Shown: piece by piece, positions 1-64,000 of the stretch
Numbering within the stretch: position 1 is the first letter of the stretch
How the letters are laid out: the number at the start of each line of letters is the position of its first letter
DNA from: Diospyros lotus
Taxonomy: Eukaryota > Streptophyta > Magnoliopsida > Ericales > Ebenaceae
NCBI RefSeq assembly: GCF_014633365.1
Contig: NC_068352.1
Coordinates: 27,003,310-27,067,309, forward strand
DNA: 64,000 nucleotides
Reading direction: 5' to 3'
Made by a program: the position numbers and the translations under genes
The notes under the pieces: model-generated
What the model saw: the letters and a program-made list of their open reading frames with translations, nothing else
What the model was told of the DNA's origin: nothing
Databases searched by the model: none

Positions 1-620
1 TTTTATTTTTTAAAATTATACTAGACTTTAGAAGCATTTTAAAGATATTCTCGAGAGAAAATATGTTTTTTTTAATTTGAGTCTTACTTCAAATTCTGTC
101 AATAATAATTTCTTTTCTTTTACTTTCCTTTTTCTTAATGTTTTTGCATCCATCCACCTATTCATCACACTTTATTCTCTTATTATTTGCTGGCTTCTAC
201 TATTGTAACAACACACAATTGAGCTTTTCTTTTGTGTCTTCATCCCTATTATTATAAAGACAGACCATCGCCAATACCCTCTTCTTTATCTTTCTCTTCA
301 CTTGTCGTCTATATCACTCGACTAGCATTGTTATTTACGTTTCTCTTTGTTCTCAATTTATATATATATATTTTTTGGCATCATTTTAAACACATTCTTT
401 TATTTTTTAAAGTCTAAAAGTGTTTTTTTTTATTTTATATAAAAAATAAAAATAAATAAAAAACAAATAATCTTTTTCACAAATGAACAGGCCTTTCTTT
501 CCGGCAGAATAAACTTTTTATTGCCAAAAACGGCAAAAATGGAATTTCAACTTGGCAAAACCATTCGTCTCGCCAGACCAAGATAACCCACAGTTTTCGC
601 TTAAAACAGGCAGTACATCA
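1..620. other. AT-rich intergenic DNA upstream of eIF1
   Basis: No gene is visible. The stretch is T-rich with poly-T and poly-A runs, and its short open frames are low-complexity. The GC content rises from about position 490 towards the eIF1 promoter. Confidence 0.6.
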
Positions 621-778
621 CCCTGGCAATAGTCCGTCTGCCCTGGCAATAGTGCTACCCAGAATATCTGCGCTACATATCAATCCGTGCGACTATAAAT
701 CAAATCCAAACCACACCCATCTGACCATCTGTCGGCTTCCTTTACCCTCTTTACTTCTCTCCGCGGAATCGCCTGCAG
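621..778 (+). promoter_or_regulatory. eIF1 core promoter and leader exon
   Basis: A TATA-like TATAAAT lies at 694-700, and a C/T-rich leader runs to the donor CTGCAG|GTATTA at 778/779. Transcription probably starts about 30 bases after the TATA box, near 725. Upstream, the 13-mer CCCTGGCAATAGT occurs twice, at 621-633 and 641-653, exactly 20 bp apart. This fits a doubled factor-binding site close to the TATA box. The function of the repeat is inferred only. Confidence 0.55.
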
Positions 779-3700
779 GTATTATTAACGTCTAATTGCT
801 CGATTTATTTGAGTTAATCTTTTAGGGTTTCGGGGTTCTTTCTCTGTTTTTGTCGTGAAATTGATCGCCTCTGTTCAGGGTTTTTCTTCGTATGTTTTGG
901 TTCTATCGATGGGTTTTCGTATTCCTTCGCGTCGATTTTGTGTTCGGATTTGGGGACCTGAATTTCCCTCAAATTGTGCATGGTCTCTGTTTTTCTTTAT
1001 ATGCTTTTTCTGTTTGTTTGGTTCCTGATTATTTGCATGAGGTTTCTTGATTACCCGTATCTTTGTTTATGTAATCAGCTAATGCCAAGTTATCCGTTGA
1101 TGTAAATATATGTGGTCTAGATGGTGGAAATAATAAACCTTTCCCTTTCTTTTCTTTATTGCTCGTTTTGGGAATTGTTTTAGGTATAAGATCGTGATAA
1201 AATTCTTGAGCTGCATAATTCCGAGGCATGAGCTGCAGATAATGTTCGTGTTTTATAGCATTTATTTTACATTATCTGGAAATTGCGGTTCATGTGCTAG
1301 TATGTATGTCCTATGCGAAGATAGACCAACACAAAAATGAGGATATAGACTGAACTCATAACACTAAAGAACATGGACCTTTGGCCATATAATAGTTACC
1401 CAAATTTTTTATGATACGAACTTGGCACCTTAGGATAGAAGCACCATGTTGAAGAGACCTGAATGGGGGTAATATGACCTTCTCTCTTCTCCTCACTATT
1501 ATTCTCATTTTTTTCCTACACATTATTATGCTTATTTTATTGATGGAAAATTGTATAAAACTTGATTGAGTGAACAGATGGACCTTAGGACCCCCAAAAT
1601 TTGAAATACACCTTAAGGGTTCTACCAATCAACAAATCTACTAAATTTGAAGCACTTAACCTTTCTAATTAAAGAATAAAGATTATAAATCTTTAACCGT
1701 ACATGATTATATTTTCTAAGAGTTAATAGGAGTAGGAGGCTCATAATTTTTGTTGTTAAAGATTATGAAACCTCAACTTTGCATGAGTCTATATTTAAGA
1801 GTTAATTGGAGGCTCTTAATCCTCCACATGGAAGATTCATAAAGTATATTTTCCAAGATAAGATTCATGCACTTCATGCAAGACTATTCATGCATTGTGA
1901 GATTCATGTACAAGTAATGATATGTTTTTCCAAACAAGATCATACATGTACATGCATTATGAGATTCGTGATTCAAAAGTCATGATGTCCATAATATGCC
2001 AATACTATGACCATTTAACATTAGATATGTTTTCCATGTTGAATGATCTGGTAAGGAGGGTGCTTATTTTGTTCTAAAGAAGAAAGGAAAAGAGAAGAAG
2101 CATCTCATTGGAAATGAGCTTGAGACGGTTCTCTTCACATTTATAAAAAAAAAAAAAATGATGACGACAACAATATATTGAGTCTTAATTTTATTAAGCA
2201 GGGTCAGATACATAAATTTTTAATTTGCTAATTTACTTTATTTATGGCTATCATCTTTTAGAAGGCCATTATAACTCATATTATACCTTAAGAATTTTGT
2301 AGTCCTACCAAATTTTCTGTGTATTCCTTTGGTCTTTTGCTGTTGACTTCCACCATGCCACCTACTTTCCTCTCATGAGTTTTTGACTACTTTCTTCTCA
2401 TATGTTCAAATCCATATTACTTGTGTCTCACACATCTTGTCTTCAATAAGCGCTACTTTTGATGTTATTATGAATAACCTCATTTTTAATTATATTCTTT
2501 TTATTTTGTATGACCACATTTACTATGACATCTTCATATTCATTATTTTCCTATTTACATGTGTTGGTGCTTTATTGTCCAATACTTCAAGCCATACAGT
2601 AAAGCTGGTATTGTAGCTGTCTTATAATGTTTTTTTTCTTTTTTATTTTTAACAGAATATTACTATTAATAAAAGTTAAATGCATTATATGTGAACCAAT
2701 ATGTTTTTTTTTGGGGGGGTGACTTGATAAGGTCGGATGTCCTCTAATGAAGATAAGATGCATCTGATACAATTAGAGAAATAAAGGCTTAATGCATATC
2801 TTTGATGCAGTTCAGATGTAATTGAAATTGTTTCAGTATCTCCTCTATTTTGCTAACACATGTTTCTTCTTAATGATGCGTGTCTATAATAACTTGTATA
2901 TTAACAATTTAGACTCTTTTCTTCTCTAAAAAGTAAAACCCTTCATAGGATTTTTCTGAATATTTTATCGTAAGTTTTTTTTTCCTTTTTAATATATGAA
3001 CAACATATATGAATAATTTTGCTCATCTCTAGATCTTTCTATTCGGTGTTCCACTAAGTATATTCGTTCCATTATTACAGCATGTTTGGTACACTGCCTT
3101 AAGAAATGGTATTACCACATGAAGTGGTAATACTTTGTTTGGAACCAAAAGTGAGGAGGGACAAAATAATCCCATGCCTGTGGGATAAAATTAACCTCCC
3201 ACCACCTTGGATTAGTTAATCCAGTCTCTGTGGGATAAAACATTTGCTATTGTTGGACAATTTTACCCCTTCATCTCCTATTCTTGTTCTTCTTCCACCG
3301 CCACTGCCATTGCTACTGTGACTGCCAATGACCGCCACTGTAGGCCATCCCGCCACCGATCTCTCACCATCACCACCATTGCTTCTGATTTCTCTCTCTC
3401 TGTCTCTCATTCCAGTGAAAATAGATTGCCATTTACAGTTCTATGTATTTTTAGTTTAATATATAGACATTAGAAAATGTGTTTTAAAAATAAAGCATAT
3501 ATTTTTTTGATTTAAAAATATAAATTGTAATTAAAAATATATATATTTTTGGTTTGAAATTAGCTTTTAAATATACTTTTATGATAAAGGGCAGTTTGGT
3601 CATTTTTCGTTTAATGCCAAGTAATACATCATTCACATTTTCAAACACCAAACATAGAATAGTTATTACCTAGGTAATACTTTAAAATACCAAACGTGAA

Positions 3701-4585
3701 ACAGTAATATTGAATCCCATCATTATTTTATCTGCAAACAAAACGACCCATTAATCTACCAGGCTTGAAACCAAATTAATTTTTCTGACACCTTAATTTT
3801 TTTTCTTGACATCTGCTCAACCAGTTTTTCTCAAAGTTTCATGGTGTAGTTTATTAACTTGATCCATCTGTAATTTCCACAACTTTAAATGTCTCCTTTG
3901 TTCATATAAGGATTACATTGAATAATTTCATTAACTACAAGGACATCTTCTACCATGCATTCTATGCCCCTATCAAAACATTATCCAATCCAACTATTTT
4001 ACCATTTTTGGTCTTTTTTATGACTTGTTTTGTTATCCTTTTTGTTAACCAGAAATACCATACATGTTGGTCCTTACTGATCTTTACATCTTTTTTTTTT
4101 TCTTTGTTGTCATCACATTGTCTTTGCTAGAAGGTCCACATACAATTTTCTTTTCCATTAACTATCATCAGACAGAATCATGCCAATTCTAACTTTGTTC
4201 ATTTGTCTGTAACATCTCTTGATTCTAATTCACCTTTTGTTCATTTGTTTGTTTATATATTTTTCTTTTTCCCTTTCTTGTTTATTTGATTTTTTATTTA
4301 GTCCATTTGGTTTTCTGCTCAATTTACTGTGAAGCTACTAGTAACTCACTGATCATGTCCAGGTCACAGAGTTGTTGCCTTTGTTGATGCTAGTTCAACT
4401 TCTATCTAATTATTTGTTTATTGTTTTTCTTGTTCTGCTCGTTAATTTTTAATTCTTCTCGAAAACATGTTGTTAGGGATTTTGGTTTTGAAATAGTTGT
4501 CTTTGTTGGATTTTCATTGTCTACTTAAGTTTGAATAATCTGGTCGTTTGTTGAGTTGTTGAGTTTCATCTGTTTTTGGTTTCAG
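779..4585 (+). other. long intron in the eIF1 5' leader
   Basis: The donor is GCAG|GTATTA at 778/779 and the acceptor is TTGGTTTCAG at 4585. The leader exon then continues to the ATG at 4656. At about 3.8 kb the intron is long for a plant leader intron. It is T-rich and holds a Tourist-like element at 3078-3750. No coding exon was seen inside it. Leader introns are common in plant translation-factor genes and often raise expression. The boundaries are inferred from splice signals, so an extra leader exon cannot be excluded. Confidence 0.5.
3078..3750. mobile_element. Tourist/PIF-Harbinger-like element in eIF1 leader intron
   Basis: The element is flanked by TTA on both sides (3075-3077 and 3751-3753). 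Its ends are loosely inverted, CAGCATGTTTGGTACAC against the complement of CAAACAAAACGACCCA. Imperfect inner palindromes rich in GGTAATAC lie near both ends. The middle (about 3240-3410) is unusually GC-rich and reads as a low-complexity Ser/Thr/Pro-like coding relic. A 3-bp TTA/TAA target duplication is typical of PIF/Harbinger MITEs. The terminal repeats are degenerate, so family assignment is tentative. Confidence 0.45.
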
Positions 4586-4655
4586 CTCTCTACAAGGCTT
4601 ATTATAGTCGAAGCAAATTACAGATCAGTACTCTTCCATTTTGAGAACAAGTTTC

Positions 4656-5158
4656 ATGTCTGAACTAGACGTCCAGATTCCAACTACTTTTGGTATGTTA
4701 TAGGTTTTTTTTACTCAAATGATTAGAAGAAGTTTGGACTCTCCATATATTGAAGTAATTGCCTTCTTGTGGCTTGGCTTATGGATGGTTGTGATGCCTT
4801 GAGCAGATCCTTTTGCTGATGCAAAGGCTGAGGACTCAGGTGCAGGGACAAAAGAGTACGTGCATGTGCGTGTACAGCAGCGCAATGGAAGGAAAAGCTT
4901 GACCACTGTGCAAGGGTTGAAGAAGGAATTCAGCTATAACAAGATACTGAAAGACCTCAAGAAAGAATTCTGCTGTAATGGTACCGTTGTGCAGGATCCT
5001 GAGTTAGGAAAGGTGCATTCCCCACCCTTTCACTTTTTTCATTTCCCAAGTTGTGCTATTTGCTCTTTGATCCCTTCTTAATTTGGTTAAGAAAAAATAA
5101 GTTACTTGGAGATCCTCATTTTGCAAATAAAACATATGTTAAGAGTGTGTCAATTTAT

Positions 5159-5202
<44 letters not shown>

Positions 5203-5547
5203 CTAGGAAAACCAACAAATTTTTGTACCCAATATGAAACGTGTTAATTTTGGAGTACTTCGATGCAGAAAACTAACTAAATGATAACTAACCCTACAAT
5301 TATATCAACAGAGCAAGCAAAAGATAAAATCTAAATCAACTTCTCTGCGTTGATGCAGGTGATTCAACTCCAGGGTGATCAAAGGAAGAACGTTTCCACC
5401 TTCTTGGTGCAGGTGAAATTGCCAGACCGCCAGACTACTATATGCTATATGATGTCGTTTCTGGTTATTTTAATTTATGCAATGTTTGTTCCTGATCAAC
5501 AGGCCGGGATCGTGAAGAAGGACAACATCAAGATACATGGTTTTTAA
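4656..5547 (+). CDS. SUI1: Translation initiation factor eIF1 (SUI1 homolog)
   Basis: eIF1 binds the 40S subunit near the P site and enforces accurate AUG selection during scanning. Four coding exons are 4656-4692, 4807-5012, 5359-5412 and 5503-5547 (342 nt, 113 aa, the usual plant length). The product begins MSELDVQIPTTFDPFADAKA. The SUI1 domain covers about residues 27-113, with YVHVRVQQRNGRKSLTTVQG, then KEFCCNGTVV and GDQRKNVSTFLVQ, and ends IVKKDNIKIHGF. All three introns have GT-AG ends and consistent phase. An (AG)17 tract lies in coding intron 2. The start is set by the conserved N-terminus, and the leader carries the large upstream intron. No damage is seen, so this should be a functional cytosolic housekeeping gene. 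Confidence 0.96.
5165..5198. repeat. (AG)17 microsatellite in eIF1 intron
   Basis: A perfect AG dinucleotide run sits between the second and third coding exons of eIF1. It is a potential length-variable marker. Confidence 0.9.
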
Positions 5548-6117
5548 ACAGCACGAGGACGCTGTCCCATGTGCGGTTCAATCGCCAGCCAACCTGTGGC
5601 AAGAGTAACGACAGGATCTGAAGTTGGACGTACTCTTCTAGTTTAGTATATCGATCAGCTCGATACAGCATATCTATCGATATTAGTGTCTCCGTTTAAT
5701 AGTTCTTCCGCGACCCATTGTGCCGTTAAATGAGGACGGATACAGATTGTGGGTTGTTCTGAAACTTGTTATCATGATTGACAATGAAATTCTGTTCAGT
5801 GTTTCATTTGGTGTTTCTATGGATTGCCTTCCTTAATAATGCCGAAAGAAAGGAATTTGGTTCATCCATGGATTTCTTCTGCTGCTTGATGTATTTTGCA
5901 ATCGATTTGCTAGTAAGGGAAAAAGAACTCTCGAATGTGGATCATAAAATATTCGGTATAACATTGAAATTATATTGTCTAAATGAAAAATAATTATGAA
6001 AAGTTGGGAAGAAGTGTAGGCATAAAAGGCTTGTTGTATTGTAATTGACAAATTATTATTATAATTAATAATCTCAAGGTGTAACACGTTCTGTAGTAAG
6101 ACGCACACAAAGTGATG
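5548..6117 (+). other. eIF1 3' untranslated and downstream region
   Basis: The sequence after the eIF1 stop is moderately complex up to about 5830, consistent with a 3' UTR, and then grades into AT-rich DNA. The short open frames here (for example at 5778) show no family features. Confidence 0.4.
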
Positions 6118-6125
6118 GTAGTTTC

Positions 6126-6819
6126 TAGAGGTGTCAAAAAAAAAAAAAAATCTAAAAATTGGTGGATCGGATCAAATCAAACCGATCCATGCCTTTTAGA
6201 TTGATTCTATGGTTCAACGGTTAGGTTTTGGTTCTAAAAAATTAAGAATCGATATATTTGGTTTGGTTACTGATTTTTCTTTTTAAACCGTGGTTTGAAC
6301 CGAATCGAAACTGATATTATACTTGTATATATATTATAATTTTTTTGATATATATATACATACACATAAATATATTATTATTTGTAATTTTAATCTGCTA
6401 GTTTTTGTTTATTTCTTTTTTGTTGTTGGTTATTGTTATTCATGAATTCTTTTATTTCTAAACTTTTATGCGCTATTGCTATATTAAATGGTCGATGTAA
6501 TCTTATTTGATAAGATAGTCTATGAATTATTTTGTTCTACTTTTACTTCAAGATTTGAAGTATTAGTGAAGTTATGAGTTTATTTTAATTAACAAATTTG
6601 TTTTTAATTCCATATTTTGAGAAAATATTTAGAAGCTAAATATTAATTGGATAGAACCGAAACCGAATCGAAATCGATCCGATGTGACGAATTGGTCATA
6701 ATTTGATTTTATATATGTAATGGTCCGATTATGATTCTTATTTTTTTGAAACCATTAAAATTGGTTCGGTTACTGAATTCTTATAAAATCGAATCAATCC
6801 GAACCGTTGACACCCACTA
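6126..6819. mobile_element. hAT-type non-autonomous transposon
   Basis: The termini TAGAGGTGTCAA and TTGACACCCACTA form an inverted pair. They are flanked by 8-bp near-identical target duplications, GTAGTTTC (6118-6125) and GTAATTTC (6820-6827), matching at 7 of 8 bases. The 694-bp interior is AT-rich and has subterminal stretches of alternating AACCGAATCGAAACCGAT type, mirrored at both ends. There is no transposase frame. An 8-bp duplication with TA-G-G-type termini is characteristic of hAT elements. Confidence 0.75.
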
Positions 6820-6829
6820 GTAATTTCGT

Positions 6830-7570
6830 CCCCATTGACATTAATTATTACTTGGAAGAGTTAAAAAGTGCCACCGCATATTCTTGATCATTTCGATATC
6901 TCCATTTAATTATAAAATGTATATATAAAAAAGAAAAAAAGAAAATGGATGGAGGAGTGAGCACTGGCTGAGGCTGGTGGGCTGGCGTGGATCCATGCTT
7001 CCGTTTCGCCTTATTTAAATTGCTTTCCGCCTGCTCAGAATGCTCTCCCTCTGTTCCTACCTGCCTGTCTGCCTTTTTAATAATTAGCTTCATTAATTAA
7101 TTGATCTTGTTTAGAGGATGAGATCCAGCATCTACCATTACTCTCTCTCTCAGGTGATTTTATGAAGAGACAAGACAAACGAAGGGCAGGGCAGGGCAGG
7201 GCAGGGCCACGGGGGAAAATGAGACAAGAAAGGGGTGGGAGCAATGACGCGTAAGACGTACTCCTGTTTTTAACCAAATTGTTTGGTAGAGAATTGAAAG
7301 GGGATGGAGTTTTTTTATATTATATTTAATATTAAAATTTAAACACCAATTATTGATGACTCGGTCCCAACTACCCATCAAAGGGGGAGGACCCCCCCCC
7401 CCCCACTGTGGACTGCAACTACCATTCCTCCTTGTTTTTGGACTTTCTTCCAACTCCCATTCTTCGTCTCGTCTTTTTTTGTTCTTCCTTCCTCTCTCTG
7501 CCATAAACTTAATAAAGCATCTGCTTTTTTTGTCCTCTTCTTCTTCTTCTTCTTCTCCTTCTTCTCCACC
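6830..7570. other. upstream region of the R3-MYB gene
   Basis: No gene is seen. It contains pyrimidine-rich and CTT-rich tracts, four tandem GGGCA units near 7186-7206, and a run of 13 C at 7392-7404. The long open frames on both strands here come from these low-complexity tracts. Confidence 0.5.
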
Positions 7571-7578
7571 TATAAATG
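7571..7578 (+). promoter_or_regulatory. TATA box of R3-MYB gene
   Basis: TATAAATG lies 107 bp before the ATG at 7678, just after a CTT/CTC-rich pyrimidine patch. The spacing fits a transcription start near 7600 with an approximately 75-base leader. Confidence 0.6.
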
Positions 7579-7677
7579 CTGCTTCCACTCCACATCCGTT
7601 TTCAGCCCCCCGCCAACAGTGCTCCCTTGCTTTCTGAAGCTGTCTGTTAAATTAATCGGAGCTTGCTAATTTCTTCC

Positions 7678-8490
7678 ATGGCCGACTCTGATCAATCTGT
7701 CTCTTTCGACTCTGGAGGTATTTATACATATATCCTTGGCTTCTCTCTTCTGGGTTACCCCCCCCCCCCTTCCCCTCTTCAGATTCAGCCTCTAATCTTC
7801 TTCTTCTTCTTCTTCTTCTTCTTCTCTCTCTCTCTCTCTGTGTAGCAGGCGATAGAAGTGAAGACTCTAAGCTTCAATTTTCGGAGGATGAGGAAGCTCT
7901 GATCGCAGTGATGTACAATCTGGTTGGAGAAAGGTTGGCTTCCTGCCATTTTCTTTCTCTAAACAATGAAATTTTTTATACTAACAATTAAAGTAAGGTT
8001 TGTTAACTAAGATCGGGAGTGTAAAACGTAAGATATGGGAAATATTTTAAATTTTTATTCTTTTAAATGTGTTTATTAGATTTCTTTGACAATTCTTAAA
8101 AAAATTATTACTCAGATAAATTTATTTTATCTTTTTCTAGATAAATTTATATAAAATTTTACATATAAACGTAAATTACTCATATATCCCTTGTATAAAA
8201 GCGTCGCCCATTTGTTTTCTCACCTGTACATCTTCTTTCTCACGGTTATTGTTTCACTGCTGCGGTTTATGCTTCACATCGTCAAAATAACGTGACATTT
8301 TAAATAAAAAAGTTGGTTCATTATGAACGACCCACCCTTTATATTTTTATTGGTTATAGATTATTATGGTTTGTGTTGATGGGGGGGTTGTGGTATGTGA
8401 AGGTGGTCTCTGATTGCTGGGAGAATTCCAGGAAGGACTGCAGAGGAAATTGAGAAGTACTGGGCTTCAAGGTTTTCCACCACCGAATGA
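7678..8490 (+). CDS. single-repeat R3-MYB transcription factor, CPC/TRY/ETC-like
   Basis: CPC/TRY/ETC proteins are small repressors that compete with R2R3-MYBs for bHLH partners in trichome, root-hair and flavonoid control. The three exons are 7678-7717, 7849-7933 and 8403-8490 (213 nt, 70 aa). The product has an acidic N-terminus, then one MYB repeat at about residues 24-66 with the spaced W of ERWSLIAGRIPGRTAEEIEK and KYW. The bHLH-contact motif [DE]Lx2[RK]x3Lx6Lx3R reads A-L-x2-V-x3-L-x6-L-x3-R here. Both the acidic residue and the basic residue are lost. Intron 1 holds C-run and (TTC)n/(TC)n tracts, and its acceptor is a tandem TAGCAG. No activation or repression motif follows the repeat. 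Family assignment is firm, but partner binding is doubtful. Confidence 0.88.
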
Positions 8491-8699
8491 AATGAAATGA
8501 ATTGTCATCCAAGTACTTCCGGGGGCATTTTAGGCATGCCAGTATTTTTTGCAATGGTTCAGTCTCTTGTATATCATCTTCCCCTGCTGCCTGCTGCAAT
8601 GAGCAAGACCAAGTGAACAACTATCATCAAATTTTCCGATTATTATTATTATATATAGTTTTTAGCGCTGTGAAATGTCAAGTTTACCCCTAGTATAGA

Positions 8700-11600
8700 T
8701 TTGTATTATATTTGGAAAAATACCGAGTTGGCCCTTTAACTTTTTCCTAGCTTCTTTTGGCTCAAAATCACCTTGAACTTTTTTGAATAGCTTATTTATA
8801 GGGGAATTTGAAAAAAAAAATAACTAGCAGTTCAATTTTGAAGGAAAAAGTAAATCAAAAATTAACATTTTAAAAGTGAATTTGAATTAAATAAAAATTT
8901 AAGGGCTAGCTTGACAAAAATGGAACAGTTAAGGACCAATTTGGCCTGTTTATCCTTTTTATTTTCTTAATTTCTTTGTAACCAAACAAAAGAAAACTCA
9001 GCCCAATAGATATTCTTGGGCTTGTCCATAAATAGGCCGGGCTGAGCCCGGTGTGATCCAATGGAATTTAAAGCTTACAACCCAAGTATGAGCCTAAACC
9101 TAGCTCAAGCCCAAAAATAGTAGAGCCTTTATTGGGCCAAGTCAGGTCGCTCAGGCCATTGGGCCGAGAATGAACAACAATTTCTGTAATATACCACAAT
9201 TTTTATATAAAAATGATCAAAAAATGAAAAGATAATGACAAGTTGGAGATTATAAATCACCAAATGCTTCATTTGTTCCAAATTAATAAACTCAAGACTA
9301 TCAGTATCATAGCGTATTAAGTTGTAACAAAGTTTTGAGTAACGCTAATAAGTATTCCTGTCAAATTTGTTATATATATTAAATAAATTTTATTTATCTT
9401 TAATAGAGATAAACAGTAGTGGTATCAAAGTATTTGGTTAGCATTATAAATTTATTTAAAGAATATAAAAATTAAAATTTATTAATCACCTTTTTATCTT
9501 CTGTCACCTTATCGTTATTTATTTTTACTAAAGATAAATATCATTTCTTTATTTTGCATATTTCACGAAGAGGCAGCCAAGGCAATGGACACTTCACAAG
9601 CCATTTGCTTTGCTTGCCTTCTTCAAACACCATTTATATCAAGAGTTTTGAAAAAGGAAAAGGCTCGATTGTAAAATAAAATAATGTCAAAACACTTATA
9701 AATTAATAATTTTCTAATGAGAAAATTTAATTATTGAGGAAACCCAACTTATATTGATATAATTTTTTTTATAAAATTTAAATTTAAGTTGTATTTTTTT
9801 CTAAAATTTAAAAAATAAAGTAAAAAATAGGGATTTCTGGTAGAATAATGACTATATTTTTAGTCCAAATTGAAATTGTTGGGGTGAATTAATAAGAAAA
9901 ATAAGATCATCCAATAAAGAGTCTATGAGATAAAGACTCCTCTGTACGTTTAGATAGGCAGAAAATCCAAACTCCAAACACATGGCAAATAGTGCGTCAG
10001 CTCATCCATCATTATCTTTCTCCCCTGTTGTGTCCTCTTCTATTTCTATTTCTATCCTTCTGACGTCTCATCCAAATCCTCCCATCTTATAAATAATAAT
10101 AATAATAAATTCTCATATTAAATAGTTGAATCATTATAAATTAAAATTCGTACTCATAAATTGTGAATTCAATTCTTTATCCTATATAATAAGATAAAAT
10201 TTTCACCTGTAATTTATCTCTTTTGTCAAAATTAAAGACACAAATAACAGAATTCGCACAAGAATAATCATTCTAATAATAATAATAATAATAATTAAAG
10301 TGAAGTGTTTAAATTTTTTAATTTAATAATAATAAAATTAAATTAAGGTGGAGTGTATAAGTTTTCAAATTAAATTAAAGTGGCTAACCACAATAACCTC
10401 AATCAAGGGCTTGTCAAGCTTTGGATTTAAAATAATAATAATAATAATAATAATAACTCAAAAGTGATCAAACAATATGATCAGGAGAAAGTAAAAGTTT
10501 AATTTATTCAAATTAATCAAATCGAATCGATCGAATTTATCAATTCAATCTAATTTTTTTCTTACATCGATTTAGTTCAATTAATTTTTTGGTTGAAATA
10601 ACCGAACCAACTGAATCAATCGATATTAAAAGGTTATTATTTTCTTTGATTTTGTGTGTTTTTTTATCGATTACTTAAATTTTTTCATATTTTTTTTTAT
10701 TTTTTCAATTTAATCGGTGTAGTTTATATAATTTATCTTCAATTTTTTCAGTTATCAACAATTCAATTTTTTTGATTAATCAGTTAGTTCGATTCAGTTT
10801 TATTCGTCGATTCAATTTAATCAATTAATAAATTTCGATCAATTACTATTTGCACACTCCAAAATATAGCATGATCAATGTATATTTTTAATTTAAAAGA
10901 ATAAAGTAAAAATATGAAAATGGAACCTTTGTGAAATAATAATACCCCATAATAGTTGGAAACAAATGGGGCTTCGGCTTCTCACTTTGTGCACAATATA
11001 AAGTTCAAACTTAGACTGCTACCAAGGAAGTATCCAAAATGCTAACGCTCTCTTTATGGGGACTTGTAACTGACTTATCTTATTTTATTTTTTATTTATA
11101 TTTAAAATTAGTAAAGATAAAAAATTTATCTTTATTAATTGTCATGTATTTAAGATTTGAATATATGATAATTTGTCATTAAATTGTGATATCACCTCAA
11201 TGTAATGATGATGTAACATTGATAAGAATATGTTAAAAGAGATTTTATAAATAATAGAGGGTGACGCGTATTTTAGAAAAAAAGTTTTATGGCATCTCAA
11301 ATTTTTAAAATGTCCTATTAAACACCTCTACTTAAAAAATATTAAAATTATTAAATATTTTTTAATTCATATTAAATTAAATATATCTCTGTATTTTTCT
11401 TAAAAAAAAATCTCGTAACATCCTAAGCTTTTTTAAAAAAAAATTAAGAAGTGAAACTATTAAACATTTTTTAAACAAGTTCTAGTGCCACATGCCATTT
11501 TTGGTAAAGTATAAAAGTGAATTTAATTTAATATAAATTAAAAAAATTTAATAATTCTATTTTTTAAAACTAGAGATTTCTAATGGAACGTTTTGAGAGT

Positions 11601-11989
11601 TAAAAGATTTTTTTGCTAAAGTATAAGGGTGCATTTATACCTTCACCCAATAAAGTATTTTTATTGTATTGTATGTTTTACATTATAAAATTTTGTTTTT
11701 AATATAAAACTTAAAATAATATAAACTTGTTCTATCTTATGACCACCTTTAATTTTATTTAAATGTGACAATGGAAACGTCACAAGTGACCGTGGGTTGA
11801 CACTCTAAAAGCAAATGTAACTTATTAAAAGTTTTTGATCAAAATTTCTATTTAGCACTTAAAGTTGATGCTTGGCAACAAACACTACTCACTGCAGATC
11901 ATAATCTGATCAACCCAAATGAAAGAAAGATAACAACTGTTGAAAATATTTTTTAATTTTTTATTGAATTTTCAATTAAAATAAAAAAT
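8700..11989. other. AT-rich intergenic region with degenerate repeats
   Basis: No gene is supported. Visible parts are a transposon-like patch rich in GGCCCAA and AGCCC words (about 8990-9170), several AAT trinucleotide runs (about 10096, 10273 and 10426-10455), a SINE relic at 10125-10265, and an AATCGAATCGAT-rich patch (10505-10850) resembling the interior of the 6.1 kb hAT element. The remainder is low-complexity A/T sequence. Confidence 0.6.
10125..10265 (+). mobile_element. decayed tRNA-derived SINE copy
   Basis: The stretch matches, with many mismatches, the better-preserved SINE at 36880-37056. Shared segments in the same order include a box B-like TGAATTCAATTC (AGTTCGATTCC there), ATAAGATAAAAT followed by TGTAATTTATCTC, TGTCAAAATTAA, and a closing GACACAAATAACAGAA. 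No target-site duplication could be recognised. Confidence 0.5.
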
Positions 11990-12075
11990 TCAATTTTTTT
12001 TGTGACCCAATTCACGGGAAGTACCTTAAGTATTTGAAGTATTTTGAAGAAAAAAGGCACTTAATTGGACACTAA

Positions 12076-12305
12076 GAGTCCGTTTGATAGAGGTAAAAAA
12101 TGAGGGTGGAATTCGAATTTCATTTAAATTTCAAGAAATTCTATCAAACAGCTTTTCAATTTCATGGAATTCAAATTCCATTTTAGTTCAAAAAATGAAA
12201 TTTATTTTTGAAATCAAGGAATTAGAATTCTGAGGGTTGGGGTGAGAATTGAAATTCCATGAAATTGAAATTCATTATTATTTTTCATCTCTATCAAACG
12301 CACCC
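12076..12305. mobile_element. Tourist-like MITE, unit 1 copy
   Basis: It is flanked by TAA at 12073-12075 and 12306-12308. The terminal inverted repeats are GAGTCCGTTTGATAGAGG and the complement of CTCTATCAAACGCACCC. The 230-bp interior is built from inverted GGAATTCGAATTTCAT-type words. A three-base TAA duplication marks PIF/Harbinger-type MITEs. A diverged copy occupies the same place in unit 2, so insertion preceded the tandem duplication. Confidence 0.8.
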
Positions 12306-12512
12306 TAATAGTAATATAGAAGAGAGACCGAAAGACATAAACTGTTACCCCCAATTCAACAGGGTGAGGTCACCCATGGCAGAAGAGTACATTGGCCGCA
12401 TTGATGGCCGGAAACCCGCCGCCGCCGACGTGAGGGAGAGAGCCCAATAGATAGGAGATAAACATTAGTAGTTGAAGAAATCTATCCCCTTTTCTTATCC
12501 ATAAAAATGGGC

Positions 12513-12520
12513 TATAAATA
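12513..12520 (+). promoter_or_regulatory. TATA box of upstream isocitrate lyase promoter copy
   Basis: TATAAATA is followed 109 bp later by exon 1 copy 1. The surrounding sequence is identical to that at 13661-13668, so the two promoters should have the same core activity. Confidence 0.7.
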
Positions 12521-12628
12521 AGGGGCCTATTGGCAGCTCCCTGCACTGAGCTTCTCATATATAGCTGTTGTGCAGACATATATATAGCTTATAAATTGTT
12601 TACACAACAGAACCAAGTGTTCCTGGCC

Positions 12629-12658
12629 ATGGCTGCATCTTTTTCTGTCCCTTCAATG
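12629..12658 (+). CDS. ICL: alternative first exon (copy 1) of isocitrate lyase
   Basis: This 30-nt exon encodes [10 protein letters not shown] and ends in the donor ATG|GTGAGA. It is identical to the downstream first exon at 13777-13806, as are the leader and splice donor. In phase it can join the main coding exon at 14572 through a 1.9 kb intron that skips the second copy, giving the same protein from a different start site. Whether it is transcribed cannot be told from sequence. It could equally be a redundant relic kept identical by gene conversion. Confidence 0.65.
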
Positions 12659-13222
12659 GTGAGACCCCAATTTCTTTCCCTAGCTAGCTCTCTCTGTACG
12701 TGCATTTAGAGAATAGCATAATCTCTATATCGCGTTATTAAATTGGTGTGGTGTCAAATATCGATTATCTCTTACCAAGCACATAAATTCTAAATATATG
12801 GCAATACATAATTTTTGTTATGTGTTTATATTCTATATGCATGGTGACACGTGACTTCCAAGTCATAGTTATATTAAATATTTCTTCACGTTTCTGTGTA
12901 CATTTTAATTGTCCTTTATTTATTTATTTATCAGTAACTATATTTGTTTAGCTAGTTATTATAGACCATGCTATTGGTACTCGTTAGGCTACATAATGCA
13001 TCATAAATGACAAAAATACTCCTCTTGCCTTATCACCCCTCATTGCTTTGGATAAAGAGTATTTTAGTCATGCGCTTCACCATCTCATCTCACCGCTTTG
13101 AGTGATGGGTATTTTAGATATTTTGCATTAAAAATTCATTTTTTTGTGTGACCCAATTCACGGGTAGTACCTTAAGTATTTGAAGTATTTTGAAGAAAAA
13201 AAGACAGGTAGTTGGACACTAA

Positions 13223-13454
13223 GAGTACGTTGGAGAGGAATGAAAAATGAGGGTGAAATTCGAATTCCATTTAAATTTTAAGAAATTCTATTAAACAATT
13301 TTTCAATTCTACGGAATTCGAATTTCATTTTAGTGCAAAAAATGAAGATTTTTTTTTGAAATCAAGGAATTAGAATTCTTAGGGTTGGGGTGAAAATTAA
13401 AATTCCATAGAATTGAAATTCTATTATCATTTTTCATTTTTATCAAACGCAACC
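13223..13454. mobile_element. Tourist-like MITE, unit 2 copy (decayed)
   Basis: This is the same element as at 12076-12305, again flanked by TAA (13220-13222 and 13455-13457), but with many substitutions. The left terminal repeat now reads GAGTACGTTGGAGAGG. It was carried here by the tandem duplication, not by a separate insertion. Confidence 0.75.
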
Positions 13455-13660
13455 TAATAGTAATATAAAAGAAAAACAGAAAAACAGAAGCTGTTACCCC
13501 AATTCAACAGGGTGAGGTCACCCAAAGCAGAAGAGTACATTGGCCGCATTGATGGCCGGAAACCCGCCGCCGCCGACGTGAGGGAGAGAGCCCAATAGAT
13601 AGGAGATAAACATTAGTAGTTGAAGAAATCTATCCCCTTTTCTTATCCATAAAAATGGGC

Positions 13661-13668
13661 TATAAATA
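13661..13668 (+). promoter_or_regulatory. TATA box of isocitrate lyase (proximal promoter)
   Basis: TATAAATA lies 116 bp before the ATG at 13777, with a predicted start near 13693. It sits in the identical core shared with the upstream copy. Confidence 0.75.
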
Positions 13669-13776
13669 AGGGGCCTATTGGCAGCTCCCTGCACTGAGCT
13701 TCTCATATATAGCTGTTGTGCAGACATATATATAGCTTATAAATTGTTTACACAACAGAACCAAGTGTTCCTGGCC

Positions 13777-16425
13777 ATGGCTGCATCTTTTTCTGTCCCT
13801 TCAATGGTGAGACCCCAATTTCTTTCCCTAGCTAGCTCTCTCTGTACGTGCATTTAGAGAATAGCATAATCTCTATATCGCGTTATTAAATTGGTGTGGT
13901 GTCAAATATCGATTATCTCTTACCAAGCACATAAATTCTAAATATATGGCAATACATAATTTTTGTTATGTGTTTATATTCTATATGCATGGTGACACGT
14001 GACTTGGAAGTCATAGTTACATTAAATATTTCTTCACGTTACTATGCAGATTTTAGTTGTTCTTTATTTATTCATTTATCAGTAACTATATATATTTAGC
14101 TAGTTATTATAGACTATGTTATTGGTACTTTTTGGGTTACATAATACATCATAAATGATAAAAATATTTCTCGCGTCCCCACTATCTTAGGTGAAGGGTA
14201 TTTTAGACATTTTAATTATATTACGTAACACAAGGTGTAAGTCATGATGAACAAATAGAATTTTCCCTTATTATATGCCTAAGTTTTTTTTATTTAAATT
14301 TGTTTGATATTTATCCATCTATCCAGTACAAATACCTGTATTGATATGCTTAACAGAAAAAGGGTCGAGAAGACAGATGAAATAGTAACGTTATAGTAAA
14401 TATAAAGTTAATACTAAATTTAAAAAATGTTTACTTTCTTATCCCTTTTAGCTGAAAAAAAAAAATTACGGTAGGAGGCAGTAGAATATATGTTGATGAG
14501 CAATACAACATAGAATGTAACAAAGATTTGTAGGTAGGCTAGCTCTTAAAGATTGGAGGTTGTGTGGACAGATTCTGGAGGAAGAAGGGAGGTTTGAAGC
14601 AGAGGTTGCAGAGGTGCAAGCCTGGTGGAACTCCGAGAGGTTCAAGCTCATCCGCCGGCCATATTCAGCCGGAGATGTGGTGGCTCTCCGCGGCAACCTC
14701 CGGCAAAGCTATGCCTCCAATGAGCTAGCTAAGAAGCTATGGAGGACTCTCAAGACACACCAAGCCAATGGCACTGCCTCTAGGACCTTTGGTGCTCTAG
14801 ACCCTGTCCAAGTCACCATGATGGCCAAGCACTTGGACACCATCTATGTCTCCGGCTGGCAGTGCTCTTCCACCCACACCACCACTAACGAGCCCGGCCC
14901 TGACCTCGCCGACTACCCTTATGACACCGTCCCAAACAAGGTCCAGCAACTCTTCTTCGCGCAGCAGTACCATGACAGGAAGCAGAGGGAGGATCGGATG
15001 AACATGGGTCGAGAAGAGAGGGCTCGAACCCCTTATGTCGACTACTTGAAGCCCATCATTGCTGATGGTGACTCTGGCTTTGGCGGTGCCACTGCCACGG
15101 TCAAGCTCTGCAAGCTGTTTGTGGAGCGCGGGGCTGCTGGAGTCCACATCGAGGACCAGTCCTCCATGACCAAGAAATGTGGCCACATGGCCGGGAAAGT
15201 CCTTGTCGCGGTCAGTGAACACATCAATAGGCTGGTGGCTGCTAGGCTGCAGTTTGATATCATGGGGGTTGAGACAGTCCTGGTGGCTAGAACTGATGCA
15301 GTTGCTGCCACTTTGATCCAAACCAATGTTGACACCAGGGATCACCAATTCATTTTAGGCTGCACTAATCCAAGCCTCAGGGGCAAGAGTTTAGCCACCA
15401 TTCTTAGTGAAGCAATGGCCGGTGGCAATGCAGGGGCCGAGCTTCAAGCCATTGAGGATGGTTGGTTGTCAACAGCGCGGCTGAAAACATTTTCAGACTG
15501 CGTTGTTGATGCCATCAAGAACTTGAACATTAGCCAGGCTGAGAAGAGGCAGCGACTGAGCGAGTGGACGACTCTTTCAAGCTTCGACAAGTGTCTATCC
15601 AATGAGCAGGGCAGGGAGATTGCTGAGAGACTAGGGGTTCACAATCTCTTCTGGGACTGGGATTTGCCGAGGACAAGAGAAGGGTTCTACAGGTTCAGAG
15701 GCTCAGTAGAGGCGGCCATTGTTCGGGGCTGGGCTTTTACTCCCCATGCCGACCTTATCTGGATGGAGACTTCAAGCGCTGACTTGGTTGAGTGCACCAA
15801 ATTTGCACAAGGGGTGAAGTCAATGCAGCCCGACATCATGTTGGCTTATAACCTGTCTCCATCCTTCAACTGGGATGCATCACAGATGAACGATGAACAG
15901 ATGAGGGATTTCATCCCCAAGATTGCCAAACTAGGCTACTGCTGGCAGTTCATTACCCTGGCTGGCTTCCATGCCGATGCCCTCATCACAGACACGTTCG
16001 CTAAGGACTTTGCAAGGAGGGGAATGCTGGCTTATGTGGAGAAAATTCAAAGAGAGGAGAAGAAGCATGGAGTTGACACACTTGCCCACCAGAAATGGTC
16101 CGGTGCCAATTACTATGACAGGGTCCTTAGAACTGTCCAGGGAGGCATCACCTCCACTGCAGCCATGGGAAAAGGCAAGTTATTAATTTCGGCAACTATG
16201 AACTGATTATCCAGTTGAATGCATTTCTAATTGCTCCTTTTCGCTAACTATGAACCCAATTATCAATCTGGGTTTAATTCATGAAGGTAGGTTAGTATAC
16301 TGAATAAAGTTGGAAATTGTTCTTGCTCAGGAGTGACTGAGGAACAGTTCAAGGAGACCTGGACTAGGCCAGGAGCCACGCATCTGGGCGATGGCACCGT
16401 TGTGATTGCCAAGTCAAGGATATAG
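13777..16425 (+). CDS. ICL: Isocitrate lyase, glyoxysomal
   Basis: Isocitrate lyase cleaves isocitrate to glyoxylate and succinate in the glyoxylate cycle, which turns seed oil into sugar. The exons are 13777-13806, 14572-16174 and 16331-16425 (1728 nt, 575 aa, normal plant length). The catalytic signature KKCGHM is present, as are [23 protein letters not shown] and [10 protein letters not shown]. The C-terminus is AKSRI, a PTS1-type peroxisomal signal in which the usual final Met or Leu is Ile. The last intron uses a GC donor, AAAG|GCAAGT, with acceptor TGCTCAG. Reading it as GT-AG instead brings an immediate stop. The main exon also stays open a few codons upstream of its acceptor (TTG at 14560), but family alignment places the start in exon 1. 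The promoter and exon 1 exist in two tandem copies. Confidence 0.95.
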
Positions 16426-16647
16426 GAGAGATATTCCGGACTGGCGCCGGAATTTTCTGTTGTTCTGAATCTGTGGATCGGAGCAAGTATAACAATAAAT
16501 ATGCTTCAGTAATGCTATTGGTGATTCTGGGCATTTTCTGGGCATTTTTGAGCCTAGAGATTCCAGGATAGTTATTGTGTAATAGCTCTCTGAAAACTTC
16601 ATCAAAGAACAAATCTTTTGGTATCTACTGTGTACTCAGTTTATGAA

Positions 16648-16653
16648 AATAAA
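16648..16653 (+). terminator. polyadenylation signal of isocitrate lyase
   Basis: AATAAA lies 223 bases after the stop codon, followed by a GT/T-rich stretch. This is a reasonable plant near-upstream element, though such signals are loose in plants. Confidence 0.45.
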
Positions 16654-16669
16654 CTGTATTGTGAAGACT

Positions 16670-18146
16670 TCATTATCTTTTTGACTTGGTTAAGGAGAGA
16701 AGGCACTTCCAAGATCAGCATAATCATCACACAGCTTCCAAAAGCATAATCAAAATCAGTTTTTCATTTTGTTTATTTTATTTGATTTTTAGGGTTTATC
16801 AAAAACACTAAATGAGAAATGAGATTATAGGCAGTGAGGTTACAGTGGCATTTATTAAGAACAAGATGTGAGAAACTAAATTAAGATGATCTAGACATAA
16901 GAGAAGAAGACATTACATTAGACATCAAACTGTAAGATAAGTGGATAAACAAGGAAAGAAATTTATCATAAAATAGGGAGAGAAATTTAGACAAGAACAC
17001 TTGTGCTCAATCTCTGTTCTCTTTCTTATGTTATTCCGCTTGTGTATTTTTGTTTAGTATTTGGTTTCACGAATTGTCGAATTTGGAAGTTGTTTAAGAA
17101 AAAACAAGCAGCCAGGAAACTGAACTGAAGCAACATAAATATATATATTTGTTGATGAAACACCCTCTAGTTGAATTTAACAATCCAACTTCCTAGCAAA
17201 CATCCACTTAAAAACATCCAAAGTCATGAATGAAGAAAGGCTCTAGCAAACCTGTCGTCTCTAGCGGTGTTCTAGGACTTATCAAATGTAGTGTATTTCT
17301 TCTGTAGTTTTATTTCCTTCTTTGCAGGCTGGTCGTGTCCTATGACTATGAGTTTCCTGCTTGTGTGTTTGTGCGGCTATGTCAGTTCAGCATTTTAATT
17401 GGTTATGGATGCTATTGTTTACTGTGATTGATACATGCCTCTTGAAATAATTTAGAATCCCAGACTCATGGCTGTTATGTATTAATTTTCCTTCTATCTT
17501 TTCAACGCCATCTCATAATAACCCTTTTGTTTCACCATGTGGGGTCCTAGCATTTTACTTATTTATGTAAGGCGCTTACAAGTGTTTCCGATCAAGTTTT
17601 TCTTACTCTTTCTCTCTTTACAGGAGCCTCTTTTGACTGGGGGGCGGGGGACATCTCATAACAATAAAAATCTACTTTGGAGCAGTCTAATAATTAACAA
17701 GGAAGATGTCGTTTGATATTCTTTCAAGAAACACTAACCTTTCAGGTTATCATAAACCTTTAAGATGACACTTGCTTAGACTTGCCAAGGCTGCTGGATT
17801 TACTCGAGTAAGAAAGAAGATGACAAGTGAATGCAATCACACTTGCAAATAGCACCAATCCAGGTATGAACATCTTTTTTGTGTTTGAATGAATGAATGA
17901 ATGAATCTTCATAAGCAAAGATTTATCCCACCTTCAAATCAACTTTCCTGTAATCATCTGGCAGACTCATGGTTGTCGAATCAAATATGCATGATGTGAA
18001 ACGGCTGAGAATGTACTTCGGCTGTTTTAAGACAATGAAAAAAATAGCTCTGGAACTGAAAATATTGAGTTTGCATCGCGATCGAGCAACAAAAACACCA
18101 ATTGTGAAGAAATGAAAGTCACTCCCGTCTTTCCCTCCTCTGCCGG
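16670..18146. other. convergent intergenic region, ICL to SYP132 distal exon
   Basis: No coding exon is recognised. The right part, perhaps from 17700 to 18146, is likely the 3' UTR of the distal syntaxin exon on the minus strand. A short tandem GAATGAAT run lies near 17887-17903. Confidence 0.45.
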
Positions 18147-18308
18147 TCACTTCTTCCACGGTTTCAGAACAGATAGTACGATAACGAGTGCAATAAGCAG
18201 GAGCAAGGTAATGGCGATCATCATGCATTTTCTTGATCTCTTTTGCAAGCTCTTGGCCGTCTGGAGGGCGTCTGTGCCCATGTGCACGTGTTCCACTGCG
18301 TTTGTTAC
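18147..18308 (-). CDS. distal alternative terminal exon of SYP132/SYP13II syntaxin
   Basis: Read on the minus strand, an acceptor CTTTTACAG precedes a phase-0 exon of 54 codons that ends in TGA. It begins VTNAVEHVHMGTDALQTAKS and continues with a basic LQKRSRK patch, a membrane segment of about 18 hydrophobic residues and a KPWKK tail. It is colinear with the proximal last exon ([20 protein letters not shown], then the anchor, ending HPWKSS) but clearly diverged in the SNARE tail, anchor and tip. Joined to exon 12 by a 2.8 kb intron it would give a 305-aa isoform. In Medicago and other mycorrhizal dicots the orthologous gene makes two isoforms by alternative terminal exons, and the non-standard one acts at the symbiotic interface membrane. 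Its position downstream of the normal end fits that arrangement. Expression is inferred. Confidence 0.85.
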   Translation of the reverse strand, partial: VTNAVEHVHMGTDALQTAKSLQKRSRKCMMIAITLLLLIALVIVLSVLKPWKK

Positions 18309-18310
18309 CT

Positions 18311-20803
18311 GTAAAAGAAGCCAAGAGCAGGTACTGGTTGGTGGTAATTGATCACTGAAATTCATCCTTTGCTAATGCTACTCACAACAATGTCAATGTC
18401 ATCTATTAATGTGAATCTGACTTTATACAAGTTAGGTACTTGCCAATGGAGATCATTGCCATTAACAAATAACAATGTTCTCATTCTTCATTCAGCTTCT
18501 CAACTTATCTGAACAAGATGGGGCTTATGGGGCATTTCATGGAGCTTGGACTTGTTTGTAACAACAATTACAAGTCTTAATTTTGCTAAATAGTGTGGAC
18601 TTTATGCATTTTTGTTGGAATGTGTGAGATTTTTCTAATATGATTTTTTGCAGTCCAATTCTAGGAATTATGGTGAAGAATTCTAGTGAATGTGTGTATG
18701 TTCTTAAATCTAGGAACGTTGTCTAAATATCCTTAAATTTAGAAATGTTGTCTAAGTAAAGAAATGTTTTAGTTATTGTGTTAGGTAGATCTTGTCAATC
18801 AGCTATCATATATAACAGTCTTTATTAATGAAAAATTTGAAAAAAAAAGTGTATTGAATTTTGTTATCTCAATATTTTTAAAATTTTTGTCTTTTGTAAG
18901 TTGTGCTTGTTGTGTGTGAGATAAGATTCTAACAATTTTAGTATCAAAAGAAAATAAATCATAAAAAAATTGCTCTCGCATAGTAATGTTGCATAAATCT
19001 AGCAATGGGAATTACTAAAGTTGGTCTTTTATCGATCATTATGTATTTGTTTTCTTTCTCTTTTACTTTTTATGTCTTGTTCTTTGTTCATTTATATCTT
19101 TCTCTCAACTCCCTTATAAATGAAGAAAAGGAAGAAATCAAAGATAAACATAGAAATTAGAAACTTGGTGATCGTATGGGTGCAAAGCCCTATTAAAGCC
19201 TGAACTATCTCTATTCTGCCCTAAGTGTGTTGGGCCACAGCCCAAGATAATGGTGGACTCAAAGGCGTTCGATTGTGTAGAGGGAGGATGCTTATCGGCC
19301 TAAACGGGAAATGGACAAATGGTGAGAAACAAAACCCATGAGTCATGACAATCAAAATAAGACCCACTCAAAATTCACTATAAAAATTACAAGCACTTAG
19401 CAAATAATAATTGATATGATAGCAGCCCAAATGCATGAAAAGACCACATTGCCCTTGAGTGTTGATGCAGGGGCATTGTAGTCTTTTTAAGTGTTCCGAT
19501 TTCCGTGAGTGTTAAATGGAAGGGTAATGTAGTCATTTAACGCATTTACCCCGCCTACCCGGTCAAAGACTCCGATTTCATTATCTTGCTATGGTAGAGA
19601 ATTGGGCCTCTTATAAAAAAAAATATTTAATTTGATACAACTATAACACCTCATGACGTCGAATTTATTTTTAGAATTTTGGGCTTTAAGAGATTTAAAA
19701 CATTTATTTTTTTTTTCAATTTTTGAATGCCTCTTATCATTTTCTAAAACAGAAGTATTTTGAAATTAATTTTTAAAAAATAGCTTGTTGCACCGTTGAG
19801 ATTATTTAACTTCAAACTCAAAAACAGAGACTTCAAAGCCTTACCGCTGTTCTGTTAGAAGAAACATTTTCAATTTAATTAAATAATAATAAATTTAATT
19901 TTAATATTAAAAAATATTTTCTAAAAGCAAATGAAGGTTTACTAAATCCTATTTGGGTTACTATTACATGTCTAGTAAATCAGTTTAAATATTATGTCAA
20001 AATACAGAAATAATGAAAAACAATAATTACTAAAAATACAAAAACCACAGACAAAATCACTCTTAGATTAATCGTATGGCATGGCGGGCCCAAAATATGG
20101 CAAATAGTGTGAGGCCAATGGCTATCATTTTTACAATTTTGCCCCCTTCGCGAAGGACCAAATGATAGAGACATGGAAATGGGAGAGGCAAGAAGACACT
20201 TTTACCCCTGCACCCCATCCCCAATTTCGACATCTCTATCATTATTTTTTTATATAAAAACTTATGGATGATGGGCTCACACTTTTGACCCATTTTCTGG
20301 CCGTCGTATCAGCATTCAATTTTGTCATAACAATAACCAATAAATAGTTTAAAATATAAATAAATATAAAGCTCAAAACATTTGATTCCGACCCTAAATT
20401 AAGGCACAAAGCTCCCCCCCTTTGCATCATCAGACTCGTAAATGTGAAATAACATATAAAAATGCCAGTAACAATGATTACATCAGACCAAATGTGTAGC
20501 AAATCAAGCACCCCATCCCCCCCCCCCCCCACCCCCCCAAAGGAAAAAAAAAGGCAAAACACCATATAATATCTTAGTCCCAATTTCTCAACACATCCCT
20601 GTTACCAAACTGAACTTTACACTAAAAATTAAAAAGGGGAAATTAAAAAAAAAAGGAAAAAAGAAGAATTGCAATGCACATAATAAGCACACCATGCAAA
20701 GGCTAAAACTAATGATGCTTTCTCAATCAACTTAAGACCATGAAAATGCCACATTGGCAACGCAGATGAGAGCAACCAGAGGTGAAAAAGACTAAGAGCA
20801 CCC
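18311..20803. other. spacer between proximal and distal SYP132 terminal exons
   Basis: This 2.5 kb would be 3' UTR and flank for the proximal isoform and intron for the distal one. It is AT-rich and shows no coding exon. A run of 14 C lies at 20517-20530, and there is a moderately complex repeat-like patch at 19170-19600. The minus-strand open frames at 20063-20583 are interrupted, low-complexity and unrecognised. Confidence 0.5.
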
Positions 20804-23800
20804 TTAGCTACTCTTCCAAGGATGGAGGACGCCTAAGACTATGACTGCTACTATTATTAAGAGAATTATAATGGCAATGCACATCCATTTTCTGGAATTC
20901 TTCTGAAGTTTCTTTGCAGTCTGAAGTGCAGTTGTACCTGATTGGACGTGGTCGACTGCACTCGAAACCTGACACAAGCCTTCAGTTAAGACGCATGCAG
21001 GCGACGCAAAACAGTAGTATCCTTTCACAACATCCATTAGCAGGGTAGGGAGAGAGTGGGTGGAGAAGCATACCTGGGTCTCAATGTTATCTAGTATGTC
21101 TCCCTGAGCCTCAACTAAGACCGCCATGTCAAGGTAAATCTGAAATGAAATATCTTGTTAAGCAGGTTGGTGGGTTTGGAGGGCGAAGGATGGGTTTTGG
21201 TTCGGGTATACCTGATGTAAGTCCAGAAGCTTTTTCTCTAATTCCTTCACGGCATCATGCCTCTCCTGAATTTCTTCCAGAGTGTTCATTACCTGCAACC
21301 ATGTCCGTGCATATTACAGGTAGACAAAAATGCCAAGTTCCTCCATGTCATTTTTTCTGGTATTGGAGTTTACTACTTTTAATCACTCTACATTCATCAA
21401 AACTCACAAGGCTATAAAATCCTATACATTATCGAGGACTCTAGAACATTACAATTAAAAAAGAAAAAAAGGTAAAGAGTTCTATTTCTGTTCAACCACT
21501 TGAATGTAGCAAGTATTCTAGATTTGAACTTTGTAAGTCAAACTGGTTAATGAATATATTCATGTTTCACAAATTTCCAGGTTTTTTGGTTGTTTTCCAC
21601 TCTGCTTACCTTGTCATTGTAATTGACTGTCACGAGTTCTTTTGTGTGGCAATTTGGGCTAGAAATGTTTGCATGTAACAAAATAAACCATCCTTCTCTT
21701 AAAAGAATATATTACTGGTACAAAACTAGGTGGTGGAAAGTGATGGATGCTTGCCATGAGGAAATCCTGTTATCTGAATCAAATTTACTGTAAGGGAGCA
21801 AATTCATGGTTCACTAATCATGTAAAAAGAGGAATATCTTGTCTAAACATGTTATTGTCATCCTATGTTGACTACCAGTTGATTTGAGTGGACTACAGCC
21901 TTCAACCTTCCAAGAGGTGAAGGTAAATCATTTGGCAATAGGCAAAAAAAAAAAAAGATCATGTTTTAACCATCATAAACAATAGGAGTAATGAAGAAAA
22001 ATTGCTTCTCCAGCCATTTGCTGGTCTCGCATAATAATGGCTACGTAAAGGCCACGCAACAAACATCCAATTGACATCTATCTCATGGGAAAAGTGGAAA
22101 ATGACCAATTATTTTTCTGGTGTAGAGCTTAGTTTAAATAATTAAATATAAAGAAAAATTACACTTGCTGGACCACCTAGAGATTTTTATCATGAATAAT
22201 ATTTAGATTAATACAGGCAGCTCGAGAGAAAACAAAATATGATAAGAAGTTAATTAATCAAAATGGAAAATCAAGAATCACTAATGCAGTGAAAACATAG
22301 ATTAATAAATCAAATGTTAAGGCAAAAATTCTACTTGATGGACAGAATAATTTTTATCCTGTGCAATTAAACGAGATGACAGGTTGAAAAAGAAAAAGAA
22401 AAAGAAAAAGAAGAGTGTGTGTGTTTGCGCGAAAGCATTGATAAGAGAATGTGTGCTTGCAAGTGTGCAAGAGTAAGTGTGCATGCAAACACAGAAAAAA
22501 AAAGGGATAGCCAAAGGTATATGGAGGTTTTATAAATCAAGTTGCTTGGAGAATCCATAAAGCTTCATGGAAAACAAAAGTAAACAACTTTAGCTTCTCA
22601 TAGACCTAAAACACATATATTTGGCTAATACATTGTACAAAGTTCAACTAATGAAGGTATCAGAATAGATCCAAAAATCAGATGAAGATAAAATGCAAAA
22701 TCTCTTCCCTGACATGAACTCAAATGTAAAAGTGTCCAGAGTCTTAAAACCCTTAAGAATGAGGAAATGGGAAACTAGGCTCTTTACTATTCTGTTCTTA
22801 TCCCACCCTGAGTGCATCTAACTGAAAAGGAATAACTTTTGGGATCTAATAGTTAGCGAAAGGACATACTTAAAACTCCTTGTCTTTTGCACATAGAAGG
22901 AAATAGTTCTGATTAGACGTGCCCACAGGAGAAAGCAAATGCAATATGAGAAATGCAGAACAAATCAAAGTACCTGTCCTCTTCCCATTTCTTGCATAGC
23001 TTTCTGAAAGATTTGTTCACTGTTTCCAGTTTCTATCAGGTTGTCAATCGTCTAACACAGATATCAAATTGCCAGTTAAAATAACATAAATAGTTCCATG
23101 TAAATATTGCAACCCTGGTACTAATTTCAGCATTTTGGCTCACCTCTTCATCTGGTCTGGTTCCCGTGACTGCTCTCAATCATGAAAATTTAACACACAG
23201 AATGGAAGATAATGAAAAAAAAAAAAACTAGATCAGCCAGCAATAAGCAAGAAAATGGCACACTGAAGCCATCAGTTTGAGTTTTAAATTTCTAATTTTT
23301 GTTAACATGCAGAGATCAATATTTATACCGGTTATGACCCTTCTCTCCACCACCTCACGATATTCATCTTGAATCCTCTGCCTAAGAGTCTGGTACAAGG
23401 AAATTTGATGAGTGTATGAAGAGAAACTGACGACAAAATGAACATTTATCCAAATATACCTGAAATTCAATCATTAGGTCCCTGAACTTTTTGGTCAAGG
23501 CACTGCAGTTGAAGAAAATAAATAAGATTCTAAAACAACAAAAGTTCAATAATCTGAGACTAGATCATATACTGCAGAAGAAACAAACTTTGTCATATTT
23601 GTCCTTGATCGATCAACAGCTGATCCCTTTCCACATCCAGGCTTCTGTCGATTGGCTAAATTCTAAGGGTGAAGAAGATGAAATCAGTATATGCTGTTAT
23701 ACCAGGGTAACTACAATCAGATGCGTTGATGGATAGGGAATGAATAATACATCTTTACTTATTGCTTCAAGTCTTGTTTTGACATTCCGTGCAATCTTTC

Positions 23801-26800
23801 CGACTTCATCAACATCTTTTTCCATATGCTTTTTGATTGCTGAAATAGAGAAATCAGTACTCTCAGAGCTGTCACACAGAACTACAGTAAATTTGAGCAG
23901 TTGGCTAATTAAGCCTAAAATAAAATCTGTTTATTTATTTATTTTTTTGCATATCACCACAGGACAAGAAGAATTTAGTAGTTAATGTGATTGGTCCAAC
24001 AGCATTTAAGTTGCTCTAGACTGATTTACTCAGCATGTGGCTGATGCACAGAACATCTGCTGTGAGATACACATTCATGATAATCAATTTGCATCCAGAA
24101 GATTTAATGTAAGGGTGTGTTTGATTGGCATGGAAAACATGGAAAAGAAAATATTTTCCAGCCAAATTCCAACTTTGGGTGTTTGATTGGAAACTTTTTC
24201 CATGGAATTTGTTTTCCACCCAAGTACAAAAATGGCACATTTTCCTCAAAATCAAGGAAAATCAATTCTTGGGGGGGGGGGGGGGGATGTTGGTTTTGAT
24301 TTTCCTTGGAAGTTGGAATTTATTTTCTTTTCCACCTTGTGCAATCAAACACACCCTAAGGGTGAAAAGGACAAAGATAACCTTTCATGGCAGATGCTTT
24401 TGTAACAGACTTTGACTCCTCATTTGCATCCTGCCAAAAAAAGCCTCATATGTTGAGTCTGAAAAGCAGAAGCGTGAATGCTAGATATAAAATACTCATC
24501 CAGTATCACTTGGTTCTAGTGTAAGAATAAATGAGCATATAATCCATGCTAGCTCTTACTTTTATAAACCTCAATTGTAAAAATTGTGACTTGCACTACA
24601 ATTACTGCAGTACGGAAGATTGAGAATATCAAATTCAGGTTTATTAACGTCTGCTAGACATCGAAAATCTTATTCTAATTCATGCTACCCCAAAACAAGA
24701 AGACATAATAATGCACCAAGAAAGTAAATGATAAATCCACCGATAAAGTCATATGGAACCCAGAGAAAATAAGAAGAAAGATATCCATCCATCTTTACTT
24801 CCCAATTCTGCTTTCACTTCCTTTCTCTTTTCATTTAATTTTTCCCCTGCCACAAAATAAATTAAAAATGTAACCCACATTCCAACCTGTAGTTGGTTTT
24901 TGAACACCCCCCCCCCCCCCCCCCCACAAGATGAGCCTAGCCTTCAGAATTCATTCAAAATTATGAGATAAGATAACAGATAATTCTATGACAGCTCCAT
25001 TAGGAATTGGTTTCAATGTTTATATATTTCTTATAGTTTCTCCTTTTGATTCCAGTAAATTAACTCCAAAGAAGTTTTATAAAATTATAAAAGAAGTCCA
25101 CAAATTCAGATGGATTAGGTATAATCTTATTTCGGACAGATTAGTTACTTTAGTTTGTTAATCATTAAAAGTAGTAATAAGTGCCATTGCTACTCTCTTT
25201 TATACTCAACTCCTGCTTTTCTTCTTTGTAACTCTCCCCTTAAATCTCCATATATATATATATATAATTAACGTCATTTTCCTTGGTAGCCGTCAAATAT
25301 GATATGGTTTCCCATTACTTCTACTCCCTCTTGTCTTGTTACAAGCATCAAGTTCCAAGAGTATTGAGTGGCTAGAATAGCACTTATAACCAGTTAAGTT
25401 CCTGAAAACTAGCAAAATTTCAAGAACTCAAGGGCCATGTTTCAAATGCTTCCTATTTCAGCCAAGTGATAAGTACTAGTTACGGCTATATTAAATTATA
25501 AAGGCACAGAAACAGATCAAGCAAAACCAAAACAACTGATTGCTTGATGAACTCTTCTTAATTGCCCCAATCCACATAAATACAAAAATAAAATAATTCA
25601 TTGGCATATCCCAAAAACCACAACTTTACCAGGGGACATTTCTTTATGTCAGGATGTAACATTACAAGGAGAAGAATCCAGTTCATACCTTAAGCTTCTG
25701 AAGTAACATGGAGACCTTATCTACTTGCTTATTAACATCTTGTATCTACAAAATAGTTAAAGAAACAACAAATAAGTTAGCAAAAGTGGCCAAATTTAGA
25801 AATAATATGAGAAAAGTAAACAGAAAAGAAGATCCTTAGTAACTTTAGCTTTCATGTGGCAGCTTTATGGTAATGATAGCTTGGTTGGGTTTCAGGCAGG
25901 CTGGACCCATTTATCAGAGACTTCTATTCGCATTGTAATCTCCTGAGTAATCAAATGCATCGCGGGTGTGTGTGTTGGGTTGGGGGAGGAGGAGGAGGAG
26001 GAGGAGGGGGGGGGGGGGGGGGGGGGGCGCTGGGCTATTGGTCATTTTTACATGGCTTGCAACCCCCTTGGTGCCTTTGTTGACAGATCAAGAAAAGGAA
26101 GAAAACATTTCAACAGATAAGAGCTCACAAAGGAAATGATTAATCAACAAATTTTTCAGTTGTATAGCAATCTGACTTCCTTCAAGTTATCCACAAGGCA
26201 CCAAATACCATAATACAGCATCATGAGATGGTGTCTTCATTTCATGAGGATTTATAACATTAAACCTGGTTGGGATTATACCTGCTTATTGAAAGCTTCC
26301 ATTCCCAAATCAGAATTACTCCTAGGGACCCGAGTTCCCATCTCAATATCTGGTTCTCTAGATGGCTGATCTCTGGCATCCCCAGCAAATGAATCCTGAA
26401 ACAGATTAATATAAGCTTAAGCATGTGAGACACTTACTTAAGAAGGGGAAAATTAGTCAAATATTTATATTAGAAATGTTCAAAAATTGTAGAATAAAAT
26501 TTAAAAGTTCACCATTAAAGGATGAGTTTGACACTTAAGGAGCTCAAATTCTAGATGGAATATTTACATCAGAGTACTAATGAATCGTTTACTTCCTTTT
26601 TCAAGGGCTACTCTAGGTGGGGGATGGAGGGGCAATGGATTTGGGGCAAAAGGAGTAGGAGGAGGGCTGGCGAGCACATTCCCCTGCCCCCATCCCTAGT
26701 TAGAGGTACTAAACTCATGAACACTTGAACTAGAATAAAATATTTTACAGGGACTCTAGTGAATGTGACTACACAAACCAATTCTATCCAAAGAAAATAA

Positions 26801-27428
26801 ATTGGGAAAACATCTAAATGTCTGATTATTGCCGAATGGCCTCCAGATCTTGGAAAACAGCATCCCCCTAAAACCAATTATATTCATTTCCATTCAAGTA
26901 GATTAAAACTCATCTCTTTTTCTTCACAAGTGGAAATGAAGGAACCAGAAAAGCAGATCGAAGTCAATTTTACATACCCAACTATATGGAAATCTGAGAA
27001 ATTCCAAAGATTCCAAAACACTTCAAAATAAATTAATTCGATAGGACTAAATGACCTACTGATGATCACTATTTCCAATCACAAAAACAGCAAACGTGAG
27101 ACTCAAAAACCCTATTTTCCTAAAAAAATGCCCCTTATTGGCACATGGGTATTCTCAAAAGGCGCTCAAATGGCAAAAATATCACCCAAGCACTGATCGA
27201 CAAATACTGAAGAACAATTATCAACCTTAGGGGCACCAAATTGAACCTGGGTAGTACCAATCCTATTTCTGGGTATTACAAAATCTGAACCAAACGAGCA
27301 AATTCACCTCTCAAACCATTCAATAACGTCGCTAATCAATCACACAGATCAGATGTCAATACAAGAGGTAGAAACAAAAACAGTTAACAATTAACAGGAA
27401 TCAAGTTTACCGTGAGTAAGTCGTTCAT
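20804..27428 (-). CDS. SYP132: Plasma-membrane Qa-SNARE syntaxin SYP132/SYP13II
   Basis: SYP132 is a Qa-SNARE that drives vesicle fusion at the plasma membrane. The minus-strand exons are 27411-27428, 26282-26395, 25689-25745, 24382-24430, 23751-23839, 23589-23662, 23460-23502, 23329-23389, 23144-23169, 22974-23051, 21212-21292, 21074-21139 and 20804-20968 (921 nt, 306 aa, the family length). All introns are GT-AG and phases agree. The N-terminus is [20 protein letters not shown]. The Habc bundle is at about residues 40-165 and the SNARE motif at about 204-266, with the zero-layer Gln at 242 inside VEAQGD. The C-terminal anchor is at about 281-300 and the tail is HPWKSS. Exon 9 is only 26 nt. 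Intron 4 holds a Tourist MITE, and the introns carry long G or C runs. A second terminal exon lies downstream at 18147-18308. The 5' third has been copied to 52.8-57.4 kb. Confidence 0.96.
24113..24356. mobile_element. Tourist-like MITE in SYP132 intron 4
   Basis: It is flanked by TAA at 24110-24112 and 24357-24359. The terminal repeats are GGGTGTGTTTGATTGG and CAATCAAACACACCC, near-perfect over 15 bases. The interior is a long imperfect palindrome of TTTTCCATGG-type words and is interrupted by a run of 16 G at 24271-24286. It ends only about 25 bp from the 5' splice site of intron 4 (donor at 24380-24381 on the minus strand). Confidence 0.85.
24907..24925. repeat. poly-C run of 19 in SYP132 intron 3
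   Basis: Nineteen consecutive C lie in otherwise AT-rich intron sequence, which means G on the transcribed sense of this minus-strand gene. Intron 2 holds another run, 22 G at 26006-26027, preceded by (GGA)n. Confidence 0.85.
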
Positions 27429-27530
27429 CCTGATGGAACTAACAAGAGCTCTAGAGTGAGAGAAAGCGAAGGCGATGAGGTGATGTTGATTCGGAGAAAA
27501 GCGGAGCTTGCGAACAAATTTTGGGTCCGC

Positions 27531-27538
27531 TATTTATA
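27531..27538 (-). promoter_or_regulatory. TATA box of SYP132
   Basis: On the minus strand the sequence reads TATAAATA, 103 bp before the ATG at 27428, in a CGGATATAAATAGCGG context. The leader after it is rich in CT, as in the truncated copies at 52.8 and 55.2 kb. Confidence 0.65.
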
Positions 27539-27544
27539 TCCGAA

Positions 27545-29620
27545 AACAAACCAACACAAATAGTTACAATTGGTTGGGCCGGCGACAACGTGAGACTAAG
27601 AAACGACAGCCAGGCGATGAACAGCAAATGCCTTCTCGCTGCTGCTCTCAGGCGTTACCAACAAACATAGAAGTCTTTGTTTCTTACAAACTTTTTTTCT
27701 CTTCTTTTCTTTTGGGGCTCTGTGCCTTCAATGTGGTTTTATTCTTGAGAATGTCACTTGCTTTGTTTTCCCCTCCCTTCTCTATTTAAGTATAATTAAC
27801 GGATCTTTAAGAAAAAATAAAATATAATCAGAAACAAAATAATTGTGACATCAATTCACCATTGATTTTGTACATATTTTGGGGAAATAATCCTTTTATA
27901 AAAATAAGGGTGAAGTTAGTTAAAAAAATAATAATCTTTTGATTCTCGTAAAATAAAAGTAAGAGAGAGTTTTGTGTCATATTATAATGATTAATTCTTG
28001 AAAATGGGCACAAATTTTATATATTTAAATTATATTAGCATATGAAATTGTATAAAGAAATCCAAATGATGTATATATAGAAAAATTATAGAAAATCCTA
28101 TGTTTAATTGTATACTAGAAACAAAAACATTTGTTTTACTTTAGTGGCATTTTTATTAAAAATTTACAAAAAAAAAAAATAATATTCATTTATTTACCCC
28201 AAAGTTGTGAAAGCAAAGCCCATGGGCTGCTTCATTCCTTTGTAGTGGGCCTCCAATTCCAGGAGCCCATGGGAATGGGCCAGGATGCTACTGGGCTAAA
28301 TATGAAACCGAAAGGCAAAAACTAAAGACAAGTAATTTCAGTACCAATGCTAAATTAGCTCTTTTATTTTGTGAACAAAGTTTTCATAAATATATATGTA
28401 TATATATATATAGAGAATTGATATGTTACCCGTATTGCCCGACACAAACTAGAGGGGGATTTGGGCCTCATCACACCCATGAGCCGATGCCGTCTCTTTC
28501 AAATTGCTTATATTAGACAATTATTATGTTGTTTGACGCAGATAATATAATAATTCTACATGTATATATAAATCTTAATAATTGTAAAGCATGGACTATC
28601 TTTTTAAAGTATAACAGTACAGATTAGAAAGTAATTATACACTAATTTGTCAACTTTTGCTTGTACTATTATTCTTGGCAAAAGCACCATTAATTTTGCT
28701 TTAGTTCTGAAATCAAGTGCCAACACCATTGGAACAATTCATATCTCCAATTTTTTGGAACAAAAAAAAATAAAATAAATTGTGCAACTCATGAAAAAGA
28801 AAAAAAGGAAAGTTGTGATATTATCAAAATACACACAAGTGAATGATTTTAGTAAATTACAACGATAGACGTATAATCAGGGGTGAGTAACATTTCGGGA
28901 TTTATTAAATTACAAATCTTACCTTTATATTTAGATTTTTTATTTTTATTTTTATTAAGAGTGTGCATAATATTAGAACATTTTAAAGACAAACATCATC
29001 AAAAATACTATTATGCTTAAAATATTTGTTTAGATACGTACACAAACTTAGCTTCAAGATTTGCATTGAATGGTGACAAATTTTATGTAACTTTTATACC
29101 ATTCAAATCATGATTTAAATTGAAAACTTTTAGTTTTTACTTAAATTAGATGATGAACAACTAGTTAATTAATATATGATGATGGACCTAAGTATATATT
29201 CTACACTAGCTAGCTTTCTATTAAGACATGACTTGAATAACATTTATTAAAATTTGTTAAGTTTGGAATACCCACATTACAATAAATTTGTCTTTTATAG
29301 ATAAATAAGTAGAGTTAAATATAATTATTAGAGACAAAAGTTGATAAGTGTTTCTAAATGTAATATTATGTGACTCTCATTATTTAATATGTAATTTTAA
29401 TAAAAATAAGTTATTAATAAAGGTACAATTAGTGATACAAGCAAGCAATGTAGATTATTTGCCATCTTTATTATGTATGAGCATATTTATTATCTCTACT
29501 TACGTTAGTGTCAGTTATTATTATTAGAGATGCTTAATATTTTATTTAAAGACATTTATTAATATTTATCTTTATTTGTCTCTAAAAATAAATTTCTTTT
29601 AATGTCACAATCCTACATGC
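27545..29620. other. SYP132 upstream and intergenic DNA
   Basis: No gene is supported. The first 200 bp would be the distal promoter. At 28415-28435 lies GAATTGATATGTTACC, the same end sequence as the small inverted-repeat element at 49629. The rest is AT-rich. Confidence 0.5.
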
Positions 29621-30784
29621 ACTACAAAACAAATTAGTATTTCGCGATAAAAAAATTTGTTGCTAAATGCCTAAAATTTCATTCGCTAAGTAATTAGTGA
29701 CATAATTAACGACATATTTTAATTCGTTGCTATAATGGGTGTCGTTAATTATAAACGAAAAAAATTATTGCTAAAGCGAAAAAAATTGGTCACTAAATTG
29801 TTCATAGTACCGATCCAAATTTGATTTAAGAGATGGAAAAAAAGTCCTAGAGATGGAAAAATTCTATCACATAATTGAAAATTCTAACATGGTTCGCTTA
29901 ATCATAGAGCTATGAACCCAATTAGTTACATATTCGTCTCAAATTATCAATAAGCTAATTTTTCCTACTCTTCATTATAAAATTCGAACTTCTCGTCTCA
30001 CTCTTGATCCTATCACCAATTAATTAATTATTATTAAATTATGATATATGAAAAATATTAATTATTTTATTATGAAATAAAAAAATCCATAATATAGAGT
30101 TGAGATCTCTGAACTTTTCACATATAATAGAATATAAATATTGTTTATATTTATATTTTAAAATATAAGAATCAATTATTTTATATTCTAAAATATCAAT
30201 TATTATTGGTTGTATGCTTTATATCCTAAAATATCAATTATTTTAATAAAACATCATACCAATTATTATTGTGCGCGCACTTTATTTTCTAAAATATTAA
30301 TTATTTTATATTTTAAAAATACTAATTATTATTGCACGCATACTTTATATTTTAAAATATAAATTGTTTATATTCTAAAATATTAATTATTATATTATTA
30401 CGCGCATGCTTTCACTTTTGATTATTTTTATTTTATGCTTTTTAATTTTCTACAAAATATTATATAAGAATGTCATTTTTTACAAATTTTTTATGTTGGA
30501 GGGCAGCTGTCTCTCAGGGTAGAGATGGAAATTATTCCGTCTATACTCTTTAACTTAGAGACAAAAATTTTCTATTTTGAAATCAAATATGGAAAAATTC
30601 TATCAATGGTCAAAGAAAAACATATAAAGACAAAAAATTTCGTCTCTAAGTAAAAAAAAAATAATTTAAAAACACATTATTTTCATCTCTAAAACCATTT
30701 TTTCAAACCGGTCTTTATTAGAGATTGAAAAAAATTCTCTCTTCAAAATTCGTTTTTAAAATCAATTTTTTTTTTAATTGATGT
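29621..30784. mobile_element. CACTA-like element, left end clear
   Basis: The left end CACTACAAAACAAA is typical of plant CACTA termini. It is followed by subterminal repeats of the type TTGTTGCTAAAT, CGTTAATTATAAACG and GGTCACTAAATTG in both orientations. Towards 30600-30780 there are repeated AGAGATGAAA/TTTCGTCTCTA words, which are also common in CACTA subterminal regions. The right terminus (near TTGATGTG at about 30784) is too decayed to be sure of, and no transposase frame exists. Confidence 0.4.
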
Positions 30785-33700
30785 GATCCCAACTAAGGAA
30801 TACAAGTTGATGAGATATCTCTTATATTGCCGTAATTAGATAAAAGAACTACCATACATAGTAAGCAAGTTTGTCTCTTTGACCACGTGAGGTAAGTTTT
30901 ACACACCACTCTTTGAGTTTTTAACTAAATTGGATGGATCACTCTTTATGTTTTTTAAAATTACGTGCATCTCCGTTGACTTTCTAATTAACCTGCTTGT
31001 ACCATTAACTCCTTGCATTAAAAAACCACTATTATTTTTAATTAAAATCTCAAAATACCCTCCATAAATGTCTGCATGATAATTATACAAAAACAAAAAA
31101 AGAAATTAAAAAAAAATATGGTTAGCCAATAGCTTATTTGGAAGAACCCAAGTTGATTGGGTTTCTTCCTCTATACAAAGAGAGAAGAGAGAGAGACCAA
31201 CAATTTTAAAGAATCAAAATTTTTAAAAAATCCTTTGAACTTGGGTTTAAAGGCTAGAACTCGAACCTAACTCATAAAACCTTCAAACCTAGAAATATAG
31301 GTTGAAAGGGTTTCTTCCAGTTTGATTAATGCTTTAAACCCATGTCCAGGTTCTTTCCACACCTAACCATTCATGATGGGTCTTTGGTATGGAGAGAAAG
31401 AGAGGGAGACTTATGAACCCACTTTAAAAAAAATACTTGTCATCGGTACAATTTAGTCAAAATTCAGTGTGTAAAATCTAACCTAAATTATATTTAGATG
31501 AACTGATAGATAAAGACATGAAATTTGAGAACAAAGATTTTATGCTTTATTTTGTATGTTGTAATTGTGCTTTTGGTTAACATTGGAGGAGGCCGACAGG
31601 ACCACGTGAACACATATGAAAATGAACATTGGATTCATACATATATAGGACAAGTGAGAAAGATTGGGATCAGATCAGATTAATGGCTTTGTGTTTTTCG
31701 TCACCCAAATTAATGAATTGAGAGGATTGTTCCTTCCTTGCTTGTCACGGGAATGAAGGCCTAATCTTATTCTTATTCTGTCTAGCAGCATTAGTTCTTT
31801 CAAGTCAATGCACAGCATAATCTATACACACAGAGACACATATATTAGCTTTTAAGACTAGAATTGTCCATTGTTAATGGTTAATACTAAAGTAAGTGCA
31901 TACAAGTGGCATTTTGATGGGTTAATCAACGAAAATTTGCCCCCTTTGATGGGCCATTGGCTTCCCATCTCTTTTGTCAAATCCACAAATCACGCTATCT
32001 TTTTCTTCAACTCTCATGTTTTCATTACATAAAAGAGGGCTTTATACATTATTAGAATAAGTATCGACTCGGATGGGGTGCAAAAATAAAGAGACCATGC
32101 AAAAAATAAGAAAGATATGATACAACACAAAAACATAAATGTAATTTTAAAGGGATAGAATATACTTTAAGATCGTGTTTGTTAATTAAAATATAAATTA
32201 AAAAATACAACATATGAAAAGTATTTTAAATTTTTATTTTTTTAATATATTTATTAAATTTATTTGATGACCATTAAAAAACAAGTCATGTAACTTCTTA
32301 TTTGGTATTTTTCATATAAACCTCTCTCCTCCTCCTTTCCTTAAGATAAACATATTTTGAATTTTACAGATAAAAAAAAAAACCTATATGTTCTCTAGTG
32401 TATTTCAAAAAATTTAACAAATAATTTGATAAAAATTTTGGAATGTTTTTCACCTTTATTTTGATCATTTCATATTTTAGTCTGAAAAATATTTTAATTT
32501 TATTTTACTCATTTTAACAAATACTATCTAAAAAGAATATATACACCGTTTTGAGTATTGTAAAATTGAGTAAAAGAAATTCTTTTGAAAGAGATGAAAA
32601 TTATTGTTGATGTGAATATAATATTATATATTATTTTTAAGACTATTATTGTTTTGATTTTTTTTTTTTTGGGGGGGGGGGGTGGAGGAGGGGGGGAAGG
32701 GGTTACTTTAATTAAAATGGAAAATTTTTGCAAATGTTTCTTTTCATTTTGCAATGATTTTGGTGCTAGTTATATATAAGTAATATGGTTAGTTATTTTT
32801 TTAATTAACTTGGGATATTTTGGGCTTCACCCCCGACTAGTCTCTAAGAGAGGTAGACCTCATCCTAACCCAACCTTAATAAATCATAGTATAATCTTCA
32901 TATACTGCCTCTAAAAAATTTCAAACCTAACATCTCATGAGGTGTAACATGATTAATTATTTAATTGCATGCATGTTACGGTGCTCATTTGATATTTCAA
33001 TCGATTATGCAAAGATTAGGAGATGGAATTGAATTAAATTATCATAAAAAAAGAACTACACTAAAATTTGAAAAATAAAAAATATTGTTTAGCTGTATTG
33101 GTTGAATTATAATCAAAATTAATGGTGAAAATCTAATTACAATACTTGACCAAAAGAAATACAGAAATTGTTATGGCGGTGGTGGGGCCACAAACCCCCC
33201 CCCCCCCCCCCCCCCCAAGATCATCTCCCTATATATGTACATAAACTATATATAATTAGGGGTATCTTTTGTAGATTAAGAATCCAAATACTAGTGTTAT
33301 GACTAAAACAAAAATTAAAAATCAAAGTTTCCATTCATTAGAACCATCAGTTATAGACTAACCACATCAACTAACATGGTTTCACTTTTATAATTTAAAG
33401 TGACCTTTTGTCATATATTTATTAATATCGAAACAGTAGCAAGTAAATGATTCAACCAATAAATTACAATCCTTTCTAGATGGGCCCTCATTTGGTTGGG
33501 AACAAAGACAGGCAAAAGCAATTTTAATATTAGGCCAACCATCAAATTCATTGATATTAGCAGCTTAGATAATTAGTGGTGGATGAGGTACGTGTATTAT
33601 TTTTGTTAGAGTTCTTTTCATAAGATTAGTAGTTTTGTTGGTTGTAATGTAAGATCATAGTCCACTCTCTTAACATTTTAATTAATACCAAAAAAAATAA

Positions 33701-34950
33701 TAAAAAAGTACTAACATAAAATTGGATCGTGACATTTAAACTAACAGTAGCACGGTGGAGTTAATTTTATGTGGTCAAAATTTTGACTTTGATTAAAAAA
33801 ATGTGTAAAATAACAATAAAAATAAAATACATAATTATAGAAAAAAGGTGATTTGAAAATAAAAAATAAAATCAGAATGAGGCGAGGTTTGCCGAAACAA
33901 ATTTCCTTAAGACAGATTTCGCCCATTGCACTAGTGCTAACAAGATCAATAGACGTCTGTTTCCAATGATATAATATTTTTTTTAATAATTAGTATAACA
34001 CAATACTAACTTTGTCGGGCGAAGTAAAAATTGATTGTAATCTTCTTAATAAGAGGGAAGAAGTAATCAAAAACTCGTGCATTTAAAAAATAATTGAGAA
34101 TTATTTTAGTAAGAAAAATATTTTAGAGAAGGAAAGAAAAAAATCAATTAATTTGAATTGATTTTTGGATGGAGAAAATGGAATCAAGGGGTTATATTTA
34201 TAGATTTCAAGTGTCTAATGGTAAAAGATGATATTGTTTGATTCAGATTAATTTGGATTGTCAAATTGCTTGCGTTATTTTAGATTTGGGTTCAAGACAA
34301 CTGTTATATTGCCCACTATCGGGCAACATAGCAGTGCCCTTGAGTACTTGGGTTCAATCTAGTGGTTCAAATTACACTTCCGGCGAAGGTCTAGTCTCTT
34401 ATCATGCACCTTTTATTTCTAAACAAATGAAAAAAAAAAGAATTTTTTTTCTATATTTCTATTTTGAGGGTAAGGAAGGGTTAGTAATGACTTGTACAAT
34501 CATCTTGTCAAGTGAAAACAAACACACAGTTCCTTTCAGTCCTTTCCGAATTCAACATCTCATAAAGCTAGTGAGGTAGAAAATGACAAGAGTATTTTCT
34601 GGTGGGATTATTAATTAACTTTTGAAACATTCATTGAAGGAGCTCGACTTGTTCAGTACAGATGCCATTCACTTGATTAGAACGGTTGCCCACTTTTCTA
34701 GTTAAAAGAAGTAGTGAACTCCGTCAAAAGCTCCATGGCTGCCAATGGCATTGCACTTCTGAACAGCCCTTTTAAGTGCGATTCCAAGTTTTGCTAGCTA
34801 TGTATTGGTCCAGTTCAACTTATATTTGTTATTGATGAATTTTATGCACTGTTACAATCCAAATTAAATTTAATACCTCAACGGTGATACACTATTTAAA
34901 TAAAAAAATTAAGATTTGCATTCTCTTTGCTATTTTTAATATGTTTTGAG
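30785..34950. other. AT-rich intergenic region
   Basis: No gene is supported. It contains a possible SINE in reverse orientation at 32815-32950, a T13-G12 tract at 32658-32682, and 22 C at 33195-33216. A 113-codon open frame at 34238 shows no recognisable domain and ends in a Lys/Phe-rich stretch, so I do not call it. Confidence 0.5.
32815..32950 (-). mobile_element. possible reverse-oriented SINE
   Basis: On the minus strand the sequence begins CACCTCATGAGATGTTAGG, continues with a box B-like GGTTTGAAAT, and ends with GGGGGTGAAGCCCAAAATAT. This layout of a tRNA-like T-arm followed by a non-tRNA body resembles plant SINEs. No convincing target-site duplication is visible. Confidence 0.35.
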
Positions 34951-34959
34951 TTTTTAAGT

Positions 34960-36100
34960 TTTCAAAACACTTAAAACGTGTTTACTTTATTATTTTCAAA
35001 AATATATTTTTGAAAATAAAATAAAAATTATAAAGAAAACTCAAAACAACTTTTGAGTGTTTTCAATCAAAATTCACTCAAAATGCGAAAAAGCAACCCC
35101 CCTTCCCTTCCAATCTCGCACACCCAACTTCTCTTCTCTTCCTTGGTCGTCGATCGTGCTCGCACTTGCCACCGCTACTGCCGTCGACCACGCCAGCCAT
35201 CGATGATGCGAGCCCTTGAGTGTCAGGTTTTCGAGTATGTCAGGTTTTTGGAAAGGTTCTCCTATCTTCTATATTCCTTTGTTAGTTTTTTGGTATGTTA
35301 GTTGATGGCTCCTTGGGTGTCGAGTGGTTGCCTTTGATTAGAAAAAATCACCGGTCACGGTGGCCGATAGTGAGTAATAGTGTATGTATAGGCAGGTGGG
35401 TCAAACATTTAAGCTTAGATCAAAGGAGATTTGACCATTGGATCTTACTATTTTTTGGGTATATTGGTCGATGGGCCTTTGGGTGTCGGGTGGTTGCCTC
35501 TGATTGTCAAAAATCACTAACCACGGTGGTGACTGACAATGCATTTTGAGTTTTGTGACCAAAAATTAAAAATTAGATTTATGAAAATTCAGTCGTTAAA
35601 TCTAACCTATTTTTGTACATATTAACCCCCTTGACTTGGAATTTTTAATGGTAGACTCTGATTGTGTGAATATTGAGCCAGCGGTGGTCACTGGCGAGGG
35701 AGAAAATGCAAGGTGCCGGAGAATAGAAGAAGAAAACAGAAAAAAAGAAAAAAATATTTTTAAATTTTGAAAATATAGGATATCTATATTATAATTAAAA
35801 ATATAGGATAATATATAATATATTATTAAGTGTATTACACATATTATGTATAATAATATTTAATATAAGTTATTGCTAATATCAATTCAATAATTAAATT
35901 TATTGTTTTATTTTAACAGCGGAATTTTATTAAAAATAATTAATTTTATTATTTAATAATCAAATTCATTGAATAAAATATCACAAAATATATTTTTTTC
36001 AAAATAGCAAAGTAAATGCATTTTTCTAGTTTTTTGTTTTAAGAAATAATTTTTCAAAATGACAAAAAAAAGATACGTTTTAACAGACACTTAAAACATA
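34960..36100. mobile_element. candidate non-autonomous element with internal repeats
   Basis: The ends are rich in matching words in opposite orientation (AAAACACTTAAAACGTG near 34967; ACGTTTTAACAGACACTTAA near 36076). Both are followed inwards by TTTTCAAAA-type sequence. The middle has a GC-rich coding-like patch (35100-35260) and two imperfect direct repeats of about 85 bp beginning near 35289 and 35455. Family and exact borders are unknown, and no transposase is present. Confidence 0.35.
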
Positions 36101-36879
36101 AAATTAAAAATAAATTTAAAACTTAAAACTTAGACACGAAAGAAAAGGCAACATAAAAATTCATGCCGCTTGGGGAGGATGATGTCGATGTACACTATGT
36201 ATGTGGGTAAGGTTAATATGGGAAGGTTTCCATGTGCAAACAATGAGAGGGCCAAATGAATATTATTGTGTAGAGGCCACGAGACAATTTGGAGATTTGA
36301 TCCGATTCTGATGGAAATATGCATATCTATATATGTACACATATATCCAGTTTTGGAGCAGTGGAGGTTCAAATTGATTTTCAGAGGAGTGACTTTGAAA
36401 AGGGACAGAAGCCTGTTTGATTCCTTTATGAGAAGCAGTGGCTGTGGGGAGCGACATGGACAAGTGAGCTACCACTCTCCAAAAATATATGCGCGCTCCC
36501 AGAATCACACTGTTTTTGATGCATATATAATGAGACTGATTACCTAATTGATTTGTTAATCGATCCAATACTGGTGGTTTCTGAAATAATCTATGGGCTA
36601 GGCCCCAATGCTAATTGTGGGCATTAATTAGTATTGTACCACATTACTACATTTTCTTTCTTTTTATATATCTAATAGAAGAACTAGCTAGCCAACTTGT
36701 GGCTTAATGAATATGCAAGTTTGTGCGCTCTCTCTCAAGGCCTGAGCCAATGAAGGGATATCAACACAGTTGAGTTGGAGTGACCTTGTCATGCACTTGT
36801 TATAAAATAGTTAAAAAAATATCTTAAAAATATATAGTTTTCTGATGAACTCTCTCTATATTACTTAAAGTTAGTAATT

Positions 36880-37056
36880 ATTGCTCCTAGAGCACAGATT
36901 AAATAGTTAGATTATAATAAGTTGGGATTTACACCAATAGGTTGTGAGTTCGATTCCTTATTATGTGCAGTGAGACAAAATCTCAACCTATGATTTATTT
37001 TCTCTGTCGAAATTAAGGGCACGAACGACGAAAGACCGCGTAAGAACGATAATCTC
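36880..37056 (+). mobile_element. tRNA-derived SINE with target-site duplication
   Basis: The 177-bp body is flanked by perfect 12-bp direct repeats, AAGTTAGTAATT (36868-36879 and 37057-37068). It contains a strong RNA polymerase III box B, GAGTTCGATTCC, at about 36948. Its 3' body includes GTGAGACAAAATCTCAACC, CTGTCGAAATTAAGGGCAC and CGAACGACGAAAGACCGCG. There is no poly(A) tail. A decayed relative lies at 10125-10265. Confidence 0.75.
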
Positions 37057-37068
37057 AAGTTAGTAATT

Positions 37069-40000
37069 GTCAAAATCTCCAAAAGAATAAAAATAATGAA
37101 ATGAGAGTAGACAATTTAGGATAATCTATATATACATTTGAATCTCGTCTGAATTTTAGTTCAATTTTGGAGAATCGCATCTTCCAAATGTTCATTTCTA
37201 ATTAGAAATTTTTTGTATTTAAACAAATTTTCTAATTTTATAGAAAATTGAGATTGTTTTCGAACAAATAAACCAACTCTATTATATTTTATCTTCTCGT
37301 ATCGATGCGATTTTAATATGTTGGAATGCATCAAGCTTATCTAAAAGATTAAATCATACTAGCCGAGTTCAATAATTTAGGATATGTTGACCATATTTTT
37401 GGTGATAAAATGGCCTTAATAAGCAATAATCAATCTGATGCAAATAGGACTATATGTTAAGCATGATATGTTTCTTTAGGAAAGTAAACGTGTGCATCCA
37501 TCTAATTATTAAATTTTCCCATTTTACTTAATTTTAGGAAGATTTGGTGACATGTTGACTATTTTTGCTAAACCTTTGATCCAGGAGGAATAGAATAGGG
37601 TTTTCTAAGAGAACCTTCCTCTTTTTATGAGTTTTATTAATCTAATTTGCTTTATAGAAGAGGAAATCAAACGAAATACGTAGCTTGTATAAGTTATTCC
37701 TTAGCTCACTTTAACAATTTTGTTAATATGTTTGTTTACAATTAAACTTAAGAGAATATTCGATACTCTTGCCATCATTCTTTCTCCTCGTCGCTGCCAA
37801 TTGTTTCTTACTCAGTGCCCGTGTCACCATCAATTCTAGCCTCACTCCTCTCACCATCGTTCCTTCTTGTCATCATCATAGATTGCTTTGTGCTTAGTGT
37901 TCGTGTGGGAGTCGATTTGGTTGCTCGATAGTTGGTGCTTTATTCTGTTGGTACCTCTTGTTGCCATCGATTATGTTTGAACTATTTTTTTATAATTTTT
38001 TATATTAAAAATTATATTTACAAAAAACTCTTATAATTTTTTAATTTACACTTTATGTGGTGTTTTTGTTCCTTTTTTTTTAAAAAAAAAAATCATTTTT
38101 TTTGTTTTTATGTTGTATCGAAAATACTTCATGTTCCTGTTTCTATACAACCTAGACTACTAGCTCATTTCTCGTTTTGTGTTTGGTCGGGTCTAGGATT
38201 TTTTTCCTGTGTAATCAGTCGTCTTTTTATTATCTCTCTATTTGATTTAACTTCAATATTTTTATTCCAGCAAAGAAAAAAAAAGGAGTAAACTTTGCCT
38301 CCACTCATTAAAATTAAAAAGTCGATCTATAATAACTTTTAAAATATTTTTTTTTCTTTTTCAATCAAACTCTATCATTTGAGATTTAGTGAAAAAGTAA
38401 TTAAGATTGGCAGGACCCAAAACTGTTGAGAGTTTAAATTCACCAATTTTACTACTTATCAATAAGATGTAACTCTTGATAATAACTTTTGAAATATTAT
38501 TGTGACATCACTTAGATATATAGTTTTTTTTCGGGTAAATTAAACAATAAATTGTCTTCAATTGTCACCAGCTGTTTGAATGTGGGTATTTTTTTGCAAT
38601 ATAATACATAAATAGTAGCTAGCTAGCTAGGACCCTCAGAAATGATCCAGAAGAATATTTGTGATGGGAGAAAGAGTCAACCATGAGAGGGATTTATGGT
38701 GGGATAATTGCCGAATGTCCTAAAACAAACTGTTTGTTCTTCATCTACTTTTAGGGCTTTGGCACATGGAGGGGTCTTCCATTGCACCCCTTTTCTGAAT
38801 ATTTTAGAATGAATGGCCTGCCATTGTTGGAGATACGCCTATATTTAAACCTATCAATCTACTACTTCTGTTTCTTCTTAATTATTTCTCAGATAATTAA
38901 ACTTCTCCTTCCCATGGACCAATTTCTTTGTGGGTACCAGGAACTTGAGCCACCATCCCCTTCGGATTCTTCTCTCCTCTAATATGGTTCTCATGCATTT
39001 AATCAGCATTAATTTCAAACCACTTTTTCTTATTCTTTAAGCAACATACGCAAGCATGTTCTCATAACATTAATGAAAAGAGTAATGTTAGAAATTTTAC
39101 CTAATTATGGTGTATTAGTCATGTGTTATATTTTCATTAAAAGAGGTGTTAGGCAGATGATAATGACACATAATTTCTTTAATATCTTCTAATATTGGGG
39201 AGGTGTTACATAACTAATGACACCGTAATCAGTCATAATTTATAACATTATTCTAATGAAAATGTAAACTAACTAGCCTACCCCCAGTTCTTTGTGGGCG
39301 TAAGTGATTTGGTGCGTGTGACATGTTGATTATTAGATGATTTTGACTATGTCAGTCTAATTAAAATAACAAATTAAAGTCATGCAGACTATGAGAAAAG
39401 AACTATAATCAAAGAAATGGAAAAGATGAGGAGTAAATAAATTTCTTGGATACTTATGTAATTTTAGCAAGTAACGCGACTCAATAGGTAAGATTATACT
39501 AATTCAAAATCTAATCAAAGAACCATTAAGACTTGCAAAACTCCAACTTAAAATCATAGTCATTGATCAAATTAAGGTGCTTTTGAATCTGAAACTATAT
39601 ATATATGTCCTTTGGAGCTTCAAGCATATCCCTTGCCCAACCAATTAGCAAGGCTCATGCACCTGTGACAAGAAGATCAGCAGTTACATTAATTTCTCCT
39701 AGTCTTAATTAATTAGTTAGTCTAACTTGCCGGCAGCAATAGGTAGTGCTTGCCAAGCAAGGTGCTAGCTAGATTTTTGTCTTTTCACTTTGTACGCTCG
39801 AATTAACAGGCCCATCTTTGATGGCCCTATGGCCCTTTCTAATTATCTTACTACTTAACAAAAAGAAAAAGAATTAGCTTCACTAGTACTGCCATCTATT
39901 AATGGTTTGAGAAAATAATATATATTCACTTTCTTTGACACTATATATGTTTTAGATATTTTCATCAACATGATATTCTCAGCTCAGCCGGCCGTACAAG

Positions 40001-40683
40001 TTGTTCAATTATCATTGTCGATTTAATTACTTGTAATTATTATGAGTCTTGCCGTGCTCATCACCATTAACTTGATTGGTGATTAGAAATGACATGGGAT
40101 CAAAAGCCATTAATTTGTCGCCTAATTAAACACAAAAGAAAATGCTTTGTCTAGACGGTTCAGTTCATCTAATCTTAATTACTTTCATTGCAGTCTAATC
40201 TAATCTAATCTAATCTTCTCTCTCTATCTCTCTCTCTCATTTATCTTCTTGGCCATCACTACTTTAGGTTTTGTTACTTTATGAAGAAGTTATTATGGGT
40301 TGCGCAAGCTCTATTCTTTCAGAGGTCTTTTCCGGTTGTTCTTTGAACATACATGTAGAGCTCTGATTCAAACAACCCATTCTCGGATGGATTTGTAATT
40401 TGCAACCTCGCTGACTAGACTGTCTCACTTTCGGTGTTTTGCTTAACAAAAAAGGAAAGGAAATAAAGGAAGAAACTTCTTTAATTTCGTTTGAGATAAA
40501 TTAATGTACAGTAAATGTAAGAAAGGAAAATTAATTAAACGTACGGAAAAGGATTACTGTAGAGAAGAACAATTTAAAGATCCTGGGTGTTCATTAATTA
40601 TTAATATATATAATCAGAGGGAATTTTCTTTGTACATTTGAACTATTCTTGCCATTGAGAGAGAGGGGGGTGGGGGGAGATTA
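37069..40683. other. intergenic region, no gene supported
   Basis: AT-rich with CT-rich patches. The GC-richer patch at 37760-37960 resembles in texture the coding-like centres of the elements at 3.2 and 35.1 kb. I scanned for well-known plant microRNA sequences from memory and saw none. The right end (about 40480-40683) is probably the 3' UTR of the VUP1-like gene. Confidence 0.5.
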
Positions 40684-41539
40684 TTAACCAAGGTAGTTGA
40701 CTAGCATGGAGAAAGGAACCAAGCACAGCCCTCTCTTCTTCAGTTCTGTATATTCATCAATGTTCTTGTCTTCATAAGTCATCTTGTTTTCTCGATCATC
40801 TGTGTAAAATTCTGAACAAAAACCAGAGCCGCCTCCTTTTCCCTGCAAGATGATAATTATTCAGAATTATCATGCACTTCATAATATCCAACCCTAAAAA
40901 CTTAATTATTATCCTCAACAATAGTATACAACAATAAGAGCATATATATATATATATATATACACACCCACCCACCTTTAGAGAGCTTTCTATATTGTCT
41001 TCTCTCTTTCTGGGATTGCTCTCCACCGGCTTCAAGCTGCTAACCTAGATAAAATTTGAAAAACTTTATCAATATGAAAATTAAAAAAAAAAATGTGGAT
41101 GAATGAATAAATACAAGCACCTTTTATATATATAAAATGTATATATATAGATGTATATATAGTTAACCTTGGGGCTGTTAACGGGAGAACTAGCAGTATC
41201 CTCCAAGGAATCATCTCGAGAAATCTCTTTGGTTCTTGTTTTCTTGAAACTCAATTGCTTTGGCTGCACTGCGACTTCAACGGGAGAAGATGAGAAGGCT
41301 TGATTGCTGCTTCTGTTGTTGTTGTTGTTGAGGATGGCGTTCCATGGCGCACCAGAAGCGGCATCAGAAACCAAAGAAGGGCTGCCAAAACTGGCATCAA
41401 CCGAGAAATAAGTCGGCTCTTGTTGGTGGTCTTCATCTCTTGAGAAATCTTGCAAGTAGGATGTCCATCCGCTCTCCTCGGGAGCGGCATCTGGTGCGGC
41501 CATGGAGGCACTGGCTTTGTCTGCTGACGAATCCTCCAT
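40684..41539 (-). CDS. VUP1-like vascular-related unknown protein
   Basis: VUP proteins are plant-specific proteins expressed in vascular tissue. VUP1 overexpression alters growth and hormone responses, but biochemical function is unknown. The minus-strand exons are 41168-41539, 40976-41044 and 40684-40842 (600 nt, 199 aa). Family blocks are an acidic EESGWTSYLQDF (about residues 20-31), SLVSDAASGAPWN, LSFKKTRTKE, EDTASSPVNSPK at the exon 1 end, and the C-terminal ELKKRGLCLVPFSMLVNYLG. Exon 2 starts at GTTAGC after TTATCTAG. The later AG pairs in TTAGCAG would break the frame. The frame is open upstream to an ATG at 41665, but that lies above the TATA box at about 41611, so the start at 41539 is preferred. 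A run of Asn is encoded by a GTT-repeat tract. Confidence 0.88.
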
Positions 41540-41610
41540 CAGCGTAAGAGAGAAGAAATCAGAGAAAGAGATTTGTTTTGCAGAAATATTAGAGGGCTTT
41601 TCCAAGAGAC

Positions 41611-41620
41611 AGATATATAA
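41611..41620 (-). promoter_or_regulatory. TATA box of VUP1-like gene
   Basis: TTATATATCT on the minus strand lies about 75 bp before the chosen ATG. About 100 bp further upstream sits a GA/TC dinucleotide tract. Confidence 0.5.
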
Positions 41621-41714
41621 CAGAACGAAAAGGTTGGCCAGAGAGTGGAGAAAGGGACCGCCCATAATTCAGAATCTTGGGCGGGGACCAAGGGCAAGAG
41701 GAGAGAGAGGGAGT

Positions 41715-41715
<1 letters not shown>

Positions 41716-41748
<33 letters not shown>
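41716..41748. repeat. GA microsatellite upstream of VUP1-like gene
   Basis: A run of about 16 AG/GA units adjoins a purine-rich AGAGGAGAGAGAGGGAG patch. On the gene's sense strand it reads as a TC-rich tract about 180-210 bp upstream of the ATG. GA tracts of this kind bind BBR/BPC factors in plants, but a role here is inferred. Confidence 0.7.
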
Positions 41749-41750
<2 letters not shown>

Positions 41751-41759
41751 TGCTGGGAA

Positions 41760-43432
41760 GAAAACAAACTAATAATTGGGCCCAGGTTTTGTGTGTTTTT
41801 TAACACACAAGTTTCAACCTTACGCACTAAATTGAGGGAATCCATTGCTGTTGGCGTGCATCCATTGATGGAGTTTAGAGGGGGGCTCGTTAAGTTTGTG
41901 TTTGAGTTGGCTTATGGGTCCAATTAAGATCATATTTTCCAACCCTTAAAAGATAAAAATTAAAAAAAAAAAAGAAGGAAATACCTAACTCTTTATTTGT
42001 TTATTTTTGACTTGAACCTGCCAAATATAAAGGATGGCTGCACTTAGACAAACTCAAGCCAACCCACGGACTAGGCTAACACAATTAATAGAATATTAAC
42101 CCAACAATTAGACCTAATTAGCATCACAGCAACAAACTAAACCTCAAAACCTAAAACATATATAAAAGTTGAGTAACGCCATAAGAAGCAAATATATTCA
42201 GTTTTGGTGGTTCACCATTTGTATAATACAAGTCGCAATATTTAAATTAGAAACTCGTTCAAATTTTAATATTCTTTTTTAATAATTTAATTTGTGGATT
42301 ACCTAATTAAATCTTCACACTCCACCTTGCACAAAATCAAACCCTAAGCTAGAGCCCATCGCCCCTACTTCAATCCTGGACGGGGTAGGTCATTCATGGG
42401 CTGGGCCCGCTGGGCCTAACAATCATCATTAAATTACAGGCTGTTTGGAACCTCAAAATGATTAGCCATATATATAATGCCAAGTTGAGTCCAAAAACAA
42501 AAGCTCATAAGTGTTTTTTTTTTCAAATTAAAATTAAATTAATCATTAATTGTATTCAATTTAAGTAATTGCAAATTCTCTTGCACAATAAGAATAAATT
42601 TATTTTACTATTTAAAGTTTCTTATTTTGTGATACATTTTATTAGTTGTTTGCTTTGAAATTTTTTCTAAGCAATTAAAATATTCTTTTATTTTACCAAG
42701 AGATAGGCTAAGTCGCGAATTTAGCTGCATATTTTTTTCAGAATTAAAAATAATTTTTATTTTTTATGTCTATGATGAACAATATATGTCTCATTGAATA
42801 AAGAACGTATTACATGTACTGACAGGATGACAAGCCCCATAATCGAATCAAATTTTATCCAATGATAAAGTCCAATAGAATTTCATAGATCGAACTTCAT
42901 CATCGATTATCAAGGAGTCACGAATGAGAAAAGGCTAAACTTCATGAACCCTGATTATAAAGCCCGATTGGAATTGGAAGAAGCCCAATCGATCGAGCTT
43001 CATAGATCGAATGAAGTTCGATTTGGTCGTCAGGCTTATAAATGAACCCCACAGAGGCAGCAACGACAAATTAGGTGAGGACATTTTTGTCATTTGGTAT
43101 TTTCGTTCATTCTCTCGGTAATCCAATTGTTTATACAAGTAACCATTTTTATTGAATAAATGATTTTTTTTTTTTACTTATAGAACAAAAAAAAGAATAA
43201 ATGGTTTCGGTCTTTGATGAAAGGACGTGTCAATTGGATAAAAGATGTGTCCATTGGAAGATTAAAGGGTGTGTAGATTGGCTGCATGGACCCAATGGTT
43301 GCATTCGTTGGTTACTCTTTGCAACGGTTCAACAAAACGTTGCTAGCATGCAGACACATATATATTCAAAGCTTCCTACAACTTCAATGGCGGTTGGGCT
43401 TCCCTCATAACACCATACTCATTAATCAACAA
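41760..43432. other. intergenic region with LTR-like fragment
   Basis: No gene is supported up to the F-box start. From about 42820 to 43140 the sequence is GC-richer and has repeated CATAGATCGAA(C/T) and GAAGTTCGATT words, ending with CTTATAAATGAACC. This resembles the U3/R part of a plant LTR. No paired LTR or target duplication was found. It may supply the F-box gene's promoter. Confidence 0.4.
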
Positions 43433-45174
43433 ATGGAAAGGAAGCAAGAATGTGGAGATGTCCTCTCCCGGTTGCCAGACTCGCTTCTCGTTGCCATCAT
43501 CTCCTTCCTGCCATTCAAAGAAGCCGCAAGAACTTCTGTCTTGTCCAAGCGTTGTCGATACATTTGGCACGAGACCAAGAACATAGAGTTTAACCAGGCA
43601 TTCTTTGGTAAACCAAATGAGAAATTCAATGAGACCCAACGAAGCGCTTTCATCAATTTTTCCTTACAGTGGATTGATCGCTATCGCAATTGCACCGTAG
43701 ACAGATTTCGTCTGGCATTTGCCAACCCCCGAGGAGAGGAATTTCAACAATTGATTCAATTTGCCATGGCTCACAAAGCCAAGTGCCTGGATCTGGATTT
43801 CTCGGATCCAACTTGGGACGAAGAAAGCATGGAAAATCACGTTGCTTCATTTGAATTGCCATCGCCGGACGTTTATCAGCACAGGGAGTTGGAAGAGCTC
43901 AGGTTGTTTTCCTGTAACTTTAGGGTTCTTGAATTCAAATGCTTCAAAGCACTCAAGAGCCTGTCTTTGGGATGGACAAAACTGTCTTCTTCTTTTCTCA
44001 CAACCTTGTGCTTAAACTGTAAGTTCCTGGAGAGTCTGAGTTTGAAGAAGTGTTGGGATTTGAAATATCTCGACATCTCTGGGTCGAAGTTGAGGACATT
44101 GGTGATCGACAGGTGCCTGGATCTTGACAACGGTGTCGTGATTGACGCTCCAAAATTGCAGTTCTTTAAGTACTCTGGGCGCTTGGTCATTTTTATGATC
44201 GAATACTTGAATGCCATGGTAGAGGCCGATCTTAACTTTGGGTTTGAGTTTGAGTTTGGTGAATTTGGTGACATTATTTGCGACCTCCTCAGAGATCTTT
44301 GGAGCATTAGGGTTCTTACTGTGTGCAGTTACATTCTTCAAGTATCATCTCTTCTTCTTCTTCTTCTTCTTCTTCTTCTTCTTCTCCTTCTTCTACAATT
44401 GCACGCTTTATTTCTTGATGTTATCTTAGGGTTTGAGTTTAATGAGATTAATTTTGATTTTGATTTGAGATTATTATTAAGTTTATCTCTTTTATAATCC
44501 CTTATAAATGCATAAACAGACCTGCAAATGATTGTATCCATCGCGATTAACTTCTTGTTTGTTGATAGGTAATTCCGAGTGCCGAAGAGTACCCATTACT
44601 TAGGCCCCCGCTCGAGGGCATCCGCGAGTTGACAATGAAGACAACATTGCATGCTCACGAGTTTCATGGAATATCATTCTTCCTTAACAGTTGCCCCCTC
44701 CTGGAGCGTCTCACCATCGACATCGGCAGTCGTCCGACAACCATATTTTCGGTTAGTGCGCCCAATAATTTTTGAAACCCTACCCTAAACAAATTAACCA
44801 TCCATTGCTTAATATTAACATGCACACACACACACACACACACATCTATATGTTGTGTCGTTTAGGAACGTGGAACAACGCTTGATCTGAATGAACATGA
44901 ATTCTTAAGCAAATACAAGTATATGATAGTGTACGGATGCTTGAGAACAAGTTTGAGGGTGATAGAGATAAAAGGGTTCAAAGGAGGGCCAAGCGAGGTG
45001 GCGGCGATTAAGTATTTTCTCAGGTTTGGGCTTGTATTGGAGGCGTTGTTCATCTGTGTCTCGAAAGAAAAGGGAGCCGACGGCGTGGACATGGAGCCAC
45101 AGTATCGTGAGAATGCAAGAAAGTTGCTGCAGTTTCCAACAGCTTCGAAGTCACTTGCTATATTTGTTGGTTGA
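43433..45174 (+). CDS. F-box/FBD/LRR-type protein
   Basis: F-box proteins are substrate receptors of SCF ubiquitin ligases. The FBD subfamily is large, fast-evolving and mostly uncharacterised. The exons are 43433-44341, 44569-44751 and 44866-45174 (1401 nt, 466 aa), all phase 0. The N-terminal F-box is at about residues 10-47 (LSRLPDSLLVAIISFLPFKE, then SVLSKRCRYIW). It is followed by irregular leucine-rich repeats (LEELRLFSCNF, LKSLSLGWTKL, LESLSLKKCWDL, LRTLVIDRCLDL). The C-terminal FBD-like region is GPSEVAAIKYFLRFGLVLEA. Intron 1 contains (CTT)n and stays open past the donor, which gives a misleading read-through frame to 44497. The frame also extends upstream to an ATG at 43286. The chosen Met precedes the F-box by the usual short distance. 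Confidence 0.85.
44349..44393. repeat. (CTT)n microsatellite in F-box intron 1
   Basis: A run of CTT units with a single CTC interruption starts 7 bases after the intron 1 donor GTATCA. Translated in frame it gives poly-Leu, so intron retention would add a hydrophobic tail. Confidence 0.85.
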
Positions 45175-46816
45175 TCGGAAAGACAAATTTATTATCTACA
45201 GCATGTGTTGTAATCCTGTAGACAAATTAAACTGCACATGCATACTGCATACACATGCTAATCTTCTGTATGGATTGTCTTTGCCAATGAGCAATATATC
45301 ATCGTTCATGGTGAAGTAAAGCCATGATATATATATATATATATGGATATACATAATATACTTATGGATAAGCTAATTTTCAGTTTTCATTTTTACTGTC
45401 ATGGTTGGTTTTAGTTTTTATTTAAAAAAAAAAGAACTTAACTACTTTAACTACCATTTTTTTTTCAATTTTGTGTTTATTTTTTTAATTTTAAAAAAAC
45501 TTTTTCTCCTAACCACACATGCCACCGATATTACGTGATGTTTCAATGGCTTCTATGGCTGGTTTCAAAGGTGGGGGAATGGAAGAAAATGAAAACGAAT
45601 TTAAAATTATGAAAATGCCTTTTTTGTTACTTTCAAATTGGATAAATTACGAAAAAAAAAAAACTAAAAGCTAAATCTAAAGTGTAAATACGTCGTGATA
45701 TGTTAATTAACATATCACTACATGTCTTTTGTTTGTTTAATTGTGACAAAATATTTTGAAATTTTTATTTTGTCATTAGATTACTATTTTTATGCCTAAT
45801 ATGACTTATTTTTATGAAAAAAAATGAATTCATCAGAATTATTTTTGTCATTAAAATTATTTTTATCACAAAAAACTGAATTTCTTGTGACATATATACA
45901 TATTTTTGTCATAATTTTTTTTATAATACCATGTTGTGACAAAATATTTTTATAGTAAAAATTATTACTTATTGTGACTAAAAAAATTTGTAATTAGATC
46001 TTATATGAATACATACTGTGACAAAATTTTTTGGTGACAATTATTTTGTCAATATTATGTAAGTTGAATTGACAGCAAAATTTTGGCTCCAAGTTGATGT
46101 GGCAAAATTTTGTAATAAAAATTATTTTATCATTATAATTATCTATCTCCTTATATTATAATAAAATATTATGTCAAAATATTTTTTTTGGTCACAACTT
46201 CACTCACTTTTTGAATTTTATATAAAAAAAATACTTTTCGTGACAAAATTTAATCTATCACAATTATTTTTTTCATAATATACTAAAATTATTGTAGTTA
46301 ATTCGGTCTTTTATTGGATCATTTGATTTTTGTAGTCCCAGGGATTTTAGGGCAGTAGCTAGGTTGTCTTTTTCAATGTTCTTTTACTAGCAAGAAGAAA
46401 AAAAAGAGAAAAAAAGAAAACGCTTTTACTTCCATTAGAAGAGCTTTTAAATGTGGACAAAAACATGGTTAGGGAGGCGCGGGTACAAGGATGTTGAGAA
46501 GTTATTTTTGAAGCGATTGCTCTTAATTAAAGTGGTGGTGGAGGCTATCAATAATGTGGATGAACATTTGCTTTGGGCTTATTGGACTATTATTTATGAC
46601 ATATTCTTATTCAAAAAAAATCTCTTGAAAAGTTTTTTTTTTGTTTTGTTTTGTGTAAATAATAATTATATTAAGTGAAAAAAGAGAAATTAACAGTCAC
46701 AAGAGTAAGGCGTACACCACAACAAATAACTAAAAAAGAAAAAATGTATCCTGAATAAATGAGGATAGCCACACTAACAAAGACACATGAACTACAAACA
46801 AAGAATAAAATTAGAT
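45175..46816. repeat. dispersed TGTGACAAAAT inverted motif cluster
   Basis: From about 45750 to 46270 the words TGTGACAAAAT and ATTTTGTCA recur roughly ten times in both orientations, with spacing of 20-70 bp. CACTACATG stands near the left edge (about 45717). This is the texture of subterminal repeats of a CACTA-type element, although neither terminus is secure. The rest of this stretch is F-box 3' flank and AT-rich DNA without a gene. Confidence 0.4.
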
Positions 46817-47900
46817 TCAAGTTGGGTCTGTAATCAGAGGCCGACTCACAATATTAATCTGTTTAGCCCTGAGAAACGCATTAAGTTTCTTTTTCTCCCA
46901 CTTTTTTTGAAACTTGGTCTTAACCGAAACATACTTAGATCCCAAGCTTTCAAGTCTGCTTGACGAACTGTCTTCATCTCCAATGCAATCTCGCTTACCA
47001 TTATTATCATCAATTACCATATCTAGCTTCTCCAATACCCCTTTTATCTCTTGGCACCAGCATTAAGAATGAGTATTCATGTCCACCCCTAAAAGTGATG
47101 ATGAGGTGATTAGTCATAACCACCTCATCATCACTAATTGGAGGGAAGTGAGGAGTGGTTATATAGTCTATCTTTTCATTCAAATGCTTGCAAGGAACTC
47201 TTTTACCACCTTAGCCATTTGTCTCATCTCAAGCGACTGTTCTCACACCTTGTCAATTTGTCTGTGCATCGACTGGGAAGGCTAGGTAGGCTAGTTTGGA
47301 CATCTAGTTAGATTATGCCTAAACACATGACAGTGAGAACAAATAAAAGGAATCCACTGGTACTCCACAAGCATGCGCAACAGTTTGGGCTCGCCAGTGC
47401 TCTCATCAATTCCATGGTCCAAATTAATATGTCTAGGAAAACCAGATAAGGCGTCCATTTGAACACATACTCAGGCAAATTCTACACGATTCTTATCCTC
47501 CATCGTGAAATTCGCATGGATAGGCTGACCTAGGGCACTAGCAATCGTAATAATACCCTCCTCATTCCATCATTCCAATGGAATATTGAAAATTTTCATC
47601 CAAATTGACACTGACGAGTGAACCTCCTTTGAGAGATCGGTACCCACCTCCCAAATTTTTCAAAATTAATGGATATCGCGTGAAATGCGAGAGCCCCCAT
47701 CAAACACTTTAATCATATTCGTCTCACTATCAAAATGAAATAAGAAGCAACCTGAATTATTTGAAATTACCTCAATAAGACCAAAATGTCTTAGCGAGCT
47801 AATTTCAAAATGAAAGAAGATACGAAAACATACAAAAGCAAAAGTTCTGCTTGTTTTGCAATTTGCAAGAGAGTGGAACAACAGAAAGTTTCCCAACTAA
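46817..47900 (-). pseudogene. decayed DUF4283/zinc-knuckle ORF of a LINE-like element
   Basis: On the minus strand, a DUF4283-like N-terminal part (with LIEVISNNSGCFLFHF and KVFDGG, 47666-47896) is followed by a second frame. That frame carries MKIFNIPLE, then NEEGIITIASALGQPIHANF, VCVQMDA and a zinc knuckle CSHCHVFRHNLTRC (C-x2-C-x4-H-x4-C, near 47310-47350). It is broken by in-frame TGA codons after PLE and after RVEFA, a TAG after the knuckle and at least one frame change. The last part (46817-47035) is open for 72 codons. DUF4283 plus zinc knuckle is the usual ORF1-like part of plant LINE elements and related gene remnants. No reverse transcriptase is seen next to it. Confidence 0.7.
47094..47135. 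repeat. perfect 15-bp hairpin
   Basis: AGTGATGATGAGGTG (47094-47108) is followed after 12 bases by its exact complement CACCTCATCATCACT (47121-47135). It lies between the zinc-knuckle part and the C-terminal part of the decayed DUF4283 frame. Confidence 0.9.
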
Positions 47901-47999
47901 TCCAGAAATTCAATCTGCCTGTCTTACATGCTTCACAAGATGTTTGTGTTTGATTGGATAGTGATGCATCATCAAGGGAATGAGGTTTTTCTGATTGGG

Positions 48000-50900
48000 C
48001 TAGACAGATTAGAAAGGAATATAATTTGTTGTTTGGTGATTAAACGTGGTTTGTCTTGATGCCATTATATATGGAATGGAGATTAAGGCTTTGCACTAAC
48101 TTTAGCTAGGATCCTTTTGGATGCGTAAATTAAGTCTTATTTTCCCATGTGTAGTGTTGGTTTTCTCGTCGGGGCCTTGGAGTGAGCTTCTTGTCTACTT
48201 TTCGTCTTGGACGTCCTTTTGGGTGGACATATTGCATGTAAATAATTGATAAGATTGCACTAAAGACAATTTATGTCAATTTCAAAAATCAATGTGAGAT
48301 TATATCCAAAACTAATGTAGGAGAAAAAAAAAACTAAAGAGAAAGATTGAGAATTCTAAAGAAGTGGAGAAGAAAATTGAAGAGCTTGGTATATAGGGCT
48401 ATGTATGTGAATCCATATTTGATTTTTTCATATAGCCCCTTTTGTCTACTAATTAACGTACTCCTATTGTTATTGATTTCTTTATTTTGTCATCGTCAAA
48501 GTTCACATTTTTATAAAGATTTGTATTTTTTTTAGTACCTGTAATGTTGCATAATATTTTATGAGAGATCGACGACGAATAAAACCATTTCTTTTTAGAA
48601 CAATTGGTAAAGTAGATTATGTACATAACCTTTTTTTTTGAAATTTTGATTTTTTTTTTATAAACACACGTTTTTCCCATTTACATTTTTCTAAACATAT
48701 CAATTTTAAATGTCAAAATTGCATATGAAATAATTTAAAATGTGAGTATTTAAGATTAAAACATTTAGTTGATATATTTAAATAGGAGAATCTCAAAGAA
48801 TACCATTTTAATAAATACATTTGGAAACATATATTTAATATTGATTATTTTAACCAATTAAAAATAAAATTAAGAAAATGATATTATTTTAAAACATATA
48901 TTTGAACAAGAAAATTTCTAATTAAATACTCAAGTCCCTTATGCTTTCTTTTAAAATTCTTTTCTAAAATTTAGTTGATTGGATAAATAATTAAATATAA
49001 AATAAAATAATTCCAAATCAAATTATTCAAAAAATTAAAATTATATTTATTTTTCAAAATATAAAATCACTATAAGGACAATTTATGATATCTTTTCAAA
49101 TCTAATAATTATAAAATTAGTAGCGTTAAATTATAAAATTTAGAAATATGAAAAATATATTGTCAAAGATCTTTCATATTTTCTCATAAAATAAAAAGAG
49201 CTTTCATATTTAAATTTATCCAATATCTCCAATAAAAATAAAATAAAGAAATCAAAACCAAAGATTTAATGGAGAAGGGAGGAAACTACTCAATGAATAT
49301 ACATGAAAAAAACCAAAAACAAAATCGATAATTTATGAAAAAAATTAGAGAAATTATTTCATTACAAAGACCCAGTCTGAATTTTAAAAGTGACAATTTT
49401 TTGAAAAAAACAACAAAAATAAATTATCCAAGGAAACATCATGCATTTCATGGATCAAATTTGGAAATGGTTTTCTTTAGTAAGTTTTAAATGATAGAGA
49501 GTTAAATTGTTCAAGAAAACATCGACACAACCCAACAATCATGAACTTGATAACTAAAAAACCTTGCAAAGTAGGCCTCAATCGAAACAAAAGGTGATAA
49601 CAAATAAAATTTGGCATTCATTTGCTGAGAATTGATATGTTACCTGCATCAGATAACATAACGTAGATCATATGAAAAGTGGCTGAGGTGGGGTGACGCA
49701 CACGACAAAAGAGTATTGGAGTGGGGGTGGGGCCACGTAAGACAACATATCAATTCCGTTCGTTTACAATATTTTAGTTAAAACAATATATTACTACCTC
49801 CATAATTGGTTCTAATCATCAAAAGAAGTTATATTATATATTTGTTTTATTCTCGCATCAAAACTAATTGAAGTTGAAAGATATTTTAAAAAAGAAAAAT
49901 TAAATATATTTACTATTTGTAAAGCTGATTATATTTCCCTGCATTTTTGGCTAACAAGACTTCTTGTTTAAGCTAACTCTTGCTAAATTGTTGTTTTGGG
50001 GGGCAATTCCTTTTCTTTATCAAGCAAAGATAATATTTATACATACACATTATTTGACCAAAGTTCTTAATTTGTACATAAAACTTTAAAAAATCATGCT
50101 ACTTGGATAAAAAAAAAATGAATACTTCAATGATTTTTTTTTAATTTTTTTTAACCATTTAGCATAATAGTGCATTTACTAGTGAATTTATTAGGCCCTG
50201 ACAAATTTACAAATTTTCTTCTAGAGAGAAGCTTATCCTCATCTTTGACTTTTGCTTGTCCTTAAAATCTAACTAATCAAAAACACAATGTGTTACATTC
50301 TACTTAATATATTTAGCATAATAGCCATCCATGGCATTTAAAAGATGCCTATTAAATGTTTATCTCTATTTTTAAATTTTGTCTATGTTAAAAATAGAGA
50401 TGATCTGACAATGTGTGCCTTTTTAACTTAGTAAAATTAGCATAATAGTATCTATGACATTTAAATGAAGCCTATTAAAAGTTTATTCCCATCTTTGACT
50501 TTTGCTTATGTTAAAAATTCATGTGATTAAGAACGTAACACATTATCAATAACTGTCTAACTTGGTAGAACTTGAAAGATATGCTTACATTAAGCTAGTA
50601 CTGTAAGAGATTTTTATGACTTTTGAAAATATACTTTTTCAAAAACATGTAAATGTAGCGAAAATAGAATAAAAAATCTTTTACTCACTCAATTGTTTCA
50701 ATAATGTGCATATTTTTCATTCGAAATGAAAATGGATAATAATAACTTTTACTCTATGGAGAGATGTTAATGCCAATTGTTTCTTTGTGCTTTATCCCAA
50801 ACCCTTCAATCCTCCTTCACAAGCTCATTTGTTCCTCTTCACAAACAACTACTTACCTTAGCTAACCAAGTCTCCTTCATAAGCATAAAGGACTAACCCA

Positions 50901-52790
50901 GTTCATACTAAAACTGCAACAAACCCTTTGTTGATCACTTATTCTAGTTGAGACTAAGTAAAAGTGATGTGAAGATGGTTATAATGTTCTCCTCAAAGAT
51001 AGCATAGAATGTTTTTCTCACTCACGTTAGAGGTTAATGGATTTCATTCAATTAATCATTTATCTCCATATATCAGTAGAAGAAAGACTGCATAGAGAAC
51101 ATTTCCACCCCTAATTAATGGTTCTACTCAATGTCAAATCTCCAATATTAGTGTACAAGACAATTGTGTTACGTTAAGTTTGAAAATCAGTTATACAATC
51201 ACAACCAATAACAAACCATTATCCCCTCATCCATGTAATCAGTTATTCATGTCAAATTTGGTGTGTTTTCTCCAACACTCACTCCCATGTTTACTATTCA
51301 CATCTTATAAAATTTAATATGTGACTTATTATCATTTATCATTAGTATCTCATACTAATTAAAATAGTAAATTGTGAGATAATTCATAATCAATTAATTA
51401 AAATTTGTCTAAGAATCGAAAACTATTTAAGATTCATGTACAATTGTACTAAAAGATCACACTCATATATTCTTAACAATTTAAGAAAGAGATATTTAAC
51501 AAGATATTTAGGGACTCATTCATAAGAATAAAAAAACATAATGAAGAAATGACTATTTTATTAATGATAACAAGAATATATCATATGTTTTTATGACATC
51601 ATTTAAATATAGTATTAGTGCATAACAAAATTATCATAATAATCCTTCATAACATTTAAAAGATAGCTACTATAGCCTTTAGAGATAACAAATTCAAAAA
51701 TTTAGCCCTTAACCACATCGAGCATGTGGCAACAATCACCCCCCCCCCCCAAAAAAAAAAAGATAATTACTTGGAGTCAAAATCTGTTTGTTAGGTTTTT
51801 TGATTTATCTCTCATGCTGAAATCGTGATATCGAACAGCGGAGACACTTGTGATGATACATTGATAATAAAAAAAAAAATCACCCATGTAGTCCATACCT
51901 AAAAATGTATATAGGAAGTATGAAAAGATTCCAATTCACAATTTTATACTTTAGATAAGGTGTGCTCACCACCTAAATCACTCTTAAGAACTATCCAAAC
52001 ACAAGTTTTAAAATTATAATTTAAAAATAATTTAACACTATCAACCTAGTAGTTAGTTATTAATTTTTTAAAAATAATTTAAAATTTTGTTCTTAATTAT
52101 TTTTATTCGTAGAATATAATATTTTTCTTGTATATGTTCACTAAATTTACATATATACCGCCTCAGGGAATAATTTTTAAAATATTATAGAAGCATATAC
52201 ATAAATTTGATCTTTCCCCGTATAACATGCCAAAGCGTGGGAGTTGTTTTAAGGGTAGTGTCTACATTTTTTTTTATATAATAATAATAAATTTGCAACT
52301 AATATTTTTTAAATACATATTAGGTAATTTTTTTTAATGATAAAGACAGGTAATGGATATATCTGAGGTATCATATTCAAAATTTTCTACAAACGCTATA
52401 TAAAAATTAAATCATGATTTATCTAAGAGTGAATTGGGATGTGGTCCACCTCCATATAATAGAATCAGTTCTACATTTGAATTATTAAAAAAATAAAAAT
52501 AATTTTTAAATAAAATTAAGAGACTAAGACCATATTGATGTAACTTGAGAAAATATATTATTATAATAAAATATAAATTATATATAAAAATTAAAAAATT
52601 ATACATAGTTGAAAAGAAACTATATGGATAATATTAACCCATTGAATAATAATTAGTATTTAAAATATTTTATTACTTAATAAAATTATTTAAATATTAA
52701 AAATAATAAATAATAAATAGACGTTACTTTCTTGGCCTTCACATCATTTTCCATCTATATAACATCTACTCGAATGAACTGAGGAACCAA
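48000..52790. other. AT-rich intergenic region
   Basis: No gene is supported over nearly 4.8 kb. It has very low GC, many poly-A/T runs and a C12-A11 tract at about 51739. Three loosely repeated sentences containing GCATAATAG and ATCTTTGACTTTTGCTT occur at about 50220-50540. One small inverted-repeat element sits at 49629-49756. Confidence 0.55.
49629..49756. mobile_element. small 128-bp inverted-repeat element
   Basis: Perfect 13-bp terminal inverted repeats, GAATTGATATGTT and AACATATCAATTC, enclose a GC-richer interior (about 49700-49738). The same end, GAATTGATATGTTACC, is seen once at 28415-28435. I could not define a target-site duplication. Confidence 0.55.
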
Positions 52791-52814
52791 ACTTGTTCGT
52801 ATTTTTATCCGAAC

Positions 52815-55125
52815 ATCGCTAACGCTTTCTCTTTCTTTCACTCTAGACTTCTTAGGTCCATCAGGATGAACGACGTACTGACGGTAAACCTGACTCCTCT
52901 CTCTATCTTGTTGATTGTAACTGTTATTGTTTGTACCCTCTGCTGTATTGACATCTGATCTTATCGATTTATTAGCAACATAATCGAATGCTTTTAAGAG
53001 GTGAACTTGTTTGTATGGTTCAGATTCTGTAGTACTTAATTTTAGTTTGGTGCTTTGAAAATTGATAATTGTTTTTCACTATTTATTGATCAGCTGTGGT
53101 TCACCTCTAGAGAATACCCATTTGTAAACAAAAGGGCATTTTGAAAGAAAATAGGGTTTTTGAGTCTTGTGTTATCTGTTTTCGTGATTGGAAGGGTGAT
53201 TATCAGTGGGTCATTTAGTAATATCGAATTCTTAAAGTCGATGTGTTTTGAGTCTTTGGACCTTTTGTCCTTTGGTTTTCAAGTAGTTGGAATCCTATGT
53301 TATCTGCATTTTGTTCCTTGATCTTTCAACTGCGAAGGAAATGAGATGAGTTGTAATAATACTTGATTGTAAATGAATATAATTGGTGTTATGGGAAAGT
53401 TGTTTTCCGTGATTTGGACTCATCCAGAAATAATCAGGCATTTAAGATGTCTTCTCAACTTATTTTCTTTGGATAGAATTGATTTGTGTAGCTACACTAT
53501 CTGGAGTCCCTGTGTAATATTTATGGTAGTTTAGATATCCATGATTTTAGTACCTGTAGCTCTAGGGTCTGGAATGAGGGACTGCATGTGCCTGCACCCC
53601 CCCTCCTGCTCCCTTTGTCCCTCCATTTCCCACCCGGAATAATTATTTGACTAATGGTCCCATTCTTAACTAAGTGTCTCACATAATTTGTTTCAGGATT
53701 CCTTTGTTACTGATGCCAAAGATCAGCCTTCTAGAGAACCTGATACGAGTAATTCTGATTTGGGAATGGAAGCATCAGTAATCAGGTATGATCCCAACCA
53801 AGTTTTAATGTTAGAAATCCTCGTGAAATGGAGACAGGGTCTCATGATGCTGTGTTGGAGTACTCTGTGTTGAGGATATGTAAGTGGTTTGGATGAAACT
53901 TGAAGGAGAGGGGTTTCTTGCTTGTCAACTGCAGAATTTTGTCAATTAATCATTTGCTCCCAGACCTCTTATCGGCTGAAATGTTTCCCTTTTTTCTTCA
54001 TCTGTAAACAAAGACTCCATGGGGGTTGCATGCCATGTACAAAAAGATCAATACCCACAAAAAAATTGCCAACTCTATGCATCTGATTACTCAAGAGACT
54101 ACAATACAATAGAAGTCTCTGATAAATGGGTCCATCCTACCTGAAATCCAACCAAAAGGGGAACTTAAGCTTCATGATGAGCACTTGTGCATCTAGGGGG
54201 GAAAAAAAATCTGTTCTGTTTCCATAAAGCAGCCACATGAAAGCTAAAGTTACTAAGGATATTCTTTTCTATTTAGTTTTCTCATATTCTTTCTAAATTT
54301 GGCTACTTTTGCTAACATATTTGTTGTTTCCTTAACTATTTTGTAGATACAAGATGTTAATACACAAGTAGGTATAGCTCTCCGTCTTACTTCACAAGCG
54401 TAAGGTGTGAACTGGCCTCTTCTTTTGTAATGTTGCTGCCTGATGTTAAGAAATTTCTCTGGTAAGGTTGTAGTTTCTGAGATATGCTAATGGTTTTTAT
54501 TTATTTATTTGTTTATGTGATGTGGGGGGATTAAGAAGAGCACATGGATGGTGGTTGTAGTTAATCGAGCAATCAGTTTTTGGTTTTCCTTGACCATTAT
54601 AATTTGACATAGCCATAACTAGACTTATCACTCAGGTGAAGTAGGGCACATTTGAAACATGGCCATCGAGTTCTTGAAATTTCATTAGTTGTTGGGAACT
54701 TAACTGGTCATAACTCATAAGTGCTATTCTAGCTACTCAATGCTATTGTAACCTGATTCTGATAGCAAGCAAAAGTAATAGGAAACCATATCATATATGA
54801 TTCGTGTCTACCAGGGAAACTGATGTTAAGTATATTCATATATGGAGATTTTAAGGGGAAAATTATGAAAAATAAAAACAAGAATTGAATATAAAAAAGA
54901 GTGGCAATAGCGCTCATTAGTACTTCTTTTAATGCTTGACAAACCGAACTAACTAATCTGTAAAGTAAGATTATACCAAATCCATCTGAATACGTGGACT
55001 TCTTTTCTAGTTTCATGTAACTTCTTTGGAGGTAAGTTGCCAGAATCAAAAGGAGAAACTACAAGAAATATAGAAACATTGAAATCAACTCCTTATGGAG
55101 TGAGCTGTAGCCACATGCTTGTACA
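52815..55125 (+). pseudogene. truncated SYP132 5' copy 1
   Basis: This is a copy of the leader, exons 1-3 and introns up to mid-intron 3 of SYP132, inverted relative to the real gene. Exon 1 is 52866-52883 (MNDVLT, donor GTAAAC). Exon 2 is 53697-53785, 25 nt shorter than the parent, having lost the codons around IEMGTRVPR and shifted frame. Exon 3 is 54347-54404. The SNARE, most of the Habc bundle and the membrane anchor are absent. After exon 3, the intron sequence still matches parent intron 3 (parent 24990-25680). Spliced, it would stop within about ten codons of exon 3. Confidence 0.85.
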
Positions 55126-55164
55126 GCTCCTATCTTATTAGTTCCATGAGCTCAACATTTCTCC

Positions 55165-57430
55165 AAACGGCATCACCATTTCGTTCTTTTTCTCCCACTC
55201 TAAACTTGTTATTTGTTCCATCAGGATGAACAATATACTGACAGTAAGCTTGATTTTTCCCTGTCTTGTTAATTGTAACTGTTATTGTTTGTACCTCTCG
55301 ACTCTCATATTGGCATCTGATTTTATTGATTGGTTACCAACATAATCTAAAAATTTTAAGAGGTGAACTGTCTCGTTCGGTTCAGATTAAGTAATACTCA
55401 GTTTTAACTTGATGCTTTGAAGGTTGGCAATTGTTTCTTTGCTATTTATTGATCAGTGTGTTGGTGATATTTTTTTTTCCATTTGATCACCTTTAGAGAG
55501 TGACCATGTGTAAATAAAGGGCATTTTGAAAGAAAATAGGATTTTTGGGTCTCATGTTATCTGTTTTTGTGATTGGGAAGAGTGATCATCAATAGGTCAT
55601 TTAGAATTATCGAATTCTTTAAGTTGAAGTGTATTGAGTCTGGACTTTTTTTCCTTTGCTTTCCAAATAGTTGGAATCTTATGTTACCTGCTCATTGTTC
55701 CTCGATTTTTCTCACTTCTGAAGGAAAGGAGATGAGTTGTAATATGCTAAAAGTGAATACAATTGGTTTTATGGGAATGCTATTTTCCCTGATTTGGAGG
55801 TCATTCAGAAATAATCAGACATTTAAGATGTTTTCCCAATTTGTTCTCTTTGGACATATAATTGATTTTTGTAGCTACACTCTCTAGGGCCCCTGAATAA
55901 TATTTATGCTAGTTTAAATGTCCATGATTTTAGTCCTCTAGATTTGACTAATGCTCCCCTTCTCAACTAAGTGTCTCACATGCTTAAGCTTATATTAAAT
56001 TGTTTAAGGATTCCATTGTTGCTGACGCCAAAGATCAGGCTTCCAGAGAACCAGATATTGACATGGGCACCTGGATCCCTAGGAGTAATTCTGATTTGGG
56101 AATGGAACCTTCCAATAATCAGGTATAATCCCAACCCCAAATTTTAATGTTAGAAATCCTCATGAAATGGAGGCACCATCTTGTGATGCTGTGTTGGAGT
56201 ACTCTGTGTTGTGAATAAGTAAGTGGCTTGGATGAAACTTGAAGGAGGGGTGTTGCTGCTCAACTGGAAAATTTTGTTGACTAATTATTTGCTTCCTGAC
56301 CTCTTATCTGTTGATTTGTTTCCCTTTTTCTTTTGATCTGTAAACAAAGGCGCCAAGGGGCTTGCAATCCATGTATAAAAAGATCAATGCCCACAAACAT
56401 TGTCAACTCTATGCATCTAATTACTCAAGAGACTACAATACGGCAGAAGTCTCTGATAAATGAGCACATCATGCCTGAAACCCAGCCAAGAGGGGAATTT
56501 AAGCTTCATGACCAACACTTATGTGTCTAGGGAAAAAAAAAAACTTCTGTTCCATTCCATAAAGCAGCCACATGAAAGCTAAATTTACTGAGGATATTCT
56601 TCTCTGTTAGGTTTCTCATTTTTTTTTCTAAATTTGGCTACTTTTGCTAAATCATTTGTTGTTCCATTAACTATTTTGTAGATACAAGTTGTTAATACAC
56701 AAGTAGGTATAACTCTCGATGTTACTTCAGAAGCTTAAGGTATGAACTGGCCTCTTCTCCTTTTAATGCTGCTGCTTGATGATAAGAAATTTCCCCAGGT
56801 AAGGTTGTAATATGCCAATGAATTTTGTTTTATTATTTTTTTAAATTTATTTATGTGATGTGGGGGATTAAAAAGAGTACATGGGTGGTGGTTGTAATTA
56901 ATCAAGCAATCAGTTCTTGGTTCTCCTTGACTGTTATAACTTGACATAACCATAACTAGACTTATCACTTGGGTGAAATAGGATGCATTTGAAACATGGC
57001 CCTTAAGTTCTTGAAATTTCATTAGTTGTTGGGAACTTAACTGGTTATAAGTGCTATTCTAGCCACTCAATGCTGTTGGAATATGATTCTGATAGTAAGC
57101 AGAAGTCATAGGAAACCATATCATATATGATTGATGGCTACCAAGGAAAGTGACGGTAAGTTTATTTTTGTATGGAGATTTAAGGGCAGAATTACAAAGA
57201 AGAAAAACAAGAGTTGAACGTTAAAAAGAGTAGCAGTAGCACTCATTACTATTACCTTTAATGCTGTACAAACCAAAGCAACTAATCTGTAAAGATTATG
57301 TGTGGACTTCTTTCTAGTTTTATATAACTTCTTTGGAGGTAAGTTGCCAGAATCAAAAGGAGAAACTACAAGAAATAAGGAAACATCGAAACCAACTCCT
57401 TATGGAGTGAGCTGTAGTCACATGCTTGTA
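55165..57430 (+). pseudogene. truncated SYP132 5' copy 2, short frame still open
   Basis: This is the second unit of a 2.3 kb tandem pair. Exon 1 is 55226-55243 (MNNILT, donor GTAAGC). Exon 2 is 56009-56122, of full parental length and in frame (ends SNNQ). Exon 3 is 56682-56739. A one-base insertion in exon 3, shared with copy 1, leads to TAA. If spliced like the parent it would encode 62 aa, a syntaxin N-peptide without SNARE or anchor. The homology ends near 57430, 135 bp before the copia element. Whether this is a gene or an inert relic cannot be told. Confidence 0.85.
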
Positions 57431-57565
57431 AGGCTTTTAACTTGATGCTTTATTCATAGAATCATCTGTTGAAATTTTTCTGTCTCATAATGTTGAATGA
57501 ATTCTGAAGGAGAGGCTTGTCTTGGGGTCCAAAATGGACTATGGATTAGAATTTGGGTAACTTTT

Positions 57566-57899
57566 AGTTGGTGGAAGAAGATAAAGCTAGGGCTGGCTCG
57601 TGCTAAAGAATAAAACCGAGAGATACCAGATAATCTCATCCATATCTTCTTATCTCTTGTTGATAATAATCTGTTTCTATTTGTAGTTAATTATCTGTTT
57701 AAGTTTGATTATTTAATTTGCTTATGTTGTAATCTAGAGCTATAAATTAGGAGTTATCTAAGAGCTGTAAGTTAGGAGATATTTTAGGAGTTAGAGTTGA
57801 AGTTGAATTAGTAATGAGCTAGGAGACTTCTGTATTTATACTCAAGGAATAATCTGAAATCAATGAGGTAGAATTCATTCAATCTACCTAATTTTATCA
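57566..57899 (+). repeat. 5' LTR of copia element
   Basis: It matches the 3' LTR over its full length. The first base is A where the 3' LTR has T, so the canonical TG start is mutated. It ends in ATCA. Confidence 0.92.
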
Positions 57900-57912
57900 T
57901 GGTATCAGAGCC
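57900..57912 (+). other. primer-binding site, initiator tRNA-Met
   Basis: TGGTATCAGAGCC directly abuts the 5' LTR and is complementary to the 3' end of plant initiator tRNA-Met, the usual copia primer. Confidence 0.9.
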
Positions 57913-57968
57913 TTGCTCGTGGGATATTTGATTAACAAGAGTTCTTCTTGTAAGGGAACTCTTATACA

Positions 57969-58400
57969 ATGGCGGAAAAACCTCAAACCAGCGAGGTCTC
58001 TGCATCAAGTCCTCCTCCGGCATCCAGTAGCCGAGTTCTAGCAGCAAGGAATATTCAAGCTCCAGCGGCAGCGACAGGTTTTGATGGATCCTCCCTACAA
58101 ATCACTTTCCATAAGTTGAATGGAACCAACTTTTGCGAGTGGTTCCAATCGGTTATGCTTGTGATAAAAGGCAAATGCAAGGTTGGATATTTGACTGGTG
58201 AAACAATGCGGCCCAGTATAGAATCTGCAGAATATGGATTATGGGAAGCCAAGAATGCCATTGTCATGGCATGGCTTGTGAATTCTATGGAACCAAAGGT
58301 TGGGACAGACTTATCTCTTTTATAAGACTGCTAGTGAAATTTGGAGTGCTGTCCAAGAGATCTATTCAGATCTTGCAAATACTGCTCAGTGTTTCTAAGT
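57969..58400 (+). pseudogene. copia gag N-terminal remnant
   Basis: It begins MAEKPQTSEVSA and includes the copia gag hallmark LNGTNFCEWFQSV, then AKNAIVMAWLVNSM. A stop at 58323-58325 reflects a frameshift. The adjacent frame continues with TASEIWSAVQEIYSD before homology is lost. The CCHC knuckle and the protease are missing. Confidence 0.85.
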
Positions 58401-58463
58401 TAGATCCACTATATGATCCACCAAGGAAGGTAACAATTCTGTAACTGAGTATTACAATATCTT

Positions 58464-58973
58464 GATGATTATCTAAATGAGCATGGTATTGTCCACCAAA
58501 ATTCTTGTCCATATAACCCCCAATATAATGGTATAGCCGAGAGAAAGAACCGGCACCTACTTGAGACAGCTCGAGCACTTATGTTCACTCAATCGGTTCC
58601 AAATTCATTTTGGGGAGAGGCGGTACTTACACCAGCTTATCTAATCAATCGCCTTCCCTCAATGCCCCTTCAATTCAAAACACCTTTGAGTGTATTTCTA
58701 GAGTCTTTTCCTCATTATACCAGAGCCGTAAATCCACTTCCTCCTAAAGTATTTGGGTGTACCTCTTTCGTACATCACAACCAGCTAAACCAGTCCAAAG
58801 TTGATCCAAAAGCACTTAAGTGTGTATTTGTTGGCTATTCCCCAACTCAACAAGGATATAAATGTTATCATCCTCCTACCAGAAAATTTATTGTGTCATG
58901 CGATGTTTCCTTCTTGAAAAATAAATCCTTTTTTGCTGACACCAACTTAAACAGTGTACTAGTAGATACTTGA
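58464..58973 (+). pseudogene. copia integrase C-terminal remnant
   Basis: In one frame it reads HGIVHQNSCPYNPQYNGIAE, RKNRHLLETARALM and FWGEAVLTPAYLINRLPS, then the KVFGCTSFVH and CVFVGYSPTQQGYKCY blocks typical of the copia integrase C-terminal half. The N-terminal zinc finger and the D,D part of the catalytic triad are absent because of the internal deletion. The frame ends at a TGA at 58971-58973, before the RT. Confidence 0.88.
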
Positions 58974-59483
58974 ACTTCAATTATATCAGTTCCTCTCAAC
59001 CTATCCATCTCCAGGTCAGTTCCTGAATCCCATCCAAGTTCAGTCCCAGCCACTGAAATTGATTAGCCTAACCATAATCACTATTCAAGCTCAAAATCCA
59101 TCTCTCAATTCCTAAATTAGCAAGAGGGGGAGAAAGAGGAAACCGAGATTCAACAAGGTGGTGCAAGCTTGCACAAACCTCCTCTTAAGGTATATTCAAG
59201 AAGACCACCAGCACTTCAGCTAACCAATCCTTCCAACCGGGAGGTAAGTCCAAATCAACAACTTACTGACATCGTTATTGCATAACAGTGTGAAGATGAT
59301 CTAGGTATTCCCACTGCCTTAAGAAAAGGGAGAAGGACATGTACCAAGCATTCTATCACAAATTTCCTCGGGTATTCTAAACTATCTCCTACTTATAAGG
59401 CATTTACCCTCAGCCTTGATAATGTTGTTATCCCAAGGAATATCTATCAAGCACTGCAGGATAGTAGATGGAGAGAAGCAGTT

Positions 59484-60692
59484 ATGGAAGAAATGGCAGC
59501 CTTGGAGAAAATAGGTACATGGAGAATTGTGGATCTTCCTAAAGGAAAGAAGGCTGTTTGGAGCAAGTGGGTGTTCACATTAAAGTATAATTCAGATGGA
59601 AGCCTTGAGAGATACAAGGCAAGGCTTGTAGCTCAAGGGTTCACTCAAACCCAAACTTTTGCCCCTGTGGCAAAACTGAATTCAATCCGAGTATTGTTGT
59701 CCTTAGCAGTAAATCTGGACCGGAAGTTGCATCAATTTGACATTAAAAATGCCTTCTTGAATGGAGAATTGGAGGAGGAAATCTATATGCATATACCACT
59801 CGGATTTGAGACCAATCACACAAGAAGTAAAGTATGCAAGTTAGAGAAATCTTTATATGGGCTAAAGCAATCACCTCGAGCTTGGTTCAAGAGATTTAGC
59901 AACATATTATACAAGTTGGGATATACTCAAGGACAAGCAGACCACACTTTGTTTACTAAGATTGGGAGAGATGGGAAGAGAACAATTCTAATTGTTTATG
60001 TAGATGATATCATCATCACCAGAGACAAACTTCAAGAAATTCAGCAACTAAAACAGCAGCTCAAACAGACATTTAAAGTAAAAGAGCTAGGGGAACTGCG
60101 GTACTTCCTTGGATTGGAAGTAGCAAGAAGCAAGGAGGGGATTTTTGTATCGCAAAGGAAATATACTCTAGACTTGTTAAAGGAAACAGGCAAGTTAGGA
60201 TGTAAACCAACAAGTACACCATTTGAGCCTAACTGGAAGAATAGAGAAGGAGAAGAAGACAATCAAGTAGACAAAGGCATGTATCCGCGGCTGGTTGGCA
60301 AACTCATTTACTTATCTCACACGAGACCCGACATTACATACGCTGTAAGTATTGTTAGTAAATTCATGCATCTTCCAACTAAAAGACACTTGGAAGCAGC
60401 CTATCACATCCTTAGATACCTAAAGGGAACACCAGGCAAATGGCTGCTATTCAAAAAAAGCCAAGACAGAGGAATAGTTGGTTATGCAGATTCAGATTGG
60501 GCAGGCGTAGTGGAAGATAGTAAATCAACATCTGGATATTGTAGAAGGCTATGGGGTAATTTGGTGACTTGGAGAAGCAAGAAACAAAAAATAGTAGCTC
60601 ACAACAGTGCTGAAGCTGAGTATCGAGCTATTACTCAGGCAATCTGTGAAATAATATGGGTAGAAAGGCTGATGGGAGATCTTTCTATTTAA
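59484..60692 (+). pseudogene. copia reverse transcriptase and RNase H
   Basis: A 402-codon open stretch carries RVT_2 motifs: KWVFTLKYNSDGSLERYKAR, QFDIKNAFLNGEL, KSLYGLKQSPRAWF, the catalytic YVDDI, and LGELRYFLGLE. RNase H follows with YADSDWAG and AEAEYRA. A short in-frame deletion lies just before FAPVAKLN. After a TAA at 60690-60692 the RNase H end continues (LYSDSKLAI, MKHVRIDRYF, HADILTKAM), interrupted by TAG codons, to about 60950. It is largely intact but not a complete polyprotein. Confidence 0.92.
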
Positions 60693-60945
60693 GTATCGTC
60701 TCCTAAGTTACTCTATAGTGATAGTAAATTAGCTATCAATATAGTCAATAACCCTGTTCAACATGATAGAATGAAACACGTCCGAATTGATCGATACTTC
60801 GTGAAATAGGAAATGGAAGAAAGAGAAATCAAGTTAACCTATATACCCACTACCGATCAGCATGCTGATATTCTGACTAAAGCAATGTAGAAACAGAGTT
60901 TTGAATCAATTCGAAGAAAGCTGGGAATATTTGATATATATTTCT

Positions 60946-60960
60946 CAGCTTGAGAGGGGG
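60946..60960 (+). other. polypurine tract
   Basis: GAGAGGGGG immediately precedes the 3' LTR, as expected for plus-strand priming. Confidence 0.75.
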
Positions 60961-61295
60961 TGTTGGTGGAAGAAGATAAAGCTAGGGCTGGCTAGTGCTA
61001 TAGAATAAAACCGAGAGATACCAAATAATCTCATCCATATCTTCTTATCTCTTATTGATAATAATCTGTTTCTATTTGTAGTTAATTATCTGTTTAAGTT
61101 TGATTATTTAATTTGCTTATGTTATAATCTAGAGTTATAAATTAGGAGTTATCTAAGAGCTATAAGTTAGGAGATATTTTAGGAGTTAAGAGTTGAAGTT
61201 GAATTAGTAATGAGCTAGGAGACTTGTGTATTTATACTCAAGGAATAATCTGAAATCAATGAGGTAGAATTCATTCAATCTACCTAATTTTATCA
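60961..61295 (+). repeat. 3' LTR of copia element
   Basis: It starts TGTTGG and ends ATCA, keeping the canonical TG...CA ends, and is followed by the target duplication CTTTT. Confidence 0.93.
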
Positions 61296-61424
61296 CTTTT
61301 TAATTTATTTTGGGTGGGGGAAAAAATTAAAAGAGAGAGAAAGGAAGTGAGAGAGCAGGCTATCACTGGAGTCAGGAATTAGAAGATGGGTGGATACCTT
61401 TTTCCTTGTCCTTTTGGGTTCTAT

Positions 61425-62071
61425 TAGGGCTGCAAGTGATTAGAGCTGCTTATGAACAATTCAAAGCTCAACTTGGTTAGGGCTTGTTCAAGCTCATTTA
61501 TTTAATTACATAAACAAGCTTGAGCTTGATTTTTAAGCTCATTTAGTAAATTAGCTGAGCTTGAGCTTTAATGTGCTTGACTCTTTTGGGCTCATGAACA
61601 AGCTCATTCGTGGCTCGTTTGTAAGCTTATTTATAGGCCCACTTATAACCTCATTTATAGGTTTATATGAAGTGTATTTTGAAATAACGTGGTGTTTTTT
61701 ATAATTGAGGATTTTTTTGTTGCTATATTATTTATATTATTCAAGATTTAAAAATATATTGGAATGCAATAATTCTATGTCTTCTACATAAACAAGTCTA
61801 GAATGAATCTTATAATGGCTTTTAAATTTAAAACTTATAAAATGGCTTGTATGAAGCTCTCTTAAAACTCGTTTGAAGCTTGTTTAAAGCTTATTTAATA
61901 TAAATGAATTGAGCTCTAGCCTAGGCTTGAGCTCAACAAGCTTTTAGACAAACAAGCTGAAGCCTTATTTTTGAGCCAGACTCAAACTCGGGCTAGAGCT
62001 CGAGCCCAATAAAATTCTTAACAAACAAGCCTGAGCTTTTATGAGCTCAGCTCAGCTCATTTGGAGCCTTA
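61425..62071. mobile_element. hAT-type non-autonomous transposon
   Basis: The ends TAGGGCTGCAAGTGA and TCATTTGGAGCCTTA are imperfect inverted repeats. They are flanked by 8-bp duplications GGTTCTAT (61417-61424) and GGTTCTGT (62072-62079), matching at 7 of 8. Subterminal regions are packed with GAGCTTGAGCT and GCTCGTTT words. There is no transposase frame. Confidence 0.75.
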
Positions 62072-62274
62072 GGTTCTGTATGATTGTATCAGTGGATCTT
62101 TCATTCTCTTTCTTGAGGCATTATGTCTTCTAGTTTTAGAGTAGCATGAATAAGGAATAAGACTTTCAATGTCTATCAGACCTTAATAAACTTGAATTTG
62201 ATATTTTCAATTGTCCATACTGCAGAAATAATTGTGTGAGACAATTTTGTGTTCAATTGAGGTTCAGAATTTGT

Positions 62275-62430
62275 TAAACCACCAGCCTGAACAAAAATTC
62301 AAATTACAGAATTTGTTAATGGAAAAAAAAAAAAAAGAAGAGTATGTAGCAGGTTATTTTCAATATATAGCTCTTCTCTCATTCTAGCACCAACCTCCAA
62401 CATTTCCACTAAACTGTTGGCCCTCCATGA
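62275..62430. repeat. tandem duplication, left copy
   Basis: It shares with 63713-63890 the order TTAAACCACCAGCCTGAAC, an A-rich run, CTCTCATTCTAGCA, CAACATTTCCACTAAAC and GCAACATAAATT. On the minus strand both encode a similar short stretch (LVEMLEVGARMREE here). The copies are diverged, roughly two-thirds identical by eye. Confidence 0.6.
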
Positions 62431-63712
62431 CTGCAGCAACATAAATTAGATTTTGACTAAGAAAAAGTTATTTCTAATCAAACAAAGAAAAACAGTTCAC
62501 TCTCAGTTGGCTTTGCTTGTTTTGAACCCAAAACTTGATCTTCTTTAACCCTAATCTGCTGCCCAATTCTCTCCTTTGCTTGCAATCCAGATGTGGAAAG
62601 TCCTTGAAAAAACTACAACAAAAACAAAATTTATTAATTTATCTGAAAAGGCAGTCTCAAGATGAACCCAAGCAAGCTTCTCTTCAAATTTCAGACCAAA
62701 AGAGAAGAGGAACCTTACACTTCCATTTCTTGAATCTGATATTGAATGTGCTGTATAGCAGCTTCTCCTGGATTGTCCTTCATAACAACTAGATCTCTGG
62801 AGTTTTTGTCGATTTGGTTTTCTCTGGTCATTCAGACACAGCCTTGGCAGCTTGGGCTGGATTCAGTGAGTTTTACTGCTAGCTACTCGACATGCTAGGC
62901 TGCAACTCATCTGAGTTGTATGTTTATGTACCTACTGGTTTTTCCAAAGAAAGCTTAGAATTGAAATAAATGGAAAGGGAAGGTTCACGAATAAAAAATT
63001 AAAGACTTAAGCCATTGGAATCAATATGGTCATAACCTATATCCATGCTTCTGCAAGAAGACCCATGTCTAAAAGTAGTTCAAATGATAAAAGGAAGCAG
63101 TTGACCTCTAAGGATATCTCTCTCTCTCTCTCTCCACACACACACATATTACCACTTGTAAGGCTCCATCATAGTTTCATGCAACTCTAGGTGTTAGGGC
63201 TTCATGAGTGATAGCTCTTGCCACAATTCCAGCAAAAACTGCAGCTCATTGGAGGTACCATAGAGGAAGATTAAAGTTAGGCTAACTAGTTATTTATAGA
63301 GGCCACCAGTTGCAAACTTATGTAAATAAATAATAATGATACCTTGTCCATGAGGATTTCAACAAGTTTAGGAGGGTTGATCATAATAACAGTAGTTTTA
63401 TGAGGGGATTTGCATTTGAATCTGGTAAGCATTGATTATATTGCTTGTGGAAACATTCTGTGATATTCTTCTTCCTTTATGACATAGGTGTTGCTGCTAG
63501 TGTTGTCATCGATCCGTAGCGGTGCGCCAATGCAGGTCATTTTGGTTAGCTCTTTTATTGCAGAAACTGTAGTCAGAAGTATCAATTACTTTCTTGCATG
63601 TTCCATATGTCCAGTACCTGGCCAAACTGGTTTTGCTGCTATGAATAGTTGTTGTCTAGTACCTCGTTGTGCTATGGATCTGCTGCAGCAAATTGAAGCA
63701 TTACCTGAGTTT
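62431..63712. other. unrecognised region between the duplicate copies
   Basis: Moderately complex sequence with (CT)n then (CA)n at about 63117-63146. The plus-strand frame at 63488-63727 (79 codons, ending QQIEALPEFKLPA) has no family I recognise. Its last part is shared with the left duplicate, where it is broken. No confident gene is called. Confidence 0.4.
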
Positions 63713-64000
63713 AAACTACCAGCCTAAACTCATATTATGAATTAGAGTATTTGTTAGCTTTGAAACAAATACAAGAAAAAAAAAGAAAAAAGATCAAGCA
63801 GGGTATAATCTCTCTCATTCTAGCATTATCTTGTAACATTTCTGCTAAACCTTTTGGTCCAGCATAGATGTGGCAACATAAATTCCTTACAACTTCCTTT
63901 AACCTTGTGATTTGGGAAAGCAACTGCTCAGTTTTAAAATGGGCTGATGGTTCCAAGTCCGTGAATGATTTAAAGGATTGCCAAAAACAAATGGAAATAG
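63713..64000 (-). pseudogene. unrecognised coding-like fragment, right duplicate copy
   Basis: On the minus strand, 63956-63735 reads as 73 codons: LKTEQ-like then LLSQITRLKEVVRNLCCHIY, AGPKGLAEMLQDNARMREII, then a hydrophobic low-complexity end. The heptad-like Leu spacing suggests helix. The conserved-looking middle recurs in broken form at 62.35 kb, so it may be an exon of a gene running in from beyond the window edge. I do not recognise the family. Confidence 0.4.

Follow-up and report, generated by a model that had tools for sequence, protein, structure and literature searches.

The closest described system is SYP132 of Medicago truncatula, which yields two syntaxin isoforms: alpha (SYP13II alpha, also called SYP132A), the symbiotic form, and a second isoform named beta or SYP132C (PMC9158536, PMC7145992, PMC6063945). 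Medicago alpha is reported to be the dominant syntaxin of arbuscule-containing cells, where it is found on the peri-arbuscular membrane with a preference for functional arbuscule branches (PMC7145992). The original prediction for the locus studied here took from Medicago that there are two isoforms, one of them needed for symbiosis; the two isoforms and the symbiotic character of one stand, but the word "needed" does not. It rests on RNAi, whereas a stable Medicago line with the alpha exon deleted is reported to have normal arbuscules and symbiosomes together with an equivalent rise of beta, and beta is able to replace alpha at native levels (PMC7145992). Rice Ossyp132 mutants, affected in a gene with a single ending, likewise showed normal mycorrhiza unless a SYP13I gene was removed as well (PMC9158536). 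In pea, mycorrhizal and control roots did not differ significantly in their isoforms after correction (PMC7761762), and in red clover, reads for the alternative isoform were reported in nodulated roots only (PMC9655500). Such reports on isoform use in mycorrhiza are not uniform, and the alpha/beta distinction may be one of amount and turnover more than of exclusive function. Across dicots, an extra exon 14 is reported in all surveyed mycorrhizal species except Aquilegia, and dicot SYP13II is described as a chimera of two clades produced by unequal crossover (PMC9158536, citing Huisman et al. 2016 for the chimera). The same source counts AtSYP131 and AtSYP132 as SYP13I genes (PMC9158536).

The stretch of DNA analyzed here, referred to as the window, is 64,000 nucleotides long (C15:27003310-27067309 of the 630-Mb genome G000). 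A gene model rebuilt from the sequence places a complete SYP13II syntaxin gene with 12+2 exons on its minus strand, from 27428 to 18147 (Table 1), and these 12 common and 2 alternative exons fit the reported extra exon 14. The 12 core exons total 756 nt (252 codons) with no internal stops, and 11 of the 11 introns between them are GT-AG. They are followed by two terminal exons, both in frame, that would be mutually exclusive in a transcript. Exon 12 can be joined in phase 0 to the proximal exon across 105 bases of intron (acceptor GTGTCAG/G; 54 codons plus TAA; protein of 306 aa) or, again in phase 0, to the distal exon across 2765 bases (acceptor TTTACAG/G; 53 codons plus TGA; protein of 305 aa). 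The coordinates, phases, acceptors and stops originally predicted for two compatible terminal exons proved to be right, and the residues quoted for both tails, including VEHVHMGTDAL for the distal one, could be read exactly as given. The predicted isoforms diverge only in their C-terminal 53 or 54 residues, which comprise the last part of the SNARE helix, the membrane anchor and the tip; the regulatory domain and the bulk of the SNARE domain are common to both. Both predicted isoforms score above cut-off for Pfam Syntaxin (PF00804) and SNARE (PF05739), and the 19-residue hydrophobic stretch of the anchor has a mean hydropathy of 3.6 in the proximal and 3.2 in the distal isoform. A PDB search returned syntaxin-1A and others as relatives and nothing on plant isoforms, and an Rfam scan of the window at gathering cut-offs gave 0 matches.

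Table 1. Exons of the SYP13II syntaxin gene, in window coordinates (a slash marks the splice boundary)
Feature	Position	Strand	Basis
Exon 1 (start codon, MNDLLT)	27411..27428	-	gene model
Exon 2	26282..26395	-	gene model
Exon 3	25689..25745	-	gene model
Exon 4	24382..24430	-	gene model
Exon 5	23751..23839	-	gene model
Exon 6	23589..23662	-	gene model
Exon 7	23460..23502	-	gene model
Exon 8	23329..23389	-	gene model
Exon 9	23144..23169	-	gene model
Exon 10	22974..23051	-	gene model
Exon 11	21212..21292	-	gene model
Exon 12, last common exon, donor CAG/GTATGC serving both endings	21074..21139	-	gene model
Exon 13, proximal terminal exon, beta type: SNARE tail, anchor, tip HPWKSS, TAA included	20804..20968	-	gene model, tail tree, tail identities
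Exon 14, distal terminal exon, alpha / SYP132A type, symbiosis-associated: SNARE tail, anchor, tip KPWKK, TGA included	18147..18308	-	gene model, legume tails, tail tree, identities

An open frame after an AG is by itself no evidence for an exon, because 18 of the 221 AG dinucleotides between 20803 and 17001, the interval that contains the distal exon, are followed by at least 50 open codons. What supports the distal exon beyond chance is homology to annotated tails: its product is 89% identical (47/53) to the tail of the annotated isoform X4 of Actinidia eriantha, and the proximal tail is 87% identical (47/54) to that of Actinidia chinensis. The A. eriantha syntaxin-132-like pair X3/X4 has bodies identical to each other and 90% identical to the window body; both isoforms are already annotated in that species, on contigs listed with equal length, and no difference in layout was seen at the protein level. 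The acceptor of the distal exon is 76% pyrimidine and that of the proximal exon 47%. We draw nothing on acceptor strength from this difference, as the acceptors of exons 9 and 11 are equally pyrimidine-poor (47% and 41%). In a poly(A) motif scan, the nearest AATAAA downstream of the proximal stop lies 1.1 kb off, although plant signals are degenerate. A short exon that lies 2.5 kb past the proximal stop might be a relic, intact by chance, whose splicing has been lost in this plant. However, conservation relative to Actinidia is even across the alpha tail (89%), the beta tail (87%) and the body (90-91%), and the distal exon keeps both its pyrimidine-rich acceptor and its stop, so we consider a relic unlikely.

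We then compared the two endings with those of legumes. Medicago SYP132 belongs to the same orthogroup and carries the same two terminal exon types on one body, with identities to the window of 74% for the alpha tail, 87% for the beta tail and 79-80% for the body; it differs in coming from another plant order and in reading ATDHVKSGND (protein P0217) where the window alpha tail reads AVEHVHMGTD. The last exon of Medicago SYP132-alpha contains a published guide-RNA target whose translation is ATDHVKS (PMC7145992). This seven-residue peptide is closer to the proximal tail (AVDHVQS, 5/7) than to the distal one (AVEHVHM, 3/7), a first lead that made the proximal exon symbiotic and the distal one housekeeping. 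The legume tails overturned that lead. Among the retrieved legume proteins, ATDHV sits on distal-type RKCM tails in Neltuma, Acacia, Bauhinia, Phaseolus, Glycine and P0217, whereas the beta tails of Medicago, Lupinus and Bauhinia combine AVDHVQR with RKWMC, the Medicago protein being Chr2g0322801 (P0126). P0217, a database protein without a name, has a body 99.6% identical to that of Chr2g0322801 and a tail with ATDHVKSG and RKCMM; because of this body identity and the guide-RNA peptide, it is in all likelihood the Medicago alpha form. It also groups with the distal exon in the tail tree described below, and a symbiotic proximal exon is therefore very unlikely. With Medicago alpha known through P0217 and the guide peptide, the tails support homology of the distal exon to Medicago alpha and of the proximal exon to Medicago beta. 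The designation of the distal exon as the symbiotic form, at first drawn from its divergence and order, thereby gains a basis in homology.

To place body and tails separately, we used 86 hand-picked rows of 244 retrieved proteins plus the window, and added the plant's own SYP13I tail to the tail tree. The protein searches covered the best 120 of 2035, of 562 and of 2371 matches, the second being made with the proximal tail alone; in the first of these (best 120 of 2035), the distal tail gives the better score for 64 proteins and the proximal tail for 56. In the body tree (87 rows, 252 columns), the window falls within SYP13II, which is split from SYP13I with an SH-aLRT of 100 (73 versus 14 rows), the 14 SYP13I rows including Arabidopsis, Brassica, Protea, Vanilla and Acorus. 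SYP13I bodies are only 67-68% identical to the window body (P0184, P0156). Within SYP13II, the window groups with Rhododendron, Sarracenia and Actinidia (support 81-86), and its body is closest to Actinidia, Camellia and Davidia among the matches listed (90-91% identity); the plant probably belongs to Ericales. The loss in Arabidopsis, originally claimed for the distal form, is reported to be that of the whole SYP13II gene (PMC9158536), and the Arabidopsis rows lie in the SYP13I clade. Among the matches listed, no SYP13II rows from monocots, Amborella or Aquilegia, in which the ancestral ending would be visible, were recognized.

Tails were called alpha by their RKC motif, but the tail tree (89 rows) made no use of this label, and its 57 columns resolve few inner forks. 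One side holds 34 alpha-type tails, including the distal exon and P0217 (SH-aLRT 96); the other holds 40 SYP13II beta tails and 15 SYP13I tails, and the window's proximal exon, which matches the tail of A. lyrata SYP132 at 85% identity, lies here. Comparison with Medicago and Arabidopsis-type tails, as proposed in the original prediction, supports the distal exon as alpha and the proximal exon as beta. The same tree bears on the possibility, raised at the outset as one that phylogeny could reveal, that the distal exon arose from the proximal one by recent local duplication. The two exons are 2.5 kb apart, their proteins are 66% identical (35/53), and duplicated pieces of the same gene lie nearby; the tail tree nevertheless places the distal exon among alpha tails from other dicot orders, apart from the window's proximal exon, which makes a local duplicate extremely improbable.

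Tail types were also counted. After 17 of the 244 proteins had been dropped (no clean body/tail boundary, or a tail outside 48-62 residues), alpha tails were present on 66 of the 179 SYP13II-type bodies among the remaining 227, each body being classed, by a crude rule, as SYP13II-type when its identity to the window body exceeded that to A. lyrata SYP132. They were present on 0 of the 48 SYP13I-type bodies, a count that is biased in that SYP13I rows were mainly found by the proximal-tail search. For 24 of the 66 alpha-tailed proteins there is a beta-tailed counterpart with body identity of 99% or more, in Actinidia, Ziziphus, Mangifera, Quercus, Erythranthe and others. Outside the window, exon order is visible only in gene models that span parts of both tails, such as Prunus P0014 and Arachis P0059. 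Because only the best 120 matches per search were taken, a missing alpha tail is no evidence of loss in a species. Lupinus species are legumes not known to be mycorrhizal, and their SYP13II-like proteins among the matches listed (P0001, P0137, P0138, P0218 and P0224) have beta tails in 5 of 5 cases, P0001 being a gene model in which the beta end is repeated; a possible loss of alpha in Lupinus, among these matches, is only a lead.

The change of partner between the body and tail trees agrees with the published chimera idea, in a SYP13I sample that favors beta-like tails: the nearness of SYP13I to beta in the tail tree is biased because most SYP13I rows came from the proximal-tail search. A single case with less bias is the plant's own SYP13I gene (contig C7, ~829-833 kb), which came from a genome search: its tail matches the proximal tail at 80% and the distal tail at 55% identity, in the same direction as the tree. 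When the alpha tail was compared with the whole genome, there were five matches: its own exon (100%), the proximal exon (67%) and three others at 43-56%, namely, the SYP13I gene on C7 plus two weaker matches. This genome search found no second alpha-type exon beside the SYP13I copy on C7.

PT4 is described as an arbuscule-specific marker (PMC7145992). A gene at C1:46001492-46003192 is 75% and 73% identical to Medicago PT4 over its two parts and, over its whole length, 69% identical to PT4 and 55% to PHT1;1, both query sequences being approximate. With the same queries, three other loci (L022, L023 and L026) are 58-62% identical to PT4 and 77-81% to PHT1;1, L021 is intermediate (66% and 63%), and the other loci compared have partial or low matches to both. 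The PT4-like transporter lends modest support to the plant being an arbuscular mycorrhiza host, which it would favor without proving.

The surroundings of the gene contain further copies of its 5' part. Three tandem inverted partial copies lie at 52823-55100 (+) and 55149-62264 (+) of the window and 8.6-11.4 kb past the window end (C15, across L018 and L019). They span exons 1-3 and part of intron 3, in pieces that have 71-90% identity with the gene and 79-87% among themselves. Because nothing matches from exon 4 onward and, of exon 3, no more than a 9-residue piece of one copy was recovered, the copies are probably pseudogene fragments. The second fragment contains a retrotransposon at 57567-61295 (+) with an RVT_2 domain and ~334-base end repeats that are 97.3% identical. 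The three inverted copies and the gene region have 37, 57 and 42 exact 21-base words in common, possibly of low-complexity or intron origin; because of these words, antisense transcripts of the array could be imagined to yield small RNAs tuning SYP13II as a whole, an idea we regard as decidedly unlikely. Elsewhere in the window, a long frame at 14521-16206 (+) for isocitrate lyase (PF00463, 880 bits), the glyoxylate-cycle enzyme, faces the syntaxin gene tail to tail in a convergent arrangement, and a frame that matches F-box and LRR lies at 43277-44497 (+).

One such SYP13II locus was found in the genome, its anatomy and phase are intact, and each of its terminal exons is homologous to its Medicago counterpart. 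We conclude, with a probability of about 0.93, that the window gene is an SYP13II gene, orthologous to Medicago SYP132 (Chr2g0322801), that would give two Qa-SNARE isoforms by choice of the last exon. Cleavage and polyadenylation after the proximal exon would leave exon 12 joined to exon 13 and give beta, the general form; read-through of transcription would allow exon 13 to be skipped and exon 12 to be joined to exon 14, giving alpha. The choice would most likely be a competition between the proximal exon with its poly(A) site and read-through, as reported for Medicago. We infer that both isoforms are transcribed in this plant, that alternative polyadenylation would be the mechanism of choice here as well, and that alpha would be used at its arbuscules. 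The trees are consistent with the published picture in which the beta ending, unlike the body, is SYP13I-like, with SYP13I rows obtained mostly through beta-like tails. The locus adds another dicot in which the symbiosis-associated SYP13II ending is intact and, without surprise, confirms the published system.
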